Shown piece after piece: positions 1 to 64,000 of a stretch of 64,000 nt of DNA; the stretch's first letter is position 1; each line of letters starts with the position of its first letter. Where the stretch lies: assembly GCA_035279405.1 (NCBI GenBank), contig DATEHU010000026.1, positions 1 through 64,000 of the forward strand. Reading direction: 5' to 3'. The translations under genes and the position numbers were made by a program. Below the pieces are notes generated by a model that was given only the letters and a program-made list of their open reading frames with translations, was not told where the DNA came from and did no database searches. Origin of the DNA: Gammaproteobacteria bacterium (GTDB lineage: Bacteria > Pseudomonadota > Gammaproteobacteria > Natronospirales > REEB76).

Positions 1-23
1 AGAGGGTGAGAGCGGTGTCTTTA

Positions 24-79
24 TTGCCATGCCAGTGGCATGGCAATCCGCTCGAACGGGTGAACATGGATGTTCACCC
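24..79. repeat. two strong intergenic hairpins at the left window edge
   Basis: Two near-adjacent perfect palindromes. Positions 24-46 have 10-base arms (TTGCCATGCC) around AGT, and 58-79 have 10-base arms (GGGTGAACAT) around GG. They lie just beyond the 3' end of the tRNA-Leu gene on the minus strand. Neither is followed by a clear T-run, so I read them as dispersed palindromic repeats; a role in ending tRNA transcription is possible. Confidence 0.5.
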
Positions 80-125
80 TGGACAGCCTACCAAGGACGG
101 TACTGCGAGCGAGAAGTGTTTGAGT

Positions 126-210
<85 letters not shown>

Positions 211-304
211 AGGGGCAGGCTGAATACAGCCGATTCGGGAGCGCGGCACTTTACCGGCAGTGCCCGGATGTGTCAATGTCGCAATTCTCCAAGTGATTAA
301 TTCC

Positions 305-2572
305 ATGAAGAAAAAAACCAAACCCAATAAACCCGCACGCCACGGGCAACACCGCGCCGATCCTTACGCCGAACGCGAGGCGCAGAAATACGCGCGTCCC
401 ATTCAGAGCCGTGAGGCGATACTGGATTGGCTGGAAAAAGCGGGCAAGCCGCTGCGCTTCGAACAGCTCGCGCGCGATCTGCACCTGAACGCGACGGATG
501 GAATCGAGGCGCTCAGCCGCCGGCTGGCCGCGATGCTGCGCGACGGACAACTGGTGCAGAACCGTCGGGATGAATACTGCCTGGTGAAGCGCCTGCCGCT
601 GGTGGCGGGTACGGTCATCGGTCATCGCGACGGCTTCGGATTCCTGAAGCCCGACGAAGGCGAGGAGGACGTGTTTCTCCCGCCGCGCCAGATGCGCGCG
701 CTCATGCATGGCGACCGGGCTTTGGTGCGCGTGCAGGGCCGTGACGCGCGCGGCCGGCCGGAAGGCTCGCTCGTGGACGTGCTGGAGCGCAACACCACCG
801 AACTGGCGGGACGCTATGTGGAAGAACACGGCCTGAGTTCCGTGCTGCCGGACAACACACGCATCGCGCATACGGTGCTGGTACCGGCCGAGGCGCGCAA
901 CGGCGCGCGCGCCGGCCAGATGGTGGTGGTGGAACTCACCCGGCAACCGGACAAGCAGAGCGAACCCATCGGCAAGGTGACGCGCATCTTGGGTGAGCGC
1001 AATGCGCCCGGGATGGAAGTGGAATTGGCGGTGCATGCGCACGGCCTGCCCAATGAATGGCCGGCGGACGTGGAGCGCGAGGCCGCCGGTTTTTCCGCGC
1101 AGGTGCCGGATTCGGCCAAACACGAACGTCTGGATTTACGCACCACGCCGCTCGTGACCATAGACGGCGAAGACGCACGCGATTTCGACGATGCGGTGTA
1201 TTGCGAACCAAGGGGCGAAGGCTTCCGGTTGATCGTCGCCATTGCCGATGTTTCGCATTACGTGCAACCGAACTCGGCACTGGATTCCGAGGCGCGCAAC
1301 CGCGGCACCTCGGTGTATTTCCCGGACCGCGTGATTCCCATGCTGCCGGAAGTGCTGTCGAACGGCCTGTGCTCCATTAATCCCGAGGTGGATCGCCTGT
1401 GCATGGTATGCGACATGTACATCGGGCCGGACGGCAAGATAGGCCGCGCGCAGTTTCATGAAGGCGTGATGCGTTCCGCTGCGCGCCTCACCTATACGCA
1501 GGTGGCCGGCATCCTGGTAGAGCGGAAGCGCGAGCTCAGGACCCAATTCGAAACCCTGCTGCCGCATCTGGAGAATCTGCAGGCGGTTTTCCGGGTGCTC
1601 TTCAAGGCGCGCACGCGGCGCGGCGCGATTGATTTCGACAGCACGGAAACGCGCATCGTGTTCGACGCCCAGCACAAAGTCGCGGCCATCAAGCCGCTGG
1701 TGCGCAACGAGGCGCACCGCATCATCGAGGAGTGCATGATCGCGGCCAACGTGGAAGCCGCACGCTTTCTCGAAAAACACCAGATGCCGACACTGTATCG
1801 GGTGCACGCGGGGCCGGACGCCGACGCGCTCAAGGAGCTGCGCGCCTTCCTGGGCACGCTCGGCCTGTCCTTGGGTGGAGGCGTAAAGCCCGAGGCCCAG
1901 CATTACGCGACGCTGCTGGAGAAGGTGCGGGGACGCCCCGACCAATCCCTCATCCAGACGGTGTTGCTGCGCTCCCTGTCGCAGGCGGTGTACAGCCCGA
2001 ACAACCACGGACATTTCGGCCTGGCGCTCCGGGAGTACGCACACTTCACTTCGCCCATCCGCCGTTATCCCGATCTCCTCGTGCACCGCGGCATCCGCCA
2101 CGTGCTGAAGGGTGGTACGGCCAGGAATTTCCGTTACTCGCTCATGCAGATGGACAGCCTGGGCAGCCATTGCTCCATGGCGGAGCGGCGCGCGGACGAG
2201 GCCACGCGCGATGCCCTGGACTGGCTCAAGGCCGATTACATGCGGGACAAGCTCGGCGAGGAATTCGACGGGTTGATTACCGGCGTGCTGCCCTTCGGCC
2301 TGTTCGTGCAACTGAAAGACCTGTACGTGGAAGGCCTGGTGCATGTCACTTCGCTGCCGAGCGACTACTACGATCACGACCCCGTCGGGCATCGCCTCGT
2401 GGGCGAGCGCAGCGGCCGGGTGTTCCGGCTGACCGATGCGGTGCGCGTACGCGTGGTCAACGTGAATCTGGACGAGCGCAAGATTGATTTCGAACTGGCC
2501 GGCATGCCGGCGGCGCGCGCGGCGCACCGTGGACGCAAACCACCGCGGGCGCGCTCCAAAGCACGGCGATGA
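305..2572 (+). CDS. rnr: ribonuclease R (3'-5' exoribonuclease, RNase II family)
   Basis: About 755 residues starting at the ATG at 305; an upstream in-frame start at 260 would add 15 residues with no family resemblance. An N-terminal winged-helix-like segment is followed by cold-shock OB domains (TVIGHRDGFGFL, about residues 100-250). The RNB catalytic core carries TIDGEDARDFDDAV with its metal-binding aspartates, and AHFTSPIRRYPDLLVHR. An S1 domain (FDGLITGVLPFGLFVQL) and a short basic tail end the protein. RNase R degrades structured RNA, including rRNA and mRNA fragments. The stop overlaps the rlmB start (ATGA), so the two are translationally coupled, the common gammaproteobacterial arrangement. 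Confidence 0.96.
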   Translation: MKKKTKPNKPARHGQHRADPYAEREAQKYARPIQSREAILDWLEKAGKPLRFEQLARDLHLNATDGIEALSRRLAAMLRDGQLVQNRRDEYCLVKRLPLVAGTVIGHRDGFGFLKPDEGEEDVFLPPRQMRALMHGDRALVRVQGRDARGRPEGSLVDVLERNTTELAGRYVEEHGLSSVLPDNTRIAHTVLVPAEARNGARAGQMVVVELTRQPDKQSEPIGKVTRILGERNAPGMEVELAVHAHGLPNEWPADVEREAAGFSAQVPDSAKHERLDLRTTPLVTIDGEDARDFDDAVYCEPRGEGFRLIVAIADVSHYVQPNSALDSEARNRGTSVYFPDRVIPMLPEVLSNGLCSINPEVDRLCMVCDMYIGPDGKIGRAQFHEGVMRSAARLTYTQVAGILVERKRELRTQFETLLPHLENLQAVFRVLFKARTRRGAIDFDSTETRIVFDAQHKVAAIKPLVRNEAHRIIEECMIAANVEAARFLEKHQMPTLYRVHAGPDADALKELRAFLGTLGLSLGGGVKPEAQHYATLLEKVRGRPDQSLIQTVLLRSLSQAVYSPNNHGHFGLALREYAHFTSPIRRYPDLLVHRGIRHVLKGGTARNFRYSLMQMDSLGSHCSMAERRADEATRDALDWLKADYMRDKLGEEFDGLITGVLPFGLFVQLKDLYVEGLVHVTSLPSDYYDHDPVGHRLVGERSGRVFRLTDAVRVRVVNVNLDERKIDFELAGMPAARAAHRGRKPPRARSKARR

Positions 2573-3315
2573 GCCGCGAAAAAATCTATGGTTTGCACGC
2601 GGTGACCGCGCTGCTCGAAAGCGAGCCGGAACAAGTGCGGGCGCTGTGGGTGCTGCACAGCCGCCACGACGAACGCCTGAATCGCGTGGTGTCGCTGGCG
2701 GAGCAGGCGGGCGTCGCCATTGAGCGCGTGGCGCGCGCAGAGCTGGATGCGCACGCGCCGGGCGCGCGCCATCAGGGCGTCATCGCCGAAGCCGAGAGTC
2801 TGCCGCAATCCGATGAACACGGCCTGCCGGCACTGTTGGCCGGACTGCGAGTGCCGGCGTTTCTGCTGGTACTCGACGGCGTTCAGGATCCACACAATCT
2901 CGGTGCCTGCCTGCGCAGCGCAAATGCCGCCGGCGCGCACGCCGTCATCGTGCCCAGGGATCGCGCATCAGGATTGACACCGGTGGTGCGCAAAGTCGCC
3001 TCCGGTGCGGCCGAGGCCACGCCGCTGTTTCAGGTCACGAACCTCGCGCGTACGCTGCGCTGGTTGAAGGAGCAGAACATCTGGCTGGTGGCGCTCGCCG
3101 GCGAAGCCGACCAGTCGCTCTACGAACTCGATCTCAAGGGACCTCTGGCCTTGGTGCTGGGCGCGGAGGGCGGAGGACTGCGACGGCTCACCAAGGAGCA
3201 TTGCGATTTCCTCGCGCGCATCCCCATGGCGGGCGATGTGGCGAGCCTGAATGTTTCGGTGGCCGCGGGCGTAGCGCTGTTCGAAGCGGTGCGCCAGCGG
3301 CGCATTGTCCAGTAA
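2569..3315 (+). CDS. rlmB: 23S rRNA (guanosine-2'-O-)-methyltransferase RlmB, SPOUT family
   Basis: 248 residues, about the E. coli length. The N-terminal substrate-binding domain begins KIYGLHAVTALLE. The SPOUT knot shows all three motifs: LDGVQDPHNLGACLRSANAA with the catalytic Asn/Arg, LVLGAEGGGLRRL, and IPMAGDVASLNVSVAAGVAL. It methylates the 2'-O of a guanosine in 23S rRNA domain V using SAM. It overlaps rnr by four bases. Downstream lies about 1.2 kb of noncoding repeats rather than rpsF, the usual next gene. Confidence 0.95.
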   Translation: MSREKIYGLHAVTALLESEPEQVRALWVLHSRHDERLNRVVSLAEQAGVAIERVARAELDAHAPGARHQGVIAEAESLPQSDEHGLPALLAGLRVPAFLLVLDGVQDPHNLGACLRSANAAGAHAVIVPRDRASGLTPVVRKVASGAAEATPLFQVTNLARTLRWLKEQNIWLVALAGEADQSLYELDLKGPLALVLGAEGGGLRRLTKEHCDFLARIPMAGDVASLNVSVAAGVALFEAVRQRRIVQ

Positions 3316-4337
3316 TGGAGCGGTCTGAGGCCGCGTGCATTTTTTTAGAGCGGGTTCCGTCGCTCCCGGCACTCCTCCCGGAGTGCCCCTGCCTCCCGCG
3401 ACACTTGTGCATCCCTGTACATCGCGCACCCGCGGGCGGGTGACTTTTGTTTTGGCACGTACAGGAACCGTCCATGGTGCGTTGACCAGCCCGGCCATCC
3501 TTGGCCGGGCGTTCGCCGCTTCGCGGCTCACCCATCCCGCAGCCGGGTAGCTTTCTTTGCTCGTGCAAAGAAAGTCACCAAAGAAACACGCCCCGGGGAT
3601 TCCGCGCGTGGCTGAAACCGAATGGAAAGACCACTCGGTTTCAGCCGAGTTCCCTCGCTGCTCGCGTCCTCGCCGTCGCGTGGACGGCACTTTCCGGCTG
3701 CGCGTCCCTGCTTCGCCGGAAAGTCCAAGGTGCACATCCCTGTGCACCCGCCCGAAGCAGTGCTTTGGGCCCCTGTGCCGGTCGCGCGGTCGGGGCCTTT
3801 CAGGCTTCGCATCCTGCTTCGCCCGAAAGTCCAAGGTTTACGTCCTTGTAAACCCGATTGAAGCGGTGCTTCAATCCCCTCGCCCCGACCTTCTGCGCAG
3901 GCTTTCCCTTGCGGGCGCTGCGCACTCGGCGGAATCCACGTGGAATATGAAGAGGAAGAGTAAGAGTAAGACGCGTTTGACGTCGGCGTCTTGATTCTTG
4001 TACCCGTAGCGCGAGCCGAGCACTGAAGCGAGCCAGGTCAGCCCGAAGGGGTGCGGACAGGACGTTCGCACTCCCGCCGTCAGGCCAGGGATGGCCTGTC
4101 GGCGGGACTCCGCAGCGAGCGAAGCGCGCAGGGCAGTCGCGGCTCCCGCGACCCGTGCTCCGGGGGAATGGCTTTGGGCACTTTCGCCGAAACGAAAGTG
4201 CCCCGCCCGCGGGTGCGGGAACCCGCTCTAAAAAAAGTGGCGGCCGAAGGCCGCTCTGTCTAGAACTGGATTCCCGCTTCCGCGGGAATAACGGGGACAA
4301 GTGACGCAGGCCACACAAGAACTAGCTGTATGAAATT
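3316..4337. repeat. about 1 kb noncoding block of nested inverted and tandem repeats
   Basis: No credible gene lies here; the open frames are short and change frame across the repeats. A 20-base inverted repeat brackets the block: TTTTTTAGAGCGGGTTCC near 3339 and its complement ending near 4236. Inside are paired hairpins such as GGTGCACATCCCTGTGCACC and GGTTTACGTCCTTGTAAACC, a CTTTCTTTG/CAAAGAAAG hairpin (3551-3574), and a GGATTCCCGC/GCGGGAAT palindrome near 4267. The structure resembles clustered intergenic repeats of some gammaproteobacteria. It lies between convergent rlmB and radA, where the ancestral rlmB-rpsF junction would have been. Confidence 0.7.
3690..3895. repeat. two tandem copies of a roughly 100-base hairpin module
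   Basis: Copy 1 (about 3690-3800) and copy 2 (about 3801-3895) share the order: CTTTC, GGCTTCGC-like palindrome, CCGAAAGTCCAAGGT, a palindrome (GTGCAC..GTGCAC in one, TTTAC..GTAAA in the other), then GAAGC..GTGCTT and a CCCCT spacer ending in a GGTCGGGGC or CCCCGACC segment. The paired bases change together between copies while the stem is kept, so base pairing rather than sequence seems conserved. Confidence 0.55.
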
Positions 4338-4449
4338 CCGTTCGCCCTGAGCGTAGTGCCGAAGGCACGAAGTCGAAGGGTATCGCGGGCCGAAATTTAC
4401 AGTGTTTCGACTTCGCGGAGCCATGCTCCGCTACGCTCAACACGAACGG
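4338..4449. repeat. copy A of a ~105-base mosaic palindromic element
   Basis: Outer ends are inverted repeats: CCGTTCGCCCTGAGCGTAG on the left and CTACGCTCAACACGAACGG on the right. Each half holds a small palindrome next to GAAGTCGAAG or TTCGACTTC, so the halves mirror one another around a spacer. A second copy with the same layout sits inside the MmeI-like gene at 43410-43512, and shorter half-copies (CTGAGCCCTTCGACAAACTCA) occur near 19550 and 37160. Confidence 0.7.
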
Positions 4450-4490
4450 TTTGGAATTTTGGGATAAGTTCCAGTAAGACCCTCCCTGAG

Positions 4491-5855
4491 TCAGGAGGTA
4501 AGCAATGTTTGCAGTGCTTCCGACAGCCGGCTGATCTGCGTGACTTGAATGCCGGCAATGCCGCCTTTGCGCGGCGCGTTGCCCTGCGGTACGAGCGCGC
4601 GCTTGAAGCCGTGCTTCGCCGCTTCACGCAGGCGCTCCTCGCCGTTGTACACCGGGCGGATTTCGCCGGCCAATCCCACTTCGCCGAACACCACCAAGTC
4701 ATTCGGCAGCGGCCGGTCGCGGAAGCTGGACAGGGTTGCGAGCAATACCGGCAGGTCCGCCGCGGTTTCATTCACGCGCAAGCCGCCGACCACGTTCACG
4801 AACACGTCGCGATCGAACATGGGGACGCCACCGTGGCGGTGCAGCACCGCGAGCAGCATGGACAGGCGGTTCTGGTCCAGTCCCACGGCCACGCGGCGTG
4901 GATTGGCGAGGTGGCTTTCATCCACCAGCGCCTGCACTTCGATGAGCAGCGGCCGGCTGCCTTCGCGCATCACGGTAATCGCCGAGCCGCTGACCGGCGT
5001 GGCATGGCGCGAGAGGAAGATCGCGGATGGATTCTTGACTTCCTTCAGTCCGGACTCGGTCATGGCGAACACCCCGAGTTCGTTGGCGGCGCCGAAGCGG
5101 TTCTTGACCGCGCGGATCACACGATAACGGCTGCCGGCATCGTTCTCGAAGTACAGCACCGTGTCCACCATGTGCTCGAGCACGCGCGGACCGGCAATCG
5201 CACCCTCCTTGGTGACGTGGCCAACGAGGAACACCGCCGTGCCGCTGCTCTTGGCGTAACGCACCAGCATGCCGGTGGATTCGCGCAACTGCGCGACCGC
5301 ACCGGGTGCGGATTGCAGTATCTCGGTGTACATGGTCTGGATGGAGTCCACCACCAGCACCGCGGGTTTGAGTTGGGTCGCGGTTTCCAGCATGCGCTCC
5401 ACGCTGGTTTCCGCCGCGAGTTGCAGCGGGCGCGCGGCGACGTCCAGCCGTTGCGCACGCAATCCCACCTGTTGCGGAGATTCTTCGCCGGTGATGTAGA
5501 GCACCGTACGGCCGTCGGCGAGGTTGGCCGCAGCCTGCAAGAGCAGCGTGGACTTGCCGATGCCGGGGTCGCCGCCGATGAGCGTGACCGAGCCGGCCAC
5601 CAGTCCGCCGCCCAGCACGCGATCCAATTCCGTCAATCCCGTACTGACACGCGTCTGGGTTTCACTGTCGATTTCCGCCAGGCGTCGCACTTCGGCTTCT
5701 GCGCTTTTACCCGGCAAGCGGCCGCGGGCGGGTTTTTCCGGCGCGCGGGTTTCCGTCAGCGTGTTCCAGGCGCCGCAGTCCGGGCATTGGCCCGACCATT
5801 TGGGGAAGCGCCCGCCACAGGCGTCGCAGACGTACACGGAATGATGTTTGTTCAC
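4491..5855 (-). CDS. radA: DNA repair ATPase RadA
   Basis: 454 residues, full length for RadA (Sms). A C4 zinc finger opens the protein (YVCDACGG, QCPDCGAW). A RecA-like ATPase core has Walker A GGDPGIGKST, Walker B VLVVDSIQ, and the RadA-specific KNRFGAANE motif. A Lon-protease-like C-terminal domain follows, covering roughly the last 180 residues. RadA drives branch migration and helps process recombination intermediates. It is transcribed toward the repeat block and diverges from the PP2C gene. In relatives radA often lies near dnaB-alr, which are here about 10 kb away beyond the TIR island, in the same orientation. Confidence 0.96.
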   Translation of the reverse strand: MNKHHSVYVCDACGGRFPKWSGQCPDCGAWNTLTETRAPEKPARGRLPGKSAEAEVRRLAEIDSETQTRVSTGLTELDRVLGGGLVAGSVTLIGGDPGIGKSTLLLQAAANLADGRTVLYITGEESPQQVGLRAQRLDVAARPLQLAAETSVERMLETATQLKPAVLVVDSIQTMYTEILQSAPGAVAQLRESTGMLVRYAKSSGTAVFLVGHVTKEGAIAGPRVLEHMVDTVLYFENDAGSRYRVIRAVKNRFGAANELGVFAMTESGLKEVKNPSAIFLSRHATPVSGSAITVMREGSRPLLIEVQALVDESHLANPRRVAVGLDQNRLSMLLAVLHRHGGVPMFDRDVFVNVVGGLRVNETAADLPVLLATLSSFRDRPLPNDLVVFGEVGLAGEIRPVYNGEERLREAAKHGFKRALVPQGNAPRKGGIAGIQVTQISRLSEALQTLLTS

Positions 5856-6218
5856 AAACTAATTTGATGCGCGTTGTCCGGGTGGCGGATGGTAGCACGA
5901 CCCGTTCATCGGACCGAGCGTCAGCGAACTTTCGTTTCGGAGAAAATTCAAGCTATTATGCTGCATCCTTCATCTTTGTATTCAACAGGGGCTGGGTGTG
6001 AATCAGGACTTCCGCGAAGCCGAAGGATTGGCCAGCATGACCAACGCGCGGTGTTCCTGTAGAAGCCTGGTGTCATGTTTACCGCGTGCGCGCAATTTGT
6101 ATCTGGCGACGCATTGCCGAAGAACCCAAATCGTTTGCCGCAGCGCGGCGCGCCATTCGCCAGCACCGATAAAGTTTGTGCTGCCGGGCTTCGCGTCTGA
6201 ACGCGGGTGTTGCGCACC
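5856..6218. other. divergent intergenic region between radA and the PP2C gene
   Basis: About 360 bases without a convincing gene; short frames on both strands lack family features or ribosome sites. It must contain the promoters for radA (leftward) and the PP2C-FHA pair (rightward). A TATTAT at 5954-5959 could be a rightward -10 box, but its -35 match (TTCGTT, 17 bases upstream) is weak, so I do not call a promoter. Confidence 0.4.
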
Positions 6219-7046
6219 ATGAGTTATCGGGGAAAACTCGAGTTTGCGGGCCGCACTGACAAAGGCATGGTGCGCACCAACAACGAAGATGCCATTCTCA
6301 TGGATGCGCACACCGGTCTGGTGGTGGTCGCCGACGGCATGGGCGGTTACCAGGCCGGTGAAATCGCCAGCAGCATCGCCGTCAAGAGCACCCACAAGTT
6401 CGTCGCTGACGGTCTCAAAGCTGCACGCGCACAACTTGGTGTAAGCGACAGCGGCTACCGCCACGAAAGCGTGTTGCTGCGCAGCGCATTGCAACATGCC
6501 AATGAGGTCATACAAACCACTGCCAGGAGCCAGCCGCAATGCGAAGGCATGGGCACCACGGTGGTGGCGGCGTTGTTCTACAACAACCGCTTGTCCATCG
6601 CACACGTGGGAGATTCGCGCGTGTACCGTCTGCGCGACGGTGATTTCGAGCAGATCACCCGCGACCACTCCCTGCGCCAGGAGATGGTGGCCCGCGGGTT
6701 TTACACGCCGGAGGCGGCCCGGAAGGCTCTCAAGAAGAGCCTGGTGACCCGCGCGCTGGGCGTCAGACCCACGGTCATGGTGGACCTGCAGGAGGACGCG
6801 GCGCGGGTGGGCGACATATATCTGTTTTGCAGCGACGGCCTGCACGACATGGTTTCGGATGCGGACATTCGCTTAACCATGGACATGTTTAGTGATAATC
6901 TGGAAACCGCCATGACCCAGCTGATCAAGCTGGCGAATGATAACGGCGGACGCGATAACATCTCCGCGGTGCTGGTCAAGCCGGTGATGTCATTCGAGGA
7001 CGGGCATAGGGGTTTCTTTGGGCGTGTGATCGGCTGGTTCAGTTGA
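6219..7046 (+). CDS. PP2C-family serine/threonine protein phosphatase
   Basis: 275 residues from the ATG at 6219. Metal-dependent PP2C signatures appear in order: GRTDKGMVRTNNEDA near the N-terminus, VVVADGMGGYQAGE, IAHVGDSRVYRLRDG, FCSDGLHDMV and GGRDNISAVLV near the end. The aspartates that bind the two catalytic metals are kept. No membrane segment or signal peptide is visible, so it is cytoplasmic. It is followed after about 50 bases by an FHA gene, a classic pairing for phosphothreonine signalling, yet no Hanks-type kinase lies in this window. An in-frame GTG at 6207 would add four residues. Confidence 0.93.
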   Translation: MSYRGKLEFAGRTDKGMVRTNNEDAILMDAHTGLVVVADGMGGYQAGEIASSIAVKSTHKFVADGLKAARAQLGVSDSGYRHESVLLRSALQHANEVIQTTARSQPQCEGMGTTVVAALFYNNRLSIAHVGDSRVYRLRDGDFEQITRDHSLRQEMVARGFYTPEAARKALKKSLVTRALGVRPTVMVDLQEDAARVGDIYLFCSDGLHDMVSDADIRLTMDMFSDNLETAMTQLIKLANDNGGRDNISAVLVKPVMSFEDGHRGFFGRVIGWFS

Positions 7047-7098
7047 CCGGGACGGCGCGGCAAAGAATCAACACAACGGATAATTGGAGAGGATATCC

Positions 7099-7821
7099 AT
7101 GGGCAAGCTCACACTCACGCTGGACGGACAGGAGCTGGCGCAATACGAACTCGAGAAGGAGCGCTATACCCTGGGACGGCTGCCCGACAATGATGTTCAC
7201 ATGGACAACATGGCGGTGAGCGGACACCACGCGCTGATCATCAATATCCTCAAGGATTCCTTCCTCGAGGACCTCAACAGCACCAACGGCACCTATGTCA
7301 ACGGCAAGCTCATAAAGAAGCACGCGTTGCAAGCCGGCGACGTGATCACCATCGGCCGGTTTCAGCTCAAGTATCAGGTCGCGCGTGCCAAGGCGGTTAC
7401 GGATGATTTCGAGCGCACCATGGTGATCAATCCGGGCACCGCAAGCGCGCCGGGCACGCCCAGTCTCGAGCATGTCAAACGCGCGGTGGCGCAATCCAAG
7501 GCGGAAGAACCGCGCACGAAGCCGCCGGCCAAAGCCTCACCGCCCAAGGCCAGTCTGCAAGTGCTGTCCGGCGAATTTGCCGGCAAGGAGCTGGACCTCA
7601 ACAAGCCGCTGACCACGCTCGGCCGGCCCGGTGTCCAGGTGGTAGCCATCACACGCCGCGTCGATGGCTTCTACGTGGTCAATGTACACAGCGGAACGGG
7701 GCAGGGATTTCCCACGGTCAACGGCGAACAGTTCGGCGCACGCGCGCGCAAGCTGTCCGACAACGACGTCATCGAGCTCGCAGGCGTGAAGATGGGTTTC
7801 TACACCGTGCCGGGGGCCTGA
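7099..7821 (+). CDS. FHA-domain protein
   Basis: 240 residues starting at the ATG at 7099, chosen because GGAGAGGA sits just upstream. The N-terminal FHA domain has YTLGRLPDNDV, VSGHHA and NSTNGTYVNG, the Gly-Arg, Ser-X-X-His and Asn-Gly residues that form the phosphothreonine pocket. A Pro/Ala/Lys-rich linker (about residues 125-155) leads to a degenerate FHA-like C-terminal domain (TLGRPGVQVVAITRR, FPTVNGEQF). It probably acts as a cytoplasmic adaptor reading phosphorylation that the adjacent PP2C enzyme would reverse. The gene ends right at the border of the accessory island. Confidence 0.9.
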   Translation: MGKLTLTLDGQELAQYELEKERYTLGRLPDNDVHMDNMAVSGHHALIINILKDSFLEDLNSTNGTYVNGKLIKKHALQAGDVITIGRFQLKYQVARAKAVTDDFERTMVINPGTASAPGTPSLEHVKRAVAQSKAEEPRTKPPAKASPPKASLQVLSGEFAGKELDLNKPLTTLGRPGVQVVAITRRVDGFYVVNVHSGTGQGFPTVNGEQFGARARKLSDNDVIELAGVKMGFYTVPGA

Positions 7822-7842
7822 TGGCCGGCACGCGTTTCCAGG

Positions 7843-7896
7843 CCGCCGTCCACCACGCAGAATTCCACCCTTTGGGTGATGCCGCACGATAACTTG
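7843..7896 (-). pseudogene. fossil 3' segment of an alanine racemase gene
   Basis: The minus strand reads KLSCGITQRVEFCVVDGG without a stop. The intact Alr C-terminus encoded at 15591-16712 contains ELLCGITQRVKFGVVEEH, so 11 of the first 16 aligned residues agree. The DNA match is also evident (CCACGC.GAA.TTCACCC, TGGGTGATGCCGCAC). Nothing of the rest of alr remains. It lies between the FHA gene and the TIR genes, in the same orientation as the intact alr at the other end of the island, and so marks a recombination junction. Confidence 0.75.
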
Positions 7897-8282
7897 CAAG
7901 CGGGCATGACGCCCGCACGATCGGCGGCGGCGGTAATTCGAAGAGCTTGATCTCCACGGTGCATGCAGCGTGGGTACCAATCCGCTTGACCTATACTGGC
8001 CCTGTCGGTGAGCGTAACTTCCTGTTCCCCTCGTCTTCCAAGGTGTGCATAGGCAGGGTAGAGATGGTGGGGATGGACTTGGGGTTTCGTGCCTCGCTAC
8101 CATCCCTATCCCGGCGTGCCATTCCCAGGCGAGGCGCGGCGGTACCCCGTTACATGGTGTAAGCCCCCGGCTCGAATAAGGTGAAATTGCCGGCGTACTA
8201 CCGGGCGTCGCGGCACTACGTTATGCTTGAATCCCTCCGGGGGATTCTGGGCCCGATCCGATACAGCAGGGGTTTGACCGGC
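7897..8282. other. gap upstream of the TIR gene cluster
   Basis: About 385 bases with no supported gene. It contains a GCGGGC/GCCCGC hairpin near 7899, a TATACT near 7992 and a GAATCCC/GGGATTC palindrome near 8229. No promoter with both boxes in register could be picked, although the TIR genes must be expressed from somewhere here. An in-frame upstream start at 8181 would extend the first TIR protein by 34 residues, but its paralogues start at the later ATG. Confidence 0.4.
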
Positions 8283-10070
8283 ATGGCTGACGTGTTCGTC
8301 TCCTACGCCCGCGCCGACAAGGCGCGGGTTGCCCCCTTGATCGCCGCGATTGAAGCCAAGGGCTGGTCGGTGTGGTGGGACCCGGAAATTTCTCCCGGCC
8401 AGGAGTTTGACGACCAGATCGACGCCGAGATCGACGCCGCCAAGGCGGTGCTCGTGGTCTGGACTCCGACTTCGGTGGCCTCGCGCTGGGTACGCGGCGA
8501 GGCACGCGAAGCGGCGGAGCGCGGGATTCTCGTTCCCGTGCGCTTCGAGCAGGCGCGCCTGCCAATGGATGTGCGTGCCATTCACACCACGGATCTCGAT
8601 GATTGGGACGAAGATGCGGCGAGCACCCAGGCGCATGAATTCCTGCGCGCACTGGCGGCGATGATCGCACGCTCGCAGGCTGAGCCATCCGCCAAGCCTG
8701 GCAGTGCCAAGTCGGCATCGCCGGCGGCTGCGGTCAAGCGTTTCGCCATCGGCGTGCTGCCTTTCACCAATATGAGTGGCGATTCGGAACAGGAATATTT
8801 CAGCGACGGCATCACCGAGGACATCATCACCGACCTGAGCAAGGTGTCGGCGCTGGCCGTCGCCTCCAGCAACAGCGTGTTCCTGTACAAGGGCAAGCAC
8901 GTCGACATCCAGAAGGTTGTGCGCGATCTCAAGGTCACGCACGTGCTGGAGGGCAGCGTGCGCAAGGCCGGCGGCCGGATACGCATCAACGCGCAGTTGA
9001 TTGATGGCGCAACCAACAATCATGTGTGGGCCGAACGTTACGACCGCGATGCCAGTGACATCTTCGCGATCCAGGACGAGATCTCCCAGGCGATCGTCAA
9101 GGCGCTCAGACTGCAACTGCTGCCCGAGGAGAAGAAGGCCATCGAGCGGCGTGGCACGGAGAACGCCGAGGCGCATGATCTTTACTTGATGGCGCGGCAG
9201 ATTTACATAACCAATCAGGAGGCGGACGAGCGCGCCTCGAAGGCCATCATCCGCTTGTGCGTTCAGGCCACCGAAATCGACCCGAAATACGCGCAAGCCT
9301 GGGCGCTGATGGCGATCGGTTACCGGACCCTGCGCGTATTGGGAGTGGGGTCGGACAATGGCTTGCTGGCCGCGGAGCGTGCGCTGGCGCTGGATCCCGA
9401 CTTGGCCGAGGCGCATGCCGTGAAGGCATACATTCTATTGATGCAGGACGATACCGAGGCGGCCGCCGCCGAAGTCGCGATCGCGCTGAAACTCAATCCG
9501 GATTCCTATGAAGTCAACCGTGCCGCCGGACGGCTGCACTACCAGTTGCATCGCTATGAAGACGCCATCCGCTTGTTTGAAAAAGCCGCGGGTCTAATAG
9601 ACGCGGACCTGCATTCCGCATCGATGTTGATCAGTTCGTATAACGCGCTGGGCAATACCAGTGGTACGCACCGCGCCGCAGAGCAGGCCTTCAAGCGTGC
9701 TGAAGCCATCCTGGCGCACGACCAGCACAATTCCGGCGTCGTGGCCTACAGTGCCTACGCGCTTGCAGCGCTCGGCGAAAGCGAGCGCGCCAAGACACGC
9801 ATGAATCGTGCGCTGCTGATCGATCCCGAGAACTGGAACATGCGCTACGCCTTTGCATGCAGTCTGAGCGTGTATCTGAAGGACAAGGAAGCCGCGCTCA
9901 AGATGCTTGAGTCCGTATTCGCGACGATTTCAGATGCCTTCCTGCCTTACGCCAAGGCCGATCCGGATTTTGAATCCCTGCGCGACGATCCGCGCTACCA
10001 GGCCATGGTTGCCGCCGCCGAAGCGCGGTTGTCAGCCGCGTCCAAAACATCGGCTGGCACCCATGGCTGA
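8283..10070 (+). CDS. TIR-domain protein with TolB-like and TPR regions (copy 1 of 3)
   Basis: 595 residues from the ATG at 8283, the start shared with both paralogues (MADVFVSYAR). Residues 1-125 are a TIR domain: FVSYARADKA, WWDPEISPGQ and SRWVRGEA, where Glu73 matches the catalytic glutamate of NAD-cleaving TIRs. A linker leads to a TolB-like module (about 153-285; IGVLPFTNMSGDSEQEYFSDG, HVLEGSVRKAGG). TPR-type helical repeats (about 290-580) finish it. No membrane segment is visible, so it is likely cytoplasmic. TIR domains of this kind often cleave NAD or make cyclic ADP-ribose signals; the TolB-like/TPR half may sense or oligomerise. It overlaps copy 2 by eight bases. Confidence 0.88.
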   Translation: MADVFVSYARADKARVAPLIAAIEAKGWSVWWDPEISPGQEFDDQIDAEIDAAKAVLVVWTPTSVASRWVRGEAREAAERGILVPVRFEQARLPMDVRAIHTTDLDDWDEDAASTQAHEFLRALAAMIARSQAEPSAKPGSAKSASPAAAVKRFAIGVLPFTNMSGDSEQEYFSDGITEDIITDLSKVSALAVASSNSVFLYKGKHVDIQKVVRDLKVTHVLEGSVRKAGGRIRINAQLIDGATNNHVWAERYDRDASDIFAIQDEISQAIVKALRLQLLPEEKKAIERRGTENAEAHDLYLMARQIYITNQEADERASKAIIRLCVQATEIDPKYAQAWALMAIGYRTLRVLGVGSDNGLLAAERALALDPDLAEAHAVKAYILLMQDDTEAAAAEVAIALKLNPDSYEVNRAAGRLHYQLHRYEDAIRLFEKAAGLIDADLHSASMLISSYNALGNTSGTHRAAEQAFKRAEAILAHDQHNSGVVAYSAYALAALGESERAKTRMNRALLIDPENWNMRYAFACSLSVYLKDKEAALKMLESVFATISDAFLPYAKADPDFESLRDDPRYQAMVAAAEARLSAASKTSAGTHG

Positions 10071-11856
10071 CGTCTTCGTTTCTTACGCCCGCAGCGACAA
10101 GGCACGTGTCGTGCCGCTGGTGGCCGCGCTTGAAGCCAAAGGCTGGTCAGTGTGGTGGGATCCCGAGATCAACCCGGGCCAGGAATTCGACGACCAGATC
10201 GATGCCGAGATCAACGCGGCGAAAGCGGTGCTGGTGGTGTGGACGCCGACCTCTGTAGTTTCGCGCTGGGTGCGTGGCGAGGCCCGTGAAGCCGCCGAGC
10301 GCGGGATTCTGGTGCCGGTGCGTTTCGAGCAGGCGAAGCTCCCGATGGACGTGCGCGCGATCCACACGACGGATCTCGATAACTGGCGCGAAGATCCCAC
10401 GAGCACGCCCATGCAGGAATGCCTGCGCGCGCTCACGGCCATGATCGCCCGTACCCAAGCTGCACAATCCACGAAGGCAGCAAGCGTTTCCTCTGCCGCC
10501 CCGTCCGCGAGAGATTCCGCACGTTTCTCGATCTGTGTGCTGCCGTTTACCAACATGAGCGGCGAACCGGAGCAGGAGTATTTCAGCGACGGCATCACCG
10601 AGGACATCATCACCGACTTGAGCAAGGTCTCTGCCCTGCGCATCATTTCGCGCAACAGTGCCTTCCAGTACAAGGGCAAGAACGTGGACACCCCCAAGGT
10701 TGCGCGTGAACTCAAGGTGAGCCATGTGTTGGAAGGCAGCGTACGCAAAGCCGGCGGCCGGGTGCGAATCAACGCGCAACTGGTGGAAGCGGAAGGCAAC
10801 GACCACGTCTGGGCCGAACGTTACGATCGCGACGCCAGCGACATCTTCGCGATTCAGGATGAAATCTCCCAGGCCATCGTCAAGGCGCTCAGACTGCGCC
10901 TGTTGCCGGAAGAGAAGAAAGCCATCGAGCACCGTGGCACCAGCAGCGCCGATGCCTACAACCTTTACCTCATGGCGCGCCAGACCTACGTGACCAGCCA
11001 GGAGCAGGACGAGCGTTCGGCGCAGGCCATCGTGCGCCTGTGCAAGCGCGCGACGGATATCGATCCGGGTTACGCGCAGGCCTGGGCGCTGATGGCAACC
11101 GGTTACCGGCAATGGTTTGAAGCGGAGAAGGGGAAATCCAAGGACGGCATGGCCGCGGTGGAGCGTGCGCTGGCGCTCGACCCGAATCTGGCCGAAGCCC
11201 ACGCGGTCAAGGCGCAGCTGCTGCAAATCGAGGGCGATCTCGAGGCCGCCGCCGCCGAGACCGGCATTGCACTAAAACTCGCCCCCGAATCCTACGAAGT
11301 CAACCGCTCGGCCGCGCGCCTGAGCTACCAGCGGCGCAGGTTCGACGATGCGGCCCGCTTTTATGACCGGGCCGCCGCGTTGATGGAGGCCGACCTCAAT
11401 TCGCCATTCATGCTGATCAGTTGCTTCACTGCGGTGGGTGACGCGGCAGGTACGCGTCGGGCTGCTGAATTGACACTCAAGCGTGTCGAGACTGTGCTGT
11501 CACATGATCCAAATAATTGCACAGCCGTCGCCTACAGCGTGAGCGCTCTCGCCACACTCGGTGAGGCCGCGCGTGCCAAGGCAGGCATGGAGCGAGCGTT
11601 GCTGATCGACCCCGACAACTTCAATATGCGCTACAACTTCGCGTGTACGCTGAGCGTGCGCCTCAAGGACAAGGACGCCGCACTGACGATGCTCAAGCCG
11701 TTATTCGAGACGATCTCGGACGCCTTCCTGCCCTACGCCAAGGCCGACCCGGATTTCGAGTCGCTGCACGACGATCCGCGCTATCAGGCCATGGTTGCGG
11801 CCGCCGAAGCGCGGCTCGCAACGGCGCCAAAATCGCCGGTTGGCACGCATGGCTGA
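10063..11856 (+). CDS. TIR-domain protein with TolB-like and TPR regions (copy 2 of 3)
   Basis: 597 residues. The ATG at 10063 lies inside the last codons of copy 1 (CCATGGCTGA), giving an eight-base overlap and likely translational coupling. The TIR domain differs from copy 1 at only seven of the first 80 residues and keeps Glu73 in SRWVRGEA. The TolB-like block reads ICVLPFTNMSGEPEQEYFSDG; TPR repeats follow. The TPR half diverges more than the TIR half, for example FEAEKGKSKDG replaces LRVLGVGSDNG. That pattern fits a conserved enzyme fused to a diversifying sensor, though this is inference. Confidence 0.88.
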   Translation: MADVFVSYARSDKARVVPLVAALEAKGWSVWWDPEINPGQEFDDQIDAEINAAKAVLVVWTPTSVVSRWVRGEAREAAERGILVPVRFEQAKLPMDVRAIHTTDLDNWREDPTSTPMQECLRALTAMIARTQAAQSTKAASVSSAAPSARDSARFSICVLPFTNMSGEPEQEYFSDGITEDIITDLSKVSALRIISRNSAFQYKGKNVDTPKVARELKVSHVLEGSVRKAGGRVRINAQLVEAEGNDHVWAERYDRDASDIFAIQDEISQAIVKALRLRLLPEEKKAIEHRGTSSADAYNLYLMARQTYVTSQEQDERSAQAIVRLCKRATDIDPGYAQAWALMATGYRQWFEAEKGKSKDGMAAVERALALDPNLAEAHAVKAQLLQIEGDLEAAAAETGIALKLAPESYEVNRSAARLSYQRRRFDDAARFYDRAAALMEADLNSPFMLISCFTAVGDAAGTRRAAELTLKRVETVLSHDPNNCTAVAYSVSALATLGEAARAKAGMERALLIDPDNFNMRYNFACTLSVRLKDKDAALTMLKPLFETISDAFLPYAKADPDFESLHDDPRYQAMVAAAEARLATAPKSPVGTHG

Positions 11857-13651
11857 CGTCTTCGTTTCCTACGCCCGCAGCGACAAGGCACGCGTCGTGC
11901 CGCTGGTGGCCGCGCTCGAAGCCAAGGGCTGGTCAGTATGGTGGGACCCGGAGATCAGCCCCGGGAAAGAATTCGATGACGAAATTGATGGTGAGCTGCA
12001 GGCCGCGGCCTCGGTACTGGTGGTATGGACGCCGACTTCCGTTGCCTCGCGTTGGGTGCGCGGCGAGGCCCGCGACGGGGCGGAACGTGGCATCCTTGTT
12101 CCCGTGCGCTTCGAGCAGGCGCGACTACCGATTGATGTGCGTGCCATCCATACCATTGACCTCGACGACTGGCACGGGAACGCGACCAGCCCGGCGCTGC
12201 AAGACTGCCTCAAGGCACTGGAAGTCATGATAACGAGTTCGAAGGCTGCGCACGCAAGCGCCACAGCGGTCAACAACGCCCCGGCGGCAGCCGCAGCGGC
12301 CAAAGATCCCCGACGTTCTTCGATCTGCGTACTGCCGTTTACCAACATGAGCGGTGACCCCGAACAGGAATATTTCAGCGACGGCATCACCGAGGACATC
12401 ATCACTGACTTGAACAAGGTGTCGGCGCTGCGCATCATTTCGCGCAACGCTGCGTTCCGCTACAAGGGTAAGGATGTTGATATTCCTCAAGCCGCGCGCG
12501 AGATGAACGTGAGCCACGTACTTGAGGGCAGCGTGCGCCGGGCCGGCAATCGGGTACGCATTACCGCACAGTTGGTGTATGCCGAGAGCAACGATCAGGT
12601 CTGGGCTGAGCGTTACGATCGGGATGCCAGCGACATTTTTGCACTACAGGACGAAATCTCGCACGCCATCGTCAAGGCGCTGCAACTGCGCCTTTTGCCG
12701 GAAGAAAAGAAAGCCATCGAGCGGCGTGGTACGGACAGTGCTGAAGCGCACGATTTGTACTTGATGGCGCGGCAGATGTATGTGAGTGGTCAAGAAAACG
12801 ATGAACATGCAGCACAGGCCATCATCCGCATGTGCACTCGTGCTACGGATATTGACCCACGGTACGCACAGGCGTGGGCTTTAATGGCAATCGGTTATCG
12901 GAGCTTGCGCGCATTGGGCACGGGATCCGACAGCGGCATGACTGCTGCGGAGCGTGCACTCGCCATCGATCCGGGTTTGGCCGAGGCACACGCGGTCAAG
13001 GCTTACATCCTGCTGCAAAATGGCGATCCGGATGCGGCGGCTGCCGAAGCCGAAGTCGCGTTGAAGCTGGATCCAGAGTCCTATGAGGCCAATCGCACCG
13101 CAGCGCGAGTAAATTACCAACTCCATCGATTTGAAGACGCTATCCGGCTATACGAAAAAGCCTCGGCCCTGATGGAAACAGACCTTAACTCAGCAATGAC
13201 GCTAATCAGCTGTTACAACGCACTTGGAAACATCAAAGGAATGCGCCACGCAGCTGAGACTTCGCAAAAACGTGCTGAGACCATCTTGGCTCGTGATCAG
13301 AATAACGTCGGCGCGCTGGCGTACAGCGCCTACGCACTGGCGGCATTGGATGAACACGAACGCGCCAAGGCCAGAATGAATCGCGCATTGATGATCGACC
13401 CAGACAACTTCAACATGCGTTATAACTTCGCATGCAGCCTGACTGTGCTGCTGCGGGACAAGAGCGCTGCATTAGAAATGCTCGACCCGTTGTTCAGAAC
13501 GATTACCGACGGTTTCCTGCCGTACGCCAAGGCTGATCCAGACTTTGCGTCACTACACGACGACCCGCGCTGGCAGGCGATGCTCGCAGCCGCTGAAGCC
13601 CGGCTTGGCGCGGCAAAAACCTCTCAAACACCAGTGACCAAAAAGTCCTGA
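11849..13651 (+). CDS. TIR-domain protein with TolB-like and TPR regions (copy 3 of 3)
   Basis: 600 residues from the ATG at 11849, again overlapping the previous stop by eight bases (CATGGCTGA). The TIR domain keeps Glu73 (SRWVRGEARDGAER) but differs at QAAASVLVVW and EFDDEIDGEL. The TolB-like block is ICVLPFTNMSGDPEQEYFSDG with LNKVSALRIISRNAAF, close to copy 2. The TPR segment (RTLRALGTGSDSG-like) is nearer to copy 1. The C-terminus ends in SQTPVTKKS rather than the GTHG of the other two, as expected for the last copy of a head-to-tail array. Base composition falls slightly toward the 3' end. Confidence 0.88.
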   Translation: MADVFVSYARSDKARVVPLVAALEAKGWSVWWDPEISPGKEFDDEIDGELQAAASVLVVWTPTSVASRWVRGEARDGAERGILVPVRFEQARLPIDVRAIHTIDLDDWHGNATSPALQDCLKALEVMITSSKAAHASATAVNNAPAAAAAAKDPRRSSICVLPFTNMSGDPEQEYFSDGITEDIITDLNKVSALRIISRNAAFRYKGKDVDIPQAAREMNVSHVLEGSVRRAGNRVRITAQLVYAESNDQVWAERYDRDASDIFALQDEISHAIVKALQLRLLPEEKKAIERRGTDSAEAHDLYLMARQMYVSGQENDEHAAQAIIRMCTRATDIDPRYAQAWALMAIGYRSLRALGTGSDSGMTAAERALAIDPGLAEAHAVKAYILLQNGDPDAAAAEAEVALKLDPESYEANRTAARVNYQLHRFEDAIRLYEKASALMETDLNSAMTLISCYNALGNIKGMRHAAETSQKRAETILARDQNNVGALAYSAYALAALDEHERAKARMNRALMIDPDNFNMRYNFACSLTVLLRDKSAALEMLDPLFRTITDGFLPYAKADPDFASLHDDPRWQAMLAAAEARLGAAKTSQTPVTKKS

Positions 13652-13719
13652 TCTTCGGGTTGTCCTACAGGCTAAAGGCGAGATCCAAATGCCGCACACC
13701 GTTGCGTCCGGAGATAGGC

Positions 13720-15474
13720 GTGGTTGAAACATCGGGGCTTAAAGGTAACGACTCGGGTCCTCTGCCGCTCGTCATCGGGGTGACCGGGCACCGGGATCTC
13801 CCGCCGCAAGACATCCCGCGGATCCGGGAATCAGTAGCGGCTTTTTTTGCCTGCCTGCGCAGACAGTACCCGCATACACCCCTGCGACTGCTTTCACCAT
13901 TGGCAGAGGGCGCGGATCGTCTGGTGGCCAAAGTAGCACTGGAACATGGCGCCGAACTCGTCGTTCCCTTGCCCATGCCCGAGGTGGAGTATCGCAAGGA
14001 TTTCTCCCAGACAGTTTCCGAATTCGATGCTTTGAAAGCTCGGGCGTCAATCGTATACACGCTGCCACCGCCTGTCGACGCAGCAAACGAAGCTGCGGAG
14101 ATCCATGGTGCGCACCGCGATGTGTGTTACGAGAATGTCGGCTTCTACATCGTCCGGCACTCACAGCTGATTGTGGCTCTTTGGGATGGCGTTGCGACCA
14201 AGGATAGAGGCGGTACCGCTCAAATTGTGGAATATGCATTGTCGGAAGCAGCGGACACGTCATCGGCACTGCAATTTTTGACTGATGTCAGCTCCGGAAA
14301 GGCGGTGTGGCATCTCCGGGTACCACGATTGAACAGCCACTTGAAAAAAGACGCTGCAACGTTCCCGCAATACTACTCGGCCGTCTGGCGTTTCAATGCT
14401 AAACACGATCGAGAGCTGCCATTTACTGTAGCCGGCGACGGCTGGCCGAAATCGCACTTCGCCCATTTACGGTCGGTGGAAGTATTCAATGTGGAAGCAT
14501 TATCCCTCTCACCCGAGCGTATTCACGCAAGTCTGGATGTGCTGCTGCCACCAAATGTGGACGGCAAAACCATTGACCCGTCAGAACGTATTGTCCGTTC
14601 ATTTGTTGCGGCCGACCTGATCTCGGGGAAACATCAAAATACAACCTACAAGTTATGGAAGTGGATTTTCATGCTGGCTGGAGTGATGATCCTGGCGTTT
14701 GAAAGTTACGCGCACCTTTGGCCTCATGGCCTGTTGTTGTTGCTCTATCCGGCGGCATTCATCGCCATGACCATTGCTTATGCGATCTTGAACAGACGCC
14801 GGTTGAATGACCGCTTTATTGACGCACGCATCCTCGCCGAGGCGCTGCGGGTGGTGATTTACTGGCGCCTGGCTGGGATCCGGGAGAGTATCACTGATCA
14901 ATATCTGGGGCGGCATATCGCGGCCATAGGTTGGATACCGAGTGCAATATCGGGTCTGCTTGCCTTGCCAATGCCCGACGCCGAATTTGCCCAGCAACAC
15001 GGGCTACGCGTTACCGATCAATTCTGGGTTGATCGCCAGCTTAAATACTATGAACGTCAGTCTGTCCGTCAGGGCAGGCGTGTAAATCTATACCGCCGGT
15101 TTGCCGGATCGCTGTACGCACTGACCGTGGTGTTTTCGGTGTGCGTGGCGATATACGGGGTCATCGTGACGAAGCCCTCGCCGCTGCGTGACATACTGAT
15201 TTTGCTCATGGCCTCCGGCCCTGCGATTGCGGTGCTATGGATCGCTTATGCCGAGAAACAGGGCTGGGAGAGGCACATCAAGGAATATACGCGCAACGCG
15301 GTACTGTTTGCACGTGCACATGAGCTGATTGTCAATTTCGGAAAATCCAAATCATCGGCGAGCTTCCCGCATATACAAAAGGTACTGCTGGAACTTGGGA
15401 AGGAAGCAATTTGCGAAAATGCCGAATGGGCGGTATTGCACCGCGTGAAACCGCCCGCTATTCCGCTGGGATGA
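13720..15474 (+). CDS. SLOG-like Rossmann protein with four C-terminal membrane segments (SLATT-like)
   Basis: 584 residues from the GTG at 13720, which has GGAGA five bases upstream; a TTG at 13660 is also possible. The N-terminal half has nucleotide-binding signatures of the SLOG/LOG superfamily: VIGVTGHRDL (about 18-27), SPLAEGADRLV, LIVALWDG and GGTAQIVEYAL. The C-terminal half has hydrophobic segments at about 315-330, 335-357, 463-485 and 491-511, paired around charged helices (RRRLNDRFIDARILAEALR; WERHIKEYTRNAVLFARAHEL), resembling SLATT effectors. SLOG domains bind nucleotide signals and SLATT domains are predicted pore formers. Position directly after three TIR genes suggests a ligand-gated membrane effector. 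I do not recognise a named family. Confidence 0.7.
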   Translation: MVETSGLKGNDSGPLPLVIGVTGHRDLPPQDIPRIRESVAAFFACLRRQYPHTPLRLLSPLAEGADRLVAKVALEHGAELVVPLPMPEVEYRKDFSQTVSEFDALKARASIVYTLPPPVDAANEAAEIHGAHRDVCYENVGFYIVRHSQLIVALWDGVATKDRGGTAQIVEYALSEAADTSSALQFLTDVSSGKAVWHLRVPRLNSHLKKDAATFPQYYSAVWRFNAKHDRELPFTVAGDGWPKSHFAHLRSVEVFNVEALSLSPERIHASLDVLLPPNVDGKTIDPSERIVRSFVAADLISGKHQNTTYKLWKWIFMLAGVMILAFESYAHLWPHGLLLLLYPAAFIAMTIAYAILNRRRLNDRFIDARILAEALRVVIYWRLAGIRESITDQYLGRHIAAIGWIPSAISGLLALPMPDAEFAQQHGLRVTDQFWVDRQLKYYERQSVRQGRRVNLYRRFAGSLYALTVVFSVCVAIYGVIVTKPSPLRDILILLMASGPAIAVLWIAYAEKQGWERHIKEYTRNAVLFARAHELIVNFGKSKSSASFPHIQKVLLELGKEAICENAEWAVLHRVKPPAIPLG

Positions 15475-15590
15475 ACGTGGCGCTGACGGAGCCGTGACCG
15501 GATTTATTCCGGGCCGTCATCCACAAGATGCTTGAGCCCGTGACGGTCCAATGGGCGTACCGGAACCGCGCGTCACCTTTGTGCGCGCGC

Positions 15591-16712
15591 TTATTTGCTC
15601 ACAATGGCAGGAGCCGCCGTGTCCACGGCGTGTTCTTCCACCACGCCGAACTTCACCCGCTGGGTGATGCCGCACAACAACTCATAAGGGATGGTGCCGG
15701 CGGCGCGCGCGATTTCCTCGACCGGCAATTCCGCTCCCCATAACACCACGCTGTCACCCACACGCGCCTGTGGCTGGGTTTGCAAATCCACCGCAATCAT
15801 GTCCATGGACACCCGCCCGATCAGCGGCACGCGCACGCCGTTCACCAGCACCGGAGTGCCGTCGGGTGCGTGGCGTGGATAACCGTCGCCGTAACCGATG
15901 GCGGCGATGCCGATGCGCGTGTCCTGTTCGGCGCGCCAGTTGCCGCCGTAGCCCACGGTGTCACCGCGTGCCACGGCTTTGACCGCGATCAATTCAGTGC
16001 GCAGGGTCATCACCGGCCTGAGGTCGTGGTCGCGACCGCAGTGACCGGCGAACGGCGCCACGCCGTACAAGAGGATCCCCGGCCGCACCCAGTCGGCGTG
16101 GCTCTCGGGCCAGGCGAGCAGTGCGGCGGAATTGGCGATGCTGCGCTCGGCACGCAAACCCGCGGTGCTGGATGCGAAAGTCTCCAGTTGCGCGCGCGTG
16201 TGCGCATTGCCGGGCTCGTCGGCGCGCGCGAGATGCGTCATCAAACGCACCGGCCCACGGACCGCGGCGGCCGCGTGCAACCTTTCCCAGGCGGCACGCG
16301 TCGCGCCCGGTGCAAAGCCGAGCCGGTGCATGCCGGTATCGAGCTTGAGCCACACGCTCACGGCCTTGTCGAGACGCGAGGCTTCAAGCAACGCGAGCTG
16401 ACCGGCGTCGTGCACCACCAGCTCGCAGCCGTGGCGCGCCACTTCTTCCAGTTCCGCCGCGGAAAACACCCCTTCAAGCAACACGATGGGGTGCGCCAGG
16501 CCCGCATGACGGATGACCAAGGCTTCCTCAAGCGAGGCCACGCCGAAGGCATCGGCTTCCGAGAGCGCGCGTGCCACCACCGCCAGGCCGTGACCGTAGG
16601 CGTTAGCCTTGACCATGGCCATGATGCGCGCACGCGGCGAGAGCGCACGCACCCGCCGCAGATTGTGACGCAGTGCGGCCAGGCTGATGAGCGCGCCGGT
16701 CGCGCGGCTCAC
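15591..16712 (-). CDS. alr: alanine racemase
   Basis: 373 residues from a GTG that overlaps the dnaB stop (GTGA). PLP-binding Lys35 is in IMAMVKANAYGHG. The barrel continues with LKLDTGMHRLGF and MTHLARADEPGN, and the C-terminal domain has IGYGDGYPRHAPDG, RVSMDMIAVDL and CGITQRVKFGVVEEHAVD. The enzyme makes D-alanine for peptidoglycan. It is the last gene of rpsF-rpsR-rplI-dnaB-alr. A degenerate copy of its final codons lies at 7843-7896, across the TIR island. Confidence 0.96.
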   Translation of the reverse strand: MSRATGALISLAALRHNLRRVRALSPRARIMAMVKANAYGHGLAVVARALSEADAFGVASLEEALVIRHAGLAHPIVLLEGVFSAAELEEVARHGCELVVHDAGQLALLEASRLDKAVSVWLKLDTGMHRLGFAPGATRAAWERLHAAAAVRGPVRLMTHLARADEPGNAHTRAQLETFASSTAGLRAERSIANSAALLAWPESHADWVRPGILLYGVAPFAGHCGRDHDLRPVMTLRTELIAVKAVARGDTVGYGGNWRAEQDTRIGIAAIGYGDGYPRHAPDGTPVLVNGVRVPLIGRVSMDMIAVDLQTQPQARVGDSVVLWGAELPVEEIARAAGTIPYELLCGITQRVKFGVVEEHAVDTAAPAIVSK

Positions 16713-18112
16713 GAATAGGCTCCAGCGTCCTCAGGAATGTAGTTCTCGAAGCGCGTGTAGGCACCCAGAAAGGTGGCCTTGACCGTGCCGATGGGGCCAT
16801 TGCGCTGCTTGCCGATGATGATTTCGGCAATGCCCTTGGCGGCGCTTTCTTCCTTGGTGTACACCTCGTCGCGGTAGATGAAGGCGATCAGGTCGGCATC
16901 CTGTTCGATGGAGCCCGATTCCCGCAGGTCCGACATGATGGGGCGCTTGTCCGGGCGCTGGTCCACGCTGCGGTTGAGCTGCGACAGGGCCACCACCGGG
17001 ATACTGAGCTCGCGCGCCAGCGACTTGAGGCTGCGGCAGATTTCCGAGATTTCCGTGGCGCGGTTCTCGCTGGTGCCGGGCACATGCATGAGCTGCAGGT
17101 AATCCACCACCATCATTTGGATGTCGTGCTCGCGCTTGAGGCGGCGTGCGCGTGCGCGCAATTCCGTGGGTGTGAGCGCGCCGCTGTCGTCAATGAACAT
17201 GGGCGCCTTGGACATGAGGGCGATTGCCGAGGTCACGCGCTGCCAGTCGTTCGGGTCGAGCTGTCCGGTGCGCACCTTCTGCTGGTCAATGCGCCCAAGC
17301 GAGGAAATCAGGCGCATGGCCAGTTGCTCGCCGGACATTTCCATGCTGAACACCGCCGTGGGGATGGGTTTCTCCGGACGGCACGAGCAATACTCGGCAA
17401 TATTGATGGCAAACGCGCTTTTCCCCATCGAGGGCCGGCCCGCGATGATCACCAGGTCGCCGGGCTGCAGGCCCGCGGTCATGTTGTCAAACTTGTCCAG
17501 GCCGGTGGCCAGGCCGGTCACCGGATTGTTGGCGTGCATCAGGGTGTCGAGCCGGTCCACGGCCCGGGACAGCAGATCGTTGATCTGCACGAAACTCTGC
17601 TTGAGGCGCCCGCGGCTTTCCGCGATCTCGAACACCTGGCGCTCGGCGAATTCCACCAACTCCTCGGTGCTGCGGCCCTCGGGGCGGTAGGCGGCCTCCG
17701 CGAGTTCGCCGCCGACGCGGATCAACTGCCGGAGCACCGCGCGCTCGTGCACGATGTCGGCGTAGGCGCGCACGTTGGCCGCGGTCGGCGTGTCGCGCGC
17801 CAGCGTCGCGAGATAGGCGAGGCCGCCGGCCGCGTCCAGTTGCTCGCGGCTCTGCAGCCATTCGGACAGCGTCACGGCGTCGAACGGCTGGTCGCTGTTG
17901 CCCAGTTCGCAGATGGCGCGGAATATCAGGCGGTGATCGTGGCGGTAGAAGTCCTCTTCCCGCAGCCGGTCGGCGATGCGCTCCCAGGTCGCATTGTCCA
18001 GCATCAGCCCGCCGAGCACCGCCTGCTCGGCTTCCACCGAATGTGGCGGCACGCGGATGCTTTCCAGCACCGCGTTGGCGTGGGTTTCGAGGGTCTTGAC
18101 GGCTCCCGGCAT
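16709..18112 (-). CDS. dnaB: replicative DNA helicase DnaB
   Basis: 467 residues from the ATG at 18112 (MPGAVKTLETHA); an upstream in-frame start would add 21 residues not seen in the family. The N-terminal domain has VPPHSVEAEQAVLGGLMLDN. The RecA-type ATPase shows Walker A AGRPSMGKSAFAIN, Walker B MMVVDYLQLM, and the arginine-finger region QRNGPIGT near the C-terminus. It unwinds DNA at the replication fork as a hexamer. It sits between rplI and alr, overlapping alr by four bases. Confidence 0.97.
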   Translation of the reverse strand: MPGAVKTLETHANAVLESIRVPPHSVEAEQAVLGGLMLDNATWERIADRLREEDFYRHDHRLIFRAICELGNSDQPFDAVTLSEWLQSREQLDAAGGLAYLATLARDTPTAANVRAYADIVHERAVLRQLIRVGGELAEAAYRPEGRSTEELVEFAERQVFEIAESRGRLKQSFVQINDLLSRAVDRLDTLMHANNPVTGLATGLDKFDNMTAGLQPGDLVIIAGRPSMGKSAFAINIAEYCSCRPEKPIPTAVFSMEMSGEQLAMRLISSLGRIDQQKVRTGQLDPNDWQRVTSAIALMSKAPMFIDDSGALTPTELRARARRLKREHDIQMMVVDYLQLMHVPGTSENRATEISEICRSLKSLARELSIPVVALSQLNRSVDQRPDKRPIMSDLRESGSIEQDADLIAFIYRDEVYTKEESAAKGIAEIIIGKQRNGPIGTVKATFLGAYTRFENYIPEDAGAYS

Positions 18113-18259
18113 GCTGGTTGAATCGGTTTGGCGAGTGTGCGATGAGACTCTAGGCGCAGCCCCGGTGACTTGCAAGCCTTTGTGGTGCGCGCCGCGCCAT
18201 TCCTGAAAAGCGTGCGGCGGCCACAGGCGACGCGCGCAGGCTGACGATTATTTCGGCAG

Positions 18260-18709
18260 TTATTCTTCGGCGACTATCGTGACCGTGATTTGCACGTTCA
18301 CGTCGGTATGCAGGTGCAGCTCCACCTTGTGCTCGCCGGTGACGTGGATCGGGCCCTGCGGCATGCGCACTTCCTTGCGTTCCACGCGGGTACCAGCCGC
18401 GGTCAGCGCCTCGGCGATGTCCACCGTGCCCACCGAGCCGAACAGCTTGCCTTCGCTGCCCACCTTGGCGGTGATGGTGATGGCCTTGCCCGCGAGTTCG
18501 CGTTGCCGCGCCTGCGCCGAGGTCAAAGCATCCGCGGCGTACTTTTCCAGGTCCGCGCGCTGTTTCTCGAATGCGGCGATGTTGGCCGCGGTCGCGGGCT
18601 TGGCCTTGCCGTGCGGAATCAGGAAGTTGCGCCCGTAGCCGGCACGCACCTTGACCTTGTCGCCCAGGTTGCCGAGGTTCTCGACTTTCTGTAGCAGGAT
18701 GACTTCCAT
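18260..18709 (-). CDS. rplI: 50S ribosomal protein L9
   Basis: 149 residues, the usual length. The N-terminal domain is [19 protein letters not shown] with [16 protein letters not shown], which contacts 23S rRNA. A long connecting helix ([20 protein letters not shown]) leads to the C-terminal domain ending in [10 protein letters not shown]. It lies ten bases after rpsR in the S6-S18-L9 operon. Confidence 0.97.
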
Positions 18710-18719
18710 GGTGGCGCGC

Positions 18720-18944
18720 TCAGTGCTGGTCGGTGTAGGGCAGGAGCGCCAGGAAACGCGCGCGCTTCACGGCGAGCGCCAGCTGACGCTGATAGAAGGC
18801 ACTCGTGCCGGTGATGCGGCTCGGCACGATCTTGCCGGTCTCGCTCACGTAAGCCTTGAGCATGCCGAGATCCTTGTAGTCAATCTCTTCGATGCCCTCG
18901 GCGGTGAAGCGGCAGTATTTGCGCTTGCGGAAAAAACGTGACAT
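18720..18944 (-). CDS. rpsR: 30S ribosomal protein S18
   Basis: 74 residues with the S18 signature [17 protein letters not shown], then [20 protein letters not shown] and [16 protein letters not shown]18 forms a heterodimer with S6 on the 30S platform. The gene lies between rpsF and rplI in the conserved order. Only one early cysteine (KYC) is present, so it is the zinc-independent form. Confidence 0.97.
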
Positions 18945-18971
18945 GGGTGGTCCTCGAATCGGTTGGGATAA

Positions 18972-19406
18972 TCAGGCGCTGGCCGCGCTCGGCGGCTCGT
19001 CGCTTTCGGCTGCGTCATCGTCCGCAGCGTCGGTCTCGCGCTCGCTGTCATCGCTGTCAAAGCGTTCGGCGCGCTCCTCTTTCTCTTCCTTCGGCTTAAT
19101 GAGCGGTGAAGGCTCGGTGGCCGCGCTGTCGCGCCGCATCACCAGGTGGCGCAGCACCGCGTCGTTGAAGCGGAACATGCCCACCAGCTCGTTGAGCGTG
19201 GCCTGGTCGCACTCGATGTTCATGAGCGCGTAATGGGCCTTGTGGACCTTGGCAATGGGGTAGGCAAGCTGGCGGCGGCCCCAGTCCTCGAGGCGGTGCA
19301 TTTTGCCGCCGGCGGACTCGATCATCGAGCGGTAACGCTCGAGCATCGCGGGCACTTGTTCACTCTGGTCAGGGTGGACCAGAAACACGACTTCGTAGTG
19401 TCTCAA
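18972..19406 (-). CDS. rpsF: 30S ribosomal protein S6
   Basis: 144 residues when started at the TTG at 19406, chosen because AAGGAG lies six bases upstream and [14 protein letters not shown] then begins the protein as in the family. An in-frame ATG further upstream would add 16 unrelated residues. The core includes [14 protein letters not shown] and [12 protein letters not shown] long acidic C-terminal tail ([18 protein letters not shown] and onward) extends the usual glutamate tail. First gene of the rpsF-rpsR-rplI-dnaB-alr operon. Confidence 0.94.
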
Positions 19407-19430
19407 GCAAGGCTCCTTGTGGACTGACCG

Positions 19431-19452
19431 GCTCCCCGTCATGCGGTGGAGC
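19431..19452 (-). promoter_or_regulatory. candidate S6:S18-binding leader hairpin upstream of rpsF
   Basis: In the rpsF leader the minus strand reads GCTCC, then ACCGCATGACGG, then GGAGC. This gives a stem with a CCG trinucleotide exposed at an internal loop. Leaders of rpsF operons in many bacteria carry a hairpin with an exposed CCG that mimics the rRNA site bound by the S6:S18 dimer and represses the operon. A second, stronger hairpin (CTTCCGG/CCGGAAG) lies just upstream at about 19458-19477. The match is by eye only. Confidence 0.35.
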
Positions 19453-19484
19453 AAGGGCTTCCGGCGCGAACCGGAAGGCCGCGA

Positions 19485-19513
19485 ACTATACAGAAATGCG
19501 CTTCGGCTTGCAA
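19485..19513 (-). promoter_or_regulatory. sigma-70 promoter of the rpsF operon
   Basis: On the minus strand TTGCAA (19513-19508) is followed after exactly 17 bases by TATAGT (19490-19485). Both boxes are near consensus. Transcription would begin around 19478, giving a leader of about 70 bases before rpsF, long enough for the hairpins noted there. Confidence 0.7.
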
Positions 19514-19744
19514 TTCAGGGGCTTACGCGGGCAATCGCGGTCATGCCGGCCCTGAGCCCTTCGACAAACTCAAGCCAGGTTAGTCGCAGGGGGCTGCTCC
19601 TACGTTGACGGCGCCTTCCGTATGAGCGGGCCACGCCCGCGACAAGCTTCGTCTTGCCGTGATCCGCGCATACCGCATTTGCGGGGCTTTCGCGCCGGGC
19701 TGCCGCCCGTTATAGTCTGGCGCCAATCACGGGGTGGGGGTTCC
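19514..19744. other. intergenic region between the rpsF promoter and the TolB-like/TPR gene
   Basis: About 230 bases. It contains a half-copy of a dispersed repeat (CTGAGCCCTTCGACAAACTCA, near 19551). An open frame from 19622 runs into the next gene but looks unlike protein before the ATG at 19745. No further gene is supported. Confidence 0.4.
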
Positions 19745-21844
19745 ATGGCCGAAGAATCTGCCAACTTCCTGGCGCGACTCAAGCAGCACCACATGTACGG
19801 TGTGGTAGTCGCTTACGCGGTGGTGGTCGGCTTCCTGATTCAACTGGTCAGTCGCGCGTTTCCATACTTTGGCTGGACCGGTGCCGTGCCAACGGTCATC
19901 GTCGTGCTGCTCCTGGGGTTTCCGGTGGTCGTGGTTCTGGCCTGGCTGCTGATCGAGCCCAAGGGCGCGGCCAAACCGGACACCTGGCAGCGGCGGCACT
20001 GGAAGCTGAGCGCGCTGACCACGGCTGTGGTGATCGTGCTGGTGGTGATCTCCGGTTTTTACGCCCTGCAATTCTCGCGCCAGCATGCCTCGATGCTTGA
20101 GGGCTCCGCGCCATCCCAATCCCAGGCGCTTGCGGCTGTGCCGGCAAAATCCATTGCGGTCCTGCCCTTCGAAAATCTCAGCGCTGAAAAGGAAAATGAA
20201 TATTTCGTGGCCGGCATGCAGGATCTGATTCTCACCAAGCTGGCGGACGTCGGCGATCTCAAGGTAATTTCGCGCACCTCGACGATGCAGTACGGCAGCC
20301 ATCCTGGAAATCTCACGCAGATTGGTGAGCAACTGGGCGTCGCCACTATCCTCGAAGGCAGCGTACAAAAAGCTGGGGATCAGGTACTGATCAACGTGCA
20401 GTTGATTGACGCGCAGACCGACAACCACATCTGGGCGCAGAGCTACCAGCGCACGCTCGACAACGTGTTCGGCGTCGAGGGCGACGTGGCCGAGCAGATC
20501 GCCACGGCTTTGCAGGCCAAACTTTCGCCCGCACAATCCGCAGCGCTGGCCGCGGTGCCCACCCAGAACCGTGCGGCCTACGACCTGTTCCTGCGCGCCG
20601 AGTATCAGGCCAACAAGGGCCTTGTCAATTACGATACGGCCAGCTGGAAGGCTGCAATTCCGCTCTACCGGCAGGCGGTCGAACAGGATCCCAACTTCGC
20701 ACTTGCCTGGGCGCGGCTTTCCTACAATGAAAGCGAGCTTGCCTGGTTCGGTGGTGGTGGCGAAGACGTGCAACGACTCAACCAGCAAGCGCGCGCCGAT
20801 GCCGAGCGTGCATTGCAATTGCAACCCGATCTCGCGGCAGTGCATCTCGCCATTGGTTACAACGAATACTGGGGCCGCGGTGATTATGCTGCTGCGTTGC
20901 AAGCATTCGGGGTCGCGCTCAAGCTCAAGCCCAACGATGCCGATGCCCTGGCCGCGCAGGGCTTTGTGCAGCGCCGTCAAGGCCAATTCGATGCCGCAAT
21001 CGCCTTGTTCCAGCGAGCTTTGACGCTCGATCCGCGCAATTCTGCGTTGGCCTTCGAACTGGGCCTGACCAACATGGAGGTGAGCCGATTTGCGGATGCC
21101 GAGAATGCTTTCCAACGCGCACTGGCGCTTGATCCTGATAATCTCAATGCCAAGGTCAATTATTCCCTGACTGTCCTGCTTAGCACCGGCGACGTTCCGC
21201 GTGCGCTGGCCCTGGCGCAAGGTGATGTTCCGCAGTTGCAACTTCAACGCGTAAGCTTATTGCCTTATCAACACAAATACCGCGAAGCGTTGGCGCTGCT
21301 CGACAGCATACCGGATACACCCGACAATTTTTCGATTGGCAGTGGCGGCTTCAAGCCGATGCAACAAGCCAACTTGTACTGGTTGATGGGGGACATGGCG
21401 CATGCACGACCGCTGTATGCAAAGGCATTAGCGTTGCTGCGCGCAAAGCTGAAAATGGCGCAGGGGATCAATTCGGCATTTGTGTGGCTGCAACTTGCCA
21501 ACGCCCAGATTGGGCTGGGCCAGGCAGAGGCAGGGCTGGACTCCATTGCCAAGTCGCTGTCCGTTGTCAGCAGCGTTCACGATCAGGTTTACGGGCCGAT
21601 AACGATGTTGTCGGACGCCCAACTGTATGCCCAGGCGCGCCGTCCGGATCTCGCGGTGCCATTGCTTGCCAAGGCACTCACCATACCTGGTATCGGCTCT
21701 GGCTACTCGCCGCTGATGCTGTGGCTTGATCCACTCTGGGATCCAATCCGTCACGACCCGGGTTTTCAGGCACTGCTCACGAAATATGCGAAATATAAAC
21801 CCGCGGTCGCCTACGACGCCGAGCCCGCCGCCTCTGGTTTGTAG
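19745..21844 (+). CDS. membrane-anchored TolB-like/TPR protein
   Basis: 699 residues from the ATG at 19745, after a G-rich ribosome site (GGGGTGGGGG). Three N-terminal hydrophobic segments (about 18-36, 48-70 and 88-110) anchor it in the inner membrane. A TolB-like module follows (about 135-270; SIAVLPFENLSAEKENEYF, ATILEGSVQKAGDQV, DNHIWAQSYQR), then TPR repeats with AIALFQRALTLDPRNSALAF and AENAFQRALALDPDNLNA. It resembles CadC/adenylate-cyclase-type accessory proteins but lacks the DNA-binding or cyclase domain. The TolB-like block is clearly related to that in the three TIR proteins. Function unknown. Confidence 0.8.
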   Translation: MAEESANFLARLKQHHMYGVVVAYAVVVGFLIQLVSRAFPYFGWTGAVPTVIVVLLLGFPVVVVLAWLLIEPKGAAKPDTWQRRHWKLSALTTAVVIVLVVISGFYALQFSRQHASMLEGSAPSQSQALAAVPAKSIAVLPFENLSAEKENEYFVAGMQDLILTKLADVGDLKVISRTSTMQYGSHPGNLTQIGEQLGVATILEGSVQKAGDQVLINVQLIDAQTDNHIWAQSYQRTLDNVFGVEGDVAEQIATALQAKLSPAQSAALAAVPTQNRAAYDLFLRAEYQANKGLVNYDTASWKAAIPLYRQAVEQDPNFALAWARLSYNESELAWFGGGGEDVQRLNQQARADAERALQLQPDLAAVHLAIGYNEYWGRGDYAAALQAFGVALKLKPNDADALAAQGFVQRRQGQFDAAIALFQRALTLDPRNSALAFELGLTNMEVSRFADAENAFQRALALDPDNLNAKVNYSLTVLLSTGDVPRALALAQGDVPQLQLQRVSLLPYQHKYREALALLDSIPDTPDNFSIGSGGFKPMQQANLYWLMGDMAHARPLYAKALALLRAKLKMAQGINSAFVWLQLANAQIGLGQAEAGLDSIAKSLSVVSSVHDQVYGPITMLSDAQLYAQARRPDLAVPLLAKALTIPGIGSGYSPLMLWLDPLWDPIRHDPGFQALLTKYAKYKPAVAYDAEPAASGL

Positions 21845-21897
21845 GAGCGCCTTGCAGGTGCGATGTTTTTAGTTGCGGCAAAATGCCGCTCCTACCA
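21841..21897. repeat. REP-type palindrome pair
   Basis: GTAGGAGCGCCTTGCAGGTG on the left and GCCGCTCCTACCAC on the right form outward inverted ends, with an internal GCGGCAAAATGCCGC hairpin. The first bases overlap the stop codon of the TolB-like/TPR gene. The same GTAGGAGCG or GTGGGAGCG core recurs near 34429, 38281 and 52985. Confidence 0.65.
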
Positions 21898-21941
21898 CGG
21901 GACGATCATTTGAACCGCGGCAGAGTGCCGCCCAAACAATT

Positions 21942-23225
21942 CTATTTCTTGTCGGGCACGGTAACAGGAGCGGCCGGCTGGATGCGCACGGTTTTTACCG
22001 CGCTACCGGTGGTTTGCACGATTTCCATCGGGTAGTCGGCGATTTTGAGACTGGTGCCGGGCTGCGGGATGGATTCCAGGTATTCCAGGATCAGTCCGTT
22101 CAGGGTCTTGGGTCCGCTGGTGGGCAGTTTCCAATTCATGGTGCGATTCAGCGCGCGTACGTGGACACTGGCATCCACCAGGTAGCTGCCGTCGGCTTCC
22201 TTGTATATGTCCTTGTGCTGGGCGGCAGGGTCGGAAGTGAACTCGCCCACGACTTCCTCGAGGATGTCCTCGAGCGTCACCAGCCCCTGGATGTCGCCGT
22301 ATTCGTCCACCACCAGGCCGATACGGCGCTTGGCGGCCTGGAAATTCATCAGTTGCCGCTGCAGTGAGGTACCTTCGGGGATGAAATAAGGCTCGCGCAC
22401 GATAGCGCGCAGCATATTGCGCGTGGGCTTGCCGCGCGCCACGAGGTGCAGAAACTCGCGCGCGTGTGCGAATCCGAGGATATCGTCAATGCTGCCTTCG
22501 TACACCGGCAGGCGGGTGTGCTGGCTGGTGCGCAGCTGGTCCATGATTTGATTCCAGTTGGCCTTGATGTCAATGCCGTCGATTTCGCCGCGCGGCACCA
22601 TGATGTCCTCAACCGTGATTTTTTCCAGATCCAGGATGCCGAGCAGCATTTTCTGGTGGCGCTTGGGGATCAGGCCGCCAGCTTCCATGACCACTGAGCG
22701 CAATTCCTCGCGGCTGATCGCGGGTGTGGTAGCCGTGTTGCTGCGCACGCCGAACAGCCACAGGATGGAATTCGCCAGCAGGTTCACCGGCCAGACTACC
22801 GGATAATAAAAAATCTTCAGCAGCGGTGTGAATACGAAGGCCGCGGGAAACGCCGTGCGCTCTGGATTCAGTGCCGCCAGCGTCTTGGGTGCCACTTCGC
22901 CGAAGATCAGCAGCAACAGCGCGATCAGGATGGTCGCCACCAGCACCGCGCTGTCGCCGCCGATGCGCAGGGCGATGAGCGTGGCCACGGCCGTGGCGAA
23001 GGCGTTGATGAGCGTGTTGCCGAGCAGCACGATGCCGATGACGCGTTCGGGGCGTTGCATCAAGCGGTCGGCAAGTACTGCACCGCGATGGCCGGCGCGC
23101 GCCAGGTGCCGCAGGCGATAATGGTTGAGCGAGTACAGGCCGGTCTCGGAGCCGGAGAAAAACGACGATAGGATGATGAGGACAACGAGCGCGACGATGA
23201 GCGCCCACAGTGGGATGTTGTTCAA
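21942..23225 (-). CDS. corB: CNNM/CorB-type membrane protein with CBS pair and CorC_HlyC domain
   Basis: 427 residues from a TTG start. Four hydrophobic segments form the CNNM (DUF21) domain (LIVALVVLIILSSFFSGSETG; GIVLLGNTLINAFATAVATL; ILIALLLLIFGEVAPKTLAA). Then come a CBS pair (VEDIMVPRGEIDGI, GLVTLEDILEEVVGEF) and a C-terminal CorC_HlyC domain. Family members act in Mg2+/Co2+ transport or resistance. It lies 13 bases after ypjD; ffh, ypjD and this gene occur together in E. coli (as yfjD), supporting the assignment. Confidence 0.9.
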   Translation of the reverse strand: MNNIPLWALIVALVVLIILSSFFSGSETGLYSLNHYRLRHLARAGHRGAVLADRLMQRPERVIGIVLLGNTLINAFATAVATLIALRIGGDSAVLVATILIALLLLIFGEVAPKTLAALNPERTAFPAAFVFTPLLKIFYYPVVWPVNLLANSILWLFGVRSNTATTPAISREELRSVVMEAGGLIPKRHQKMLLGILDLEKITVEDIMVPRGEIDGIDIKANWNQIMDQLRTSQHTRLPVYEGSIDDILGFAHAREFLHLVARGKPTRNMLRAIVREPYFIPEGTSLQRQLMNFQAAKRRIGLVVDEYGDIQGLVTLEDILEEVVGEFTSDPAAQHKDIYKEADGSYLVDASVHVRALNRTMNWKLPTSGPKTLNGLILEYLESIPQPGTSLKIADYPMEIVQTTGSAVKTVRIQPAAPVTVPDKK

Positions 23226-23238
23226 CGGGCCGCGGGCC

Positions 23239-24069
23239 TCATGCGTTCAGGTTCCAGTGCCGGCCGAGAATCAGTTCCAATATGAGTTTGTCGCCAAAGT
23301 AGGCCAGCGCCAGCACCACGAAACCGCCGAGCGTCCAGCGGATCGCAGTGCGTCCGCGCCAGCCGAACTGCCAGCGGCCCCACAGCAACACCGCGAACAC
23401 CACCCAGGCGATGCCGGACAGCACGGTCTTGTGCGTGAGGTGTTGTGCCAGCAGATTGTGCACGAACAAAAGGCCGAAAATCAGCGCTACCGTCAGCAGC
23501 ACGAAGCCCGCGGCGATCAACTGGAACAGAAAGCGTTCCATGAGCTGCAGCGAGGGCAGTGTGCTCCACGCTCCATCCGTGGCACGCTGCCGCAGACGGT
23601 GTTCCTGCACGGCGAGCACCAGCGCCTGCACGGCGGCTACCGCCAGCAGGCTGTAGGCGATCAGCGACAGCACGATGTGCGCGTCCAGCGGCCAATCGCC
23701 GGTGATCACCATGAGCCGGTCGCTGGGGAACAGTTCGGCCAGCAGCACACTCACGCCGGCCAGCGGAAACAGCACGATGCCCAGCTTGTCGAAATGCGGT
23801 TTGAAGAGCGTGGCGAATCCAATCAGTGCCACCAGCCAGCCGACCAAGGCGGCGGCGTTGAAGAACCCGAGGTCCATGCCGTGCGGCAGGAAGATCGCGG
23901 CGTAAACCAGGATGGCGTGCAACAGCACCGCGGCCGCGATGGCGCTGACCACGAATCCCTTGCGCTCGCGCACGAACATGGGCCCGCGGCCGAAAAACCC
24001 GGCCAGCAGCGCGAGCGCCGCGAGGCAGTACAGCACGAGATCCAGGACGGCCGCGCCGGTAAAAAGCAT
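23239..24069 (-). CDS. ypjD: YpjD-like cytochrome c assembly (CcsA/ResC family) membrane protein
   Basis: 276 residues from the ATG at 24069; an open frame extends 83 codons upstream but lacks membrane-protein character. About eight hydrophobic segments are visible, with conserved blocks HIVLSLIAYSLLAVAAVQAL, RFLFQLIAAGFVLLTVALI, and HKTVLSGIAWVVFAVLLWGR. The histidines at the membrane faces are those expected of the heme-handling CcsA fold. Its actual role in gammaproteobacteria is poorly defined. Divergent from ffh and cotranscribed with corB. Confidence 0.88.
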   Translation of the reverse strand: MLFTGAAVLDLVLYCLAALALLAGFFGRGPMFVRERKGFVVSAIAAAVLLHAILVYAAIFLPHGMDLGFFNAAALVGWLVALIGFATLFKPHFDKLGIVLFPLAGVSVLLAELFPSDRLMVITGDWPLDAHIVLSLIAYSLLAVAAVQALVLAVQEHRLRQRATDGAWSTLPSLQLMERFLFQLIAAGFVLLTVALIFGLLFVHNLLAQHLTHKTVLSGIAWVVFAVLLWGRWQFGWRGRTAIRWTLGGFVVLALAYFGDKLILELILGRHWNLNA

Positions 24070-24138
24070 ACACCCCACCGCAATTAAATAACTCTTACCA
24101 CTGCCTGCGACCTGCGCAGGCCCAGCCCGATGGGGTTT

Positions 24139-24170
24139 CCAAAGGGGAGCTGTGGAACGCTCCCCTTTGG
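24139..24170. repeat. perfect 12-base inverted repeat in the ypjD-ffh gap
   Basis: CCAAAGGGGAGC, an 8-base loop, then GCTCCCCTTTGG. No T-run follows on either strand, so it is not a standard terminator. It lies between divergent genes, where a terminator is not expected. Related CCCCTTTTGC/AAAGGGG palindromes occur near 49300. Confidence 0.55.
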
Positions 24171-24214
24171 TAGCCAGCGCGAATTCACTTCGCGCGCCGC
24201 GAAACCAATCAGGG

Positions 24215-24245
24215 AAATACCCCGCCAATACACCGCGGGGTATTT
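24215..24245. repeat. perfect 11-base inverted repeat upstream of ffh
   Basis: AAATACCCCGC, a 9-base loop, then GCGGGGTATTT, followed by TATTC. It is about 85 bases before ffh and could be a regulatory hairpin or operator, or simply another dispersed palindrome. Confidence 0.5.
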
Positions 24246-24329
24246 TATTCATCATCGCATAGCCCGGTGGCCGGCGTGAAGGCGTGCCGCTCGCGGCTAT
24301 AATGCCGTGAGTTTTCATGCGGCTTTGCC

Positions 24330-25676
24330 ATGTTTGAAACTCTCAGCGCGCGACTCACGCGCACCCTCGAGCGGCTGCGCGGCAGCGGCCGGCTCACCGA
24401 AGACAACACCCGCGAGGCGTTGCGCGCAGTGCGCATGGCGCTGCTCGAAGCGGACGTGGCGCTGCCGGTAGTCAAGGTTTTCACCGAGCAGGTGCGCGCA
24501 CGCGCACTCGGCGCCGAGGTCCTGAACAGCCTCACGCCCGGCCAGGCGTTCATCAAGATCGTGCACGACGAGCTGGTCGCAGTCATGGGCAGCGATGCCG
24601 GGCTCGACCTCAAGGCCCAGCCGCCCGCCGTGATTTTGCTCGCCGGCCTGCAGGGCGCGGGCAAAACCACGAGTGCCGCGAAACTGGCGCGCCATCTGCA
24701 GGAGCGCCTGCACAAGAAGACCGCGCTGGTGAGCGCCGATGTGTATCGCCCGGCGGCACGCGAGCAATTGCACAAGCTTGCGGCGGAAGTGGGCGCAACT
24801 TATTTAATACCATCTGCCGAAGATCCGGTCGGCATCGCAAAAACCGCCGTTGAGGAAGCGCGCAAGCAGTTATGCGACGTATTGATCGTGGACACGGCCG
24901 GCCGGCTGCATGTGGACACAGAGATGATGGCAGAGGCGCAACGCATCCATGCGGCGCTCGCGCCGGTGGAAACGCTGTTCGTGGTGGATGCCATGGCCGG
25001 ACAGGATGCCGCGAACGCGGCCGCCGCGTTCGGCAAAGCCTTGCCCTTGACCGGCATCGTGCTCACCAAGGCGGATGGCGATGCGCGCGGCGGCGCAGCG
25101 CTCTCGGTGCGCCACATCACCGGCGCGCCCATCAAGTTCCTGGGTGTGGGCGAGAAAACCGACGCGCTCGAGGCCTTTCACGCGCAACGCCTGGTCGCGC
25201 GCATTCTCGGCATGGGCGATGTGGTGTCGCTGGTCGAGGAAGCCCAGCGCGGCGTGGACCAGGACAAGGCCGCGCAGCTTGCCGACAAGCTCAAAAAGGG
25301 CAAGGGGTTTGACCTTGAGGATTTCCGCGATCAGCTGCAGCAGGTGCAGAATCTCGGCGGGCTCGGTGCGCTGCTCGACAAACTGCCTGGAGGCGGGCGA
25401 ATTCCCGACCAGGCCAAGTCGCAATTTGGTGAACGCGAGCTGCGTCACCAGATTGCCATCATCAACTCCATGACCAAGCGCGAGCGTCGCCGCCCGGAGA
25501 TCATCAATGGCTCGCGCCGCCGGCGCATTGCCGCCGGCTCCGGCACCCAGGTGCAGGAGGTCAACCGCCTGCTGAAACAGCACGAGCAGCTGGGCCGGGT
25601 GATGAAGCAGATGGCGGGTGGTGGGATGGCGAAGCTGCTGCGCGGATTCAAGGGTCAGTTGCCGCCGCGATTCTGA
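24330..25676 (+). CDS. ffh: signal recognition particle protein Ffh (SRP54)
   Basis: 448 residues. The N domain opens MFETLSARLTRTLERLRG with ALLEADVALPVV. The GTPase G domain has G1 GLQGAGKTTSAAKLA, VDTAGRLHVD and LTKADGDARGG. The methionine-containing M domain near the C-terminus has GRIPDQAKSQFGERELR and a KQMAGGGMAK tail. Ffh binds 4.5S RNA and brings nascent membrane proteins to FtsY. It is followed by uppP rather than directly by rpsP, which here starts 1.6 kb further on. Confidence 0.97.
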   Translation: MFETLSARLTRTLERLRGSGRLTEDNTREALRAVRMALLEADVALPVVKVFTEQVRARALGAEVLNSLTPGQAFIKIVHDELVAVMGSDAGLDLKAQPPAVILLAGLQGAGKTTSAAKLARHLQERLHKKTALVSADVYRPAAREQLHKLAAEVGATYLIPSAEDPVGIAKTAVEEARKQLCDVLIVDTAGRLHVDTEMMAEAQRIHAALAPVETLFVVDAMAGQDAANAAAAFGKALPLTGIVLTKADGDARGGAALSVRHITGAPIKFLGVGEKTDALEAFHAQRLVARILGMGDVVSLVEEAQRGVDQDKAAQLADKLKKGKGFDLEDFRDQLQQVQNLGGLGALLDKLPGGGRIPDQAKSQFGERELRHQIAIINSMTKRERRRPEIINGSRRRRIAAGSGTQVQEVNRLLKQHEQLGRVMKQMAGGGMAKLLRGFKGQLPPRF

Positions 25677-25716
25677 TTCCCTTCACCGACAACGTTTCGG
25701 CCTGGAGCCGGTAATC

Positions 25717-26511
25717 ATGCACGACCTGATTCGCGTCATTCTTCTCGGCATCATCGAGGGCGTAACCGAATTCCTGCCGGTGTCCAGCACCGGACATTTG
25801 CTGATCGCCGAACACTGGCTGGGGGCACGCTCGGATTTGTTCAATGTCGGTATTCAGGCGGGCGCGATACTGGCCATCACGCTGGTGTACTGGCGGCGCA
25901 TCTGGGCGCTGCTCACGCGCTGGCGCGACCCCGCCAACCGCGATTATTTGTTGAAGTTGATCGTGGCATTCCTGATTACCGCGGTGATCGGCTTCGTGGC
26001 GGTGAGGCTCGGCTTCAAGCTGCCGGAGAAGGTGACGCCGATCGCCTGGGCGCTGATTATCGGCGGCATCTGGATGCTTGCTGCGGAGCAGTATGCGGCG
26101 CGTCAGCCGGAGCGCAGCGAGGTAAGCTGGCGGGTGGCGGTGCTGGTCGGCATCGCGCAGATGGTGGCCGGCATTTTTCCCGGGACCTCGCGCTCGGCGG
26201 CCACGATTTTCGCCGCCATGCTGTTCGGCACCAGCAACCGCGCAGCGGCGACCGAATTTGCGTTTCTGGTCGGCATCCCGACCATGTATGCGGCCACCGG
26301 CTACGAGCTGTGGAAGGTACTCAAAGGCGGCGCCGGAGGTCACGAGGACTGGCTGGCCCTCGCGGTGGGCTTCGGCGTGTCGCTGGTGACCGCCTTTCTC
26401 GCCGTCAAATGGCTGCTGGGTTACATCCGCGGCCACCGGTTCACGCCGTTCGCGGTGTACCGCATCCTGCTCGGGATCGCGTTGCTGCTGCTGCTCCCGG
26501 CGGGGGCCTGA
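25717..26511 (+). CDS. uppP: undecaprenyl-diphosphate phosphatase
   Basis: 264 residues from the ATG at 25717, with GGAG about ten bases upstream. Catalytic motifs are intact: EGVTEFLPVSSTGHLLI at the N-terminus and FPGTSRSAAT in the second half. About seven to eight hydrophobic segments are visible. The enzyme recycles undecaprenyl pyrophosphate for cell-wall and O-antigen carriers. Also relevant to the arn operon at 45-53 kb, which uses undecaprenyl phosphate. Confidence 0.95.
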   Translation: MHDLIRVILLGIIEGVTEFLPVSSTGHLLIAEHWLGARSDLFNVGIQAGAILAITLVYWRRIWALLTRWRDPANRDYLLKLIVAFLITAVIGFVAVRLGFKLPEKVTPIAWALIIGGIWMLAAEQYAARQPERSEVSWRVAVLVGIAQMVAGIFPGTSRSAATIFAAMLFGTSNRAAATEFAFLVGIPTMYAATGYELWKVLKGGAGGHEDWLALAVGFGVSLVTAFLAVKWLLGYIRGHRFTPFAVYRILLGIALLLLLPAGA

Positions 26512-26516
26512 CCGAC

Positions 26517-26867
26517 TCAATCCCGTCCGATGTCCAAGACGTCCAGCAAAGCTTTGTCCACCTGAGCCATAAATTTTGACGGACATTGCAGCAAGGGGCC
26601 TTGCACTAAACGCTTGTTGTCTATGGCGCGCAGTTGATCCAGCAATAGATCAGAGTCCTGGTCGAGTCCCTCGCGTGCGGGCAGGCGGAGACGCAGCGGT
26701 TCAGCGTCGTTGGTCAGGCGGGTGGTGAGTGGCACGACCAGGGTCGAGGGATGCTCCGCATCCAGCAGCGCCTGGCTTTGCACGATCAGCACTGGGCGGA
26801 TTTTGCCGGGCTCGGTGCCGTGGCCGGGATTGAGGTTCGCCAGCCACACGCTGCCGCGTTTAGGCAT
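26517..26867 (-). CDS. MazF/PemK-type mRNA interferase toxin
   Basis: 116 residues with MazF hallmarks: RGSVWLANLNPGHGTEPGKIRPVLIVQ at the start, STLVVPLTTRL, and DLLLDQLRAIDNKRL. These give the SH3-like barrel that cleaves mRNA. It overlaps the upstream antitoxin by eight bases (antitoxin first), which ensures coupled translation. The pair sits between uppP and the rpsP operon and is read against them, ending six bases from the uppP stop. Confidence 0.92.
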   Translation of the reverse strand: MPKRGSVWLANLNPGHGTEPGKIRPVLIVQSQALLDAEHPSTLVVPLTTRLTNDAEPLRLRLPAREGLDQDSDLLLDQLRAIDNKRLVQGPLLQCPSKFMAQVDKALLDVLDIGRD

Positions 26868-27096
26868 CGGGAGCGTCTTCGATAGCCTCGAATTCGGCGT
26901 TGACGCGCAGGCTTTCTTTGCGCACGCGTTTGGACACCTCCATCAGGCGCTGACGGCGGTGGCGAGCAACGGCATCAGCATTCTGGATCTCAATGGCGCG
27001 GCGGATGTACTCGGCACGAGGAATGCGCAGTTCCCGGGCACGTTTCTCGGTCTCTTTCAGCACATCCTCCGGCAGGCGGATGGAAACTGTAGTCAT
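26860..27096 (-). CDS. ribbon-helix-helix antitoxin partner of MazF-type toxin
   Basis: 78 residues. The N-terminus [35 protein letters not shown] is a ribbon-helix-helix DNA-binding fold (one beta strand, two helices). The acidic, probably disordered C-terminal tail ([13 protein letters not shown]) would thread along the toxin. RHH antitoxins of this sort usually repress their own promoter. It precedes and overlaps the toxin gene. Confidence 0.88.
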
Positions 27097-27197
27097 TTCT
27101 GTATTCCAAAATGAGATACATCCAGTCTACGCCGTGGGTTAGAGTGAGGGCAACACGGCGGGTGCACCCGATTGCGTACGCAAGTCCTTATCCGCAC

Positions 27198-27225
27198 TTC
27201 ACTTTTGCCGGAAATCCCGTAAAAT
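27198..27225 (+). promoter_or_regulatory. candidate promoter of the rpsP-rimM-trmD-rplS operon
   Basis: TTCACT at 27198-27203 and TAAAAT at 27220-27225 are separated by 16 bases. The -10 box matches consensus at five of six bases and the -35 at four. It lies 66 bases before the rpsP start. Confidence 0.5.
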
Positions 27226-27290
27226 GCGCCTCCTTCACGGCGGCCGACAGCCCGGCCTGCCCGGATGCACTTTCACAGGGTATCGATTCC

Positions 27291-27539
27291 ATGATGACTA
27301 TCCGATTGACGCGCGGCGGCGCCAAGAAGCGCCCCTTTTATCATCTGGTGGCGACCGACAGCCGCTCGCCCCGCGACGGGCGCTATCTGGAGCGCCTGGG
27401 TTTCTACAATCCGCTCGCCGCGAGCCATGAGGAAGTGCTGCGCGTGAACGCCGAGCGCGTCAAGCATTGGCTTTCCAAGGGCGCGCAGCCCTCGGAGCGC
27501 GTCCAATTTCTTCTCAAGGAGCACAAGGTCGCCGTCTGA
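27291..27539 (+). CDS. rpsP: 30S ribosomal protein S16
   Basis: 82 residues starting [17 protein letters not shown], the family start. Further conserved blocks are [19 protein letters not shown] and [20 protein letters not shown]. First gene of the rpsP-rimM-trmD-rplS operon. The open frame continues 60 codons upstream but reads through promoter sequence. Confidence 0.97.
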
Positions 27540-27557
27540 GTCCGGCGCCCCCGCGCC

Positions 27558-28070
27558 ATGGCCGGGCAGGAATCGCAGCGCGTCGTTCTCGGCAGGATTG
27601 CCGCAGCGTTCGGAGTCAAGGGCTGGGTGAAACTCCAGTCCTGGACCGATCCGCCTGAAAAGATAATTGCGTACCGTCCCTGGCTGCTGGAACGCGGCGG
27701 CGCGTGGCGCGAAGCGCAGGTCGTGGAGGGCCGTGCGCATGGCAACGGCGTGGTCATACGGCTCGAGGGTGTGACCGATCGCGACCAGGCTGCGACCCTG
27801 GCCGGCACGAATATCGCGGTGTACCGCGAACAACTGCCGGCATTGGAGCCCGGGCAGTACTACTGGGCCGATTTGATCGGGCTGGAAGTGAGGCTGGAAG
27901 ATGGCCGCAGCCTCGGCCACGTGACCGCCATGATGGCCACGGGCGCGAACGATGTGCTGGTGGTGCGCGGCGAACGTGAACGGCTGATTCCGTTTCTCCG
28001 CGGCCAGGTGGTGAAACAAGTGGATTTCGATGCGCGGTTGATCCGCGTGGACTGGGATCCGGATTTTTGA
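27558..28070 (+). CDS. rimM: ribosome maturation factor RimM
   Basis: 170 residues. The N-terminal barrel has [18 protein letters not shown] and [16 protein letters not shown]; the C-terminal PRC-barrel has [11 protein letters not shown] and [25 protein letters not shown]. It binds S19 and assists 30S head assembly. It starts 18 bases after rpsP. Confidence 0.96.
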
Positions 28071-28080
28071 GGAAGAGCGT

Positions 28081-28839
28081 GTGCGCATCGAAGTGGTGAC
28101 GCTCTTTCCGGAGATGGTGCACGCGCTGCTTGGCTTCGGCGTTACCGGGCGGGCGGCGGAGCGCGGCGTGTTGCGGGTGGGCGCGTGGAATCCACGCGAC
28201 TACGCCACGGATGCGCGCGGCACGGTGGACGACCGGCCGTTCGGCGGCGGGCCGGGCATGGTGATGCAGGTCGAGCCGTTGCGCGCGGCGATCCGGGCCG
28301 CGCGCCAAACCGCCGGGCACGATGCGCCGGTGATTTTTCTGAGCCCGCAGGGCCGGCGCTTCGACGCGCAGGAAGCGCAGCGCTTGGCAGCGCGGCCGGC
28401 GCTGGTGCTGGTCGCGGGGCGTTATGAAGGCGTGGACGAGCGCCTCATCGAGAGCGAGGTGGATGCGGAGCTGTCCATCGGCGATTACGTGCTCTCGGGC
28501 GGCGAGCTGCCGGCGCTGGTCGTGATAGATGCGCTCGCGCGCCTGCTGCCGGGAGCGCTGGGTGACGAGGATTCGGCCCTGCAGGATTCGTTCATGCAGG
28601 GATTGCTGGACTACCCGCACTACACACGGCCGGAGACTGTGGACGGACTGCGGGTGCCGGCGGTGCTGCTGAGCGGCGACCATGCCGCGATCCGGCGCTG
28701 GCGCATGCAGCAGGCGCTGGGCCGCACTTGGTTGCGGCGCCCGGAGCTGCTGGAGAAACTGGAACTGAGCAAAGAGCAGCGCACATTGTTGGACGAATTC
28801 ATCCGCGCACGCGGCGCGCAACACGATGCCAAGGTCTGA
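28081..28839 (+). CDS. trmD: tRNA (guanine-N1)-methyltransferase TrmD
   Basis: 252 residues from a GTG start. The SPOUT knot is intact: [47 protein letters not shown]. The C-terminal domain includes the catalytic-region aspartate ([24 protein letters not shown]). It makes m1G37 in tRNAs and prevents frameshifting. Third gene of the operon. Confidence 0.97.
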
Positions 28840-28852
28840 AAGGTACACGGTT

Positions 28853-29194
28853 ATGAACAAGATCATCGAGCAAATTGAAAAATCCCAGATGCAGAAAATC
28901 CCGGAGTTCGCGCCCGGCGACACCTTGGTGGTGCAGGTCAAGGTGAAGGACGGCGAGCGCGAGCGCCTGCAGGCCTTCGAGGGCATGGTGATTGCCAAGC
29001 GCAACCGTGGCCTGAATTCCTCGTTCACGGTGCGCAAGATTTCCCACGGCGAAGGCGTGGAGCGCACCTTTCAGACCCACAGCCCCACGATCGGCGGCAT
29101 CGAAGTCAAGCGCAAGGGCGAAGTGCGCAAAGCCAAGCTGTATCACCTGCGCGATCTGTCCGGCAAAGCCGCGCGCATTCGCGAGAAGGTGTAA
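28853..29194 (+). CDS. rplS: 50S ribosomal protein L19
   Basis: 113 residues from the ATG at 28853 ([13 protein letters not shown]). L19 blocks are [49 protein letters not shown] and [21 protein letters not shown]. Last gene of the operon, followed by a strong intrinsic terminator. Confidence 0.97.
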
Positions 29195-29232
29195 GCACCG
29201 GTCCGGACGACCGCGTGCGCGCTGCTACAATG

Positions 29233-29262
29233 ACGGGTGCCTCAGGCACCCGTTGTTTTTTA
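29233..29262 (+). terminator. Rho-independent terminator after rplS
   Basis: CGGGTGCC, loop TCA, GGCACCCG, then TTGTTTTTTA. The 8-9 base-pair GC-rich stem and T-run are textbook. It lies 38 bases past the rplS stop and ends the rpsP operon before the next gene at 29278. Confidence 0.9.
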
Positions 29263-29277
29263 CAGGCTGCGCCGCCG

Positions 29278-31137
29278 ATGCACACTGGCTTCAGGCTTGG
29301 CTTGCTGGTTGTCGCGCTCAGCTTGGCGCTGATCGCGCTGCCGGTCCACGCCGCACGCAAACCACCGCACAAGGCCGCGCACCGGCCGAAGCCGGCGCCC
29401 GCCACGCAGACGCCGGCGCCCAATCTCAACGCGGCGCCGTCGCTGCAGGACATAGGCAATTTTGCCTCCGCCGGCGCGCCCAATCTGGCGCTGCAATTCA
29501 TAGATCGCGACCAGCCGGACTTCGAAAAGGATCCGCAAGGGTGGATGGCCTGGGAGCGCGAACGCATCTATTTATATCAGTTCACTCGCGACTGGCAGGC
29601 GGTGATTGCGCGCGTTGCGAAATTGTCGGCGAATCTGGGTGCGGATTTTCGCAGTTGGGAGCAGGCCCGGGCCGCGGACGCCTGGCTGCAGCTCGGCAAG
29701 GGCCGGGAAGCGCGCGCCATTCTGCGACCGTTGATCTGGAATCCCCGCACGCCGCTCGACGACACCGCGCTCAGCCAGTTGCGGCAACTAGTGGTGCGCA
29801 GTTATCTGGTGGATGAGGATCTCGCCGACGCCCAGACCGCGGTGATCCGCTATCGCCAGGATTATCCCAAGGATACGGGCGACTGGCCGCTGCTGGAAGC
29901 ACGGCTGTTCCTGCGCACCGACCAGCCACAGGCGGCGCTCGACGCGCTGCGCGACAGCCGCGGTACGGACGCCCAGATGCTCACGCTGCTTGCCGCGCTG
30001 CGCGCGGATGCCGAGTCCGCCGCCAAGGTAAAGCAGCAGGCGGAAAAACTCGCCAGCAATTCCAAGCTGCCGGTCGCGCAACGCGTGCACGCCTGGTACG
30101 TGATTGGCCAGGCGGCGCTCGCGCTGAATGATCCGGTCGCGCACATCCAGGCGCTGCAGACCGGCCTCGGCCTGCAGTCCGGACTGCTGGACCAGGACCC
30201 GGTGTTCGGCATCACGCCCGGGATGCTGTGGGATGCTTACCTGAATTACGGCGTGGAACTCGGCAACCAGTTGCAACTCGTGGTCGGCGACGACCAATCC
30301 TGGTTTCTGGCCGCCTCCAATCGCTACGATTCCAAACCGGTGCGCGCGTGCGCGCTGTTTGCCGTGGTGGCCTTCAATGCGCACACGGCAGAGCAGCAGG
30401 CGGTGGCGCATTGGCAGTTTGCGAACCTCATCCAGAAACAGAAAAACGGCGGCGTGGTGTTGCGGCATCTGTATCTGGATTCCGGACGCTTCCCCGCGAC
30501 CGCCGCCATTCCGCCCGAAGTGCGCTATCTGCTGGTGAACGACGTGCTCGCCATGCCCGACATTCCGCTCGCCTCGAAACTCATGCGCGGACTGGACCAG
30601 CCGCCGCCCAATACCGATCCCGCCGCCTGGCAGTTGCAGCGCGCGCATGTGTTCATCCTCGGCGGTGAGCCGGAGGCCGGGATCGCCGCGCTCCAACAAT
30701 TGTTTGCCAGCGGCGAGCCTGTGGATCCCGGTGACGTGCTGCCGGTACTGTTCGACCTGCAGACCATCGGCCGCAACCGTGCCGCGATCCCGTTTTTTCA
30801 GGCGCTGCTGCAGGACCCGCTGACTTCGGATCAGCAGCGCCAACTGCTGTTCTGGATCGCGGACTCCTACAAGGGACTGGGCGATTACGCGCAGGCGGCG
30901 GAGTTGTATCTGCGCTCGGCCACGCTCACCGATCCCTATGCCATGGACAACTGGGCCAAGAGCGCGCGCTATCAGGCGGCGCAGATGCTCGCCAAGGCGG
31001 GATATATAGATGATGCGCGCAATGTCTATCAGGGCCTGCTGAACGCCACCAGCGATCCCGGCCAGCAGGCGCTGCTGCGCCACGATCTGCAGGCGCTCAT
31101 GCTGATGCCGGCCAAACCGGCCGCTGCCCTACCCTGA
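29278..31137 (+). CDS. exported helical-repeat (TPR-like) protein of unknown function
   Basis: 619 residues from the ATG at 29278, just after the rplS terminator. A signal peptide is visible (MHTGFRLGLLVVALSLALIALPVHA), followed by a basic, Pro/Ala-rich stretch (about 27-65). The rest is helical repeats typical of TPR/Sel1-like scaffolds, e.g. WLQLGKGREARAILRPLIW and YKGLGDYAQAAELYLRSATL. No catalytic motif is apparent. It is likely periplasmic or outer-membrane associated. The decarboxylase gene starts 17 bases after its stop, so the two may be cotranscribed. I do not recognise a named family. Confidence 0.75.
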   Translation: MHTGFRLGLLVVALSLALIALPVHAARKPPHKAAHRPKPAPATQTPAPNLNAAPSLQDIGNFASAGAPNLALQFIDRDQPDFEKDPQGWMAWERERIYLYQFTRDWQAVIARVAKLSANLGADFRSWEQARAADAWLQLGKGREARAILRPLIWNPRTPLDDTALSQLRQLVVRSYLVDEDLADAQTAVIRYRQDYPKDTGDWPLLEARLFLRTDQPQAALDALRDSRGTDAQMLTLLAALRADAESAAKVKQQAEKLASNSKLPVAQRVHAWYVIGQAALALNDPVAHIQALQTGLGLQSGLLDQDPVFGITPGMLWDAYLNYGVELGNQLQLVVGDDQSWFLAASNRYDSKPVRACALFAVVAFNAHTAEQQAVAHWQFANLIQKQKNGGVVLRHLYLDSGRFPATAAIPPEVRYLLVNDVLAMPDIPLASKLMRGLDQPPPNTDPAAWQLQRAHVFILGGEPEAGIAALQQLFASGEPVDPGDVLPVLFDLQTIGRNRAAIPFFQALLQDPLTSDQQRQLLFWIADSYKGLGDYAQAAELYLRSATLTDPYAMDNWAKSARYQAAQMLAKAGYIDDARNVYQGLLNATSDPGQQALLRHDLQALMLMPAKPAAALP

Positions 31138-31154
31138 GCGGGCGGACGGCACTC

Positions 31155-32507
31155 GTGTTTCCGCGCGGCGATCTGCAATTCCTCGATGCGGCGCTGCAGA
31201 CGCTGGAAGAGGGCTTCAAGTCGCTGCCTGCATTTGAACCTGTATATGATGGCGAGCGTCTGCGCAGCGTACTGCAGGACGCCGCGCTCAGGCTGCACGA
31301 CAATTTTCCCTATGGGCATCCGCTGTATGCAGGCCAGATGCTGAAGCCGCCGCATCCGGCTGCACGCCTAGCCTACATGCTGGCGCTGTATCTCAACCCC
31401 AACAATCACGCGCTGGATGGTGGGCGCGCGAGCTCCAGCATGGAAAAAGAAGCGGTGGCCGCGCTCGCGCGCCTGTTCGGCTATCGAACCCACCTCGGCC
31501 ACCTGTGTGCCAGCGGTACCGTCGCGAATCTCGAAGCCCTGTGGGTCGCCCGGCACGCGCGTCCGCGGGGCGTGGTGCTGGCTTCGGCGCAGGCGCATTA
31601 CACCCACGCGCGCATGTGCGAGGTGCTGGGAATAAAGTTCGAGAGCGTAGCCGTGGATGCCAAAGCGCGCATGGACCTGAATGCGCTGGAAGCGCGATTG
31701 CGCCGCGGCGGAGTGGCGACGGTGGTCGCGACGCTCGGCACCACCGCCACCGGTGCGGTGGATCCGCTGCCGGAGATCCTGCAGTTGCGCGAGCGTTACG
31801 GCTTTCGCATCCACGTGGACGCCGCCTACGGCGGTTATTTCATTCTGGCCGACAATCTCACGGCCGATGCGCGTTCTGCGTTCGACGCCATGCAATATGC
31901 CGATTCCATCGTGGTGGATCCGCACAAGCATGGTCTGCAACCCTACGGCTGCGGCTGTGTGTTGCTGCGCGATCCGGCCGAGGGCCGCTATTACAAGCAC
32001 GACTCGCCGTACACCTATTTCACCTCCGATGAATTGCACTTGGGCGAAATCAGCCTCGAATGTTCGCGTCCGGGAGCGGCGGCGGTGGCGCTGTGGGCCA
32101 CGCAGCGGCTGTTGCCCATGGAACGCGGCGGCGAATTTGCGCGCGGCCTTGCAGCCGGGCGCGAGGCCGCATTGGCCTTGCAGCGGCATCTGAAAAACCA
32201 TGCGGACTACATTGCCTGCCCGGATCCGGAATTGGACATTGTGGTCTGGATGCTGGCCGCCGGGAGCCGCAGCGCGGCGAGCCGGCGGGCACACGCGGCA
32301 TTTGCCAACGCCGCGCAACACGACTTGCACCTGGCGTTGCTGCGCGTGCCCGATGAACTCGCGCGCCACTGGGCACCGGGCTTGACCGCCGATAGCCAGA
32401 CAGTAACCGCACTGCGTTCCTGCCTGATGAAGCCGGAACACAAGAACTGGCTGCCGCGCATTACCGCCCTGCTGGATACTGCCGCGCACGCGGCGCTTGG
32501 CGCATAA
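31155..32507 (+). CDS. PLP-dependent group II amino acid decarboxylase family protein
   Basis: 450 residues from a GTG start. Fold-type I features: NPNNHALDGGRASSSMEKEAV early, ASGTVANLEAL, the stacking His148 in SAQAHYTHAR, Asp222 in HVDAAYGGYF, and PLP-binding Lys258 in VVDPHKHGLQPYGCG. These match the glutamate/tyrosine/aromatic decarboxylase family. Substrate cannot be assigned from sequence. The length is slightly short for the family, with a compact C-terminal domain. It lies between the exported TPR-like gene and sppA. Confidence 0.85.
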   Translation: MFPRGDLQFLDAALQTLEEGFKSLPAFEPVYDGERLRSVLQDAALRLHDNFPYGHPLYAGQMLKPPHPAARLAYMLALYLNPNNHALDGGRASSSMEKEAVAALARLFGYRTHLGHLCASGTVANLEALWVARHARPRGVVLASAQAHYTHARMCEVLGIKFESVAVDAKARMDLNALEARLRRGGVATVVATLGTTATGAVDPLPEILQLRERYGFRIHVDAAYGGYFILADNLTADARSAFDAMQYADSIVVDPHKHGLQPYGCGCVLLRDPAEGRYYKHDSPYTYFTSDELHLGEISLECSRPGAAAVALWATQRLLPMERGGEFARGLAAGREAALALQRHLKNHADYIACPDPELDIVVWMLAAGSRSAASRRAHAAFANAAQHDLHLALLRVPDELARHWAPGLTADSQTVTALRSCLMKPEHKNWLPRITALLDTAAHAALGA

Positions 32508-32562
32508 TGCACGCCGCAGACGCGGTTCATCTCTCTACCTCCCGTAACCACCGGAACCCTTC

Positions 32563-34425
32563 ATGAGTGACAGGAATTTCTTCGTGCAAATCTTCGGCGG
32601 CCTGTGGCGCGTGTGGAGCGTGCTGTGCCAGGTCGTGATCTATCTCGCGGTCACGTTCATCGTGGTGGTGCTGCTGGTGGCGGTGTTCGGGACGCATAAG
32701 CCGGGCGTGCCGTCTTCCTCGGCTCTGGTGGTGGACATGCACGGCAATCTGGTGGAGCAGTTCTCCGGTGACCCGGTGCAGCGTGCGTTGGCGAAACTGC
32801 TGGGCCAGAAGGTGCCGCAACAGACGCGCCTGCGCGACGTGGTGACGGCCATCGAGCATGCCAAGGACGACAGCCGCATCAAGGCGCTGGTGCTGGAAAC
32901 TGACGATCTCGGCGGCGGCGGTCTGCTGGGCGGCGCGGCTCTAAGCGATCTACGCGACATCGGGCGCGCCATCCACGATTTCCGCGCGACCGGCAAGCCG
33001 GTGTTTGCGCTCAACGATTCCTACAGCCAGAGCCAGTATTACCTGGCGTCCATGGCCAATACCGTATTCATCCATCCGCAGGGCCAAGTGTTCCTGCACG
33101 GCTATGGAATCTATCAACCGTACTTCAAGGATGCGCTCGACAAACTGGGCGTGACCGTCAACATCTTCCGCGTCGGTAAATACAAATCCGCGGTCGAGCC
33201 CTTCATGCTGAACGGCATGTCGCCGGATGCGCGTGAGGATTGGGGCGCGGTGGTGACCACGCTGTGGACCCTGTATCAGCAGGACGTAACCAAGGCGCGC
33301 GCCCTCAAGGCCGATGCCTTAAGCAACTATATAACCGGACTGGGCACCAATCTTGCCAAGGTCGGCGGCAGCGGCGCCGAGCTGGCGCTGCAATCAGGAC
33401 TGGTGGACAAGGTCGCGAGCGAGGACCAGATGGCCGCGGCCGTGGAGAAAGTGGTGGGTGAATCCCGGCACAGCTTCCGCCAGGTTGATTATCGCGATTA
33501 TCTGCAGGCGGTGGATGGGGAGGCGGTGGGGCCAGTCGGCGGCAACACCGTGGGCGTGGTCGTGGCGGCCGGCGACATTCTGGCGGGGGTGCAGCCGCCG
33601 GGCGCCATCGGCGGCGACTCGACTTCGCAGCTCATCCGCAACGCTCGCCATGACGATGCCATCAAGGCGCTGGTATTGCGCGTGGACAGCCCCGGCGGCA
33701 GCGCGTTCGCGTCCGACCTGATCCTGCGCCAGATTGAACTCACCAAGGAAGCCGGCAAACCGGTGGTGGTCTCCATGGGCTCGGTGGCGGCGTCCGGCGG
33801 CTACTGGATTTCCATGGCGGGCGACAAGATTTATGCCAATCAGGCCACGCTCACCGGCTCCATCGGCATCTTCGGCATGTTCCCCACCTTCGACAAGACG
33901 CTGGCAAAGATCGGCATTCATTCCGACGGCGTGGGCACCACGCCCCTGAGCGATGCCTTCAATATCGCCCGGCCGATGTCGCCGGAACTGCAACAGGCGT
34001 TCCAGTTGAGCGTGGACAACGGGTATCAGCAGTTCATCACCAACGTGGCGCACAACCGCGACATGAGCGTCGCGGCGGTGAATGCCATCGCCCAGGGCCG
34101 AGTATGGAGCGGCGAGCAGGCAAAGAAAATCGGTCTGGTGGATACCTTTGGCAACCTGCAGGATGCGATTGCCGAAGCTGCCAAGCTCGCCAAGCTCGGC
34201 CCGAATTATTCGGTGCGCTACATCGAGCGGCCGTTGAGCTTCACGGACCGTCTGCTGATTTCCCTGGCCAACAGCAACACTTCCCGCCTGACGTCCGGAT
34301 TGCTGCCGTCCGCGAATCTGGACTCCCTGCCCTGGGCTGGGCAGTTGCAGCAGCTCACCGATGTACTCAAGGTATTCAGCGATCCGCGCGGCGTATATGC
34401 CTATTGCTTTTGTGACGTGCAATAA
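32563..34425 (+). CDS. sppA: signal peptide peptidase SppA, 67 kDa type
   Basis: 620 residues. An N-terminal membrane segment (VVIYLAVTFIVVVLLVAVF) anchors two tandem ClpP-like S49 domains, as in E. coli SppA. The catalytic lysine region is IFRVGKYKSAVEPF (about 202-214) and the serine nucleophile is Ser411 in MGSVAASGGYWIS. VDSPGGSAFASDLI supplies the oxyanion region. It degrades cleaved signal peptides in the inner membrane. It is followed by palindromic repeats. Confidence 0.95.
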   Translation: MSDRNFFVQIFGGLWRVWSVLCQVVIYLAVTFIVVVLLVAVFGTHKPGVPSSSALVVDMHGNLVEQFSGDPVQRALAKLLGQKVPQQTRLRDVVTAIEHAKDDSRIKALVLETDDLGGGGLLGGAALSDLRDIGRAIHDFRATGKPVFALNDSYSQSQYYLASMANTVFIHPQGQVFLHGYGIYQPYFKDALDKLGVTVNIFRVGKYKSAVEPFMLNGMSPDAREDWGAVVTTLWTLYQQDVTKARALKADALSNYITGLGTNLAKVGGSGAELALQSGLVDKVASEDQMAAAVEKVVGESRHSFRQVDYRDYLQAVDGEAVGPVGGNTVGVVVAAGDILAGVQPPGAIGGDSTSQLIRNARHDDAIKALVLRVDSPGGSAFASDLILRQIELTKEAGKPVVVSMGSVAASGGYWISMAGDKIYANQATLTGSIGIFGMFPTFDKTLAKIGIHSDGVGTTPLSDAFNIARPMSPELQQAFQLSVDNGYQQFITNVAHNRDMSVAAVNAIAQGRVWSGEQAKKIGLVDTFGNLQDAIAEAAKLAKLGPNYSVRYIERPLSFTDRLLISLANSNTSRLTSGLLPSANLDSLPWAGQLQQLTDVLKVFSDPRGVYAYCFCDVQ

Positions 34426-34427
34426 AT

Positions 34428-34519
34428 TGTAGGAGCGGCTTTCAGCCGCGATGTTTTAGCCGGGGCATTCGCGCCCCTGCGACGAGCCCGCTTTCTTTGC
34501 TTGTCCAAAGAAAGCGGGC
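34428..34519. repeat. REP-type hairpin and a long CTTTCTTTG hairpin after sppA
   Basis: TGTAGGAGCGGCTTTCAGCC (34428 on) is a REP core with a GCGGCTTTCAGCCGC stem. At 34486-34519 GCCCGCTTTCTTTG and CAAAGAAAGCGGGC form perfect 14-base arms around a 6-base loop, followed by another CAAAGAAAG. The same CTTTCTTTG..CAAAGAAAG..CAAAGAAA layout occurs at 3551-3586. They occupy the sppA to orphan-gene gap; no gene is supported at 34520-34715. Confidence 0.65.
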
Positions 34520-34715
34520 GCAAAGAAAGGACACCCCGCGATGCCGGCCTTACGGCTAACCTTTGCGCTTCCCTCGCTCGGGGCTTCGCAGACGACGCAT
34601 CCCTGCGCCGCTGCGAAGGCTCGCCATCCTGGCTTCGCCCGCTGCGCGGCCTGATCCTCGCGCGGTCCAGTGCTCGGCGGCATCCAAGGGGGCGAGGACC
34701 AGTTCATGTTGTGGT

Positions 34716-35471
34716 CTATTGTTGCTCGACCTCTGAGCATATAAAGATACCGATAATTTTCCATGTTGATTTTAAAAGTGCCGTCCGCTGGACAGAGCCC
34801 ATAACTATGGCCTGTTCGTAATCACCGTGCCTTAGTGGATCTGCAACAGATTTAATCTTGTCAATTTCGGATTTATTTAATTTGTAAAGTTCACGGAATT
34901 GTTCCCAAGCCTGGGACTTGTCTTTTATTTTTTTAGCCCCAGCAAACCACCTTACCAAGGTATCAATGGCTCGATAACAAAAGAAACCTGACTGCTGTGG
35001 CAAAAGCAATGCTTGTCTGGCATCAAATAATGCAAAACGAAGATGCGATTGGTATTGTGGGGCTTTTAGTAGCTGCCAAATATAACTTGTGTCGAATCCT
35101 ATCTCATGCAAAACGCTGGCAGCTTCTGGCGCGGATGAATCAATTCTAAAATTTATATTGCAGGAGTCGTCGTGCAAAATATCGACATAACAGTTGCATT
35201 TAATTGCGCCTTTGAATGCGAGAATATCCAGAAGGGACTGAGCTCGATCCTCAATTACGTTTAAAAGTGTTCCGGGATCTCTGAAAGCTGTCGCCGAAGT
35301 CATTTGGCCTGTAAATCGCGACGCGTTAAACGTTATGGTGATCATGCATTTTGGGTAGTCGCCAGCTGCGTCGATGTCTGCCTTAGCTTCAAATTGTTCA
35401 ACACGAACATCTGGGGGTATAACTTGCCCTGCAAAACTATATTGGTGTGCAGCTGTTGATGTAAGATTCAA
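34716..35471 (-). CDS. AT-rich orphan gene, hypothetical protein
   Basis: 251 residues if started at the TTG at 35471, which has no clear ribosome site, so the true start is uncertain and 5' truncation is possible. The protein is soluble and mixed alpha/beta, with GFFCYRAIDTLVRWFAGAKK and LYKLNKSEIDKIKSVADPLRHGDYEQAI. The DPLRHGD block resembles HEPN-like or phage-type hypothetical proteins, but I cannot name a family. Its A+T content is strikingly higher than all neighbours, a sign of recent acquisition. It starts 13 bases from a fossil tdh 3' end. Confidence 0.6.
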   Translation of the reverse strand: MNLTSTAAHQYSFAGQVIPPDVRVEQFEAKADIDAAGDYPKCMITITFNASRFTGQMTSATAFRDPGTLLNVIEDRAQSLLDILAFKGAIKCNCYVDILHDDSCNINFRIDSSAPEAASVLHEIGFDTSYIWQLLKAPQYQSHLRFALFDARQALLLPQQSGFFCYRAIDTLVRWFAGAKKIKDKSQAWEQFRELYKLNKSEIDKIKSVADPLRHGDYEQAIVMGSVQRTALLKSTWKIIGIFICSEVEQQ

Positions 35472-35483
35472 AGATGTGCTGCT

Positions 35484-35570
35484 CTAAACATTCCAGTCCA
35501 CAACCACTTCTCCCGACTGCCCCGAGCGCATTTCGTCAAATCCCTCCTGGAATTCACCGATTGGGAAGTG
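35484..35570 (-). pseudogene. fossil 3' end of a threonine dehydrogenase gene
   Basis: The minus strand reads [20 protein letters not shown] then EVVVDWNV and a TAG stop. The intact Tdh C-terminus (gene at 37203-38243) has [20 protein letters not shown] then KVVLDWN, so 22 of 27 residues agree. The reading frame and stop are preserved, but nothing upstream of it resembles tdh. It is the same orientation as intact tdh 1.6 kb away and lies directly beside the AT-rich orphan gene. Confidence 0.85.
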
Positions 35571-35651
35571 GGGGAGTGCGGCTGGCGGCTTACAGACGCG
35601 GTGTGTGAACCGTGGGTAATTGCGAGGTGACACTTAACAACGGGTGAGGAA

Positions 35652-36389
35652 TCAGGGTTTCCTCGGCGGCGCCACTTGGACGTACACGTACTCCGCGGCG
35701 TTGGCGAGGAGATCCTGCAGATCGGTTGGAGCACCGCTGAAGCTGCGCGCGGCAATGCCCGTGCCACGTACGGTGAGGGAAATCTGCTTGCCCTGCAGCA
35801 CTACTTCGCCGTTTATCTGGATTTCATGACCCAGCCAGGTATGCAAGGTACGGTTAATATCGGCCAGGGAGATATGCACGTCGGGGATCTGCAGCTGGAT
35901 ATTATTGGCCCATGAGCCCTGCATGCTGCGCGCGTAGGGAGAACTGAGCGCACTGGCCTTCAGGATCTGCAACTGGTCCAGGAACTCGCTTGCGACCACG
36001 GTGCCATTTTCGCCCTCGGTGACGAATTCAGGCGGCACTTCGAACTGGTTGACCACGACGGAATGATCGGTAGCAGCGGAATAGACTGCATAAGCGATCA
36101 ACGCCAGGAGCATCAACGCGATTGCGCTCAGCACGGATTGATACACGGTGCGCAGTCTTTCGTGCTGGTTCTGCGCCCGGCACTGGGCCTGCTGGGAACG
36201 TAACGACGTATTCTGCAGTTTCAGGTTTTCAACGTGCAGATCGTGCAGAGTGGCCTGGCGCTTGAAATGCGCAATCTGCTCATCCAGGTATTTTGCCGTG
36301 CGTCCGGAAATTTCCGGGCGTTTGCCGGTCGCGTTCAGGGCAATGGAATCCGCAAGGCTTTTGTCCGCATCGCTGTGTTCGTCGTTCAT
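35652..36389 (-). CDS. hypothetical protein with coiled coil and one membrane segment
   Basis: 245 residues from the ATG at 36389. An N-terminal cytoplasmic coiled coil (YLDEQIAHFKRQATLHDLHV, about residues 34-75) precedes one membrane helix (SVLSAIALMLLALIAYAVYS, about 89-108). A C-terminal domain of about 130 residues then lies outside the membrane, with NNIQLQIPDVHISLADIN and VVLQGKQISLTVRGTG, beta-rich and resembling a BON-like or secretin-associated fold only loosely. No named family recognised. It lies between the tdh fossil and intact tdh and runs in the same direction as both. Confidence 0.6.
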   Translation of the reverse strand: MNDEHSDADKSLADSIALNATGKRPEISGRTAKYLDEQIAHFKRQATLHDLHVENLKLQNTSLRSQQAQCRAQNQHERLRTVYQSVLSAIALMLLALIAYAVYSAATDHSVVVNQFEVPPEFVTEGENGTVVASEFLDQLQILKASALSSPYARSMQGSWANNIQLQIPDVHISLADINRTLHTWLGHEIQINGEVVLQGKQISLTVRGTGIAARSFSGAPTDLQDLLANAAEYVYVQVAPPRKP

Positions 36390-36618
36390 GCAGACCGCTC
36401 CCCGGGCAAAATGGGCGGTCGGTAGGATACTACACCGCCCCTGCGGCGGAAGGCCGCGAATCTGCGGTGAAATCTGCTGCCATCACCCCGGTCCCGGCAT
36501 GGATGCCGGTCTGTCCCAAGTGTATGATTTGCGCGCTCGCAGGCAGAAGATCACGCCTTTACCCGGCGATGAACGAGCCTGGCGGGAGGTTTCAGGTATC
36601 CAATTCGGAGAGTCAGTT

Positions 36619-37026
36619 ATGCACAAGAATACGCTGATCGCTTTTGTCGTCTCCATGTTGATGGCCATGCCAATCGCCGGGTTTGCCGCCGGCAGTGCCG
36701 AACAGGAGATCACCACCGCCACGACGCATGCGCAGATGGCCGCGGACGCTGCCGACGCCGCCACGGCGGTCATGCATTTCCATCATGTGATCAATTGCCT
36801 GGTGGGCCCCAAAAGCAAGCTGTTCGATGCCGCGGTCGGAAATCCATGCAACGGCATGGGCAATGGCGCATTGCGCGACGTTCCCCAAAAATCGGCAACC
36901 CACGCCGAGCTTTCCCGGGCACTGGCTGTTTTGGAACAGGCTTTGCACGCTCAAAACCTGGCCGCCACCCAGAAATATTCAGCGCATGTCAGCGAGATAC
37001 TCAAAAGTATCAATCTTGGCGGGTGA
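36619..37026 (+). CDS. small exported hypothetical protein
   Basis: 135 residues from the ATG at 36619, preceded by GGAG. A clear signal peptide (LIAFVVSMLMAMPIAGFAAG) is followed by a helical mature domain. Visible features are HFHHVINCLVGPKSKLFDAAVGNPCNGMG with two cysteines that could form a disulfide, and HAELSRALAVLEQALHAQNL. Likely periplasmic. Similar small His/Cys helical proteins exist in proteobacteria, but I do not know a function. It is convergent with tdh. Confidence 0.7.
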   Translation: MHKNTLIAFVVSMLMAMPIAGFAAGSAEQEITTATTHAQMAADAADAATAVMHFHHVINCLVGPKSKLFDAAVGNPCNGMGNGALRDVPQKSATHAELSRALAVLEQALHAQNLAATQKYSAHVSEILKSINLGG

Positions 37027-37126
37027 TTGATTGCAAGCGTAGCCGAAGCCGCTTTCAAAGCAGCTCCGGCTTGTTGCAATGCGGGTGAATCAGTCAGGCT
37101 GGCGTCAGCCGGTGTCGAGAGTCTTG

Positions 37127-37198
37127 ATAAGACTGGATTCCGGCTCGGGCGAAATCCGGCCTGTCCCGAGCTTGTCGAAGGGCCGGAATGCCGAAGAG
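37127..37198. repeat. dispersed GGATTCCGGC/GCCGGAATG palindrome with repeat half-copy
   Basis: ACTGGATTCCGGCTCGGGCG, then a CCCGAGCTTGTCGAAGGG half-element, and a closing GGCCGGAATG. The GGATTCC..GGAAT palindrome type recurs near 4267 and 45012. It fills the short gap between the exported protein and the tdh stop. Confidence 0.5.
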
Positions 37199-37202
37199 TG
37201 AA

Positions 37203-38243
37203 CTAGTCGGCGCTTCCCGGGTTCCAATCCAATACGACTTTCCCGGATTGCCCTGTGCGCATCACGTCGAAGCCTTTCTGGAATTCGCCGATGGGGAAGT
37301 GGTGGGTGAGCACCGGGCTGATGTCGAGCCCGCTTTGCAGCATGCTCACCATCTTGTACCAGGTCTCGAACATTTCGCGGCCGTAGATGCCCTTGAGGAT
37401 CAGGCCCTTGAAAATCACCTGATTCCAGTCAATCGCGACTTCCGCGGGCGGTAACCCCAGCAGCGCAACTTTGCCGCCGTGCACCATCACCGCCAGCATC
37501 TGGCGGAAGGCCTGCGGATTGCCGGACATCTCCAGGCCGACATCGAAGCCTTCAGTCATGCCCAGGGCATGCATCACGTCTTCGAGTTTTTCCTTCTGCA
37601 CGTTCACTGCGCGGGTGGCGCCCATCTTGTGTGCGAGCCCCAGGCGGTAATCGTTCACGTCGGTGATCACCACGTAACGCGCGCCCACGTGTTTGGCGAT
37701 GGCCGCCGCCATGCAGCCGATGGGGCCGGCACCGGTGATCAACACGTCCTCGCCCACGAGGTCGAAGGACAGCGCGGTGTGCACCGCGTTGCCGAGCGGA
37801 TCGAGGAACGCGGCGATGTCGTCGGAAATGCTGTCCGGCAGCGGGAACGCGTTCATGGCGGGAATCACGAGGTACTCGGCGAAGCAGCCGGGGCGATTCA
37901 CGCCCACGCCCACGGTGTTGCGGCACAGGTGCCGGCGGCCGGCACGGCAGTTGCGGCAGTGACCGCAGGTGATGTGGCCTTCACCGGAAATGCGCTCGCC
38001 GACCTTGAAGCCCTGCACTTCGCTGCCGATCTCGGCCACCGTGCCCACGAACTCGTGGCCTACGGTCATCGGTACGGGAATGGTTTTCTGCGCCCAGGCA
38101 TCCCAGTTGTATATATGGATGTCCGTGCCGCAGATCGCGGTTTTCCTGATCTTCACGAGCAGGTCGTTGTGGCCGATTTTCGGCTTGGGCATGTCCTGCA
38201 GCCAGATGCCTTCCTTTGCTTTAGCTTTGACAAGTGCCTTCAT
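37203..38243 (-). CDS. tdh: L-threonine 3-dehydrogenase
   Basis: 346 residues. A zinc-dependent medium-chain dehydrogenase: catalytic zinc site [14 protein letters not shown] and GHEFVGTV, and the structural zinc cysteines in [18 protein letters not shown]. The Rossmann nucleotide site is [16 protein letters not shown]. It oxidises threonine to 2-amino-3-ketobutyrate with NAD. Downstream of kbl in the E. coli order, separated by a REP palindrome, so the two genes form the threonine-to-glycine pathway. Confidence 0.97.
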
Positions 38244-38280
38244 ATTCGCCAGCCCTCTGCCTACCCGTAGGAGTGATGAT

Positions 38281-38359
38281 CTTGTGGGAGCGACGGTCTC
38301 CGTCGCGATTCCAAACTCATCGCGGTCGGTACGACCGCTCCCACAACATCGCCGCTCCC
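38281..38359. repeat. REP palindrome between kbl and tdh
   Basis: TTGTGGGAGCGACGGTCTCC at one end and CCGCTCCCACAAC at the other form inverted ends, with CGACGG/CCGTCG internal pairing and a further GCCGCTCCCAT half. It lies in the kbl-tdh intergenic gap and may affect processing of the shared transcript. Related to the copy at 52985-53056. Confidence 0.7.
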
Positions 38360-38365
38360 ATATAT

Positions 38366-39556
38366 TTAGTGAATAACACCTAATTTCTTGCCGACTTTCG
38401 CAAACGCGGCCATCGCCTTGTCGAGATGCGTCTTCTCATGTGCAGCCGACACCTGCACACGGATGCGCGCTTTGCCTTGCGGCACCACCGGGAATGAAAA
38501 GCCGATCACGTAGATGCCTTCCTTCAGCAGCTCATCGGCCATGGTCTTGGCGAGCTTGGCGTCGCCCAGCATCACCGGAATGATGGGGTGGTCGGCGCCC
38601 GCGAGCGTGAAGCCGAGCTTCTGCATGCCGGCGCGGAAATAGGTGCTGTTGTCGCGCAGTTTTTGGCGCAGCGCATCACCGTGTTCCAGCAGCTCGAGCA
38701 CCTTGAGCGTGGTTGCGGCGATCACCGGCGCGAGCGTATTGGAAAAGAGGTAAGGCCGTGAACGCTGGCGCAGCCACTCGACGATTTCCTTGCGTCCGGA
38801 AGTATAACCGCCGGAGGCTCCACCCAGCGCCTTGCCGAGTGTGCCGGTGAGGATGTCCACGCGGCCCATGACATGGCGGAACTCGTGGCTGCCGCGTCCG
38901 TGTTCGCCCATGAAGCCCACGGCGTGGGAGTCATCCACCATCACCAGTGCGGCGTATTGGTCGGCCAGATCGCAGATGCCCTTGAGGTCGGCGATGATGC
39001 CGTCCATGGAAAACACGCCGTCGGTGGCGATGAGCTTGACGCGGCAATCCGCCGCTTCTTTGAGCCTGGCTTCGAGATCCTGCATGTCGTTGTTGTTGTA
39101 CCGCAGGCGCCGGGCCTTGCACAGGCGCACGCCGTCAATGATGGAGGCGTGATTAAGCGCGTCGCTGATGACCGCGTCCTGCTCGTCCAGCAGGGTCTCG
39201 AACAGGCCGCCGTTAGCGTCGAAGCAGGAAGAATAAAGGATGGTGTCGTCGGTGCCGAGGAACTTCGAGAGCCGTGCTTCCAGTTCCTTGTGCACCGTCT
39301 GGGTGCCGCAGATGAAGCGCACCGAGGACAGGCCGAAGCCGTATTTGGGCAATGCTGCCTGCGCGGCTTTCACCAGCTCCGGATGATTGGCGAGACCGAG
39401 ATAATTGTTGGCGCAGAAGTTGATGACTTCTTCACCGGTGCTGACCCTGATGGCCGCCTGCTGCGGCGTGCTGATGACGCGTTCGGATTTATAGAGGCCG
39501 GCTTCGTGCAGGCCGGCGATCTGTCGGCGCAACTGGGCGAGAAACGTGTCGTTCAC
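38366..39556 (-). CDS. kbl: 2-amino-3-ketobutyrate CoA ligase (glycine C-acetyltransferase)
   Basis: 396 residues from the GTG at 39556 ([13 protein letters not shown]), with GGAG six bases upstream; the frame runs about 200 codons further but over the hslR region. It is an alpha-oxoamine synthase: [15 protein letters not shown], the SSCFDANGG region, [18 protein letters not shown], and the PLP-lysine motif [15 protein letters not shown]. It cleaves 2-amino-3-ketobutyrate with CoA to glycine and acetyl-CoA, following Tdh. Confidence 0.96.
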
Positions 39557-39631
39557 GGAATCTCCAGGCCGGTGCGGGGGAAGGTGGCAATTATACCAGC
39601 CGCCCAAACCAGCAGTGTTAGACTCCGCCGC

Positions 39632-40033
39632 ATGCGAAATGCAGGTGATGGCGAAGCGCACATGCGCCTCGACAAATGGCTGTGGTGTGCGCGTTTCTTC
39701 AAGACCCGCGCACTCGCGACGGCAGCGGTCGCCGGCGGCAAGGTGCACGTTGACGGGACGCGTGCCAAAGCCTCGCATGCAGTGCGCATCGGTGAACGGC
39801 TGGAGATCACGCGTGGCCCGGAGCGCTTTGAGATTGTGGTGTGCGGAGTGTCCCGCCGTCGCGGTCCGGCTGGCGAAGCCCAGCGCCTGTACGCGGAAAC
39901 CGCGGCCAGCGTGGCGTTGCGCACGCGCCATGCGGAACTGCGCAAACTGGCAGCGCTCGCCAGCCCCGCGCCCGCCAAGCGCCCCGACAAGAAATCCCGC
40001 CGCCTGATTCACCGTTTCAAGCACGGAATCTAA
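39632..40033 (+). CDS. hslR: heat shock protein 15 (Hsp15), S4-domain RNA-binding protein
   Basis: 133 residues from the ATG at 39632; an ATG at 39662 is an alternative. The S4 domain is [20 protein letters not shown] with [17 protein letters not shown]. The C-terminus RRPDKKSRR-like ([17 protein letters not shown]) closely matches E. coli Hsp15. Hsp15 rescues stalled 50S subunits carrying peptidyl-tRNA after heat shock. Divergent from kbl. Confidence 0.92.
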
Positions 40034-40116
40034 ACCTTGCGTGCGCCGGCCCGCGGTGCGGTTTTTCCACGACAAAGTACCGCAATCGGTTTGCAGCTGG
40101 CGCATGCTCGTGATAC

Positions 40117-40136
40117 TGTCATACAGTGTCATACAG
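40117..40136 (+). promoter_or_regulatory. tandem direct repeat, candidate operator of the RHH/PIN pair
   Basis: TGTCATACAG occurs twice in perfect tandem, ending 12 bases before the antitoxin ATG. A TTGCAG at 40091 could be the -35 box. Ribbon-helix-helix antitoxins often bind short repeated operators at this position. Confidence 0.5.
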
Positions 40137-40148
40137 GAGCCTGGAATT

Positions 40149-40394
40149 ATGTCCGTCAATCAGCGTTCGGTGCTGAGTTTGTCATTGCCGCCCGATATGG
40201 CGCGCGAATACCGCGCCTTGGCCAAGGCGCGCGGCGAGAGTGCGAGCGAGCTGTTTCGTGAGATGTATTCGGCTTGGCGCCGCGAGCGCCTGCACGGCGA
40301 ACTGAAGATTTTGCAGGGCTATGGCGCAGCACGCGCGGCCGAATCCGGCATCGGAGAAAAAGACATCGAGCGCCTGGTGTTCGGCGGGCGCTGA
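40149..40394 (+). CDS. ribbon-helix-helix antitoxin
   Basis: 81 residues from the ATG at 40149, with AGGAG at 40134. The N-terminus [33 protein letters not shown] is an RHH fold. The C-terminal helix ([21 protein letters not shown]) would wrap the toxin. Its stop abuts the toxin start with no gap (TGA then GTG). It may also regulate the pair through the upstream direct repeat. Confidence 0.85.
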
Positions 40395-40811
40395 GTGCGC
40401 GCCGTCTTTGACACCAACATCTATATCTCTGCGTTCATTACACCCGGTGGACGCGGCGAAACCGCGCTTTTGGCCGCGGTCGCAGGGCACTGCTATCTGG
40501 CAACTTCGATTCCAATACTGACCGAAACCGCGCGCAAGCTGGTGGACAAGTTTCACTGGGACGAAGAACACATGCAGATTGCGGTCCGCCACATTGCCAG
40601 TATTGCCGAGGTGGTAAAGCCGCGCCGCAAGCTCAAGCTGCTGGCCGATGATCCTGACAATCGCATCCTGGAATGCGCGCGCGCCGTAAAGGCGGATGTC
40701 ATCGTCACCGGCGACCAGCATTTGCTGGCGCTTGCCAGGTTCGACAGTACGCGGATAATCCGGCTGGCGGAATTTCTGGAATTGCTGGCAGCCACACCGA
40801 TCAAGAAATAG
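40395..40811 (+). CDS. PIN-domain ribonuclease toxin
   Basis: 138 residues from a GTG directly after the antitoxin stop. The PIN acidic residues are present: Asp6 in VFDTNIYISAF, Glu44 in LTETARKL, an Asp in DDPDNRILECA, and Asp107 in VIVTGDQHLL. These match the putative toxin family of VapC-like PIN nucleases. It ends three bases before the MmeI-like gene, so the toxin-antitoxin pair and restriction enzyme may form one transcript. Confidence 0.87.
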   Translation: MRAVFDTNIYISAFITPGGRGETALLAAVAGHCYLATSIPILTETARKLVDKFHWDEEHMQIAVRHIASIAEVVKPRRKLKLLADDPDNRILECARAVKADVIVTGDQHLLALARFDSTRIIRLAEFLELLAATPIKK

Positions 40812-40813
40812 CC

Positions 40814-43800
40814 ATGCCGCAATCCCAACCGCTTTCACCCAACGAAATCCGCGACCGCGCGCTGAAATTCGCGCACGAGTGGGCGGGCGAGCGGCGCGAG
40901 CGGGCTGAAGCCCAGACTTATTGGAACGAGTTCTTCAACGTCTTTGGCGTGAGCCGCCGGCGGGTTGCCAGTTTTGAGGAATTCGTCCGGCCTGTGAGGC
41001 AGCGCCTGGAAGCAAGCGATTTGTTCCGCAAGGGAGGTAAGCCCACCGGCACCGGGTTCATTGACCTGTTGTGGAAGGGTGTGCTGATCGCGGAGCACAA
41101 ATCGCTGGACAAGGATCTGGATTCCGCCTATGTCCAAGCGCTCGATTACTTTGACGGCCTGGCGGAACGCGACCTGCCGCGCTACGTGATTGTCTCGGAT
41201 TTTGCCCGTTTCCGCCTTTACGATCTCGAAGAAAAACAGCAAAACGAGTTCCCGCTCGCCGACCTGCACAAAAACATCGGCCTGTTCGGCTTCATCGCCG
41301 GTTACACCACCCAGCGCATCCAGGAACAGGACCCGGTCAACATCAAGGCCGCGGAGAAAATGGGCCGGCTGCACGACCAGCTCAAGGCCGGCGGCTATGT
41401 GGGACACGATCTGGAAGTGCTGCTGGTTCGGCTCCTGTTCTGCCTGTTTGCGGAAGACACCACCATCTTCGACCAGAAAGGCATGTTCCGCGACTGGCTC
41501 GAAACCTGCACCCGCGATGACGGCAGCGACCTGGGATCGCAACTTGAACTGCTGTTCCAGGTGCTGAACATGCCGGAGGATCGGCGCCAGAAGAATCTCG
41601 ACGAACGTTTCGCGGCCTTCCCTTACGTGAACGGCAAGTTGTTCGAAGAACGGCTGAACGTGGCGGCCTTTACTTCCGGCATGCGCGCGGCGCTGCTGGA
41701 CTGCTGTGCGCTGGACTGGGGTCGCATCAGCCCCGCCATCTTCGGCGCGCTGTTCCAGAGCGTCATGGACGACCAGGCGCGGCGTAATCTCGGCGCCCAC
41801 TACACCAGCGAGAAAAACATCCTCAAGGTGGTGAAATCGCTGTTTCTGGACGAGCTGCGTGTGGAACTCGAGAAAGCCAGGAGCAACCGCAACCGCCTGT
41901 TCGAGCTGCACAAGAGAATCGCTGCGCTGCATTTCCTCGATCCCGCCTGCGGTTGCGGAAACTTCCTGGTCATCGCCTACCGCGAGCTGCGGCTGCTGGA
42001 ACTGGGTATTCTGCGCGCCATGCTGCGTTTCGAGCGGGAAAGCGGCCAGCGCGTCATGGACGTGATCCCGCTCATCAATGTAAACGTGGATCAGTTCTAT
42101 GGCATCGAGCTGGAGGAATTTCCGGCGCAGATCGCGCAGGTAGCGCTGTGGCTCATGGACCACCAGATGAACATGCGGGTGTCGGAGGAATTCGGCTTTT
42201 ACTACCGGCGCCTGCCGCTCACCCACGCGGCCACCATTCGCTGCGCCAATGCGCTGCGGATTGACTGGAACGAGGTGATCTCGGCGGAGCGCGTAGATTA
42301 CATTCTCGGCAATCCGCCGTTCGTGGGCGCGAAATACATGGAAGCCAGACAGCGTGCCGACATGGAAAGCGTGTGCGGCGATATTCCTTCCTACGGTTTG
42401 CTGGATTACGTGACTGCCTGGTACGTGAGGGCGGTGCAGTACCTGAAAGGGGATGCGCACACACAGGACTTGCTGATGGAACTGGGTGGCAAGGCGCCGA
42501 TGGACAAAGTGAAAATTGCTTTCGTCTCCACCAATTCCATCACCCAGGGCGAGCAGGTGGCGGTGCTGTGGAGCTGGTTATTGGGTCAGGGGACAAAAAT
42601 CTACTTTGCCCACCGCACTTTTCAGTGGATGAACGAAGCCCGCGGCATGGCGGCGGTGCATTGCGTCATCATCGGCTTTGCCCTGTTCGATACCGCGGAC
42701 AAGCGGATTTTAGATTACCCTGACATCAAGGGCGATCCTCACGAAACCGCCGCGACAAATATCAATCCCTACTTGGTGGATGCGGTAGATGTGCTCATTG
42801 GCCGGCGAGATACACCTGTTTCCCAAGTTCCTGAAATCCGATTTGGTAATCAACCGATAGATGGTGGTGGATTTCTGTTTACCGAAGAGGAAATGAAAGC
42901 CTTTATCGAACGCGAGCCGAAAGCTAAGAAACTCATCCATCGTTACATGGGTAGCGATGAGCTTATCAATAATATCCCGCGCTACTGTCTGTGGCTAAAG
43001 GGCGTTTCTCCAGATCAGTTGCGTACCATGCCGCTTGTGATGGAACGCATCGAAGCAGTAAAGAAGTTCCGCCTCTCCAGTAAGCGACTCGCAACCCGTG
43101 AGTTGGCGGAATATCCCACACAGTTTGCCTTTGTGTCTCAGCCGGATAGCAACTATCTTGCTATACCCAGTGTTTCGTCTGAACGGAGACCCTATATCCC
43201 GATTGGGTTCTTTGGACCGGAAGTAATTGCAAGCAATCTGTGTCTGATTATTCCTGATGCCAAGAAATTTCATTTTGGTATTCTGTCCTCCGCCATGCAT
43301 ATGGCCTGGGTGAGGTATGTGGCGGGACGTTTGAAAAGCGACTATCGCTATTCCAATCAAATTGTTTACAGCAACTATCCCTGGCCGGAATTGGTCGCTT
43401 CCGCCCCCTCCGTTCGCGCTGAGCGTAGCCGGCCATCGGCCGGCGAAGTCGAAGTGCATGCGAAACGTCCTTCGACTTCGGCCACGGACGTGGCCTACGC
43501 TCAGGACGAACGATCTGCGAAATTACGCGCTGCCATCGAAACGGGCGCGCAAGGTGTGCTGGATGCACGGAAACAATTCCCCGACGCATCGCTCGCGGAC
43601 CTCTACGATCCCGTGGCCATGCCGCCGGCTTTACGCCAGGCGCACGCAGCACTGGACCGTGCGGTGGATGCGCGTATGGCAAAAAGGATTTCAATTCCGA
43701 CGCAGAGCGCGTGGCTTTTCTCTTTGACCTCTACCAGAAATACACCACACTCCTACCCGCCGCCGCAAAACCCAAGCGCCGTCATAACAGAAAGTAGGGT

Positions 43801-43885
43801 GCGGTTGCGCACCGTCACGGTTGGTGTAGAGCAATTTGCAGAAGCGGCTGGGACCCATGGCCCGCCAACCGCTGCCGACGGATGA
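40814..43885 (+). CDS. MmeI-like (type IIL) fused restriction-methyltransferase, frameshifted 3' end
   Basis: Starts at the ATG at 40814. The N-terminal nuclease site is Asp84-X9-Glu94-X-Lys96 (FIDLLWKGVLIAEHKS), exactly the MmeI spacing. The gamma-class adenine methyltransferase has DPACGCGNF (376-384) and NPPF (500-503); a target-recognition region follows. About 35 residues near the C-terminus come from an inserted palindromic repeat (43410-43512). Near 43677 the frame shifts by one base: the other frame reads YGKKDFNSDAERVAFLF, LYQKYTTLLPAAAKPK and a stop at 43797, the normal family ending. As written, the frame instead continues with about 70 unrelated residues to 43885. One polypeptide would both cut and methylate DNA, provided the altered tail is tolerated. 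Confidence 0.85.
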   Translation: MPQSQPLSPNEIRDRALKFAHEWAGERRERAEAQTYWNEFFNVFGVSRRRVASFEEFVRPVRQRLEASDLFRKGGKPTGTGFIDLLWKGVLIAEHKSLDKDLDSAYVQALDYFDGLAERDLPRYVIVSDFARFRLYDLEEKQQNEFPLADLHKNIGLFGFIAGYTTQRIQEQDPVNIKAAEKMGRLHDQLKAGGYVGHDLEVLLVRLLFCLFAEDTTIFDQKGMFRDWLETCTRDDGSDLGSQLELLFQVLNMPEDRRQKNLDERFAAFPYVNGKLFEERLNVAAFTSGMRAALLDCCALDWGRISPAIFGALFQSVMDDQARRNLGAHYTSEKNILKVVKSLFLDELRVELEKARSNRNRLFELHKRIAALHFLDPACGCGNFLVIAYRELRLLELGILRAMLRFERESGQRVMDVIPLINVNVDQFYGIELEEFPAQIAQVALWLMDHQMNMRVSEEFGFYYRRLPLTHAATIRCANALRIDWNEVISAERVDYILGNPPFVGAKYMEARQRADMESVCGDIPSYGLLDYVTAWYVRAVQYLKGDAHTQDLLMELGGKAPMDKVKIAFVSTNSITQGEQVAVLWSWLLGQGTKIYFAHRTFQWMNEARGMAAVHCVIIGFALFDTADKRILDYPDIKGDPHETAATNINPYLVDAVDVLIGRRDTPVSQVPEIRFGNQPIDGGGFLFTEEEMKAFIEREPKAKKLIHRYMGSDELINNIPRYCLWLKGVSPDQLRTMPLVMERIEAVKKFRLSSKRLATRELAEYPTQFAFVSQPDSNYLAIPSVSSERRPYIPIGFFGPEVIASNLCLIIPDAKKFHFGILSSAMHMAWVRYVAGRLKSDYRYSNQIVYSNYPWPELVASAPSVRAERSRPSAGEVEVHAKRPSTSATDVAYAQDERSAKLRAAIETGAQGVLDARKQFPDASLADLYDPVAMPPALRQAHAALDRAVDARMAKRISIPTQSAWLFSLTSTRNTPHSYPPPQNPSAVITESRVRLRTVTVGVEQFAEAAGTHGPPTAADG
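43410..43512. repeat. copy B of the mosaic palindromic element, inside a coding sequence
   Basis: CCGTTCGCGCTGAGCGTAG on the left and CTACGCTCAGGACGAACG on the right are inverted ends, with CCGGCCATCGGCCGG and GGCCACGGACGTGGCC mini-palindromes beside GAAGTCGAAG and CTTCGACTTC. It is read through in the MmeI-like frame without a stop, adding residues such as RAERSRPSAGEVEVHAKR. The layout matches copy A at 4338-4449. Confidence 0.8.
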
Positions 43886-44003
43886 GGTGTCGCAACAATC
43901 CATGCGCCACGAGCTTGCCATCGGGTATTCGAAGCAGTTCCCGCAAAGCTATCGGCTGCTGAAATATCAGGTCGGCGTCGCCATGGTGCGCCGGTTTTCC
44001 GGT

Positions 44004-44111
44004 TTAGAAGCCCCGAGTTTCTTTCTTGGCTTTTTTCTCGGCGCGCTTTTCCTTGAGGGTCTTGGCGGGTTTCTTCCTGGTCTCTTTTCTCTTGTCCAAG
44101 CCTTTGCTCAT
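44004..44111 (-). CDS. very small Lys/Arg-rich protein
   Basis: 35 residues: MSKGLDKRKETRKKPAKTL, then a second basic stretch (KEKRAEKKAKKETRGF). GGAG lies eight bases before the ATG. The composition and MSKGLDK..KKPAKT layout recall short basic proteins found widely in proteobacteria, which probably bind nucleic acid; that is from memory and unproven. It lies alone between the MmeI-like enzyme and the Nudix gene, on the opposite strand. Confidence 0.6.
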   Translation of the reverse strand: MSKGLDKRKETRKKPAKTLKEKRAEKKAKKETRGF

Positions 44112-44338
44112 ACGGTTCACTCCCATGCTCGAGGTGATTGGGTACGTCGGTTGCACGCAACCGGCGGTTTTGCCCTGGCTGGCTTGAGGTCGCAGTGAGT
44201 ATAGGCAAAGACATGACGCACTTCCAAGGGGGTGTGCAAGACAATCCCCTGGGCATGCTTACGAGTGTTTGTTGCCGACTGCTAATATGGGCATTGCCAT
44301 AATTCTGAAGATAGCCTTCATTTGCTGGAGCAAGGACC
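44112..44338. other. gap between the small basic gene and the 52-residue gene
   Basis: About 230 bases with no supported gene. It must carry the promoter of the leftward basic gene and of the rightward pair. A TAATAT at 44283 is a possible -10 but lacks a good -35. Confidence 0.35.
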
Positions 44339-44497
44339 ATGAAGCGGAGCAGTAAACGGCAGGCCCTCTCACCCTTATCAAAATCTGCGGACAAGGCGCT
44401 TACACGCGCCGCGCGGCGCGCGCGGGAAATTGCCAGGCAACATGGCACGCCGATCTACGTCAGCCGCAACGGGAAAGTGACCGCGCTGAAACCCTGA
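44339..44497 (+). CDS. small hypothetical protein
   Basis: 52 residues: [20 protein letters not shown] followed by [20 protein letters not shown] and [17 protein letters not shown] lies just before the ATG. It has a basic helix then a short beta hairpin ([13 protein letters not shown]), the layout of small antitoxin-like proteins, but no toxin partner adjoins. It ends 17 bases before the Nudix gene and may be cotranscribed. Confidence 0.5.
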
Positions 44498-44514
44498 GCG
44501 CGGCTTGCACTCTT

Positions 44515-44949
44515 ATGGCGCATCCCGTCACGCCACTGCTCGCGGTGGACCTCATCATTGAACTGGCTGACCGGCCCGAGCGGCCCATCGTGCTTATCGA
44601 GCGGCGCAATCCGCCGCACGGCTGGGCCTTGCCCGGCGGTTTCGTGGACGTGGGCGAAACGCTGGAGCGCGCTGCGGTCCGCGAAGCCGAGGAGGAAACC
44701 GGGCTCAAGGTCTGCTTGAAAGCCTTGCTTGGTTGCTATTCCGATCCGGCGCGCGACGTGCGCGGCCATACAGTGAGTGCGGTGTATGTGGCAGAGGCGC
44801 GAGGCGAGCCGCGGGCGGGGGACGACGCTGGCAGGGTGATGTTGGCCGATCCGCTCAAACTTCCCAAGCTGGCATTCGATCACGCACTGATTCTGTCGGA
44901 CTATCGCCGCTATCGTGAAACCGGCATGCTGACACCGCTGCGGGTTTAG
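44515..44949 (+). CDS. Nudix hydrolase
   Basis: 144 residues. The Nudix box is complete: [20 protein letters not shown] then ETGLKV, with the GX5EX7REUXEEXGU pattern. An upstream [11 protein letters not shown] gives the usual beta strands. The substrate cannot be told; related proteins act on nucleoside diphosphate derivatives, including ADP-ribose. It is followed by a repeat and the arn operon. Confidence 0.9.
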
Positions 44950-44971
44950 AACCTTGCAAAGCTTCAGTCGT

Positions 44972-45040
44972 TCGTCACCCCTGCGGAAGCAGGGGCCCAG
45001 GATTTGAATGACTGGATTCCGGCCTTCGCCGGAATGACGA
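44972..45040. repeat. paired palindromic repeat upstream of arnT
   Basis: CGTCACCCCTGCGGAAGCAG..GGGGCCCAG on the left and CTGGATTCCGGCCTTCGCCG..GAATGACG on the right: two hairpins in inverted arrangement whose outer ends (CGTCA/TGACG and CCCAG/CTGG) are complementary. Related halves occur near 4267 and 37132. It lies 70 bases before arnT. Confidence 0.65.
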
Positions 45041-45108
45041 CAAGGTCAAAACAGGCGTTTGCGTATATACTGCGCCGCTCCAGCAGAATAACTTTTCCCC
45101 GGAACCGC

Positions 45109-46764
45109 ATGTCCAGCACGACGCGCATCCTGGTCATCCTGGCGGCAGTGTGCTTCGCCGTGCTGTGGTTCGCCAATCTCCAGTACCGCGATCTGTTCCA
45201 GACCGACGAGGGCCGCTACGCGGAGATTCCGCGCGAGATGGTGACTACGGGTGACTGGGTAACGCCGCGTCTCGACGGCCTGCTGTATTTCGAGAAGCCG
45301 GTATTGCAGTACTGGACCACGGCGGTGGCCTATGAACTGTTCGGCCAGTCCAACTGGACCTCGCGCCTGTGGACTGCGCTCACCGGATTGCTGGGGATAT
45401 TAATGACCGCGTGGGCGGGCTGGCGACTTTTCGACCGACGTACCGCCTGGTGCGCGGCGCTGTTGCTCGCGAGCAGCATGTACTACGTCATCATGGGGCA
45501 CTTCAACACGCTCGACATGGGCGTCTCTTTCTTCATGTGTCTGAGCGTGTTCGCGTTCTTGTTCGCGATGCACAGCGCCGATGCAAATCAGATCAACGCA
45601 CGCCGCGGCTGGATGTATCTGGCGTGGATCGCGGCCGCGCTCGGCATGTTGAGCAAGGGCCTGGAAGCCGTGGTATTGCCGGGCGCGACATTTATCATCT
45701 ATACCCTCATTGCGCGAGACTGGAAACGCTGGAAGCAACTGCATGTTTACGGCGGCATCGCGCTGTTCATCGTGATTGCCGCACCCTGGTACGTGCTGGT
45801 GTCGCTGCGCAACCCGGGATTCGCGTTCCACTTCTTTATCTTCGAGCATTTCTACCGGTTCCTGACGCCGGAAGCGCACCGCCCGGGCGCATGGTGGTAT
45901 TTTGTTCCGGTGCTGCTGTTCGGTCTTCTGCCGTGGTGGCCGCAGTTCGTGCGCGCCATCGTCGGCCTGTCGCAGCGCAAGGAAATCCAGACACAGCCGG
46001 GGCAATTCAACCACCGGTTGTTCCTGTGGACCTGGTGCGTGCTGGTGTTCCTCTTGTTTTCCGTTTCGAGCTCCAAGCTCGCGAGCTATATTCTGCCGAT
46101 ATTCCCGGCGCTGGCTCTGCTCGTGGGTTACGAGCTGGCGCAGCGGCGTCGTGGCGATCTGCTGTTGAGTGCGCTGCTCGGCATGGCAGTGGCGGTCGCC
46201 ACTCTGTGGCTCGCACCGGGGCTGTTGCGCGAAGGCAGTGCTGTCTCGCTGCCCATGTACCGGGAGTTCTTGCCCTGGCTGGTCGGCGGCTGTGCGCTGC
46301 TGCTGATTGTGGCGATTGCAGCTTTTATCAACGCGTATTTCCGTCAGTCGAGTGCGGCTACGCTGTTGCTCGCGGTCGGGTTGTTTATCGGCACCCAAAT
46401 CGTCACCAGCGGCGCGCAGGCGTTTTCGCCGGTTTATTCCGGTCGTTCGCTGGCAGCGCAGATTGCGCCGTACAACAAGCCGGAGGTACCGTTCTACAGC
46501 CTCAACGATTACCAGCAGTCGCTGCCGTTTTATCTCAAGCGCACCCTCACGCTGGTTGCCTACCAGGGCGAACTGTATTACGGCATCCAACGGGCACCGC
46601 AGCAGTGGATTCCGGACTTGGATACCTTTATAAGTCGTTGGCAGAGTGACCCGCAGGCACTGGCGGTGATGCCGGTGGCCACTTATGCTGTGCTGCAGAA
46701 CAAAGGCGTACCCATGCAAATCATCGGACGGGATCCGGAGCGCGTGGCGGTGAAGAAACCATGA
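45109..46764 (+). CDS. arnT: ArnT-type lipid A 4-amino-4-deoxy-L-arabinose transferase
   Basis: 551 residues from the ATG at 45109; the upstream frame runs through the repeat and is not coding. A GT-83/PMT fold: about 12 hydrophobic segments, the first periplasmic loop FQTDEGRYAEIPREMVTTGDW with the Asp/Glu pair, and LDGLLYFEKPVLQYWTTA. It moves aminoarabinose from undecaprenyl phosphate to lipid A in the inner membrane, reducing polymyxin binding. It is the first gene of the operon and overlaps the flippase gene by four bases. Confidence 0.9.
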   Translation: MSSTTRILVILAAVCFAVLWFANLQYRDLFQTDEGRYAEIPREMVTTGDWVTPRLDGLLYFEKPVLQYWTTAVAYELFGQSNWTSRLWTALTGLLGILMTAWAGWRLFDRRTAWCAALLLASSMYYVIMGHFNTLDMGVSFFMCLSVFAFLFAMHSADANQINARRGWMYLAWIAAALGMLSKGLEAVVLPGATFIIYTLIARDWKRWKQLHVYGGIALFIVIAAPWYVLVSLRNPGFAFHFFIFEHFYRFLTPEAHRPGAWWYFVPVLLFGLLPWWPQFVRAIVGLSQRKEIQTQPGQFNHRLFLWTWCVLVFLLFSVSSSKLASYILPIFPALALLVGYELAQRRRGDLLLSALLGMAVAVATLWLAPGLLREGSAVSLPMYREFLPWLVGGCALLLIVAIAAFINAYFRQSSAATLLLAVGLFIGTQIVTSGAQAFSPVYSGRSLAAQIAPYNKPEVPFYSLNDYQQSLPFYLKRTLTLVAYQGELYYGIQRAPQQWIPDLDTFISRWQSDPQALAVMPVATYAVLQNKGVPMQIIGRDPERVAVKKP

Positions 46765-47132
46765 ACCTTATCAGTTTCCTGTTGGTGATTACCGGCGTGC
46801 TGTTGAACGCCGCCGCGCAACTGCTGCTCAAGGCGGGCGTGCAGCACATGGGTGTGATCAAGCTGCAGCTTGCCACCATCATGGCGGCCGGCTGGAAACT
46901 CGCCTTCGAGCCGCACATTCTCGGCGGCCTGGCCTGCTACGTGGTGAGCGTGGTGGTGTGGATCCTGGCCCTGTCGCGCGTGCCGGTGAGCATCGCCTAT
47001 CCCATGTTGTCGCTGGGCTACGTCGTGACCGCAGTTGCCGCCTGGCTGCTGCTGGGCGAAGCGCTCTCCGCGGTGCGCATCACCGGCATCGCGGTGATCA
47101 TCGTGGGCGTGTATCTGGTGGCCAAAGGCTGA
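46761..47132 (+). CDS. ArnE-like small flippase subunit (EamA/SMR family)
   Basis: 123 residues with four hydrophobic segments: LISFLLVITGVLLNAAAQLL, GGLACYVVSVVVWILALSRV, SIAYPMLSLGYVVTAVAAWL and ITGIAVIIVGVYLVAKG. VPVSIAYPMLSL matches ArnE. In E. coli ArnE and ArnF together flip undecaprenyl-phosphate-aminoarabinose; here only one such gene is present, so it may act as a homodimer. It overlaps arnT by ATGA. Confidence 0.85.
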   Translation: MNLISFLLVITGVLLNAAAQLLLKAGVQHMGVIKLQLATIMAAGWKLAFEPHILGGLACYVVSVVVWILALSRVPVSIAYPMLSLGYVVTAVAAWLLLGEALSAVRITGIAVIIVGVYLVAKG

Positions 47133-47140
47133 AATGCGCC

Positions 47141-48265
47141 ATGCCTGAATATTTGCCGTTTACCCGCCCGAGCATTGACGAAGAAACCATCGAGAGCGTG
47201 GCCGAGGTGCTGCGTTCCGGCTGGATTACCACCGGACCGAAGGTGGCCGAGTTCGAAAAGAGCCTGGCCGAGTATCTGGGCGGCGGGCGGCAGGTACGCA
47301 GTTTCCTGCACGCTACCGGCGCGCTCGAAGAGGCGTTGGTGATCGCGGGCGTGAAGCCCGGCGACGAGGTGATCGTGCCGGCGATGACCTTTGCCGCGTC
47401 CGCCAACGTGGCACTGCGTCTCGGCGCGAAACCGGTGCTCGTGGACGTGGACCTCAAGACCCGCGCGTTGAATATGGATCAGGCCGCCGCCGCTGTTACT
47501 TCAAAAACCCGCGCCATCATGCCGGTGCACCTGAACGGCCTGGCCGCGGACCTCGACGCGGTGTACGCGCTTGCCAAAAAACACGGACTGCGCGTGGTGG
47601 AAGACGCGGCCCAGGCCATCGGTACGGCATATAAAGGACGCAAGATCGGCTCCTTCGGCGATCTCGTGGTGTTCAGCTTCCACGCCAACAAGAATCTCAC
47701 CACCATCGAAGGCGGAGCGGTGTCGCTGGCCGATGCCGGGGAAATCCGGCAACTCGAAATCCTGCGTTTCCATGGCATCACCAAGCACAGTGACGGCACC
47801 ATGGACGTGACCCGGCCCGCGAGCAAGCACAATATGACCGATGTGGCGGCGGCGGTTGGATTGGGTCAGTTGAAGCATCTGGATGAATTCAACAAAAAGC
47901 GCCGGGAACTGGCCTACCGCTATTTTGACCTGCTGGGCGACGAGAAACTGGGCGTGGTGCCGGCGCGCGGCGATCAGGGCCACAGTTGGCACATGTTCAC
48001 GCTGTTGCCGCGTTACAATCGCGTCTGCCCGGACCGCAAGACCTTGCGTGAGCGCATGCACGCGCGCGGCATCGGCCTGGGCATCCACTATCAGGCGCTC
48101 AATCAGTTCAGCTTGTACCGGAACATGGGATACCGCGAAGGCCAGTTCCCCAATGCCGAGCGTATCGGCCTGGAAACCGTGACCTTGCCACTGTTTCCGG
48201 CCATGGCGTTTGCCGACGTGGAACGCGTGCGCGCAGCGCTGGCCACCTGCCTCGAGATGGGTTGA
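47141..48265 (+). CDS. arnB: ArnB-type UDP-4-amino-4-deoxy-L-arabinose aminotransferase
   Basis: 374 residues from the ATG at 47141. A DegT/DnrJ/EryC1 aminotransferase: RSGWITTGPKVAEFE, AMTFAASANVALRLGAKPVLVD, VEDAAQAIGTAYKGRKIG, and the PLP lysine Lys184 in SFHANKNLTTIEGG. The C-terminal GIHYQALNQFSLYRNMGY and TLPLFPAM are typical. It converts UDP-Ara4O to UDP-Ara4N. Nine bases downstream of the flippase. Confidence 0.93.
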   Translation: MPEYLPFTRPSIDEETIESVAEVLRSGWITTGPKVAEFEKSLAEYLGGGRQVRSFLHATGALEEALVIAGVKPGDEVIVPAMTFAASANVALRLGAKPVLVDVDLKTRALNMDQAAAAVTSKTRAIMPVHLNGLAADLDAVYALAKKHGLRVVEDAAQAIGTAYKGRKIGSFGDLVVFSFHANKNLTTIEGGAVSLADAGEIRQLEILRFHGITKHSDGTMDVTRPASKHNMTDVAAAVGLGQLKHLDEFNKKRRELAYRYFDLLGDEKLGVVPARGDQGHSWHMFTLLPRYNRVCPDRKTLRERMHARGIGLGIHYQALNQFSLYRNMGYREGQFPNAERIGLETVTLPLFPAMAFADVERVRAALATCLEMG

Positions 48266-48277
48266 CACGGATCAAGC

Positions 48278-49240
48278 ATGGCAAACAAATTGCAAGGCAT
48301 TCCGCAGGTATCGGTGGTGATTCCCGTGTATAACGAGGAAGAATCGCTGCCGACGCTGTTCGCGCGCCTGTATCCGGCCATGGATGCGCTTGGGCGTCGC
48401 TATGAATGCGTGTTCGTGGACGACGGCAGTCATGACCGCTCGGCCGCGCTGTTGCGTGCGCAGTTCGCCCAGCGCCCGGACGTGACGCGCGTGGTGCTGT
48501 TGCAGAGCAACTTCGGGCAGCACGCCGCGATCCTCGCCGGATTCAGCGCCACGCGCGGCGAGCGCGTGATTACTCTGGATGCCGACTTGCAGAACCCGCC
48601 CGAGGAAATCGGCAATCTGCTTGCCAAGATGGATGAAGGCTACGATTACATCGGCACCATCCGTCGCAAGCGCCGGGATGCCGCATGGCGCAAGCTGGCT
48701 TCGCACATGATGAACCGGCTGCGCGAACGCATCACGCGTGTGCGCATGACTGACCAGGGCTGCATGCTGCGCGCCTACAGCCGCGAGGTGATTGACGCCA
48801 TCAACAATACCAGCGAGCTCAACACCTTCATTCCCGCACTCGCCTACCTGTACGCCACCAAGCCGGTGGAGATCGAGGTCGAGCACAACGAGCGTCAGGC
48901 CGGGCGTTCCAAATATTCGCTGTACAAGCTCATCCGCCTGAACTTCGATCTGGTCACCGGTTTTTCGGTGATGCCGCTGCAGATCTTCTCCATCACGGGT
49001 TTCATCATCACGATTCTGGCCGGCATTCTGGTCGTTTACATGGTGGTAGATCGCCTCGTCGAGGGCCCGCAGGTGCAGGGCGTGTTCACGCTGTTCGCCA
49101 TCGCCTTCTTCCTGATCGGGATTGCGCTCTTTGGTATCGGCTTGCTCGGCGAGTACGTGGGGCGCATTTACCAGGAAGTCCAGCGTCGGCCACGCTATCT
49201 GGTGCGCGCGATTTTGGAAAAGAAGAATCAAGATGATTGA
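48278..49240 (+). CDS. arnC: ArnC-type undecaprenyl-phosphate Ara4FN glycosyltransferase
   Basis: 320 residues. The GT2 domain has VSVVIPVYNEEESLPTLFAR, CVFVDDGSHDRS, and the metal-binding ITLDADLQNPPEEIG. Two C-terminal membrane helices (SITGFIITILAGILVVYMVV; FTLFAIAFFLIGIALFGIGL) and GEYVGRIYQEVQRRPRYLV match ArnC/PglH-type transferases. It loads formyl-Ara4N on undecaprenyl phosphate at the cytoplasmic face. Confidence 0.93.
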   Translation: MANKLQGIPQVSVVIPVYNEEESLPTLFARLYPAMDALGRRYECVFVDDGSHDRSAALLRAQFAQRPDVTRVVLLQSNFGQHAAILAGFSATRGERVITLDADLQNPPEEIGNLLAKMDEGYDYIGTIRRKRRDAAWRKLASHMMNRLRERITRVRMTDQGCMLRAYSREVIDAINNTSELNTFIPALAYLYATKPVEIEVEHNERQAGRSKYSLYKLIRLNFDLVTGFSVMPLQIFSITGFIITILAGILVVYMVVDRLVEGPQVQGVFTLFAIAFFLIGIALFGIGLLGEYVGRIYQEVQRRPRYLVRAILEKKNQDD

Positions 49241-49282
49241 TGTGTCTTCCGGCGTACCCGGCAAAACGGACATCTGCGAAAA

Positions 49283-49345
49283 ATCCCCCCGCGCGCAAAG
49301 CGCGCTCCCCCCTTTTGCAAAGAGGGGTAGGGAGGATTTGCCGAA
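49283..49345. repeat. palindromic repeat between arnC and arnA
   Basis: CCCCCCGCGCGCAAAGCGCG, then CTCCCCCCTTTTGCAAAGAGGGG and a closing GGGAGGATTT. CGCGC/GCGCG and CCCCTTTTGC/AAAGAGGGG form two hairpins. It interrupts an otherwise tightly spaced operon (117-base gap) and may be an mRNA-processing or stabilising element. Confidence 0.6.
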
Positions 49346-49357
49346 TAGGCCTGCGAA

Positions 49358-50302
49358 ATGACGGCACGGAAGAACGCTACTGCCGTCGTATTCGGCTACC
49401 ACAACGTCGGGGTGCGCTGCCTGTCGGTGCTGCTGGCGCACGGCGTCAAGGTGTCGCTGGTGGTCACGCACGAGGATGATCCGCGCGAGAACATCTGGTT
49501 CGGGAGCGTGCGGCGCTTGGCGGAACTCAACCACGTGCCGGTGGTCATTGCGGAAAATCCCAATGCACCGGAATTCGTGGCCAAAATCGCGGCGCTCAAG
49601 CCGGATTTCCTGTTCTCGTTTTATTTCCGCTTCATGTTGAAGGCGCCGCTGCTCGCAGTCGCGCGCCGCGGCGCGCTCAACATGCACGGCTCGCTGCTGC
49701 CGAAGTACCGTGGCCGCGTGCCGGTGAACTGGGCGATCATTCACGGCGAGCGCGAAACCGGCGCCAGCCTGCACTATATGGAAGCCAAACCGGATGCCGG
49801 CGATCTCGTGGACCAGCAGGCGGTGCCGATCCTGCCCGACGATGCCGCCATTGAAGTGTTCAACAAGGTGACGGTGGCCGCCGAGGTGGTGCTCGATCGC
49901 TGTCTGCCGGCTTTGCTTGCCGGTAGGGCGCCGCGTCGGCCGCTGGATCTGAAGGCCGGCAGCTATTTCGGCCGGCGCGGTCCCGAGGACGGGCGCATTG
50001 ACTGGCGACAGCCGGCGCAGGCCGTGCATAACCTCGTGCGCGCCGTCGCGCCGCCGTATCCCGGCGCGTTCAGCACCGCCGAGTGCAAGCCGCTCCGGGT
50101 TCTGCGCAGCCATTATGCCGGCGAGGCGGCGCGCCACCCGCGGCCGACGCTGTATGTCGAAGAGGGCCGGTGTTACGCGGACTGCGGCGATGGCATGCGT
50201 ATCGAAGTGGTGGTGTTGGAACTCGATGGCGTGGCCATGGATGCGGCGCGCATGGCGGAACATTGCGGCAATCAATCATTGTCTTTAGGAGATCAAGCGT
50301 GA
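49358..50302 (+). CDS. ArnA formyltransferase domain as a separate protein
   Basis: 314 residues matching the N-terminal half of E. coli ArnA. The 10-formyl-THF-dependent transferase motifs are LNMHGSLLPKYRGRVPVNWA with the catalytic Asn and His, and AKPDAGDLVDQQ with the Asp. It formylates UDP-Ara4N. It ends with a stop overlapping the start of the decarboxylase gene by four bases (GTGA), so the usual fusion is split. Confidence 0.9.
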   Translation: MTARKNATAVVFGYHNVGVRCLSVLLAHGVKVSLVVTHEDDPRENIWFGSVRRLAELNHVPVVIAENPNAPEFVAKIAALKPDFLFSFYFRFMLKAPLLAVARRGALNMHGSLLPKYRGRVPVNWAIIHGERETGASLHYMEAKPDAGDLVDQQAVPILPDDAAIEVFNKVTVAAEVVLDRCLPALLAGRAPRRPLDLKAGSYFGRRGPEDGRIDWRQPAQAVHNLVRAVAPPYPGAFSTAECKPLRVLRSHYAGEAARHPRPTLYVEEGRCYADCGDGMRIEVVVLELDGVAMDAARMAEHCGNQSLSLGDQA

Positions 50303-51351
50303 AGAAAATCCTGATTCTGGGCGTGAGCGGCTTCATCGGCAGCAATCTGAGCCGGCGCATACTCGAGACGACCGACTGGGAAGTCCATGGCATGGACATG
50401 TTCACCAGCAAGGTGGAAGACCTGATCGGCCGCAAGCGTTTCAATTTCTTCGAGGGCGACATCACTATCAACAAGGAATGGGTCGAGTACCACGTGCGCA
50501 AGTGCGACGTGGTACTGCCGCTGGTGGCCGTCGCGACCCCGGCGGTTTACGTGCAGGATCCTCTGCGCGTGTTCGAACTGGACTTCGAGGCAAACTTGCC
50601 GATTGTGCGATATTGCGTGAAATACAAAAAGCGCGTGCTGTTCCCCTCGACCTCAGAGGTGTACGGCATGTGCCGCGATCTGGGCTTCGATCCATACTCC
50701 TCAGAGCTGATCCTCGGGCCGATTCCCATGCAGCGCTGGATTTACTCCTGCTCCAAGCAGCTCATGGATCGCGTCATTTGGGCCTATGGCAGCAAGCAGG
50801 GCCTGGATTTCACGCTGTTCCGGCCGTTCAACTGGATCGGGCCGGGTCTGGATTCCATTTACACGCCCAAGGAAGGCAGCTCACGCGTGGTCACCCAGTT
50901 TCTTGGCCAGATCGTGCGCGGCGAGAACATCAAGCTCGTGGACGGCGGCGCGCGCAAGCGCGCTTACACATATATAGACGACGGCGTGGATGCGCTTATG
51001 CGCATCATCGAAAACAAGGACGGCGTGGCCAAGGGGCGCATCTACAACATCGGCAATCCGGTGAACAGCTATTCAGTCAAGGAACTGGCAGACATGATGC
51101 TGGAGATCGCCGCGAGCATTCCCGAGTACCGAGACAGCGCCAAACAGGTGAAATTGCTGAACGTGAAAGCCGACGATTATTACGGCAAGGGCTACCAGGA
51201 CGTCGAAAACCGCGTGCCCAACGTGGACCATACCCGCAAGGAACTTGGCTGGGAACCCAAGGTGGACATGCAGAGCGCGCTACGCAGGATCTTCGAGTTC
51301 TACAAGGGTGACGTGGCCGAGGCGCGCAGGCTGGTGGAGGAGAGCGTGTAA
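50299..51351 (+). CDS. ArnA decarboxylase (UDP-glucuronate oxidative decarboxylase) domain as a separate protein
   Basis: 350 residues from the GTG at 50299, with AGGAG eight bases upstream. An extended SDR: NAD site LILGVSGFIGSNLS, PSTSEVYGMC with the Ser/Glu pair used in ArnA decarboxylation, and the Tyr-X3-Lys pair in IYSCSKQLMDR. FRPFNWIGPGLDSIYTPKEG and GGARKRAYTYIDDGVDA follow. It turns UDP-glucuronate into UDP-4-keto-pentose, the first committed step. The next gene is an inserted toxin-antitoxin pair, not arnD. Confidence 0.92.
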   Translation: MKKILILGVSGFIGSNLSRRILETTDWEVHGMDMFTSKVEDLIGRKRFNFFEGDITINKEWVEYHVRKCDVVLPLVAVATPAVYVQDPLRVFELDFEANLPIVRYCVKYKKRVLFPSTSEVYGMCRDLGFDPYSSELILGPIPMQRWIYSCSKQLMDRVIWAYGSKQGLDFTLFRPFNWIGPGLDSIYTPKEGSSRVVTQFLGQIVRGENIKLVDGGARKRAYTYIDDGVDALMRIIENKDGVAKGRIYNIGNPVNSYSVKELADMMLEIAASIPEYRDSAKQVKLLNVKADDYYGKGYQDVENRVPNVDHTRKELGWEPKVDMQSALRRIFEFYKGDVAEARRLVEESV

Positions 51352-51432
51352 GCCACAGACGCACTGTATTTGTTTGTGGACTATATTCGTGCTATCGTGC
51401 CTTTGTATCTTAGTACGGCACGGAAATTCCTT

Positions 51433-51714
51433 ATGGCGCATACAGCAAAATTCAAGGTCATCGGCACAAACGGCCAGATCTCATTGGGCAAGGAATACGC
51501 CGGTCGCCATATCACCATCGAGGAGGTGGGTGACGAGAAGTGGCTCATTACCGGCGTGGCCGTAATTCCCAAAGACGAGCTGTGGCTGCATGAGCCGAAG
51601 ACTGCTGCGGCACTGACCCGCTCCATCCGGCGGGCGGAAAACACGCCGCCACAGGATGCCGATCTCGATGTCTTGGAACGTGAGCTGATTCGGCCAAAAA
51701 GAAGGAAAAAATAG
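51433..51714 (+). CDS. putative antitoxin (AbrB-like) of an inserted toxin-antitoxin pair
   Basis: 93 residues from the ATG at 51433. FKVIGTNGQISLGKEYAGRHITIEEVGDEKWLITG looks like a SpoVT/AbrB-type beta-rich DNA-binding domain. A charged C-terminal segment (EPKTAAALTRSIRRAENTPP onward) could bind the toxin. An AT-rich 80-base gap upstream could hold its own promoter, since the operon spacing is otherwise tight. Six bases separate it from the next gene. Confidence 0.65.
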   Translation: MAHTAKFKVIGTNGQISLGKEYAGRHITIEEVGDEKWLITGVAVIPKDELWLHEPKTAAALTRSIRRAENTPPQDADLDVLERELIRPKRRKK

Positions 51715-51720
51715 CGCCAC

Positions 51721-52020
51721 ATGACCACAGCGCGGCTTGATCTCAGTGATCCGGATTTACAAGCCGCGCTGCACCACTTGTCGGAACGCGGGCTCAAGGA
51801 AGCCATGGGCACCTTCCGCAAGATTGTCCAGATGACCTGGCAGCAGATTTATCAGGACAAGGGCTTGCATTGGGAAAAAATCAAGTCGCGCCCCGGTCCC
51901 GCGGGCCAATCCCTGTATTCATTCCGCATCAGCCAGAGAATCCGTGGCGTTGCTTACCGACACGGCGATTTCATGCGCGTGCTGGCTGTGCATGAAGATC
52001 ACGATTCGGCGTACCCCTGA
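51721..52020 (+). CDS. RelE/ParE-superfamily toxin-like protein
   Basis: 99 residues. The C-terminal half LHWEKIKSRPGPAGQSLYSFRISQ then RIRGVAYRHGDFMRVLAVHEDHDSAYP matches cytotoxic translational repressor proteins of the RelE fold, in which basic and histidine residues cut mRNA in the ribosome. The N-terminal half is helical. It ends six bases before arnD, so the pair is inserted within the arn operon without breaking it. Confidence 0.72.
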   Translation: MTTARLDLSDPDLQAALHHLSERGLKEAMGTFRKIVQMTWQQIYQDKGLHWEKIKSRPGPAGQSLYSFRISQRIRGVAYRHGDFMRVLAVHEDHDSAYP

Positions 52021-52026
52021 ATAAAA

Positions 52027-52947
52027 ATGCCGCAGCTAGCGCTGAAAATTGACGTGGACACCCTGCGCGGCACGCTGCAAGGCGTGCCGGCGCTGGTTTC
52101 CGCCCTGCGAGAACATAAAGCTCAGGCCACGTTCCTGTTCAGTCTCGGGCCGGACAACACTGGCCGTGCGCTGCGCCGACTGCTGCGCCCCGGCTTTCTC
52201 AGGAAAGTGCTGCGCACCAATGTGGCCGGCAATTATGGCCTCAAGACCCTCATGTACGGGACGCTGATTCCGGGGCCGGACATCGGCGTGCAGGGTGCGG
52301 AAGCGATGCGTGCGGTGCGCGACGCCGGTTTCGAGGTGGGCATCCACACCTGGGACCATATCCGCTGGCAGGATTTTGTCGTACGCCGCAACGCCGACTG
52401 GACCGCGCGGGAATTCGGCAAAGCCGTGGCACGCTTTGGAGCGGTATTTGGCGCGGCACCCAAGACCTTCGGCGCGGCCGGCTGGCAGATCAACCCGCAC
52501 GTGCTGGCGCTGCAGGAGCAGTTCCGGCTCGATTACGCCAGCGATACCCGTGGCACGGGTCCCTTTCTGCCCAGCATGAGTGGGCGCACGTTCAACGTGC
52601 CGCAACTGCCCACTACCTTGCCGACGCTCGATGAATTGGTGGGGACCGACGGCATAACGGTTGAAAACGTGGCGGAACATGTGCTCAAACTTACCGAACG
52701 TGCGCCGGAGCACGGCCACGTTTACACACTGCATGCAGAGCTGGAAGGCATAGCATTGATGTCGGTGTTCGAGAAACTGCTGGCCGGCTGGGAAGCGCAA
52801 GGCTATGAAATGGTGGCGACACGCGATATGGCCGCAACACTCAATCGCAAATCCCTGCCGGTGCATGAAGTGGTGATGGCAGAAATTCACGGCCGTTCGG
52901 GCACACTCGCATTGCAGGGTCCACTGATCGCGCCCGCTCCGGTATAA
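52027..52947 (+). CDS. arnD: ArnD-type undecaprenyl-phosphate-Ara4FN deformylase
   Basis: 306 residues. A polysaccharide-deacetylase (NodB) fold: metal-binding Asp in LALKIDVDTLRG, the His pair region FEVGIHTWDHIRWQDF, and FGAAGWQINPHVLALQ. The C-terminal HVYTLHAELEGIALMSVFEKLL is specific to ArnD. It removes the formyl group before flipping. Last arn gene; no ugd was found in the window. Confidence 0.93.
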   Translation: MPQLALKIDVDTLRGTLQGVPALVSALREHKAQATFLFSLGPDNTGRALRRLLRPGFLRKVLRTNVAGNYGLKTLMYGTLIPGPDIGVQGAEAMRAVRDAGFEVGIHTWDHIRWQDFVVRRNADWTAREFGKAVARFGAVFGAAPKTFGAAGWQINPHVLALQEQFRLDYASDTRGTGPFLPSMSGRTFNVPQLPTTLPTLDELVGTDGITVENVAEHVLKLTERAPEHGHVYTLHAELEGIALMSVFEKLLAGWEAQGYEMVATRDMAATLNRKSLPVHEVVMAEIHGRSGTLALQGPLIAPAPV

Positions 52948-52981
52948 TCTGCACGCTAATTTCCCGTCTGTTGTAGGGAAA

Positions 52982-53056
52982 GTCCTGTTGTGGGAGCGAC
53001 GGTCCCCGTCGCGATACTTGCTGCGAAGATCGCGGCGAATATCGCCGCTCCCACAA
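52982..53056. repeat. REP palindrome upstream of icd
   Basis: TTGTGGGAGCGACGGTCCCC at one end and ATCGCCGCTCCCACAAA at the other form inverted ends with CGACGG/CCGTCG internal pairing. Same family as 38281-38359. It lies about 30 bases before the icd start, so any icd promoter is at its right edge or further left. Confidence 0.7.
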
Positions 53057-53088
53057 ATCTTTCCCACGAATTCATAAAAGGAATCCTC

Positions 53089-54330
53089 ATGGCTTACAAG
53101 CACGTCAAACTGCCGGCCGACGGCAAGAAGATCTCCGTGGTCAACGACAAACTCAATGTGCCGGAAAATCCCATCCTCGGCTACGTGATCGGCGATGGCA
53201 TTGGCGTGGATATCACGCCGGCCTCGCTCAAGATCTGGGATGCCGCGGTGGAGCGCGCCTATAAAAGCAAGCGCAAGATTCACTGGTGCGAGATTTACCT
53301 GGGCGAGAAGGCCCAGAAGCTCTACGACGGCAATTACTTCCCTGACGAAACCCTCGCGGCCATCAAGGAGCTGGTGGTTTCCATCAAGGGACCGCTGACC
53401 ACGCCGGTGGGCGGTGGTTTCCGCTCCTTGAACGTGACGTTGCGCCAGGACTTGGATCTTTACGCCTGCGTGCGGCCCGTGAAGCATTATCCCGGTGTAC
53501 CTTCGCCGCTGAAAAAGCCGGAAGAGGTGGACGTGGTGATTTTCCGCGAGAACACCGAGGACGTGTACGCGGGCATCGAGTATCAGGCGGGCAGCGACCA
53601 GAACAAGAAGCTGGCGAATTTCCTGCGCAAAGAACTGGGGGCCAAATTCTTCGAAGATGCCGGCCTGGGGGTGAAACCCATATCGGCGTTCGGCTCCAAG
53701 CGCCTGATCCGCAAGGCCATCAACTACGCGATTGACCACGACCGCAGCTCCGTGACCCTGGTGCACAAGGGCAACATTATGAAGTACACGGAAGGCGCGT
53801 TCCGCCAGTGGGGCTACGATCTCGCCAAAGACGAATTCGGCGCCACGCTTCTGGACGGCGGCCCGTGGATGCAGTTCAAGAATCCCAAAACCGGCAAGCA
53901 GATCATCATCAAGGACATGATCGCCGACATCATGTTCCAGCAGATGCTGCTGCGTCCGGCCGAATACAGCGTGCTCGCCACGCCCAACCTGAACGGCGAT
54001 TACCTCTCCGACGCAGTGGCGGCGGAAGTAGGCGGCGTGGGCATCGCTCCCGGCGCCAACATCGGCGATTACCTCGCGGTATTCGAGGCCACGCACGGCA
54101 CTGCACCCAAGCACGCCGGTCTCGACAAGGCCAATCCCGGTTCGCTGTTGTTCTCGGGCGTGATGATGCTGGAATACATCGGCTGGCAGGAAGCCGCCGA
54201 GCTGATCCAGAAGGCTTATGCCAAGACCGTGGCCTCGGGTGTCGTGACCTACGACTTTGCGCGCCAGATGCAGAACGCGAAAGAGGTCAAGACCAGTCAG
54301 TTTGCCGAGGCGGTGGTCAAGAATCTGTAA
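53089..54330 (+). CDS. icd: isocitrate dehydrogenase (NADP+)
   Basis: 413 residues from the ATG at 53089, after AAAAGGA. Substrate site: [20 protein letters not shown], whose serine corresponds to the regulatory Ser113 of E. coli Icd. Metal ligands lie in [12 protein letters not shown]-like sequence ([16 protein letters not shown]). The cofactor loop has [14 protein letters not shown]: the Lys for the 2'-phosphate is kept but the usual following Tyr is His. The Tyr and Arg of [10 protein letters not shown] are kept, favouring NADP+. TCA-cycle enzyme. Confidence 0.96.
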
Positions 54331-55347
<1,017 letters not shown>

Positions 55348-55444
55348 GCGAGGGAATACAAGGGCAACCGGCACATGCGCGACTGCCGCACATATGTAAT
55401 GATGCAGGCTGCAAAAAAATAATCGAAGGGCAATACGGCACGGC

Positions 55445-57577
55445 ATGACCGGCGACGCTTTCAAAGACATCGAAAAGCTCGAAGCCGATCTCTGGGCGGC
55501 GGCGGACAACCTACGCGCCAATTCCAAGCTCACCTCCAGCGACTACTTCATGCCGGTGCTGGGCGTGATTTTCCTGCGTCACGCGGCCAATCGCTTCGAG
55601 GCGGCCGCGCACCAGATCGCGGCCGATCAGGCAGGCGGCAAGATGCCGAAACGCAAAGTCCTCCCGGCCGACTACATCGCGCGCCGTGCTCTCTACCTTT
55701 CCGAGCAGGGCCGCTACGACTGGATCATGCAGCGGGCGGCCGTGAGCGGCGCGGACCTGCCCCGGCTCGTCACCGACGCGATGACCGCCATAGAAGCCGG
55801 GTTCGAGCCGCTGCAGGGAGTCCTGCCCAAGGACTACGGCATTTTCGAACCCAGGGTGCTGGAAGACCTGATGCGTCTGTTCAACAGCGAGCAAATCAAG
55901 CAAGCCACGGGCGATGTCTTCGGCCGCATCTACGAATACTTCCTCGCCAAGTTCTCCGTGCAGAAGGCGCACGACAACGGCGAGTTCTTCACGCCGTCCT
56001 CGCTCGTGCAGACCATCGTCAATGTCATCGAACCGGACCACGGCACGGTGTTGGACCCGGCCTGCGGCTCGGGCGGCATGTTCGTGCAGTCCAGCCATTT
56101 CATCGAGCAGGCGGGCGGCGACACCGCCAAGAAGGTGGTCTTCTACGGCCAGGAGAAAAACCGCGACACCATCCGCATCGCCAAGATGAACCTCGCTGTG
56201 CATGGGCTCGAAGGCAAGATTGCCGAGGCCATCACCTACTACGAAGATCAGCACACCCTCGTCGGCAAGTGCGACTACGTGATGGCCAATCCGCCGTTCA
56301 ATGTGGATCTGGTGGACGCCGAGCGCATCAAGGGCGACCCGCGCCTGCCCTTCGGCCTGCCCGGCGTCAACAAGCAGAAGAAAGTCAGCAACGGCAATTA
56401 TTTGTGGATTTCCTACTTCTGGAGCTACCTGAGCGCAAAAGGCCGCGCCGGCTTCGTGATGTCTTCACAGGCTTCGAGCGCCGGCCACGGAGAAAAGGAA
56501 GTCCGGAAAAAGCTCATCGAGACCGGTGACGTGGACGTGATGATCTCGATCCGCTCCAATTTCTTTTACACCCGCACGGTGCCCTGCGAGCTTTGGCACT
56601 TCGACCGCGCCAAGCCGCCCGCACGCTGCGACAAGGTGCTGATGCTCGACGCCCGCAATGTCTATCGCAAGGTCACGCGCAAGATTTACGACTTTTCGCC
56701 CGAGCAGATGCGGAACCTCGCGGCCATCGTGTGGCTTTATCGCGGGCAGCGGGAACGCTTCCTCGCGCTGGTACAGGATTATCTCGCCCGCGTCTGCACC
56801 GAGAGCACGGCTATTCCGAATGCGCTGGCGCCATTCGAGGCTACGCTCGCCGGCCTGCGCAGGCATTTCGATGCACTCTCGAAGGCTGTGACGAAGCAGA
56901 ACGACCTCGACGCTGAAAAACGGCAGGCACTGGCCGATGCCATGAACGAACTGCGTGAAGCCGTCGCGCTGTACGAAGCTGACGCGAAGCCGCTCCTTGC
57001 GAACTTGGCTGCCTTCACCCAGAAGTATGCGAAGGCTTTGCCCCGCACGAACGAGCTTCAGCACGCGGCGCGCAAGGTATTCGATCCCATCGCCGAGGCG
57101 CTGCGCGGTCTCATCAAACAGGTGGACCTCGTTTACAAGCTCAGCGCGCGTGTTGCCGACCTCGCCGCCAATCTTCCCCCTCTCCCCTCGGGAGAGAGCG
57201 GGGGTGAGAGTTTCGATCGCCGCGCCGCGAACAAGCTGATAAAAGAACTCGACGACGCACGCAAAACCACCGTCTCGCAGTTGAAGCAGGCCGTGTATTT
57301 CCATCGGCAGGTAACTTGGCTGCAGGATCGCTTTCCGAACGCCGAACTCGAAGCCGTACCGGGCTTGGTGAAGCTCGTGGACGTGAAGCAAATCGAAGCC
57401 GCCGATTGGAGCCTCACACCCGGCCGTTACGTCGGCGTCGCGCCGCCCGAGGAAGACGAAGACTTCGACTTCGAGCAAACCCTGCGCGACATCCACACCG
57501 AACTCGCCGATCTCAACAAGGAAGCGGCGGAGCTGGCGGCGAAGATTCAGGAGAACTTCGAGGAGTTGGGGGCATGA
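55445..57577 (+). CDS. hsdM: type I restriction-modification methyltransferase subunit HsdM
   Basis: 710 residues, longer than the usual 500-550. SAM motif I is VLDPACGSGGMF (202-213) and the adenine motif IV is ANPPFN (281-286). NGEFFTPSSLVQTIV and GNYLWISYFWSYLSAKGRAGFV follow, as in HsdM. The C-terminal 260 residues form long helices that replace the short tail of classical HsdM. A CCCTCTCCC/GGGAGAG repeat is read through at residues about 577-589. It works with HsdS to methylate the site. It overlaps hsdS by ATGA. Confidence 0.94.
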   Translation: MTGDAFKDIEKLEADLWAAADNLRANSKLTSSDYFMPVLGVIFLRHAANRFEAAAHQIAADQAGGKMPKRKVLPADYIARRALYLSEQGRYDWIMQRAAVSGADLPRLVTDAMTAIEAGFEPLQGVLPKDYGIFEPRVLEDLMRLFNSEQIKQATGDVFGRIYEYFLAKFSVQKAHDNGEFFTPSSLVQTIVNVIEPDHGTVLDPACGSGGMFVQSSHFIEQAGGDTAKKVVFYGQEKNRDTIRIAKMNLAVHGLEGKIAEAITYYEDQHTLVGKCDYVMANPPFNVDLVDAERIKGDPRLPFGLPGVNKQKKVSNGNYLWISYFWSYLSAKGRAGFVMSSQASSAGHGEKEVRKKLIETGDVDVMISIRSNFFYTRTVPCELWHFDRAKPPARCDKVLMLDARNVYRKVTRKIYDFSPEQMRNLAAIVWLYRGQRERFLALVQDYLARVCTESTAIPNALAPFEATLAGLRRHFDALSKAVTKQNDLDAEKRQALADAMNELREAVALYEADAKPLLANLAAFTQKYAKALPRTNELQHAARKVFDPIAEALRGLIKQVDLVYKLSARVADLAANLPPLPSGESGGESFDRRAANKLIKELDDARKTTVSQLKQAVYFHRQVTWLQDRFPNAELEAVPGLVKLVDVKQIEAADWSLTPGRYVGVAPPEEDEDFDFEQTLRDIHTELADLNKEAAELAAKIQENFEELGA
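57174..57210. repeat. CCCTCTCCC-type palindromic repeat inside hsdM
   Basis: TTCCCCCTCTCCCCTCGGGA then GAGAGCGGGGGTGAGAG forms an imperfect hairpin of a kind common in proteobacterial intergenic regions. In this case it is translated as LPPLPSGESGGES within the helical C-terminal part of HsdM without breaking the frame. Confidence 0.65.
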
Positions 57578-58743
57578 CGACCGATGTGGTTCAGGTACGG
57601 AAACTACCGGATGTCGTCTTCTTTCAAGAAGGGCCTGGCCTTCGGGCTTGGCAATGGACCGAAGAAGGAATGAAGGTCATTAACGGTACGAACATCCTGC
57701 TTGACGGGACAATTGATGTATCGAACACCGACAAGTTCATATCTCAATCTGAGTTTGAGGCCCGCTATCGACATTTTGAAATAAGTGACGGTGACATCGT
57801 CTTGTCGAGTTCCGGAACGCTTGGCAAGGTCGCCCGAATCCGGGCCGAGCACCTACCGCTGATGATGAATACAAGTGTCATTCGCTTTTGTTCCAAAGAT
57901 CCGGAGACGCTTCATGACGGATACCTTTTCGCCTTTCTGCGGTCGCCACTTTTTCAAGCATTGATTAGGGCGTTCGCAGTAGGGGGCGTTCAGCAAAATT
58001 TTGGGCCGGTTCACTTGAAGCAGATTGAAATCCCGATCCCGCCATTGCATCTACAGCGAGGCATTGCCGACATCCTCTCCGCCTACGACGACCTGATCGA
58101 GAACAACCGGCGGCGGATGGCGCTGCTGGAGGACGCGGCACGGCAGCTCTACCGCGAATGGTTCGTCCGCCTCCGCTTCCCCGGCCACGAACACACCCGC
58201 ATCACCAACGGCGTGCCGGAGGGGTGGGAGCGTTGTACGGTAGCCAATCTTCTTGCGAAGATTGAGGCGAAACCGAGAGTGCCCAAGGAGGAATATCTGC
58301 CAGACGGCCCGATTCCCTGCGTGGATCAATCAGCAGAATTCATCGGCGGTTACACTGAAAACACTGATGCTGCATACTCAGCACCGTTGCCGATAGTTGT
58401 CTTTGGCGACCACACCCGCACACTGAAATACGTGGACTTCGAGTTTGCCCGTGGTGCAGACGGTACACAGCTTATCTTCCCGAACGATGATCGGATCAGT
58501 ACTGAATATCTCTACCTCGCGTTGAAGGAGATTGATCTCTCAAACTATTTTTACGCGCGTCATTTCAAGTACTTGAAGGTCCAGGAGATTTTTTTGCCGA
58601 AACGCTCGTTAGTCCAGGAATTCGGGACGTGTGCGAAATCGGTATTTGAGCAAATATCTACTCTGCGCAATCTGAACCGCAAACTCCGCGCCGCCCGCGA
58701 CCTGCTGCTGCCGCGCCTGATGAGCGGGGAGATCGCTGTCTAA
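57574..58743 (+). CDS. hsdS: type I restriction specificity subunit HsdS
   Basis: 389 residues from the ATG at 57574, overlapping hsdM by four bases. Two target recognition domains (about 1-150 and 215-345) are each followed by a conserved helix: EIPIPPLHLQRGIADILSAYDDLIENNRRRMALLE and the C-terminal TLRNLNRKLRAARDLLLPRLMSGEIAV. The first recognition domain is poorer in G+C than its neighbours, as usual for exchangeable recognition domains. It sets which DNA sequence is methylated and cut. Confidence 0.93.
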   Translation: MTTDVVQVRKLPDVVFFQEGPGLRAWQWTEEGMKVINGTNILLDGTIDVSNTDKFISQSEFEARYRHFEISDGDIVLSSSGTLGKVARIRAEHLPLMMNTSVIRFCSKDPETLHDGYLFAFLRSPLFQALIRAFAVGGVQQNFGPVHLKQIEIPIPPLHLQRGIADILSAYDDLIENNRRRMALLEDAARQLYREWFVRLRFPGHEHTRITNGVPEGWERCTVANLLAKIEAKPRVPKEEYLPDGPIPCVDQSAEFIGGYTENTDAAYSAPLPIVVFGDHTRTLKYVDFEFARGADGTQLIFPNDDRISTEYLYLALKEIDLSNYFYARHFKYLKVQEIFLPKRSLVQEFGTCAKSVFEQISTLRNLNRKLRAARDLLLPRLMSGEIAV

Positions 58744-58747
58744 CGCC

Positions 58748-61060
58748 ATGATCAAGAAGCTCATTAAGTTCCAGAATTTGGGCCTGCTCCGCGACGCATG
58801 TGCAGCGGGCACTGTCGACTTTGGGCGTGTGACGGCAATCTACGCGGATAACGGTCGCGGGAAGTCGGCACTCGCGGCTGCTATCAGGGCGTGCCAGCTG
58901 CGCGACGCTGGGCGCATGAACGCCCGGAAGACCCTTGATTCGGCCGATTCGCCGGTGGTCGATCTGCTGCTTTCGACCGGGGCGCACATTGAGTTCAAGG
59001 CGAATGTATGGACGGGTAATCCACCCGCCATCGCCGTGTTCGACTCAGAGTTCGTCGAGCAGAACGTTTACTCGGGATTCGAGATTCGGCCCGATCAGCG
59101 GCAGGCGCTACTCGAGTTCGCTCTCGGGGATAGGACCGTCGCATTGAAGAAGCAAGTCGAGCAGCTATCGCAATCGATCAAGGATCAAACAACGATTCGG
59201 ACCGCAGCAGAGAAGACGCTTGGGGGTTTGGCGTCTCCCTATACGGTCAAGGAGTTCATTGCGCTGCGGCCCGTGCCGGATGCGCAGGCACAGATCGACG
59301 CTCTGCGTAAGCACATAGAGGCAGCGAAGAGCGCCCAGCAGCTAGGCACTCGACAGTCCCCTGCCTCGCTTCAGGCTTTGCAGTTCGACGTGTACGGAGC
59401 ATTCAGTCTGCTGGGAAAGACGCTAGCGGACGTCGAGCAGGGCGCCGAAGCCGAGGTGAAAGCGCACCTCGCAAAGCACGCCCATCCTGGCATCGAGGCA
59501 TGGGTAAGCAGCGGGCAAGCCTATGCAACTGAGGACGACTGCCCGTTCTGTGGGCAGGCCATCGGAGGGCTGAGCCTAATCAAGGCCTATCAGTCGTACT
59601 TCAATGCGGCGTACGAAGGGCTGAAGGCAGACGTTGCGGCTCTAGAATTCATGGCAGCGGCAGCATTGGGTGACGCAAAGGTCGACGCCCTTGAAGCCGC
59701 TTACGCAACGAATGTTGCGCGGATCGAGGCGTGGACGGATCAGCTCAATCTCATCGCGCCAGTCCTTGATGCTGCCGCACTACGCAATGCACTCACTACC
59801 GTTCGGACGACCGTCCTGGACCTAATTGCCACCAAGCGGCAGCAGCCGATGCTCGCGGTTGGCACCCCAGAGGAACTGAGGGTGGTAGAGGTTGCCCTTG
59901 GCGCCATCAATTCCCAGATCGCAAAGTATAACCAGGAAGTGCAGGAGGTCGCAACGCAAATCGCTGAATTCAAGACAAAACTGGCGACCGAGAATTTAGG
60001 GATCTTGGAAGCGGCAATCAAGCAGCTGGAGGCGGCACAACGTCGGCAATTGCCAGACACCATCACCACGGCCGCCGCCTATGCGTTGGCTGAGACGGAG
60101 CGGAAGAAGTTGGAGGGCGAGAAGACAAAAGCTCGGGACCAAATCGACGCGCTCATGCAGACGACGCTCTCCCAGTACCAAGGTGCGATCAATCAGCTTC
60201 TGAATTCATTTGGCGCAGAGTTCGCGATCGAGCAACTGAAACCCACGTATGTGGGCAGTACCGGAGAGCCGAGGACGGAGTTCGACCTTCGGATCAGGAA
60301 CAAGTCGGTGAAACTGGGCTCCCGCGCCGATCTTGCTAGCGGGCACGGCTTCGCCAGCACGTTGAGTGAAGCGGACAAGCGGACGCTTGCCTTCGTGTTT
60401 TTCGTGGCGCGCCTCCGTGCTGACCCGAATCTCGCGGACACAATTGTCGTTCTCGACGATCCGGTATCGAGCCTGGACCGTAATCGTCGGCAAGAGAGCA
60501 AGCAGTTGATTGCGCGTCTGGCTACGGAATGCCATCAGTTAGTGCTTCTCTCGCACGATGCTTATTTTGTTCGCGATTTCCGCGACCGGCTGCGGGATCT
60601 GAAACCAACACCTGTTCCGCTTACTATCCTCGCTCTCAAGCGGGTCCAGAACGGGTACTCCGTTTTCGCGCCCTGCGATATCGATGACATGTGTTCGTCG
60701 GACTACTACTGGCATCACAAGCTCGTGGCTGATTTTGTTGATGGCAAGCCGTCCCCAAGTTCGCGTGATGTGGCGAAAGCGATCCGCCCCTTGCTGGAGG
60801 GTTACTACTACCGCAGGTTTCCGGGAGCGATTCCGAGGAAGCTCCTATTCGGGCAGATCGTCGCATTAGCGATCGATCCAGCGACGACTGGACCGTTGAT
60901 CAACATTCGCCCTCTTGCGCAGGAACTGCTGGAGATCAACGACTACGCCCGCCAGTTTCATCATGATACCAATCCGGGTGCCGATTCCGTTCAAGTCGTT
61001 GATAGCGAACTCTTAGGATTCGCGCGTCGCGCTTTGGCAGTGATCTACAAGAACGGATAG
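58748..61060 (+). CDS. AAA_13/RloC-like ATPase with zinc-hook motif, candidate anticodon nuclease
   Basis: 770 residues. ABC-type ATPase: Walker A YADNGRGKS (32-40), signature-like LSEADKRTLAF (539-549), Walker B IVVLDDPVSSLD (566-577), H-loop LLSHD (600-604). The middle is coiled coil with CPFC at 265-268, as in the Rad50/RloC zinc hook. The C-terminus has Arg680-X3-Glu684 and His738/His739 (YARQFHHDTN), the R-X3-E-Xn-H pattern of PrrC/RloC tRNA anticodon nucleases. RloC is often linked to type I restriction loci, as here (4 bases after hsdS). It would act as a second line of defence if restriction fails. The nuclease call is inference. Confidence 0.75.
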   Translation: MIKKLIKFQNLGLLRDACAAGTVDFGRVTAIYADNGRGKSALAAAIRACQLRDAGRMNARKTLDSADSPVVDLLLSTGAHIEFKANVWTGNPPAIAVFDSEFVEQNVYSGFEIRPDQRQALLEFALGDRTVALKKQVEQLSQSIKDQTTIRTAAEKTLGGLASPYTVKEFIALRPVPDAQAQIDALRKHIEAAKSAQQLGTRQSPASLQALQFDVYGAFSLLGKTLADVEQGAEAEVKAHLAKHAHPGIEAWVSSGQAYATEDDCPFCGQAIGGLSLIKAYQSYFNAAYEGLKADVAALEFMAAAALGDAKVDALEAAYATNVARIEAWTDQLNLIAPVLDAAALRNALTTVRTTVLDLIATKRQQPMLAVGTPEELRVVEVALGAINSQIAKYNQEVQEVATQIAEFKTKLATENLGILEAAIKQLEAAQRRQLPDTITTAAAYALAETERKKLEGEKTKARDQIDALMQTTLSQYQGAINQLLNSFGAEFAIEQLKPTYVGSTGEPRTEFDLRIRNKSVKLGSRADLASGHGFASTLSEADKRTLAFVFFVARLRADPNLADTIVVLDDPVSSLDRNRRQESKQLIARLATECHQLVLLSHDAYFVRDFRDRLRDLKPTPVPLTILALKRVQNGYSVFAPCDIDDMCSSDYYWHHKLVADFVDGKPSPSSRDVAKAIRPLLEGYYYRRFPGAIPRKLLFGQIVALAIDPATTGPLINIRPLAQELLEINDYARQFHHDTNPGADSVQVVDSELLGFARRALAVIYKNG

Positions 61061-61064
61061 TGCC

Positions 61065-61172
61065 ATGGCGATCACGGGTATCAACGATGAAGACCGTCTC
61101 GTCCAGCAGACGCGCGCGGACTATTCCTGTGCCCTGCCGCTGCGGTCGATGAATGGGGAGATTGCGGTATGA
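61065..61172 (+). pseudogene. hsdR'-hsdS' recombination scar
   Basis: A 35-codon frame. Its first 16 residues, MAITGINDEDRLVQQT, match the start of intact HsdR at 63345 (MITDINGEDRLVQQT). Its last residues, LRSMNGEIAV with a stop, match the end of HsdS (PRLMSGEIAV). It therefore joins the first codons of an hsdR to the last codons of an hsdS, with everything between deleted. It sits where hsdR would be expected directly after the ATPase gene. Confidence 0.75.
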
Positions 61173-61192
61173 GCGATAGCAAGAGAAGGGTC

Positions 61193-61390
61193 CTGGGAGC
61201 GCCGCGCTGGGGCGCGGCGCTCCCAATGAAGCAATGCGCGCTTCACGCGAGTCCAGGAATGCGGCGCCAGGGCGCCGCGTTCCCAGCGGTGCTCCCGATG
61301 AAGCGATACGCGCTTCGTTCGGCCCCACGAATGCTACGCCGGGGCGCAGCGCTCCCGGTGTGCCACTCCCGAGCGGGGCACTCCCAAGTG
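61193..61390. repeat. REP-like palindrome array ahead of the RAYT fragment
   Basis: At least three large hairpins: 61195-61224 (GGGAGCGCCGCGC / GCGCGGCGCTCCC, perfect 13-base arms), 61256-61283 (GGAATGCGGCGCC / GGCGCCGCGTTCC, one mismatch), and about 61330-61356 (ATGCTACGCCGGGGCGCAGC). Between them are similar spacers (ATGAAGCAATGCGCGCTTC and ATGAAGCGATACGCGCTTC), so the unit is about 70 bases repeated. The GGGAGCG core resembles the REP palindromes elsewhere in the window. Confidence 0.75.
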
Positions 61391-61402
61391 CGACGCTCGC
61401 GG

Positions 61403-61567
61403 GCGCTGTGGCAAAGGGATTACTGGGACCGGTATGTGCGTGATGAGCGGCATTTTCACGCGGTCGTGGCATACATTGAGAACAATCCCGTGGCTGCAGG
61501 GCTGGCAACGGAGCCGGCGGATTGGCCATGGAGCAGCGCCGCTCTCGGTGCGCAAGTTTCCTTGTGA
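61403..61567 (+). pseudogene. C-terminal fragment of a REP-associated tyrosine transposase (RAYT)
   Basis: The frame ALWQRDYWDRYVRDERHFHA followed by VVAYIENNPVAAGLATEPAD and WPWSSAALGA is the standard RAYT/Y1-transposase C-terminus, including the YIENNPV and WPWSSA blocks. The catalytic HUH histidines and tyrosine of the N-terminal part are absent; in their place the frame runs back through REP palindromes to an ATG at 61169. RAYTs process REP sequences, so the adjacency is meaningful, but this copy cannot be active. Confidence 0.85.
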
Positions 61568-61626
61568 TCACTGGCATCAACAGCGACAGTTGCTAACTGA
61601 TCGCGTCTTGCATTCCATTTCTTGAC

Positions 61627-61645
61627 GATGGCTTGACAAGCCATC
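61627..61645. promoter_or_regulatory. palindromic operator candidate at the abiE promoter
   Basis: GATGGCTT, GAC, AAGCCATC: a perfect 8-base inverted repeat overlapping the TTGACA box. AbiEi antitoxins are known to repress their own promoter by binding inverted repeats, so this is the likely site. Confidence 0.6.
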
Positions 61646-61660
61646 CAGACGAAATAGTAT
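61633..61660 (+). promoter_or_regulatory. promoter of the abiE pair
   Basis: TTGACA (61633-61638), 16 bases, TAGTAT (61655-61660). The start of transcription would be near 61667, at or next to the ATG at 61668, suggesting a leaderless message. The earlier in-frame ATG at 61659 lies within the -10 box and would not be transcribed from this promoter. Confidence 0.6.
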
Positions 61661-61667
61661 GCAGAGC

Positions 61668-62468
61668 ATGAAACCCAGCCTCGGCCGCCAGGAAAGCCAG
61701 ATGCTCGCCTATCTCCAGATGCGTAGGCAGCGGCTGGTGCGCACCGGCGAGCTGACCGGGCCGCTGCGCTTGTCGCTGCTTCAGGAGCGCGAGCTGTTCC
61801 GGCGCATGGCGCGAGGCAAGCTCATTGCCCGAGTCCGTCCCGGCCTCTACTTGGTCCCCGACCGGCTCCCTCTCGGCGGCGCATGGACGCCGAGCGAAGC
61901 GCTCGCACTCGACGCCGTACTGGTGGATCGCAAAGGCTCCTATCAGATTTGTGGCCCCAATGCCTTCAACCGCTATGGATTCGACGGCCAAGTGCCGACG
62001 CGTGTTTATGCCTATAACAACCGGATCTCGGGTACGCGGGTCGTAGGTGCGGTTGCGCTGATGCTCATCAAGGTGGCCGACAAGCGTCTCGGCGACACGG
62101 AAACGGTAACCGGATCGGATGGTGTCGCGGCCCGCTGGTCGTCGCGCGCACGCACGCTGGTGGACGCGGTTTACGACTGGTCGCGTTTCGGCAGTCTGCC
62201 GCGCGCGTTCCGCTGGATCGAGACCGAATTGGCGAGCAAGCGGGTAAGCACTGCAGAGTTGGTACGGGTGACGTTGCGTTACGGCGATGTCGCGACAACG
62301 CGCCGGATGGGCGCGCTGCTCGATGAACTCGGCGCGCCGGCCGCAGCGGTCAATCGGCTCGCCCGCGCGGTTCCGGAAACACGCGGATCCATCGCCTTCA
62401 ATCCGGGCCGCCCCAAACGCGGCACGCTCAACCGGCGCTGGGGAGTGGTGATGAATGCGCTCGATTGA
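61668..62468 (+). CDS. AbiEi-family antitoxin (winged-helix)
   Basis: 266 residues from the ATG at 61668 (see the promoter). An N-terminal winged-helix domain (LRLSLLQERELFRRMARGKL then IARVRPGLYLVPD) is typical of AbiEi-type type IV antitoxins. The middle domain has YQICGPNAFNRYGFDGQVPT and YAYNNRISGTRVV; the rest is helical. It neutralises AbiEii and represses the promoter. It overlaps abiEii by 14 bases. The pair is inserted between the ATPase gene and hsdR. Confidence 0.85.
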   Translation: MKPSLGRQESQMLAYLQMRRQRLVRTGELTGPLRLSLLQERELFRRMARGKLIARVRPGLYLVPDRLPLGGAWTPSEALALDAVLVDRKGSYQICGPNAFNRYGFDGQVPTRVYAYNNRISGTRVVGAVALMLIKVADKRLGDTETVTGSDGVAARWSSRARTLVDAVYDWSRFGSLPRAFRWIETELASKRVSTAELVRVTLRYGDVATTRRMGALLDELGAPAAAVNRLARAVPETRGSIAFNPGRPKRGTLNRRWGVVMNALD

Positions 62469-63348
62469 TGCGCCACCAATCCGCCCCCACGATGATGTGA
62501 CGCTGTTCCGCGAGGCTGTGACCTATACGGCCGCGCAAACCGGTTTCGATCCACGGCTCATCGAGAAGGACTATTTCTGCTCCTTGGTGCTCCAGTATCT
62601 CGCTGCGCAAGCTCCCGGCCTGGTATTCAAGGGCGGTACCTGCCTCGCCAAGGTTCACGCCGGATTTTATCGGTTGAGCGAGGACCTCGACTTCTCGGTT
62701 CCAATGCCCGAGGACGCCACCCGCGCCGAGCGCTCGCGCGCCGCGAAGGCTGCGGGCGCCGCTCTGGCCGGCCTGACCGCGGCACTCGGAGTCGTCGGGG
62801 TTAGCGAACCTTTACGTGGCGCGAACGAGTCGAAGCAGTACGTAGCGGCATTGACGTACAAGTCGCTGCTCGATGGTCATGCTGAATCCATCAAGATCGA
62901 GATCGGCCTGCGGGAGCCCTTGCTGGAGAGCCGCGTTATCGGCAAGACCAATACTTTGTTGCTCGATCCGGTTTCCGGTGAATCTCAGCTGCGGCCGTTC
63001 TCGCTGGCGTGCCTGTCAGCGCGCGAAGCGATGGCTGAAAAAGCGCGCGCCGCCCTGGCGCGCCTAGAGCCTGCCATCCGCGACTTCTTTGATATTGATC
63101 ATGCCGCACTCAATAGCCGCTTCAATCCGGACGACAAACACCTGTTGGCGCTCGTCAGGCAGAAGCTCGCAGTGCGGGATACGGGTCCGGTGGATATGAC
63201 GCACGCCCGGCTCGACAGGCTGCGCAGCCAGATTGAAACGGACTTGCGCCCCGTGCTGCGGCCGGCAGACTTTGCCGGGTTCGATCTTGATCGAGCGTTT
63301 GCGCTGCTCTTGCGCATCGCCCGGGCGGTCGGAGCTGTGGGCGCATGA
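62455..63348 (+). CDS. AbiEii-family nucleotidyltransferase toxin
   Basis: 297 residues. The nucleotidyltransferase motifs are FKGGTCLAKVHAGF (58-71) and LSEDLDFSV (74-82), with FDPRLIEKDYF upstream, as in AbiEii/MenT toxins. This family adds nucleotides to target RNAs such as tRNA acceptor ends, or blocks growth after phage infection. Its stop overlaps the hsdR start (ATGA), so toxin and restriction subunit are translationally coupled. Confidence 0.9.
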   Translation: MRSIDAPPIRPHDDVTLFREAVTYTAAQTGFDPRLIEKDYFCSLVLQYLAAQAPGLVFKGGTCLAKVHAGFYRLSEDLDFSVPMPEDATRAERSRAAKAAGAALAGLTAALGVVGVSEPLRGANESKQYVAALTYKSLLDGHAESIKIEIGLREPLLESRVIGKTNTLLLDPVSGESQLRPFSLACLSAREAMAEKARAALARLEPAIRDFFDIDHAALNSRFNPDDKHLLALVRQKLAVRDTGPVDMTHARLDRLRSQIETDLRPVLRPADFAGFDLDRAFALLLRIARAVGAVGA

Positions 63349-64000
63349 TCACCGACATCAACGGCGAAGACCGCTTGGTCCAGCAGACCTTCGCCGAGCA
63401 TCTGGAGAAGGCGCTCGGTTGGGACAGCATCTACGCGTACAACAACGAGACGTTCGGACCGCAGGGGACGCTTGGCAGGGCCAGCGAACGCGATGTCGTA
63501 CTGGCGCGCGACCTGAGAGCTGCGCTTGCGCGCCTGAATCCGGAATTGCCGGAAGCAGTGCGTGAACAGGCGGTCGAAAAGCTGACCGAAATTGATTTTG
63601 CACGCTCGCTGCTCCAGCACAACCGCGAGTTTTACGGCTTTATCCGGGGCGGCGTGCCGGTTGAGTGGCGCGAGCTGGGTGGCGAAGTGCGGCGCTCACA
63701 CGCGCGAGTAATTGATTTCCGCAACGTAAGCAACAACCGCTTTCTCGCCGTGCGTGAACTGAAAATTCAGGGCGTGCGCGTGCCGCACTACAACCGGCGC
63801 GCCGACTTGGTGTGCTTCGTGAACGGCCTGCCGCTAGTGTTCATCGAACTCAAGGCTGTGTATCGCAATATCCGCGCCGGCTTTGACGACAATCTGACGG
63901 ATTACTTGTCTGAACACAGCATTACGCACGCCTTTTATCACAACGCTTTTCTGGTCGTGAGCAACGGCGATCAGGCACGCTACGGTTCCATCACCAGCCA
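63345..64000 (+). CDS. hsdR: type I restriction endonuclease subunit HsdR (partial, runs off the window)
   Basis: The first 218 residues are visible. The N-terminal PD-(D/E)XK nuclease has Asp154 (NRRADLVCFV) and Glu168-X-Lys170 (LPLVFIELKAV), then FDDNLTDYLSEHSITHAFYHNAFLVVSNG. The helicase motor lies beyond the edge. The start MITDINGEDRLVQQTFAEH is standard. It translocates and cuts unmethylated DNA with HsdM/HsdS. The ATG overlaps the abiEii stop by four bases. Confidence 0.93.
   Translation, partial: MITDINGEDRLVQQTFAEHLEKALGWDSIYAYNNETFGPQGTLGRASERDVVLARDLRAALARLNPELPEAVREQAVEKLTEIDFARSLLQHNREFYGFIRGGVPVEWRELGGEVRRSHARVIDFRNVSNNRFLAVRELKIQGVRVPHYNRRADLVCFVNGLPLVFIELKAVYRNIRAGFDDNLTDYLSEHSITHAFYHNAFLVVSNGDQARYGSITS

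What the first reader, a model, noticed from the sequence alone, without database searches (positions are those of the whole stretch)
8283..15474. Three overlapping TIR/TolB-like/TPR genes with a SLOG-membrane gene: Thoeris-like system of unfamiliar architecture
Seen: three tandem proteins with near-identical TIR domains (Glu73 in SRWVRGE conserved), each with a TolB-like block and TPRs, then a protein with SLOG-type nucleotide-binding motifs and four membrane segments. Known: in Thoeris, TIR proteins (ThsB, often several per locus) make a cyclic ADP-ribose-type signal sensed by a SLOG domain in ThsA, and some effectors are membrane proteins. Inferred: a TIR-signalled, SLOG-sensed membrane effector in which the TPR halves detect different triggers. 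TolB-like/TPR fusions are not part of the ThsB proteins I know.
Basis: partly seen in the sequence, partly recalled or inferred. Interest (0 to 1): 0.82.

Follow-up and report, generated by a model that had tools for sequence, protein, structure and literature searches.

The report
TIR sensor array with membrane effector
An uncultured bacterium carries a movable four-gene cassette in which three related sensor-enzymes probably make a small signal molecule that opens a membrane protein and stops an infected cell, a Thoeris-like immune circuit with an unusual sensor array and effector.

Summary
Three tandem genes (8283-10070, 10063-11856, 11849-13651) encode TIR + TolB-N-like + TPR proteins with the catalytic-type Glu73. 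A fourth (13720-15474) has an N-terminal SLOG domain (model closest to YpsA, Z 14.7) followed by two SLATT-type membrane hairpins. The cassette interrupts a locus that is closed in all 9 family relatives that could be checked; relatives carry it at two other sites. Complete arrays in the genus hold 2, 3 or 7 TIR genes per SLOG-SLATT gene, and TIRs, sensor bodies, SLOG and SLATT parts recombine. Relatives of the SLOG-SLATT gene lie beside TIR genes in 45 of 80 loci (34 of 51 with both flanks), and a standalone version of this SLOG sits in a TIR-caspase-SLOG-TIR gene row. I read it as a Thoeris-like circuit: sensor bodies switch on TIR enzymes, an ADPR-type nucleotide binds SLOG, and the SLATT pair breaches the membrane. 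It is not a member of Thoeris type I, II or IV (no SIR2/STALD, macro or caspase). TIR/SLOG/SLATT links were predicted before, and an unread 2025 preprint on TIR systems may cover this type. I call it a new variant of a known kind. Signal, gating and phage defence are inferred.

The parts
7822..7887 (-). Remnant of the old alr 3' end at the left border of the insertion
   Evidence: The uninterrupted locus of G004 aligns to window 6531-7887 and again from 15635 on; its positions 1332-1372 align with both borders
7888..15634 (.). Inserted cassette carrying the four genes; I saw no integrase gene in it
   Evidence: FHA and alr matches are 17-90 nt apart in all 9 other family genomes where both were found; borders
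8283..10070 (+). T1: TIR + TolB-N-like + TPR protein, 595 aa
8283..8612 (+). TIR domain of T1 (residues 1-110), WxxxE glutamate at residue 73
   Evidence: Pfam TIR_2 1e-23; alignment to solved TIR 7uxr
8739..9152 (+). TolB N-terminal-like domain of T1 (residues 153-290)
   Evidence: 2hqs_B Z 15.4 on residues 154-300; CadC periplasmic domain 3ly7 E 2e-7
9165..10037 (+). TPR region and TPR end domain of T1 (residues 295-585)
   Evidence: Pfam TPR families, NCBIfam TPR_END_plus over its cut-off
10063..11856 (+). T2: TIR + TolB-N-like + TPR protein, 597 aa, start overlaps the T1 end by 8 nt
11849..13651 (+). T3: TIR + TolB-N-like + TPR protein, 600 aa, start overlaps the T2 end by 8 nt
13720..15474 (+). 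SLOG protein with two SLATT-type hairpins, 584 aa, the proposed nucleotide-gated membrane effector
13762..14469 (+). SLOG domain (about residues 15-250)
   Evidence: YpsA 2nx2 Z 14.7 on residues 15-222; DprA and LOG rows reach about 250; 99.1% hhalign match to a standalone YpsA-type SLOG in a TIR-caspase gene row
14575..14796 (+). First SLATT-type membrane hairpin (residues 286-359)
   Evidence: Helices 286-332 and 337-359 in the model; DUF4231/SLATT_3 profile matches
14980..15261 (+). Second SLATT-type membrane hairpin (residues 421-514)
   Evidence: Helices 421-482 and 488-514 in the model; SLATT_1 profile match at 437-509, below cut-off
7084..7821 (+). Left flanking core gene, FHA-domain protein (not part of the system)
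   Evidence: Pfam FHA; conserved neighbour of alr elsewhere
15591..16712 (-). Right flanking core gene, alanine racemase alr (not part of the system; named from its sequence by recall)
   Evidence: its 3' end is the insertion point

Best explanation
It is a movable, Thoeris-like signalling cassette. Each TIR protein is a soluble enzyme whose activity is held by its TolB-N/TPR body. When a body meets its trigger (an invader protein or a change it causes), the TIR domain turns NAD+ into an ADP-ribose-type nucleotide. The SLOG domain of the fourth protein binds that nucleotide and its two SLATT-type hairpins assemble or open in the membrane, arresting or killing the infected cell. Several TIR sensors feed one effector, so the repertoire can change by adding, losing or recombining sensor genes. 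Shown: domains, conserved catalytic-type glutamate, gene order, linkage, variable arrays, private insertion and recombination. Inferred: the signal, the binding, the membrane effect and the anti-phage role.
For: TIR with the WxxxE glutamate in 20 of 20 complete array genes. SLOG fold of a nucleotide-binding kind and paired hairpins. Relatives of the effector have a TIR gene within 2.5 kb in 45 of 80 loci, 34 of 51 with both flanks >=2.5 kb; TIR domains number 26 and 26 in the 0-2 and 2-4 kb bins against 4 and 1 at 4-6 and 6-8 kb (9.3, 10.9, 1.9 and 0.5 per 100 kb). Partners also include DUF4062 proteins (two loci) and RyR-domain proteins (two over cut-off, one under it); published work makes DUF4062 a TIR-like NADase (PMC13174449, abstract start and passages) and RyR proteins binders or cleavers of cADPR isomers (PMC13232231, passages). 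The same SLOG stands alone in a plasmid row TIR-caspase-SLOG-TIR, and a plasmid SLOG-DUF4231 gene precedes a TIR gene. Complete arrays of 2 (G005, G008), 3 (here) or 7 (G003) TIR genes directly upstream of one effector gene. Private insertion and three sites in the genus. G000 and G004 share 94% and 91% in the flanking FHA and alr proteins but 76% in the effector. T1-T2 DNA is 93% identical to G008 while the effector gene is 74%. Between G004 and G008 the effector gene jumps from about 0.75-0.80 to 0.97-0.98 DNA identity near residue 300. SLATT proteins are needed for phage defence in DRT10 (PMC12632851, passages) and were predicted to be ADPr-regulated membrane effectors (PMC9503650, passages).
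Against: 35 of 80 relatives show no TIR gene within 2.5 kb by my profile, some for want of flanks. In a phylum sample only 2 of 11 more distant relatives had one, 4 of 11 counting DUF4062. The flanks are core genes, not a defence island. Related but lower-scoring TIR-TolB proteins occur without an effector gene in the stretch read (L056, L057), and in L076 the TIR-TolB-TPR gene lies downstream on the other strand. The TIR part of the T1 model is low-confidence, so the active site was judged by alignment only. The SLOG is not of the ThsA family by sequence, so the pocket could bind another nucleotide. No function was measured.
Confidence: 0.6

Rival explanations
1. The TIR proteins are themselves the killing effectors: triggered TIR assemblies drain NAD+, and the SLOG-SLATT protein only tunes or limits this, for instance by sensing ADP-ribose.
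For: Some bacterial TIRs deplete NAD+ directly (PMC12847820, passages); Glu73 is conserved in all 20 copies.
Against: One SLOG-SLATT gene directly follows each of the six arrays or single genes whose downstream end is on the contig (G000, G003, G005, G008, G009, G030). SLATT proteins are needed for defence elsewhere (PMC12632851, passages), and the SLOG recurs with a caspase between two TIR genes, which fits a sensor of a TIR product.
Confidence: 0.17
2. It is a stress or envelope-signalling module rather than immunity: the TolB-N/TPR bodies, as in CadC-like proteins, sense a cell state and the TIR nucleotide opens an ion path.
For: The same genome carries winged-helix and apparently membrane-anchored proteins with this body, and one rhizobial relative of the body is annotated as a cyclase. 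Flanks are core genes.
Against: Three insertion sites, unequal arrays and domain-level recombination are the marks of conflict systems. Presence is patchy (7 of 11 genus genomes), but of the four without the effector only G001 is over 90% complete, and G010 holds a TIR fragment at a contig end.
Confidence: 0.15
3. Not a rival mechanism but a rival on novelty: it is an already described Thoeris type, listed in the preprint of Yirmiya and colleagues (Dec 2025) that I could not read.
For: That preprint is titled as a systematic discovery of TIR-based signalling systems and is cited for a type VI Thoeris using 2'cADPR (PMC13232231, passages and references). NCBIfam already names a type III protein ThcB4.
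Against: In NCBIfam of June 2026 the window's effector and the four relatives scanned match only SLATT domain models, under cut-off; in PADLOC 2023 the window's effector and six relatives match nothing. T1-T3 score 37-39 bits against a ThcB4 cut-off of 220.
Confidence: 0.3

Closest known systems
Thoeris type I (ThsB TIR + ThsA SIR2-SLOG, 3'cADPR)
   Same: One or more TIR genes with a single SLOG-bearing effector
   Different: No SIR2; SLOG not of the STALD family by sequence; output is a pair of SLATT-type hairpins; TIRs carry TolB-N/TPR bodies
Thoeris type II (TIR + TM-macro ThsA, His-ADPR)
   Same: TIR signal to a membrane effector
   Different: Sensor is SLOG; no macro domain match
Thoeris type IV, and the Rhizobium binae TIR-caspase-SLOG-TIR gene row
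   Same: The plasmid row has a standalone SLOG related to this one (hhalign 99.1%, 33% identity over 141 columns)
   Different: A caspase-like protease stands there; here SLATT-type hairpins are fused to the SLOG
SLOG/SLATT/TIR conflict systems predicted by Burroughs and colleagues (2015; paper not held, seen only as cited in PMC9503650 and PMC7159879)
   Same: TIR, SLOG and SLATT as enzyme or sensor domains and pore-like effector
   Different: Here two SLATT-type units, TolB-N/TPR sensor bodies, and arrays of TIR genes per effector; whether the 2015 paper shows any of this I could not check
CadC-type and other TolB-N/TPR proteins
   Same: Same body fold: CadC periplasmic domain 3ly7, TolB; best plasmid row 44% identical over the body
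   Different: Those seen carry a winged helix, hydrophobic N-terminal stretches or (one annotated) a cyclase in place of TIR

Membership tests
Thoeris (general) | TIR gene(s) in a row with one effector bearing a nucleotide-binding domain | tested here: met
   adjacency of array and effector in relatives
Thoeris (general) | TIR product activates the effector and protects against phage | not testable with these tools
   Needs biochemistry and plaque assays
Thoeris type I | ThsA with SIR2 plus STALD-type SLOG | tested here: not met
   No SIR2 or STALD match in P0004; no STALD match in G000; hhalign of the family against one STALD protein, probability 0.3%
Thoeris type II | TM-macro effector | tested here: not met
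   No macro domain match in the four proteins
Thoeris type IV | Caspase-like protease effector | tested here: not met
   No caspase match in the four proteins
Thoeris types III, V and VI | Effector architectures of these types | not tested
   Definitions not available here; the preprint was not held. NCBIfam ThcB4 (type III) scores far under its cut-off
SLOG superfamily | YpsA/DprA/LOG Rossmann-like fold with conserved glycine-rich motifs | tested here: met
   GVTGHRD and GGTA in the consensus of family A2
SLATT | Paired transmembrane helices | tested here: met
   Two helical hairpins in the predicted model; prediction only
SLATT | Match to a SLATT/DUF4231 profile | tested here: inconclusive
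   Window protein under the cut-offs; 49, 23 and 15 of 72 family members match DUF4231, SLATT_3 and SLATT_1 at E<=0.01, best E 1.9e-9
TIR NADase | TIR domain with WxxxE glutamate | tested here: met
   TIR_2 over cut-off; Glu73 in 20 of 20; activity itself not testable

The most novel reading that the evidence does not exclude
A separate TIR signalling type in which a repertoire of TIR sensors, built by swapping one conserved enzyme domain onto diversifying TolB-N/TPR receptor bodies, all report to a single SLOG-gated double-SLATT membrane channel. Sensors, enzyme, ligand pocket and pore would each be exchangeable parts, so a bacterium could widen what it detects without changing the killing end.
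Probability: 0.35. Interest if true: 0.8.

Novelty: new variant of a known kind. Interest (0 to 1): 0.62.

Why it matters
How bacterial TIR systems recognise invaders is little known. A natural array of 2 to 7 paralogous TIR sensors on one effector, with bodies that persist as at least six families across species and TIR domains that recombine among them, makes that question testable by swapping bodies. It also offers a candidate SLOG-gated SLATT channel, where a TIR nucleotide would directly open a membrane, and it shows a CadC-type receptor body recruited to a TIR enzyme.

Tried and rejected
Membership in Thoeris type I: rejected, no SIR2 or STALD. ThsA did not appear among the 50 rows shown, which excludes nothing. 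TRPM channels (also SLOG-bearing, by recall) appeared at Z about 7 with mostly large rmsd; I use this as an analogy only.

The idea that paralogous TIR domains are alike because of recent gene conversion was not supported in general: fourfold sites are diverged in TIR (mean 0.45) about as in TolB (0.41), against 0.58 in TPR, so constraint explains most of the TIR likeness. Body and TIR trees conflict nevertheless: the TIR data reject body clades D, E, F and A+G003_6 (p 0.0001-0.005) but not A (p 0.19) or B (p 0.066), and the pair T3/G003_7 is found in both trees. I named D, E and F with both trees before me, so those p values are optimistic.

Searching for prior description: Thoeris and TIR terms, SLATT/SLOG/TIR, ThcB with Thoeris (none), SLATT/Hailong/DUF4231, TIR/tetratricopeptide/Thoeris/SLOG/gene neighborhood, Thoeris type names, the Yirmiya title, Thoeris/SLOG/channel/transmembrane, TIR domain with CadC/TolB/TPR/cyclase (none). 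No title or abstract start shown described this architecture, but the library lacks the two most relevant papers, and I read only passages of the others.

The phylum sample weakened the linkage claim (2 of 11 by TIR profile); I kept both numbers. Whole-genome searches with alignments scored at most three candidates per genome. My checkpoint note says 8 of 11 genus genomes; the correct count is 7 of 11. Viral contigs: 3 relatives found; a TIR gene is in the fetched stretch of 2.
Full report
Where it lies. The window is part of a 2.46 Mb genome in 59 contigs. The records nearest to its effector are metagenome assemblies, most labelled Proteobacteria, Gammaproteobacteria or Natronospirales. The four genes run in one direction between an FHA gene and a gene I name alr by recall. 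The genome has four TIR_2 matches, three of them here.

The three sensors. T1-T3 (595, 597 and 600 aa) begin with a TIR domain, pass a variable linker, then a TolB-N-like domain and TPRs. The T1 model has poor confidence in the TIR part, but its body matches TolB itself (2hqs_B Z 15.4 on residues 154-300; 4pwz Z 15.5) and the CadC periplasmic domain (3ly7, E 2e-7). Of the eight other matches to the body in this genome I fetched five. None can carry a TIR_2 domain; one begins with a winged-helix regulator domain (Trans_reg_C) and four show hydrophobic stretches near the N-terminus (read by eye). On plasmids the body matches 282 records; the 12 rows shown are 42-46% identical and leave the TIR part unmatched. 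One of these rows is annotated as an adenylate/guanylate cyclase domain protein. So TIR seems to have been attached to a common receptor-like body. I saw no membrane segment between TIR and body by eye.

The effector. P0004 has no match in the PDB by sequence at E<=1. With 72 family sequences its model is good (pLDDT 84, pTM 0.85). Residues 15-222 align with YpsA (Z 14.7, rmsd 3.0, 162 aligned), then DprA, ShosA, Moco carrier and LOG-AMP structures follow. The C-terminal half forms two hairpins of long helices (286-332/337-359 and 421-482/488-514). Of 72 members, 49 match DUF4231, 23 SLATT_3 and 15 SLATT_1 at E<=0.01, and one matches a YpsA-related SLOG family.

Linkage. The genome scan found 209 relatives and kept the best 80. 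Using a TIR profile iterated from the window's TIRs over these loci, 45 of 80 have a TIR gene within 2.5 kb on either strand; with at least 2.5 kb on both sides it is 34 of 51. Density falls from 9.3 and 10.9 TIR domains per 100 kb within 4 kb to 1.9 and 0.5 beyond; the genus arrays contribute to the near bins. Partners differ: TIR-TolB-TPR (genus, G030, L076), TIR proteins of about 700 aa in many loci, with TPRs in the two scanned (L097, L180), shorter TIR proteins, an nSTAND-TPR protein (L071), WD40 (L158, L182) and DUF5050 (L156) proteins. In a sample of 398 genomes of the phylum 13 had the family at E<=1e-20. Of the 11 outside G000 and G030, 2 had a TIR gene by profile. Pfam on ten neighbour proteins from 8 of the 11 loci found DUF4062 in two more (L187, L188), a sub-threshold TIR (L190) and RyR in two (L184, L186). 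RyR proteins bind or cut cADPR isomers (PMC13232231, passages), so ADPR chemistry recurs among the partners. A Rhizobium binae plasmid has TIR, caspase, standalone SLOG and TIR genes in a row; that SLOG matches our family at 99.1% probability. A Caballeronia plasmid has a DUF4231 relative followed by a TIR gene. In a sample of 369 class genomes, matches to the TIR-TolB-TPR model at E<=1e-70 that include the TIR part occur in G000, G008 and G030 only, and these lie beside the effector; two further matches lack the TIR part. Lower-scoring TIR-TolB proteins without a SLOG-SLATT gene in the stretch read also exist in G003 and G030.

Mobility and recombination. The effector is in 7 of 11 genus genomes; of the four without it three are 75-84% complete, G001 94%. 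A TIR-TolB-TPR gene or its fragment lies directly upstream in 6 of these 7; in G007 the contig ends inside the effector gene. Complete arrays hold 2 (G005, G008), 3 (here) or 7 (G003) genes; G030, of another family, has one. G004 has five complete and one cut gene on a contig of its own that I infer to be the same array. The FHA-alr junction is closed (matched ends 17-90 nt apart) in all 9 other family genomes where both genes were found; G002 and G009 had neither match. In the window an old alr end (7822-7887) remains on the left and another stands on the right; 41 positions of G004 align with both. Elsewhere the cassette lies near a class II tRNA synthetase gene, aspS by recall (G005, G007, G008), or an M56 peptidase gene (G003, G004), and a transposase-domain gene lies next to it in G008. 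G000 and G004 share 94% and 91% in FHA and alr proteins but 76% in the effector. T1-T2 are 93% identical in DNA to G008 over 8270-11838 while the effector gene is 74% and FHA and alr proteins are 74% and 73%. Inside T1 the fit to G008 is uneven: fourfold sites differ by 0.45 in TIR but 0.09 in TPR. In G004 against G008 the effector gene switches from about 0.75-0.80 to 0.97-0.98 DNA identity near residue 300, close to the SLOG/SLATT border. The stretch between SLOG and SLATT (181-285) is the least conserved part in 27 of 28 pairs (49-77% protein identity; the pair G007/L060 is the exception). Bodies form at least six starred families; T1-like bodies are first and T2-like bodies second in the arrays of G003, G004 and G008. 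TIR sequences conflict with several body families. Over 183 gene pairs mean protein identity is 0.90 in TIR, 0.82 in TolB, 0.68 in TPR and 0.47 in the linker, with fourfold-site differences of 0.45, 0.41, 0.58 and 0.56. The enzyme is held constant while linker and TPRs vary.

Reading. The simplest account is a TIR nucleotide circuit: variable bodies sense, a constant TIR domain signals, SLOG receives, SLATT acts on the membrane. It works like Thoeris; it fails the effector criteria of types I, II and IV. Prior computational work placed TIR, SLOG and SLATT in one conflict network (PMC9503650 and PMC7159879, passages), and SLATT is required for defence in DRT10 (PMC12632851, passages). What I did not see in the passages read is the TolB-N/TPR body, the array of sensors and the double SLATT. 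PADLOC has no model for the effector family (0 of 7 effector proteins), NCBIfam only SLATT domain models under cut-off (5 effector proteins). Since a preprint on TIR systems could not be read, novelty is provisional.

Noticed in passing
L088:7371-7973, L097:7335-7973, L099:7452-8006: In three gammaproteobacterial loci a small protein of about 200 aa with a signal-peptide-like start (by eye), no Pfam match in the two scanned (L097, L099), sits between a TIR gene of about 700 aa and the SLOG-SLATT gene; it may be a third component.
   Followed up: partly
L184:3330-8763 and L186:2496-6758: SLOG-SLATT relatives stand beside RyR-domain proteins (in L186 with TrkA_N), in L184 also a patatin-like phospholipase, suggesting other ADPR-linked outputs.
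   Followed up: partly
L160:3617-5986 (Rhizobium binae plasmid p4): Four genes in a row: TIR, caspase, standalone YpsA-type SLOG, TIR; a split version in which SLOG may be a separate receptor.
   Followed up: partly
window 19622-21844: Another protein with a TolB-N/TPR-like part (34% identity to T3 over part of the body), without a TIR_2 match.
   Followed up: no
window 6207-7821: A PP2C phosphatase gene followed by an FHA gene; the FHA-alr neighbourhood is conserved in the family.
   Followed up: no
L058:11037-12236 (G000:C42): A fourth TIR protein of this genome, 400-aa frame with a C-terminal TIR domain and unidentified N-terminal part.
   Followed up: partly
L060: A near relative of the cassette on a 4.8 kb contig binned as Acidobacteriaceae, 95-98% DNA-identical to G007 over the effector up to about residue 410 and 88% after it; a binning error, a recent transfer or a recombinant.
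   Followed up: no

Follow-up and report, generated by a model that had tools for sequence, protein, structure and literature searches.

What does a large ABC ATPase gene do inside a type I restriction locus, lodged directly behind the gene for the specificity subunit? The question is raised by a 64,000-nucleotide stretch of a gammaproteobacterial contig (DATEHU010000026.1; the window, by which the whole stretch analysed is meant), where the genes run in the order hsdM-hsdS-RloC-like gene-relic-abiEi-abiEii-hsdR, with all of these genes, and the parts of the RloC-like gene, on the forward strand. The type I DNA methyltransferase subunit, of 710 aa, is encoded at 55445..57577 (Pfam N6_Mtase, 7e-71, and HsdM_N, 7e-14; PADLOC MTase_I, 1.5e-241), and its gene overlaps by 4 bases that of the 389-aa specificity subunit HsdS at 57574..58743 (Pfam Methylase_S, 6e-18; PADLOC Specificity_I, 1.5e-84). 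Within hsdM, at about 57180-57230, there is an apparent small in-frame repeat-like insert that is absent from the hsdM of the nearest related locus (L019); its opposite strand reads LTPALSRGERG. A gap of 4 bases then separates the end of hsdS from the start codon of the RloC-like gene (58748..61060), an intact ORF that runs from ATG to TAG and encodes 770 aa, and this position suggests that the gene is co-expressed with hsdM and hsdS. Farther downstream lie an AbiEi-like antitoxin gene (61659..62468, 269 aa; PADLOC AbiEi, 4.6e-22) and an AbiEii-like nucleotidyltransferase toxin gene (62455..63348, 297 aa; Pfam AbiEii, 1.2e-28), neighbours that are probably outside the mechanism considered here. 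The start of hsdR follows at 63345..64000 (Pfam HSDR_N, 3.8e-37), and the gene is complete in the contig, where it ends beyond the window edge as an ORF of 1133 aa (13346-16747 of the extended locus L109). The placement of the ATPase gene directly after hsdS, and within a type I restriction locus, had been claimed in an earlier note on this DNA, and both points are borne out by these arrangements.

By family, the product is an AAA_13 protein (Pfam, 1.9e-44) whose best PADLOC model is PDC-S06 PDLC04895 (4e-69), and about 40 relatives were aligned. The ABC and CPFC motifs that the earlier note had listed are all present and conserved among the relatives: Walker A (GRGKS, residues 36-40; 58853..58867), a signature-like LSEADK (residues 539-544; 60362..60379) with S540 and D543 invariant, a Walker B/D-loop region VVLDDP (residues 567-572; 60446..60463) with D570, D571, and P572 invariant, and a switch/H-loop SHD (residues 602-604; 60551..60559) with H603 invariant. 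Secondary structure in the full-length AlphaFold model (pLDDT 85.8) indicates that the ABC head is divided by a long helical or coiled-coil insert of about residues 128-487 (59129..60208), with helices on either side of a zinc-hook-like CPFC (residues 265-268; 59540..59551) that is modelled as a poorly ordered turn near the middle of the insert. In an alignment of 36 full-length relatives, both cysteines of this motif (C265 and C268) are invariant, as are the core ATPase residues. The head of the model matches the heads of SMC, Rad50, and RecF with Z values of about 20-22, and Rad50 likewise has a CxxC coiled-coil insert, but the proteins of this group are without the HEPN-like domain found at the C-terminus here. 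A BFVD search returned noise only.

That C-terminal domain (residues 651-770; 60698..61057) is modelled with a pLDDT of 91.5. A plain Foldseek search with it returned nothing at E≤0.001; when the Foldseek candidates were re-aligned with VIA-align, the best PDB match was a HEPN protein of A. fulgidus (2hsb; Z 9.4, rmsd 3.1, 108 aligned residues), with the sacsin HEPN domain at Z 9.3, Csm6 at 8.9, several HEPN-MNT toxins at 7-8, and unrelated proteins at 6.7 or lower. Z values of up to 9.4 are moderate, and helical bundles may reach them through arrangement alone, so weight is placed on the agreement of the top rows and on independent sequence evidence. The best 18 rows (Z 9.4-7.2) comprise seven titled HEPN, two titled Csm6, four MntA-HepT-type toxin-antitoxin entries, and five small hypothetical or nucleotidyltransferase-partner proteins. 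The assignment of the domain to the HEPN-type fold class, an RNase superfamily, is thus supported at the level of the predicted model, and the nuclease domains of RloC and PrrC have themselves been placed in the HEPN superfamily (PMC3710099). Sequence searches of the PDB found no RloC or PrrC structure.

The sequence evidence comes from an alignment of 37 C-terminal domains of relatives, in which the only invariant columns are Arg680, Glu684, Gly702, and His739. The putative catalytic pair Arg680-x3-Glu684 (60785..60799) would be weak evidence as a bare RxxxE, since the protein contains that pattern five times; of these copies only 680-684 is conserved, and the invariance of R680, E684, and H739 across the 37 domains lifts the triad above chance. 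At the His738-His739 pair (60959..60964), His738 is replaced by Tyr in one relative (L065) and by Met in another (L066), so that His739 is the meaningful histidine and the putative catalytic one; His738 was rejected for that role. The earlier note had named Arg680, Glu684, and either histidine, and its proposal survives for all but His738. The canonical HEPN Rx4-6H motif was sought in the relatives' alignment, where no arginine is conserved 5-7 residues before His739, and the clade has Arg-x3-Glu instead.

How close does this bring the protein to RloC? As defined by Davidov and Kaufmann (PMC2610378), RloC combines ABC motifs, a coiled-coil insert with CxxC, and a C-terminal Arg-X3-Glu-X36-52-His in which the histidine is often preceded by Ser. 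Geobacillus kaustophilus RloC loses its anticodon nuclease activity when R692, E696, or H737 is mutated, and becomes more active when the zinc hook is mutated (PMC2610378). The protein shares with the RloC of G. kaustophilus and Acinetobacter baylyi the helical CxxC insert in an ABC head and the C-terminal Arg-x3-Glu...His; its 770 aa fall within the 658-897 aa of RloC, which is also occasionally linked to type I loci (PMC2610378). The earlier note had named a misfit of the C-terminal residues to the RloC active site as the result that would count against its reading, and this was checked on the alignment and the predicted fold class. When 12 RloC-type proteins were brought into one alignment without guidance, R680, E684, and H739 lined up with the catalytic residues of RloC, with H738 in place of the Ser. 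A profile comparison of the C-termini with RloC-type C-termini gave P of about 1e-5, with a gap placement that aligns the RloC histidine with H738; this shift by one residue is resolved by conservation, which favours H739. Clearly, there are also differences. The E684-X54-H739 spacing lies two residues outside the published X36-52, His or Tyr stands before the histidine instead of Ser, and in a midpoint-rooted FastTree tree the clade forms a deep sister branch to the 12 RloC-type AAA_13 proteins, a set that includes no biochemically proven RloC. The RloC layout proposed earlier (ABC ATPase, zinc hook, and nuclease domain) therefore stands, whereas the Glu-His spacing and the residue before the histidine depart from classic RloC. 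For these reasons the protein is labelled RloC-like rather than RloC proper, and the family matches, the conservation, the profile comparison, and the predicted HEPN fold together support this label.

Another ABC ATPase that could be considered is PrrC, a compact protein of about 341-416 aa without a coiled-coil insert. PrrC resembles the RloC-like protein in combining an ABC ATPase with an Arg-Glu-His C-terminal domain inside a type I locus, but it is about half the size and has neither insert nor hook. The PADLOC PrrC model matches the RloC-like protein at E 0.0026 only, and a profile comparison between RloC-like and PrrC C-termini was not significant; size, insert, and profile result all speak against a closer kinship to PrrC, which was rejected. 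A true PrrC does occur in the same genome, on contig 48 (375 aa; PADLOC, 2.1e-134), in a second, separate type I locus with the order hsdR-hsdS-prrC-hsdM (1184-8137 of locus L110). RloC and PrrC in one genome have been reported before (PMC2610378), so the co-occurrence is notable rather than new. The PADLOC family PDC-S06, for its part, gives the best profile match to the RloC-like protein and its clade, and ordinary RloC-type AAA_13 proteins are also best matched by that family, through other models. However, PDC-S06 is a candidate label without a mechanism, and the alignment to its best model stops at residue 695, before the His motif is reached.

Taken as a whole, the protein is rather likely to be an RloC-like defence effector, in which an ABC head with a hook insert is fused to an Arg-Glu-His HEPN-type RNase that stays silent until it cuts the tRNA anticodon loop. 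In this scheme, a Rad50/SMC-type head with its CxxC-hook helical insert would be joined to a HEPN-type RNase domain having R680, E684, and H739 as its active site. The protein would most likely be held silent by the hook and the ATPase, possibly under zinc control, until the head detects either damaged DNA, as A. baylyi RloC responds to DNA breaks (PMC3874168), or a restriction enzyme that has been blocked or bypassed, by analogy with the response of PrrC to restriction inhibition. Once triggered, it would cut tRNA in the anticodon loop and translation would halt, so that protein synthesis is probably stopped when a phage gets past restriction, perhaps under regulation by the type I enzyme. 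What the analysis shows directly is the gene order, the motifs and their conservation, the predicted fold class, and the homology to RloC-type proteins; the RNase activity, the tRNA target, the zinc control, the trigger, and the role as a backup regulated by the type I enzyme are inferred.

The settings of the relatives bear on how such an effector might be controlled. The relatives were drawn from plasmid records, whole genomes, one metagenome-assembled Burkholderiales contig, and phage-like contigs. A single-protein scan found one relative among genome contigs and none among viral contigs, whereas a profile scan of the viral contigs did find relatives; named phage records gave no match. The nearest relative, which is 74% identical, lies in the order hsdM-hsdS-RloC-like gene-ATPase-hsdR (L019), and a relative only 28% identical lies in the order hsdM-hsdS-RloC-like gene-hsdR (L064). 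Type III-like operons also carry the gene, as SNF2-mod-res-RloC-like (L119), SNF2-RloC-like-mod-res (L121), and res-RloC-like (L067). The position of the RloC-like gene within an SNF2 helicase-mod-res system thus differs between the two genomes of L119 and L121. In Methylocystis, the gene lies about 40 bases after a PaeR7I-type restriction enzyme gene. Elsewhere (L118, 7242-12809), a gene with a T5orf172/MUG113 domain and one for a DEAD helicase stand immediately 5′ of it, in what may be a further defence operon. Many other relatives stand alone, whether on plasmids or in phage-like contigs, and most are not beside a type I or III operon. Matches resembling hsd, mod, or res genes occur near the gene in 7 of about 40 loci, the window included, as against 1 of 12 ordinary RloC controls and a published type I/III linkage of 8 of 73 for RloC (PMC2610378), and neither comparison bears out a higher restriction linkage for the clade than for ordinary RloC. 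The differing restriction operons, set beside the solitary copies, point to modular insertion of the gene into restriction operons.

A more specific proposal, in which a separate His-His RloC-like clade serves unrelated restriction systems as a plug-in guardian, is speculative and rather doubtful. The gene would have entered type I, SNF2/type III-like, and type II operons repeatedly, and its product would be set off by inhibition of its host system. It is quite possible, if somewhat less probable than the effector reading itself, that the protein is a stand-alone sensor of DNA damage or phage that travels with restriction genes and acts independently of them; such a reading is about regulation and leaves room for the nuclease. 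The many solitary relatives agree with it, and in A. baylyi, DNA breaks activate RloC even without the R-M systems (PMC3874168). Against independence stand the 4-base gap to hsdS, the overlaps of the gene with both hsdS and hsdR in L064 and with res in L119 and L067, and the recurrence of the insertion in unrelated R-M operons.

The nuclease itself invites two further explanations. An ABC-HEPN RNase of RloC-like build might cut some other RNA (mRNA, rRNA, or other tRNA sites) rather than the anticodon loop, since general mRNases, RNase LS among them, also belong to the HEPN group (PMC3710099) and the setting of the active-site histidine is unlike that of classic RloC. This is unlikely, however, because Arg-x3-Glu with His is the mark of RloC and PrrC, and the overall architecture fits RloC, a characterised anticodon nuclease. 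Less probable still is an AAA_13 ATPase that has lost catalysis or is in decay. Decay of this kind is conceivable beside a relic of hsdR and hsdS directly downstream, and the L019 copy (8001-10310) is interrupted by an in-frame TAG and lacks one residue of Walker A, the result of either decay or faulty assembly; the ORF in the window, by contrast, is intact and retains all ATPase and triad residues.

The relic itself, a 35-codon ORF at 61065..61172 reading MAITGINDEDRLVQQTRADY...LPLRSMNGEIAV*, has an hsdR-like start, where 27 of 32 bases match the start of hsdR, and an hsdS-like end, a resemblance that is short and was judged by eye. Such a junction indicates that hsdR probably once adjoined the RloC-like gene directly on its 3′ side, and that a later rearrangement brought in the AbiE pair. 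In G. kaustophilus, rloC also adjoins an hsdR relic (PMC2610378). Beside G+C-rich palindromic repeats, the end of a further ORF (61169-61567) resembles by eye the C-terminus of a REP-associated (Y1/RAYT) transposase; a Pfam search with this ORF gave no match.

For the family, the effector reading would give an AAA_13/PDC-S06 clade, uncharacterised so far, a concrete mechanism that can be tested and in which the candidate catalytic residues are named. The clade also occurs in several independent restriction operons, which could show whether restriction enzymes control nucleases of the RloC type, as they do PrrC, or whether DNA damage alone does so. Finally, as PrrC and an RloC-like protein occupy different type I loci of one genome, two kinds of backup may be compared side by side.
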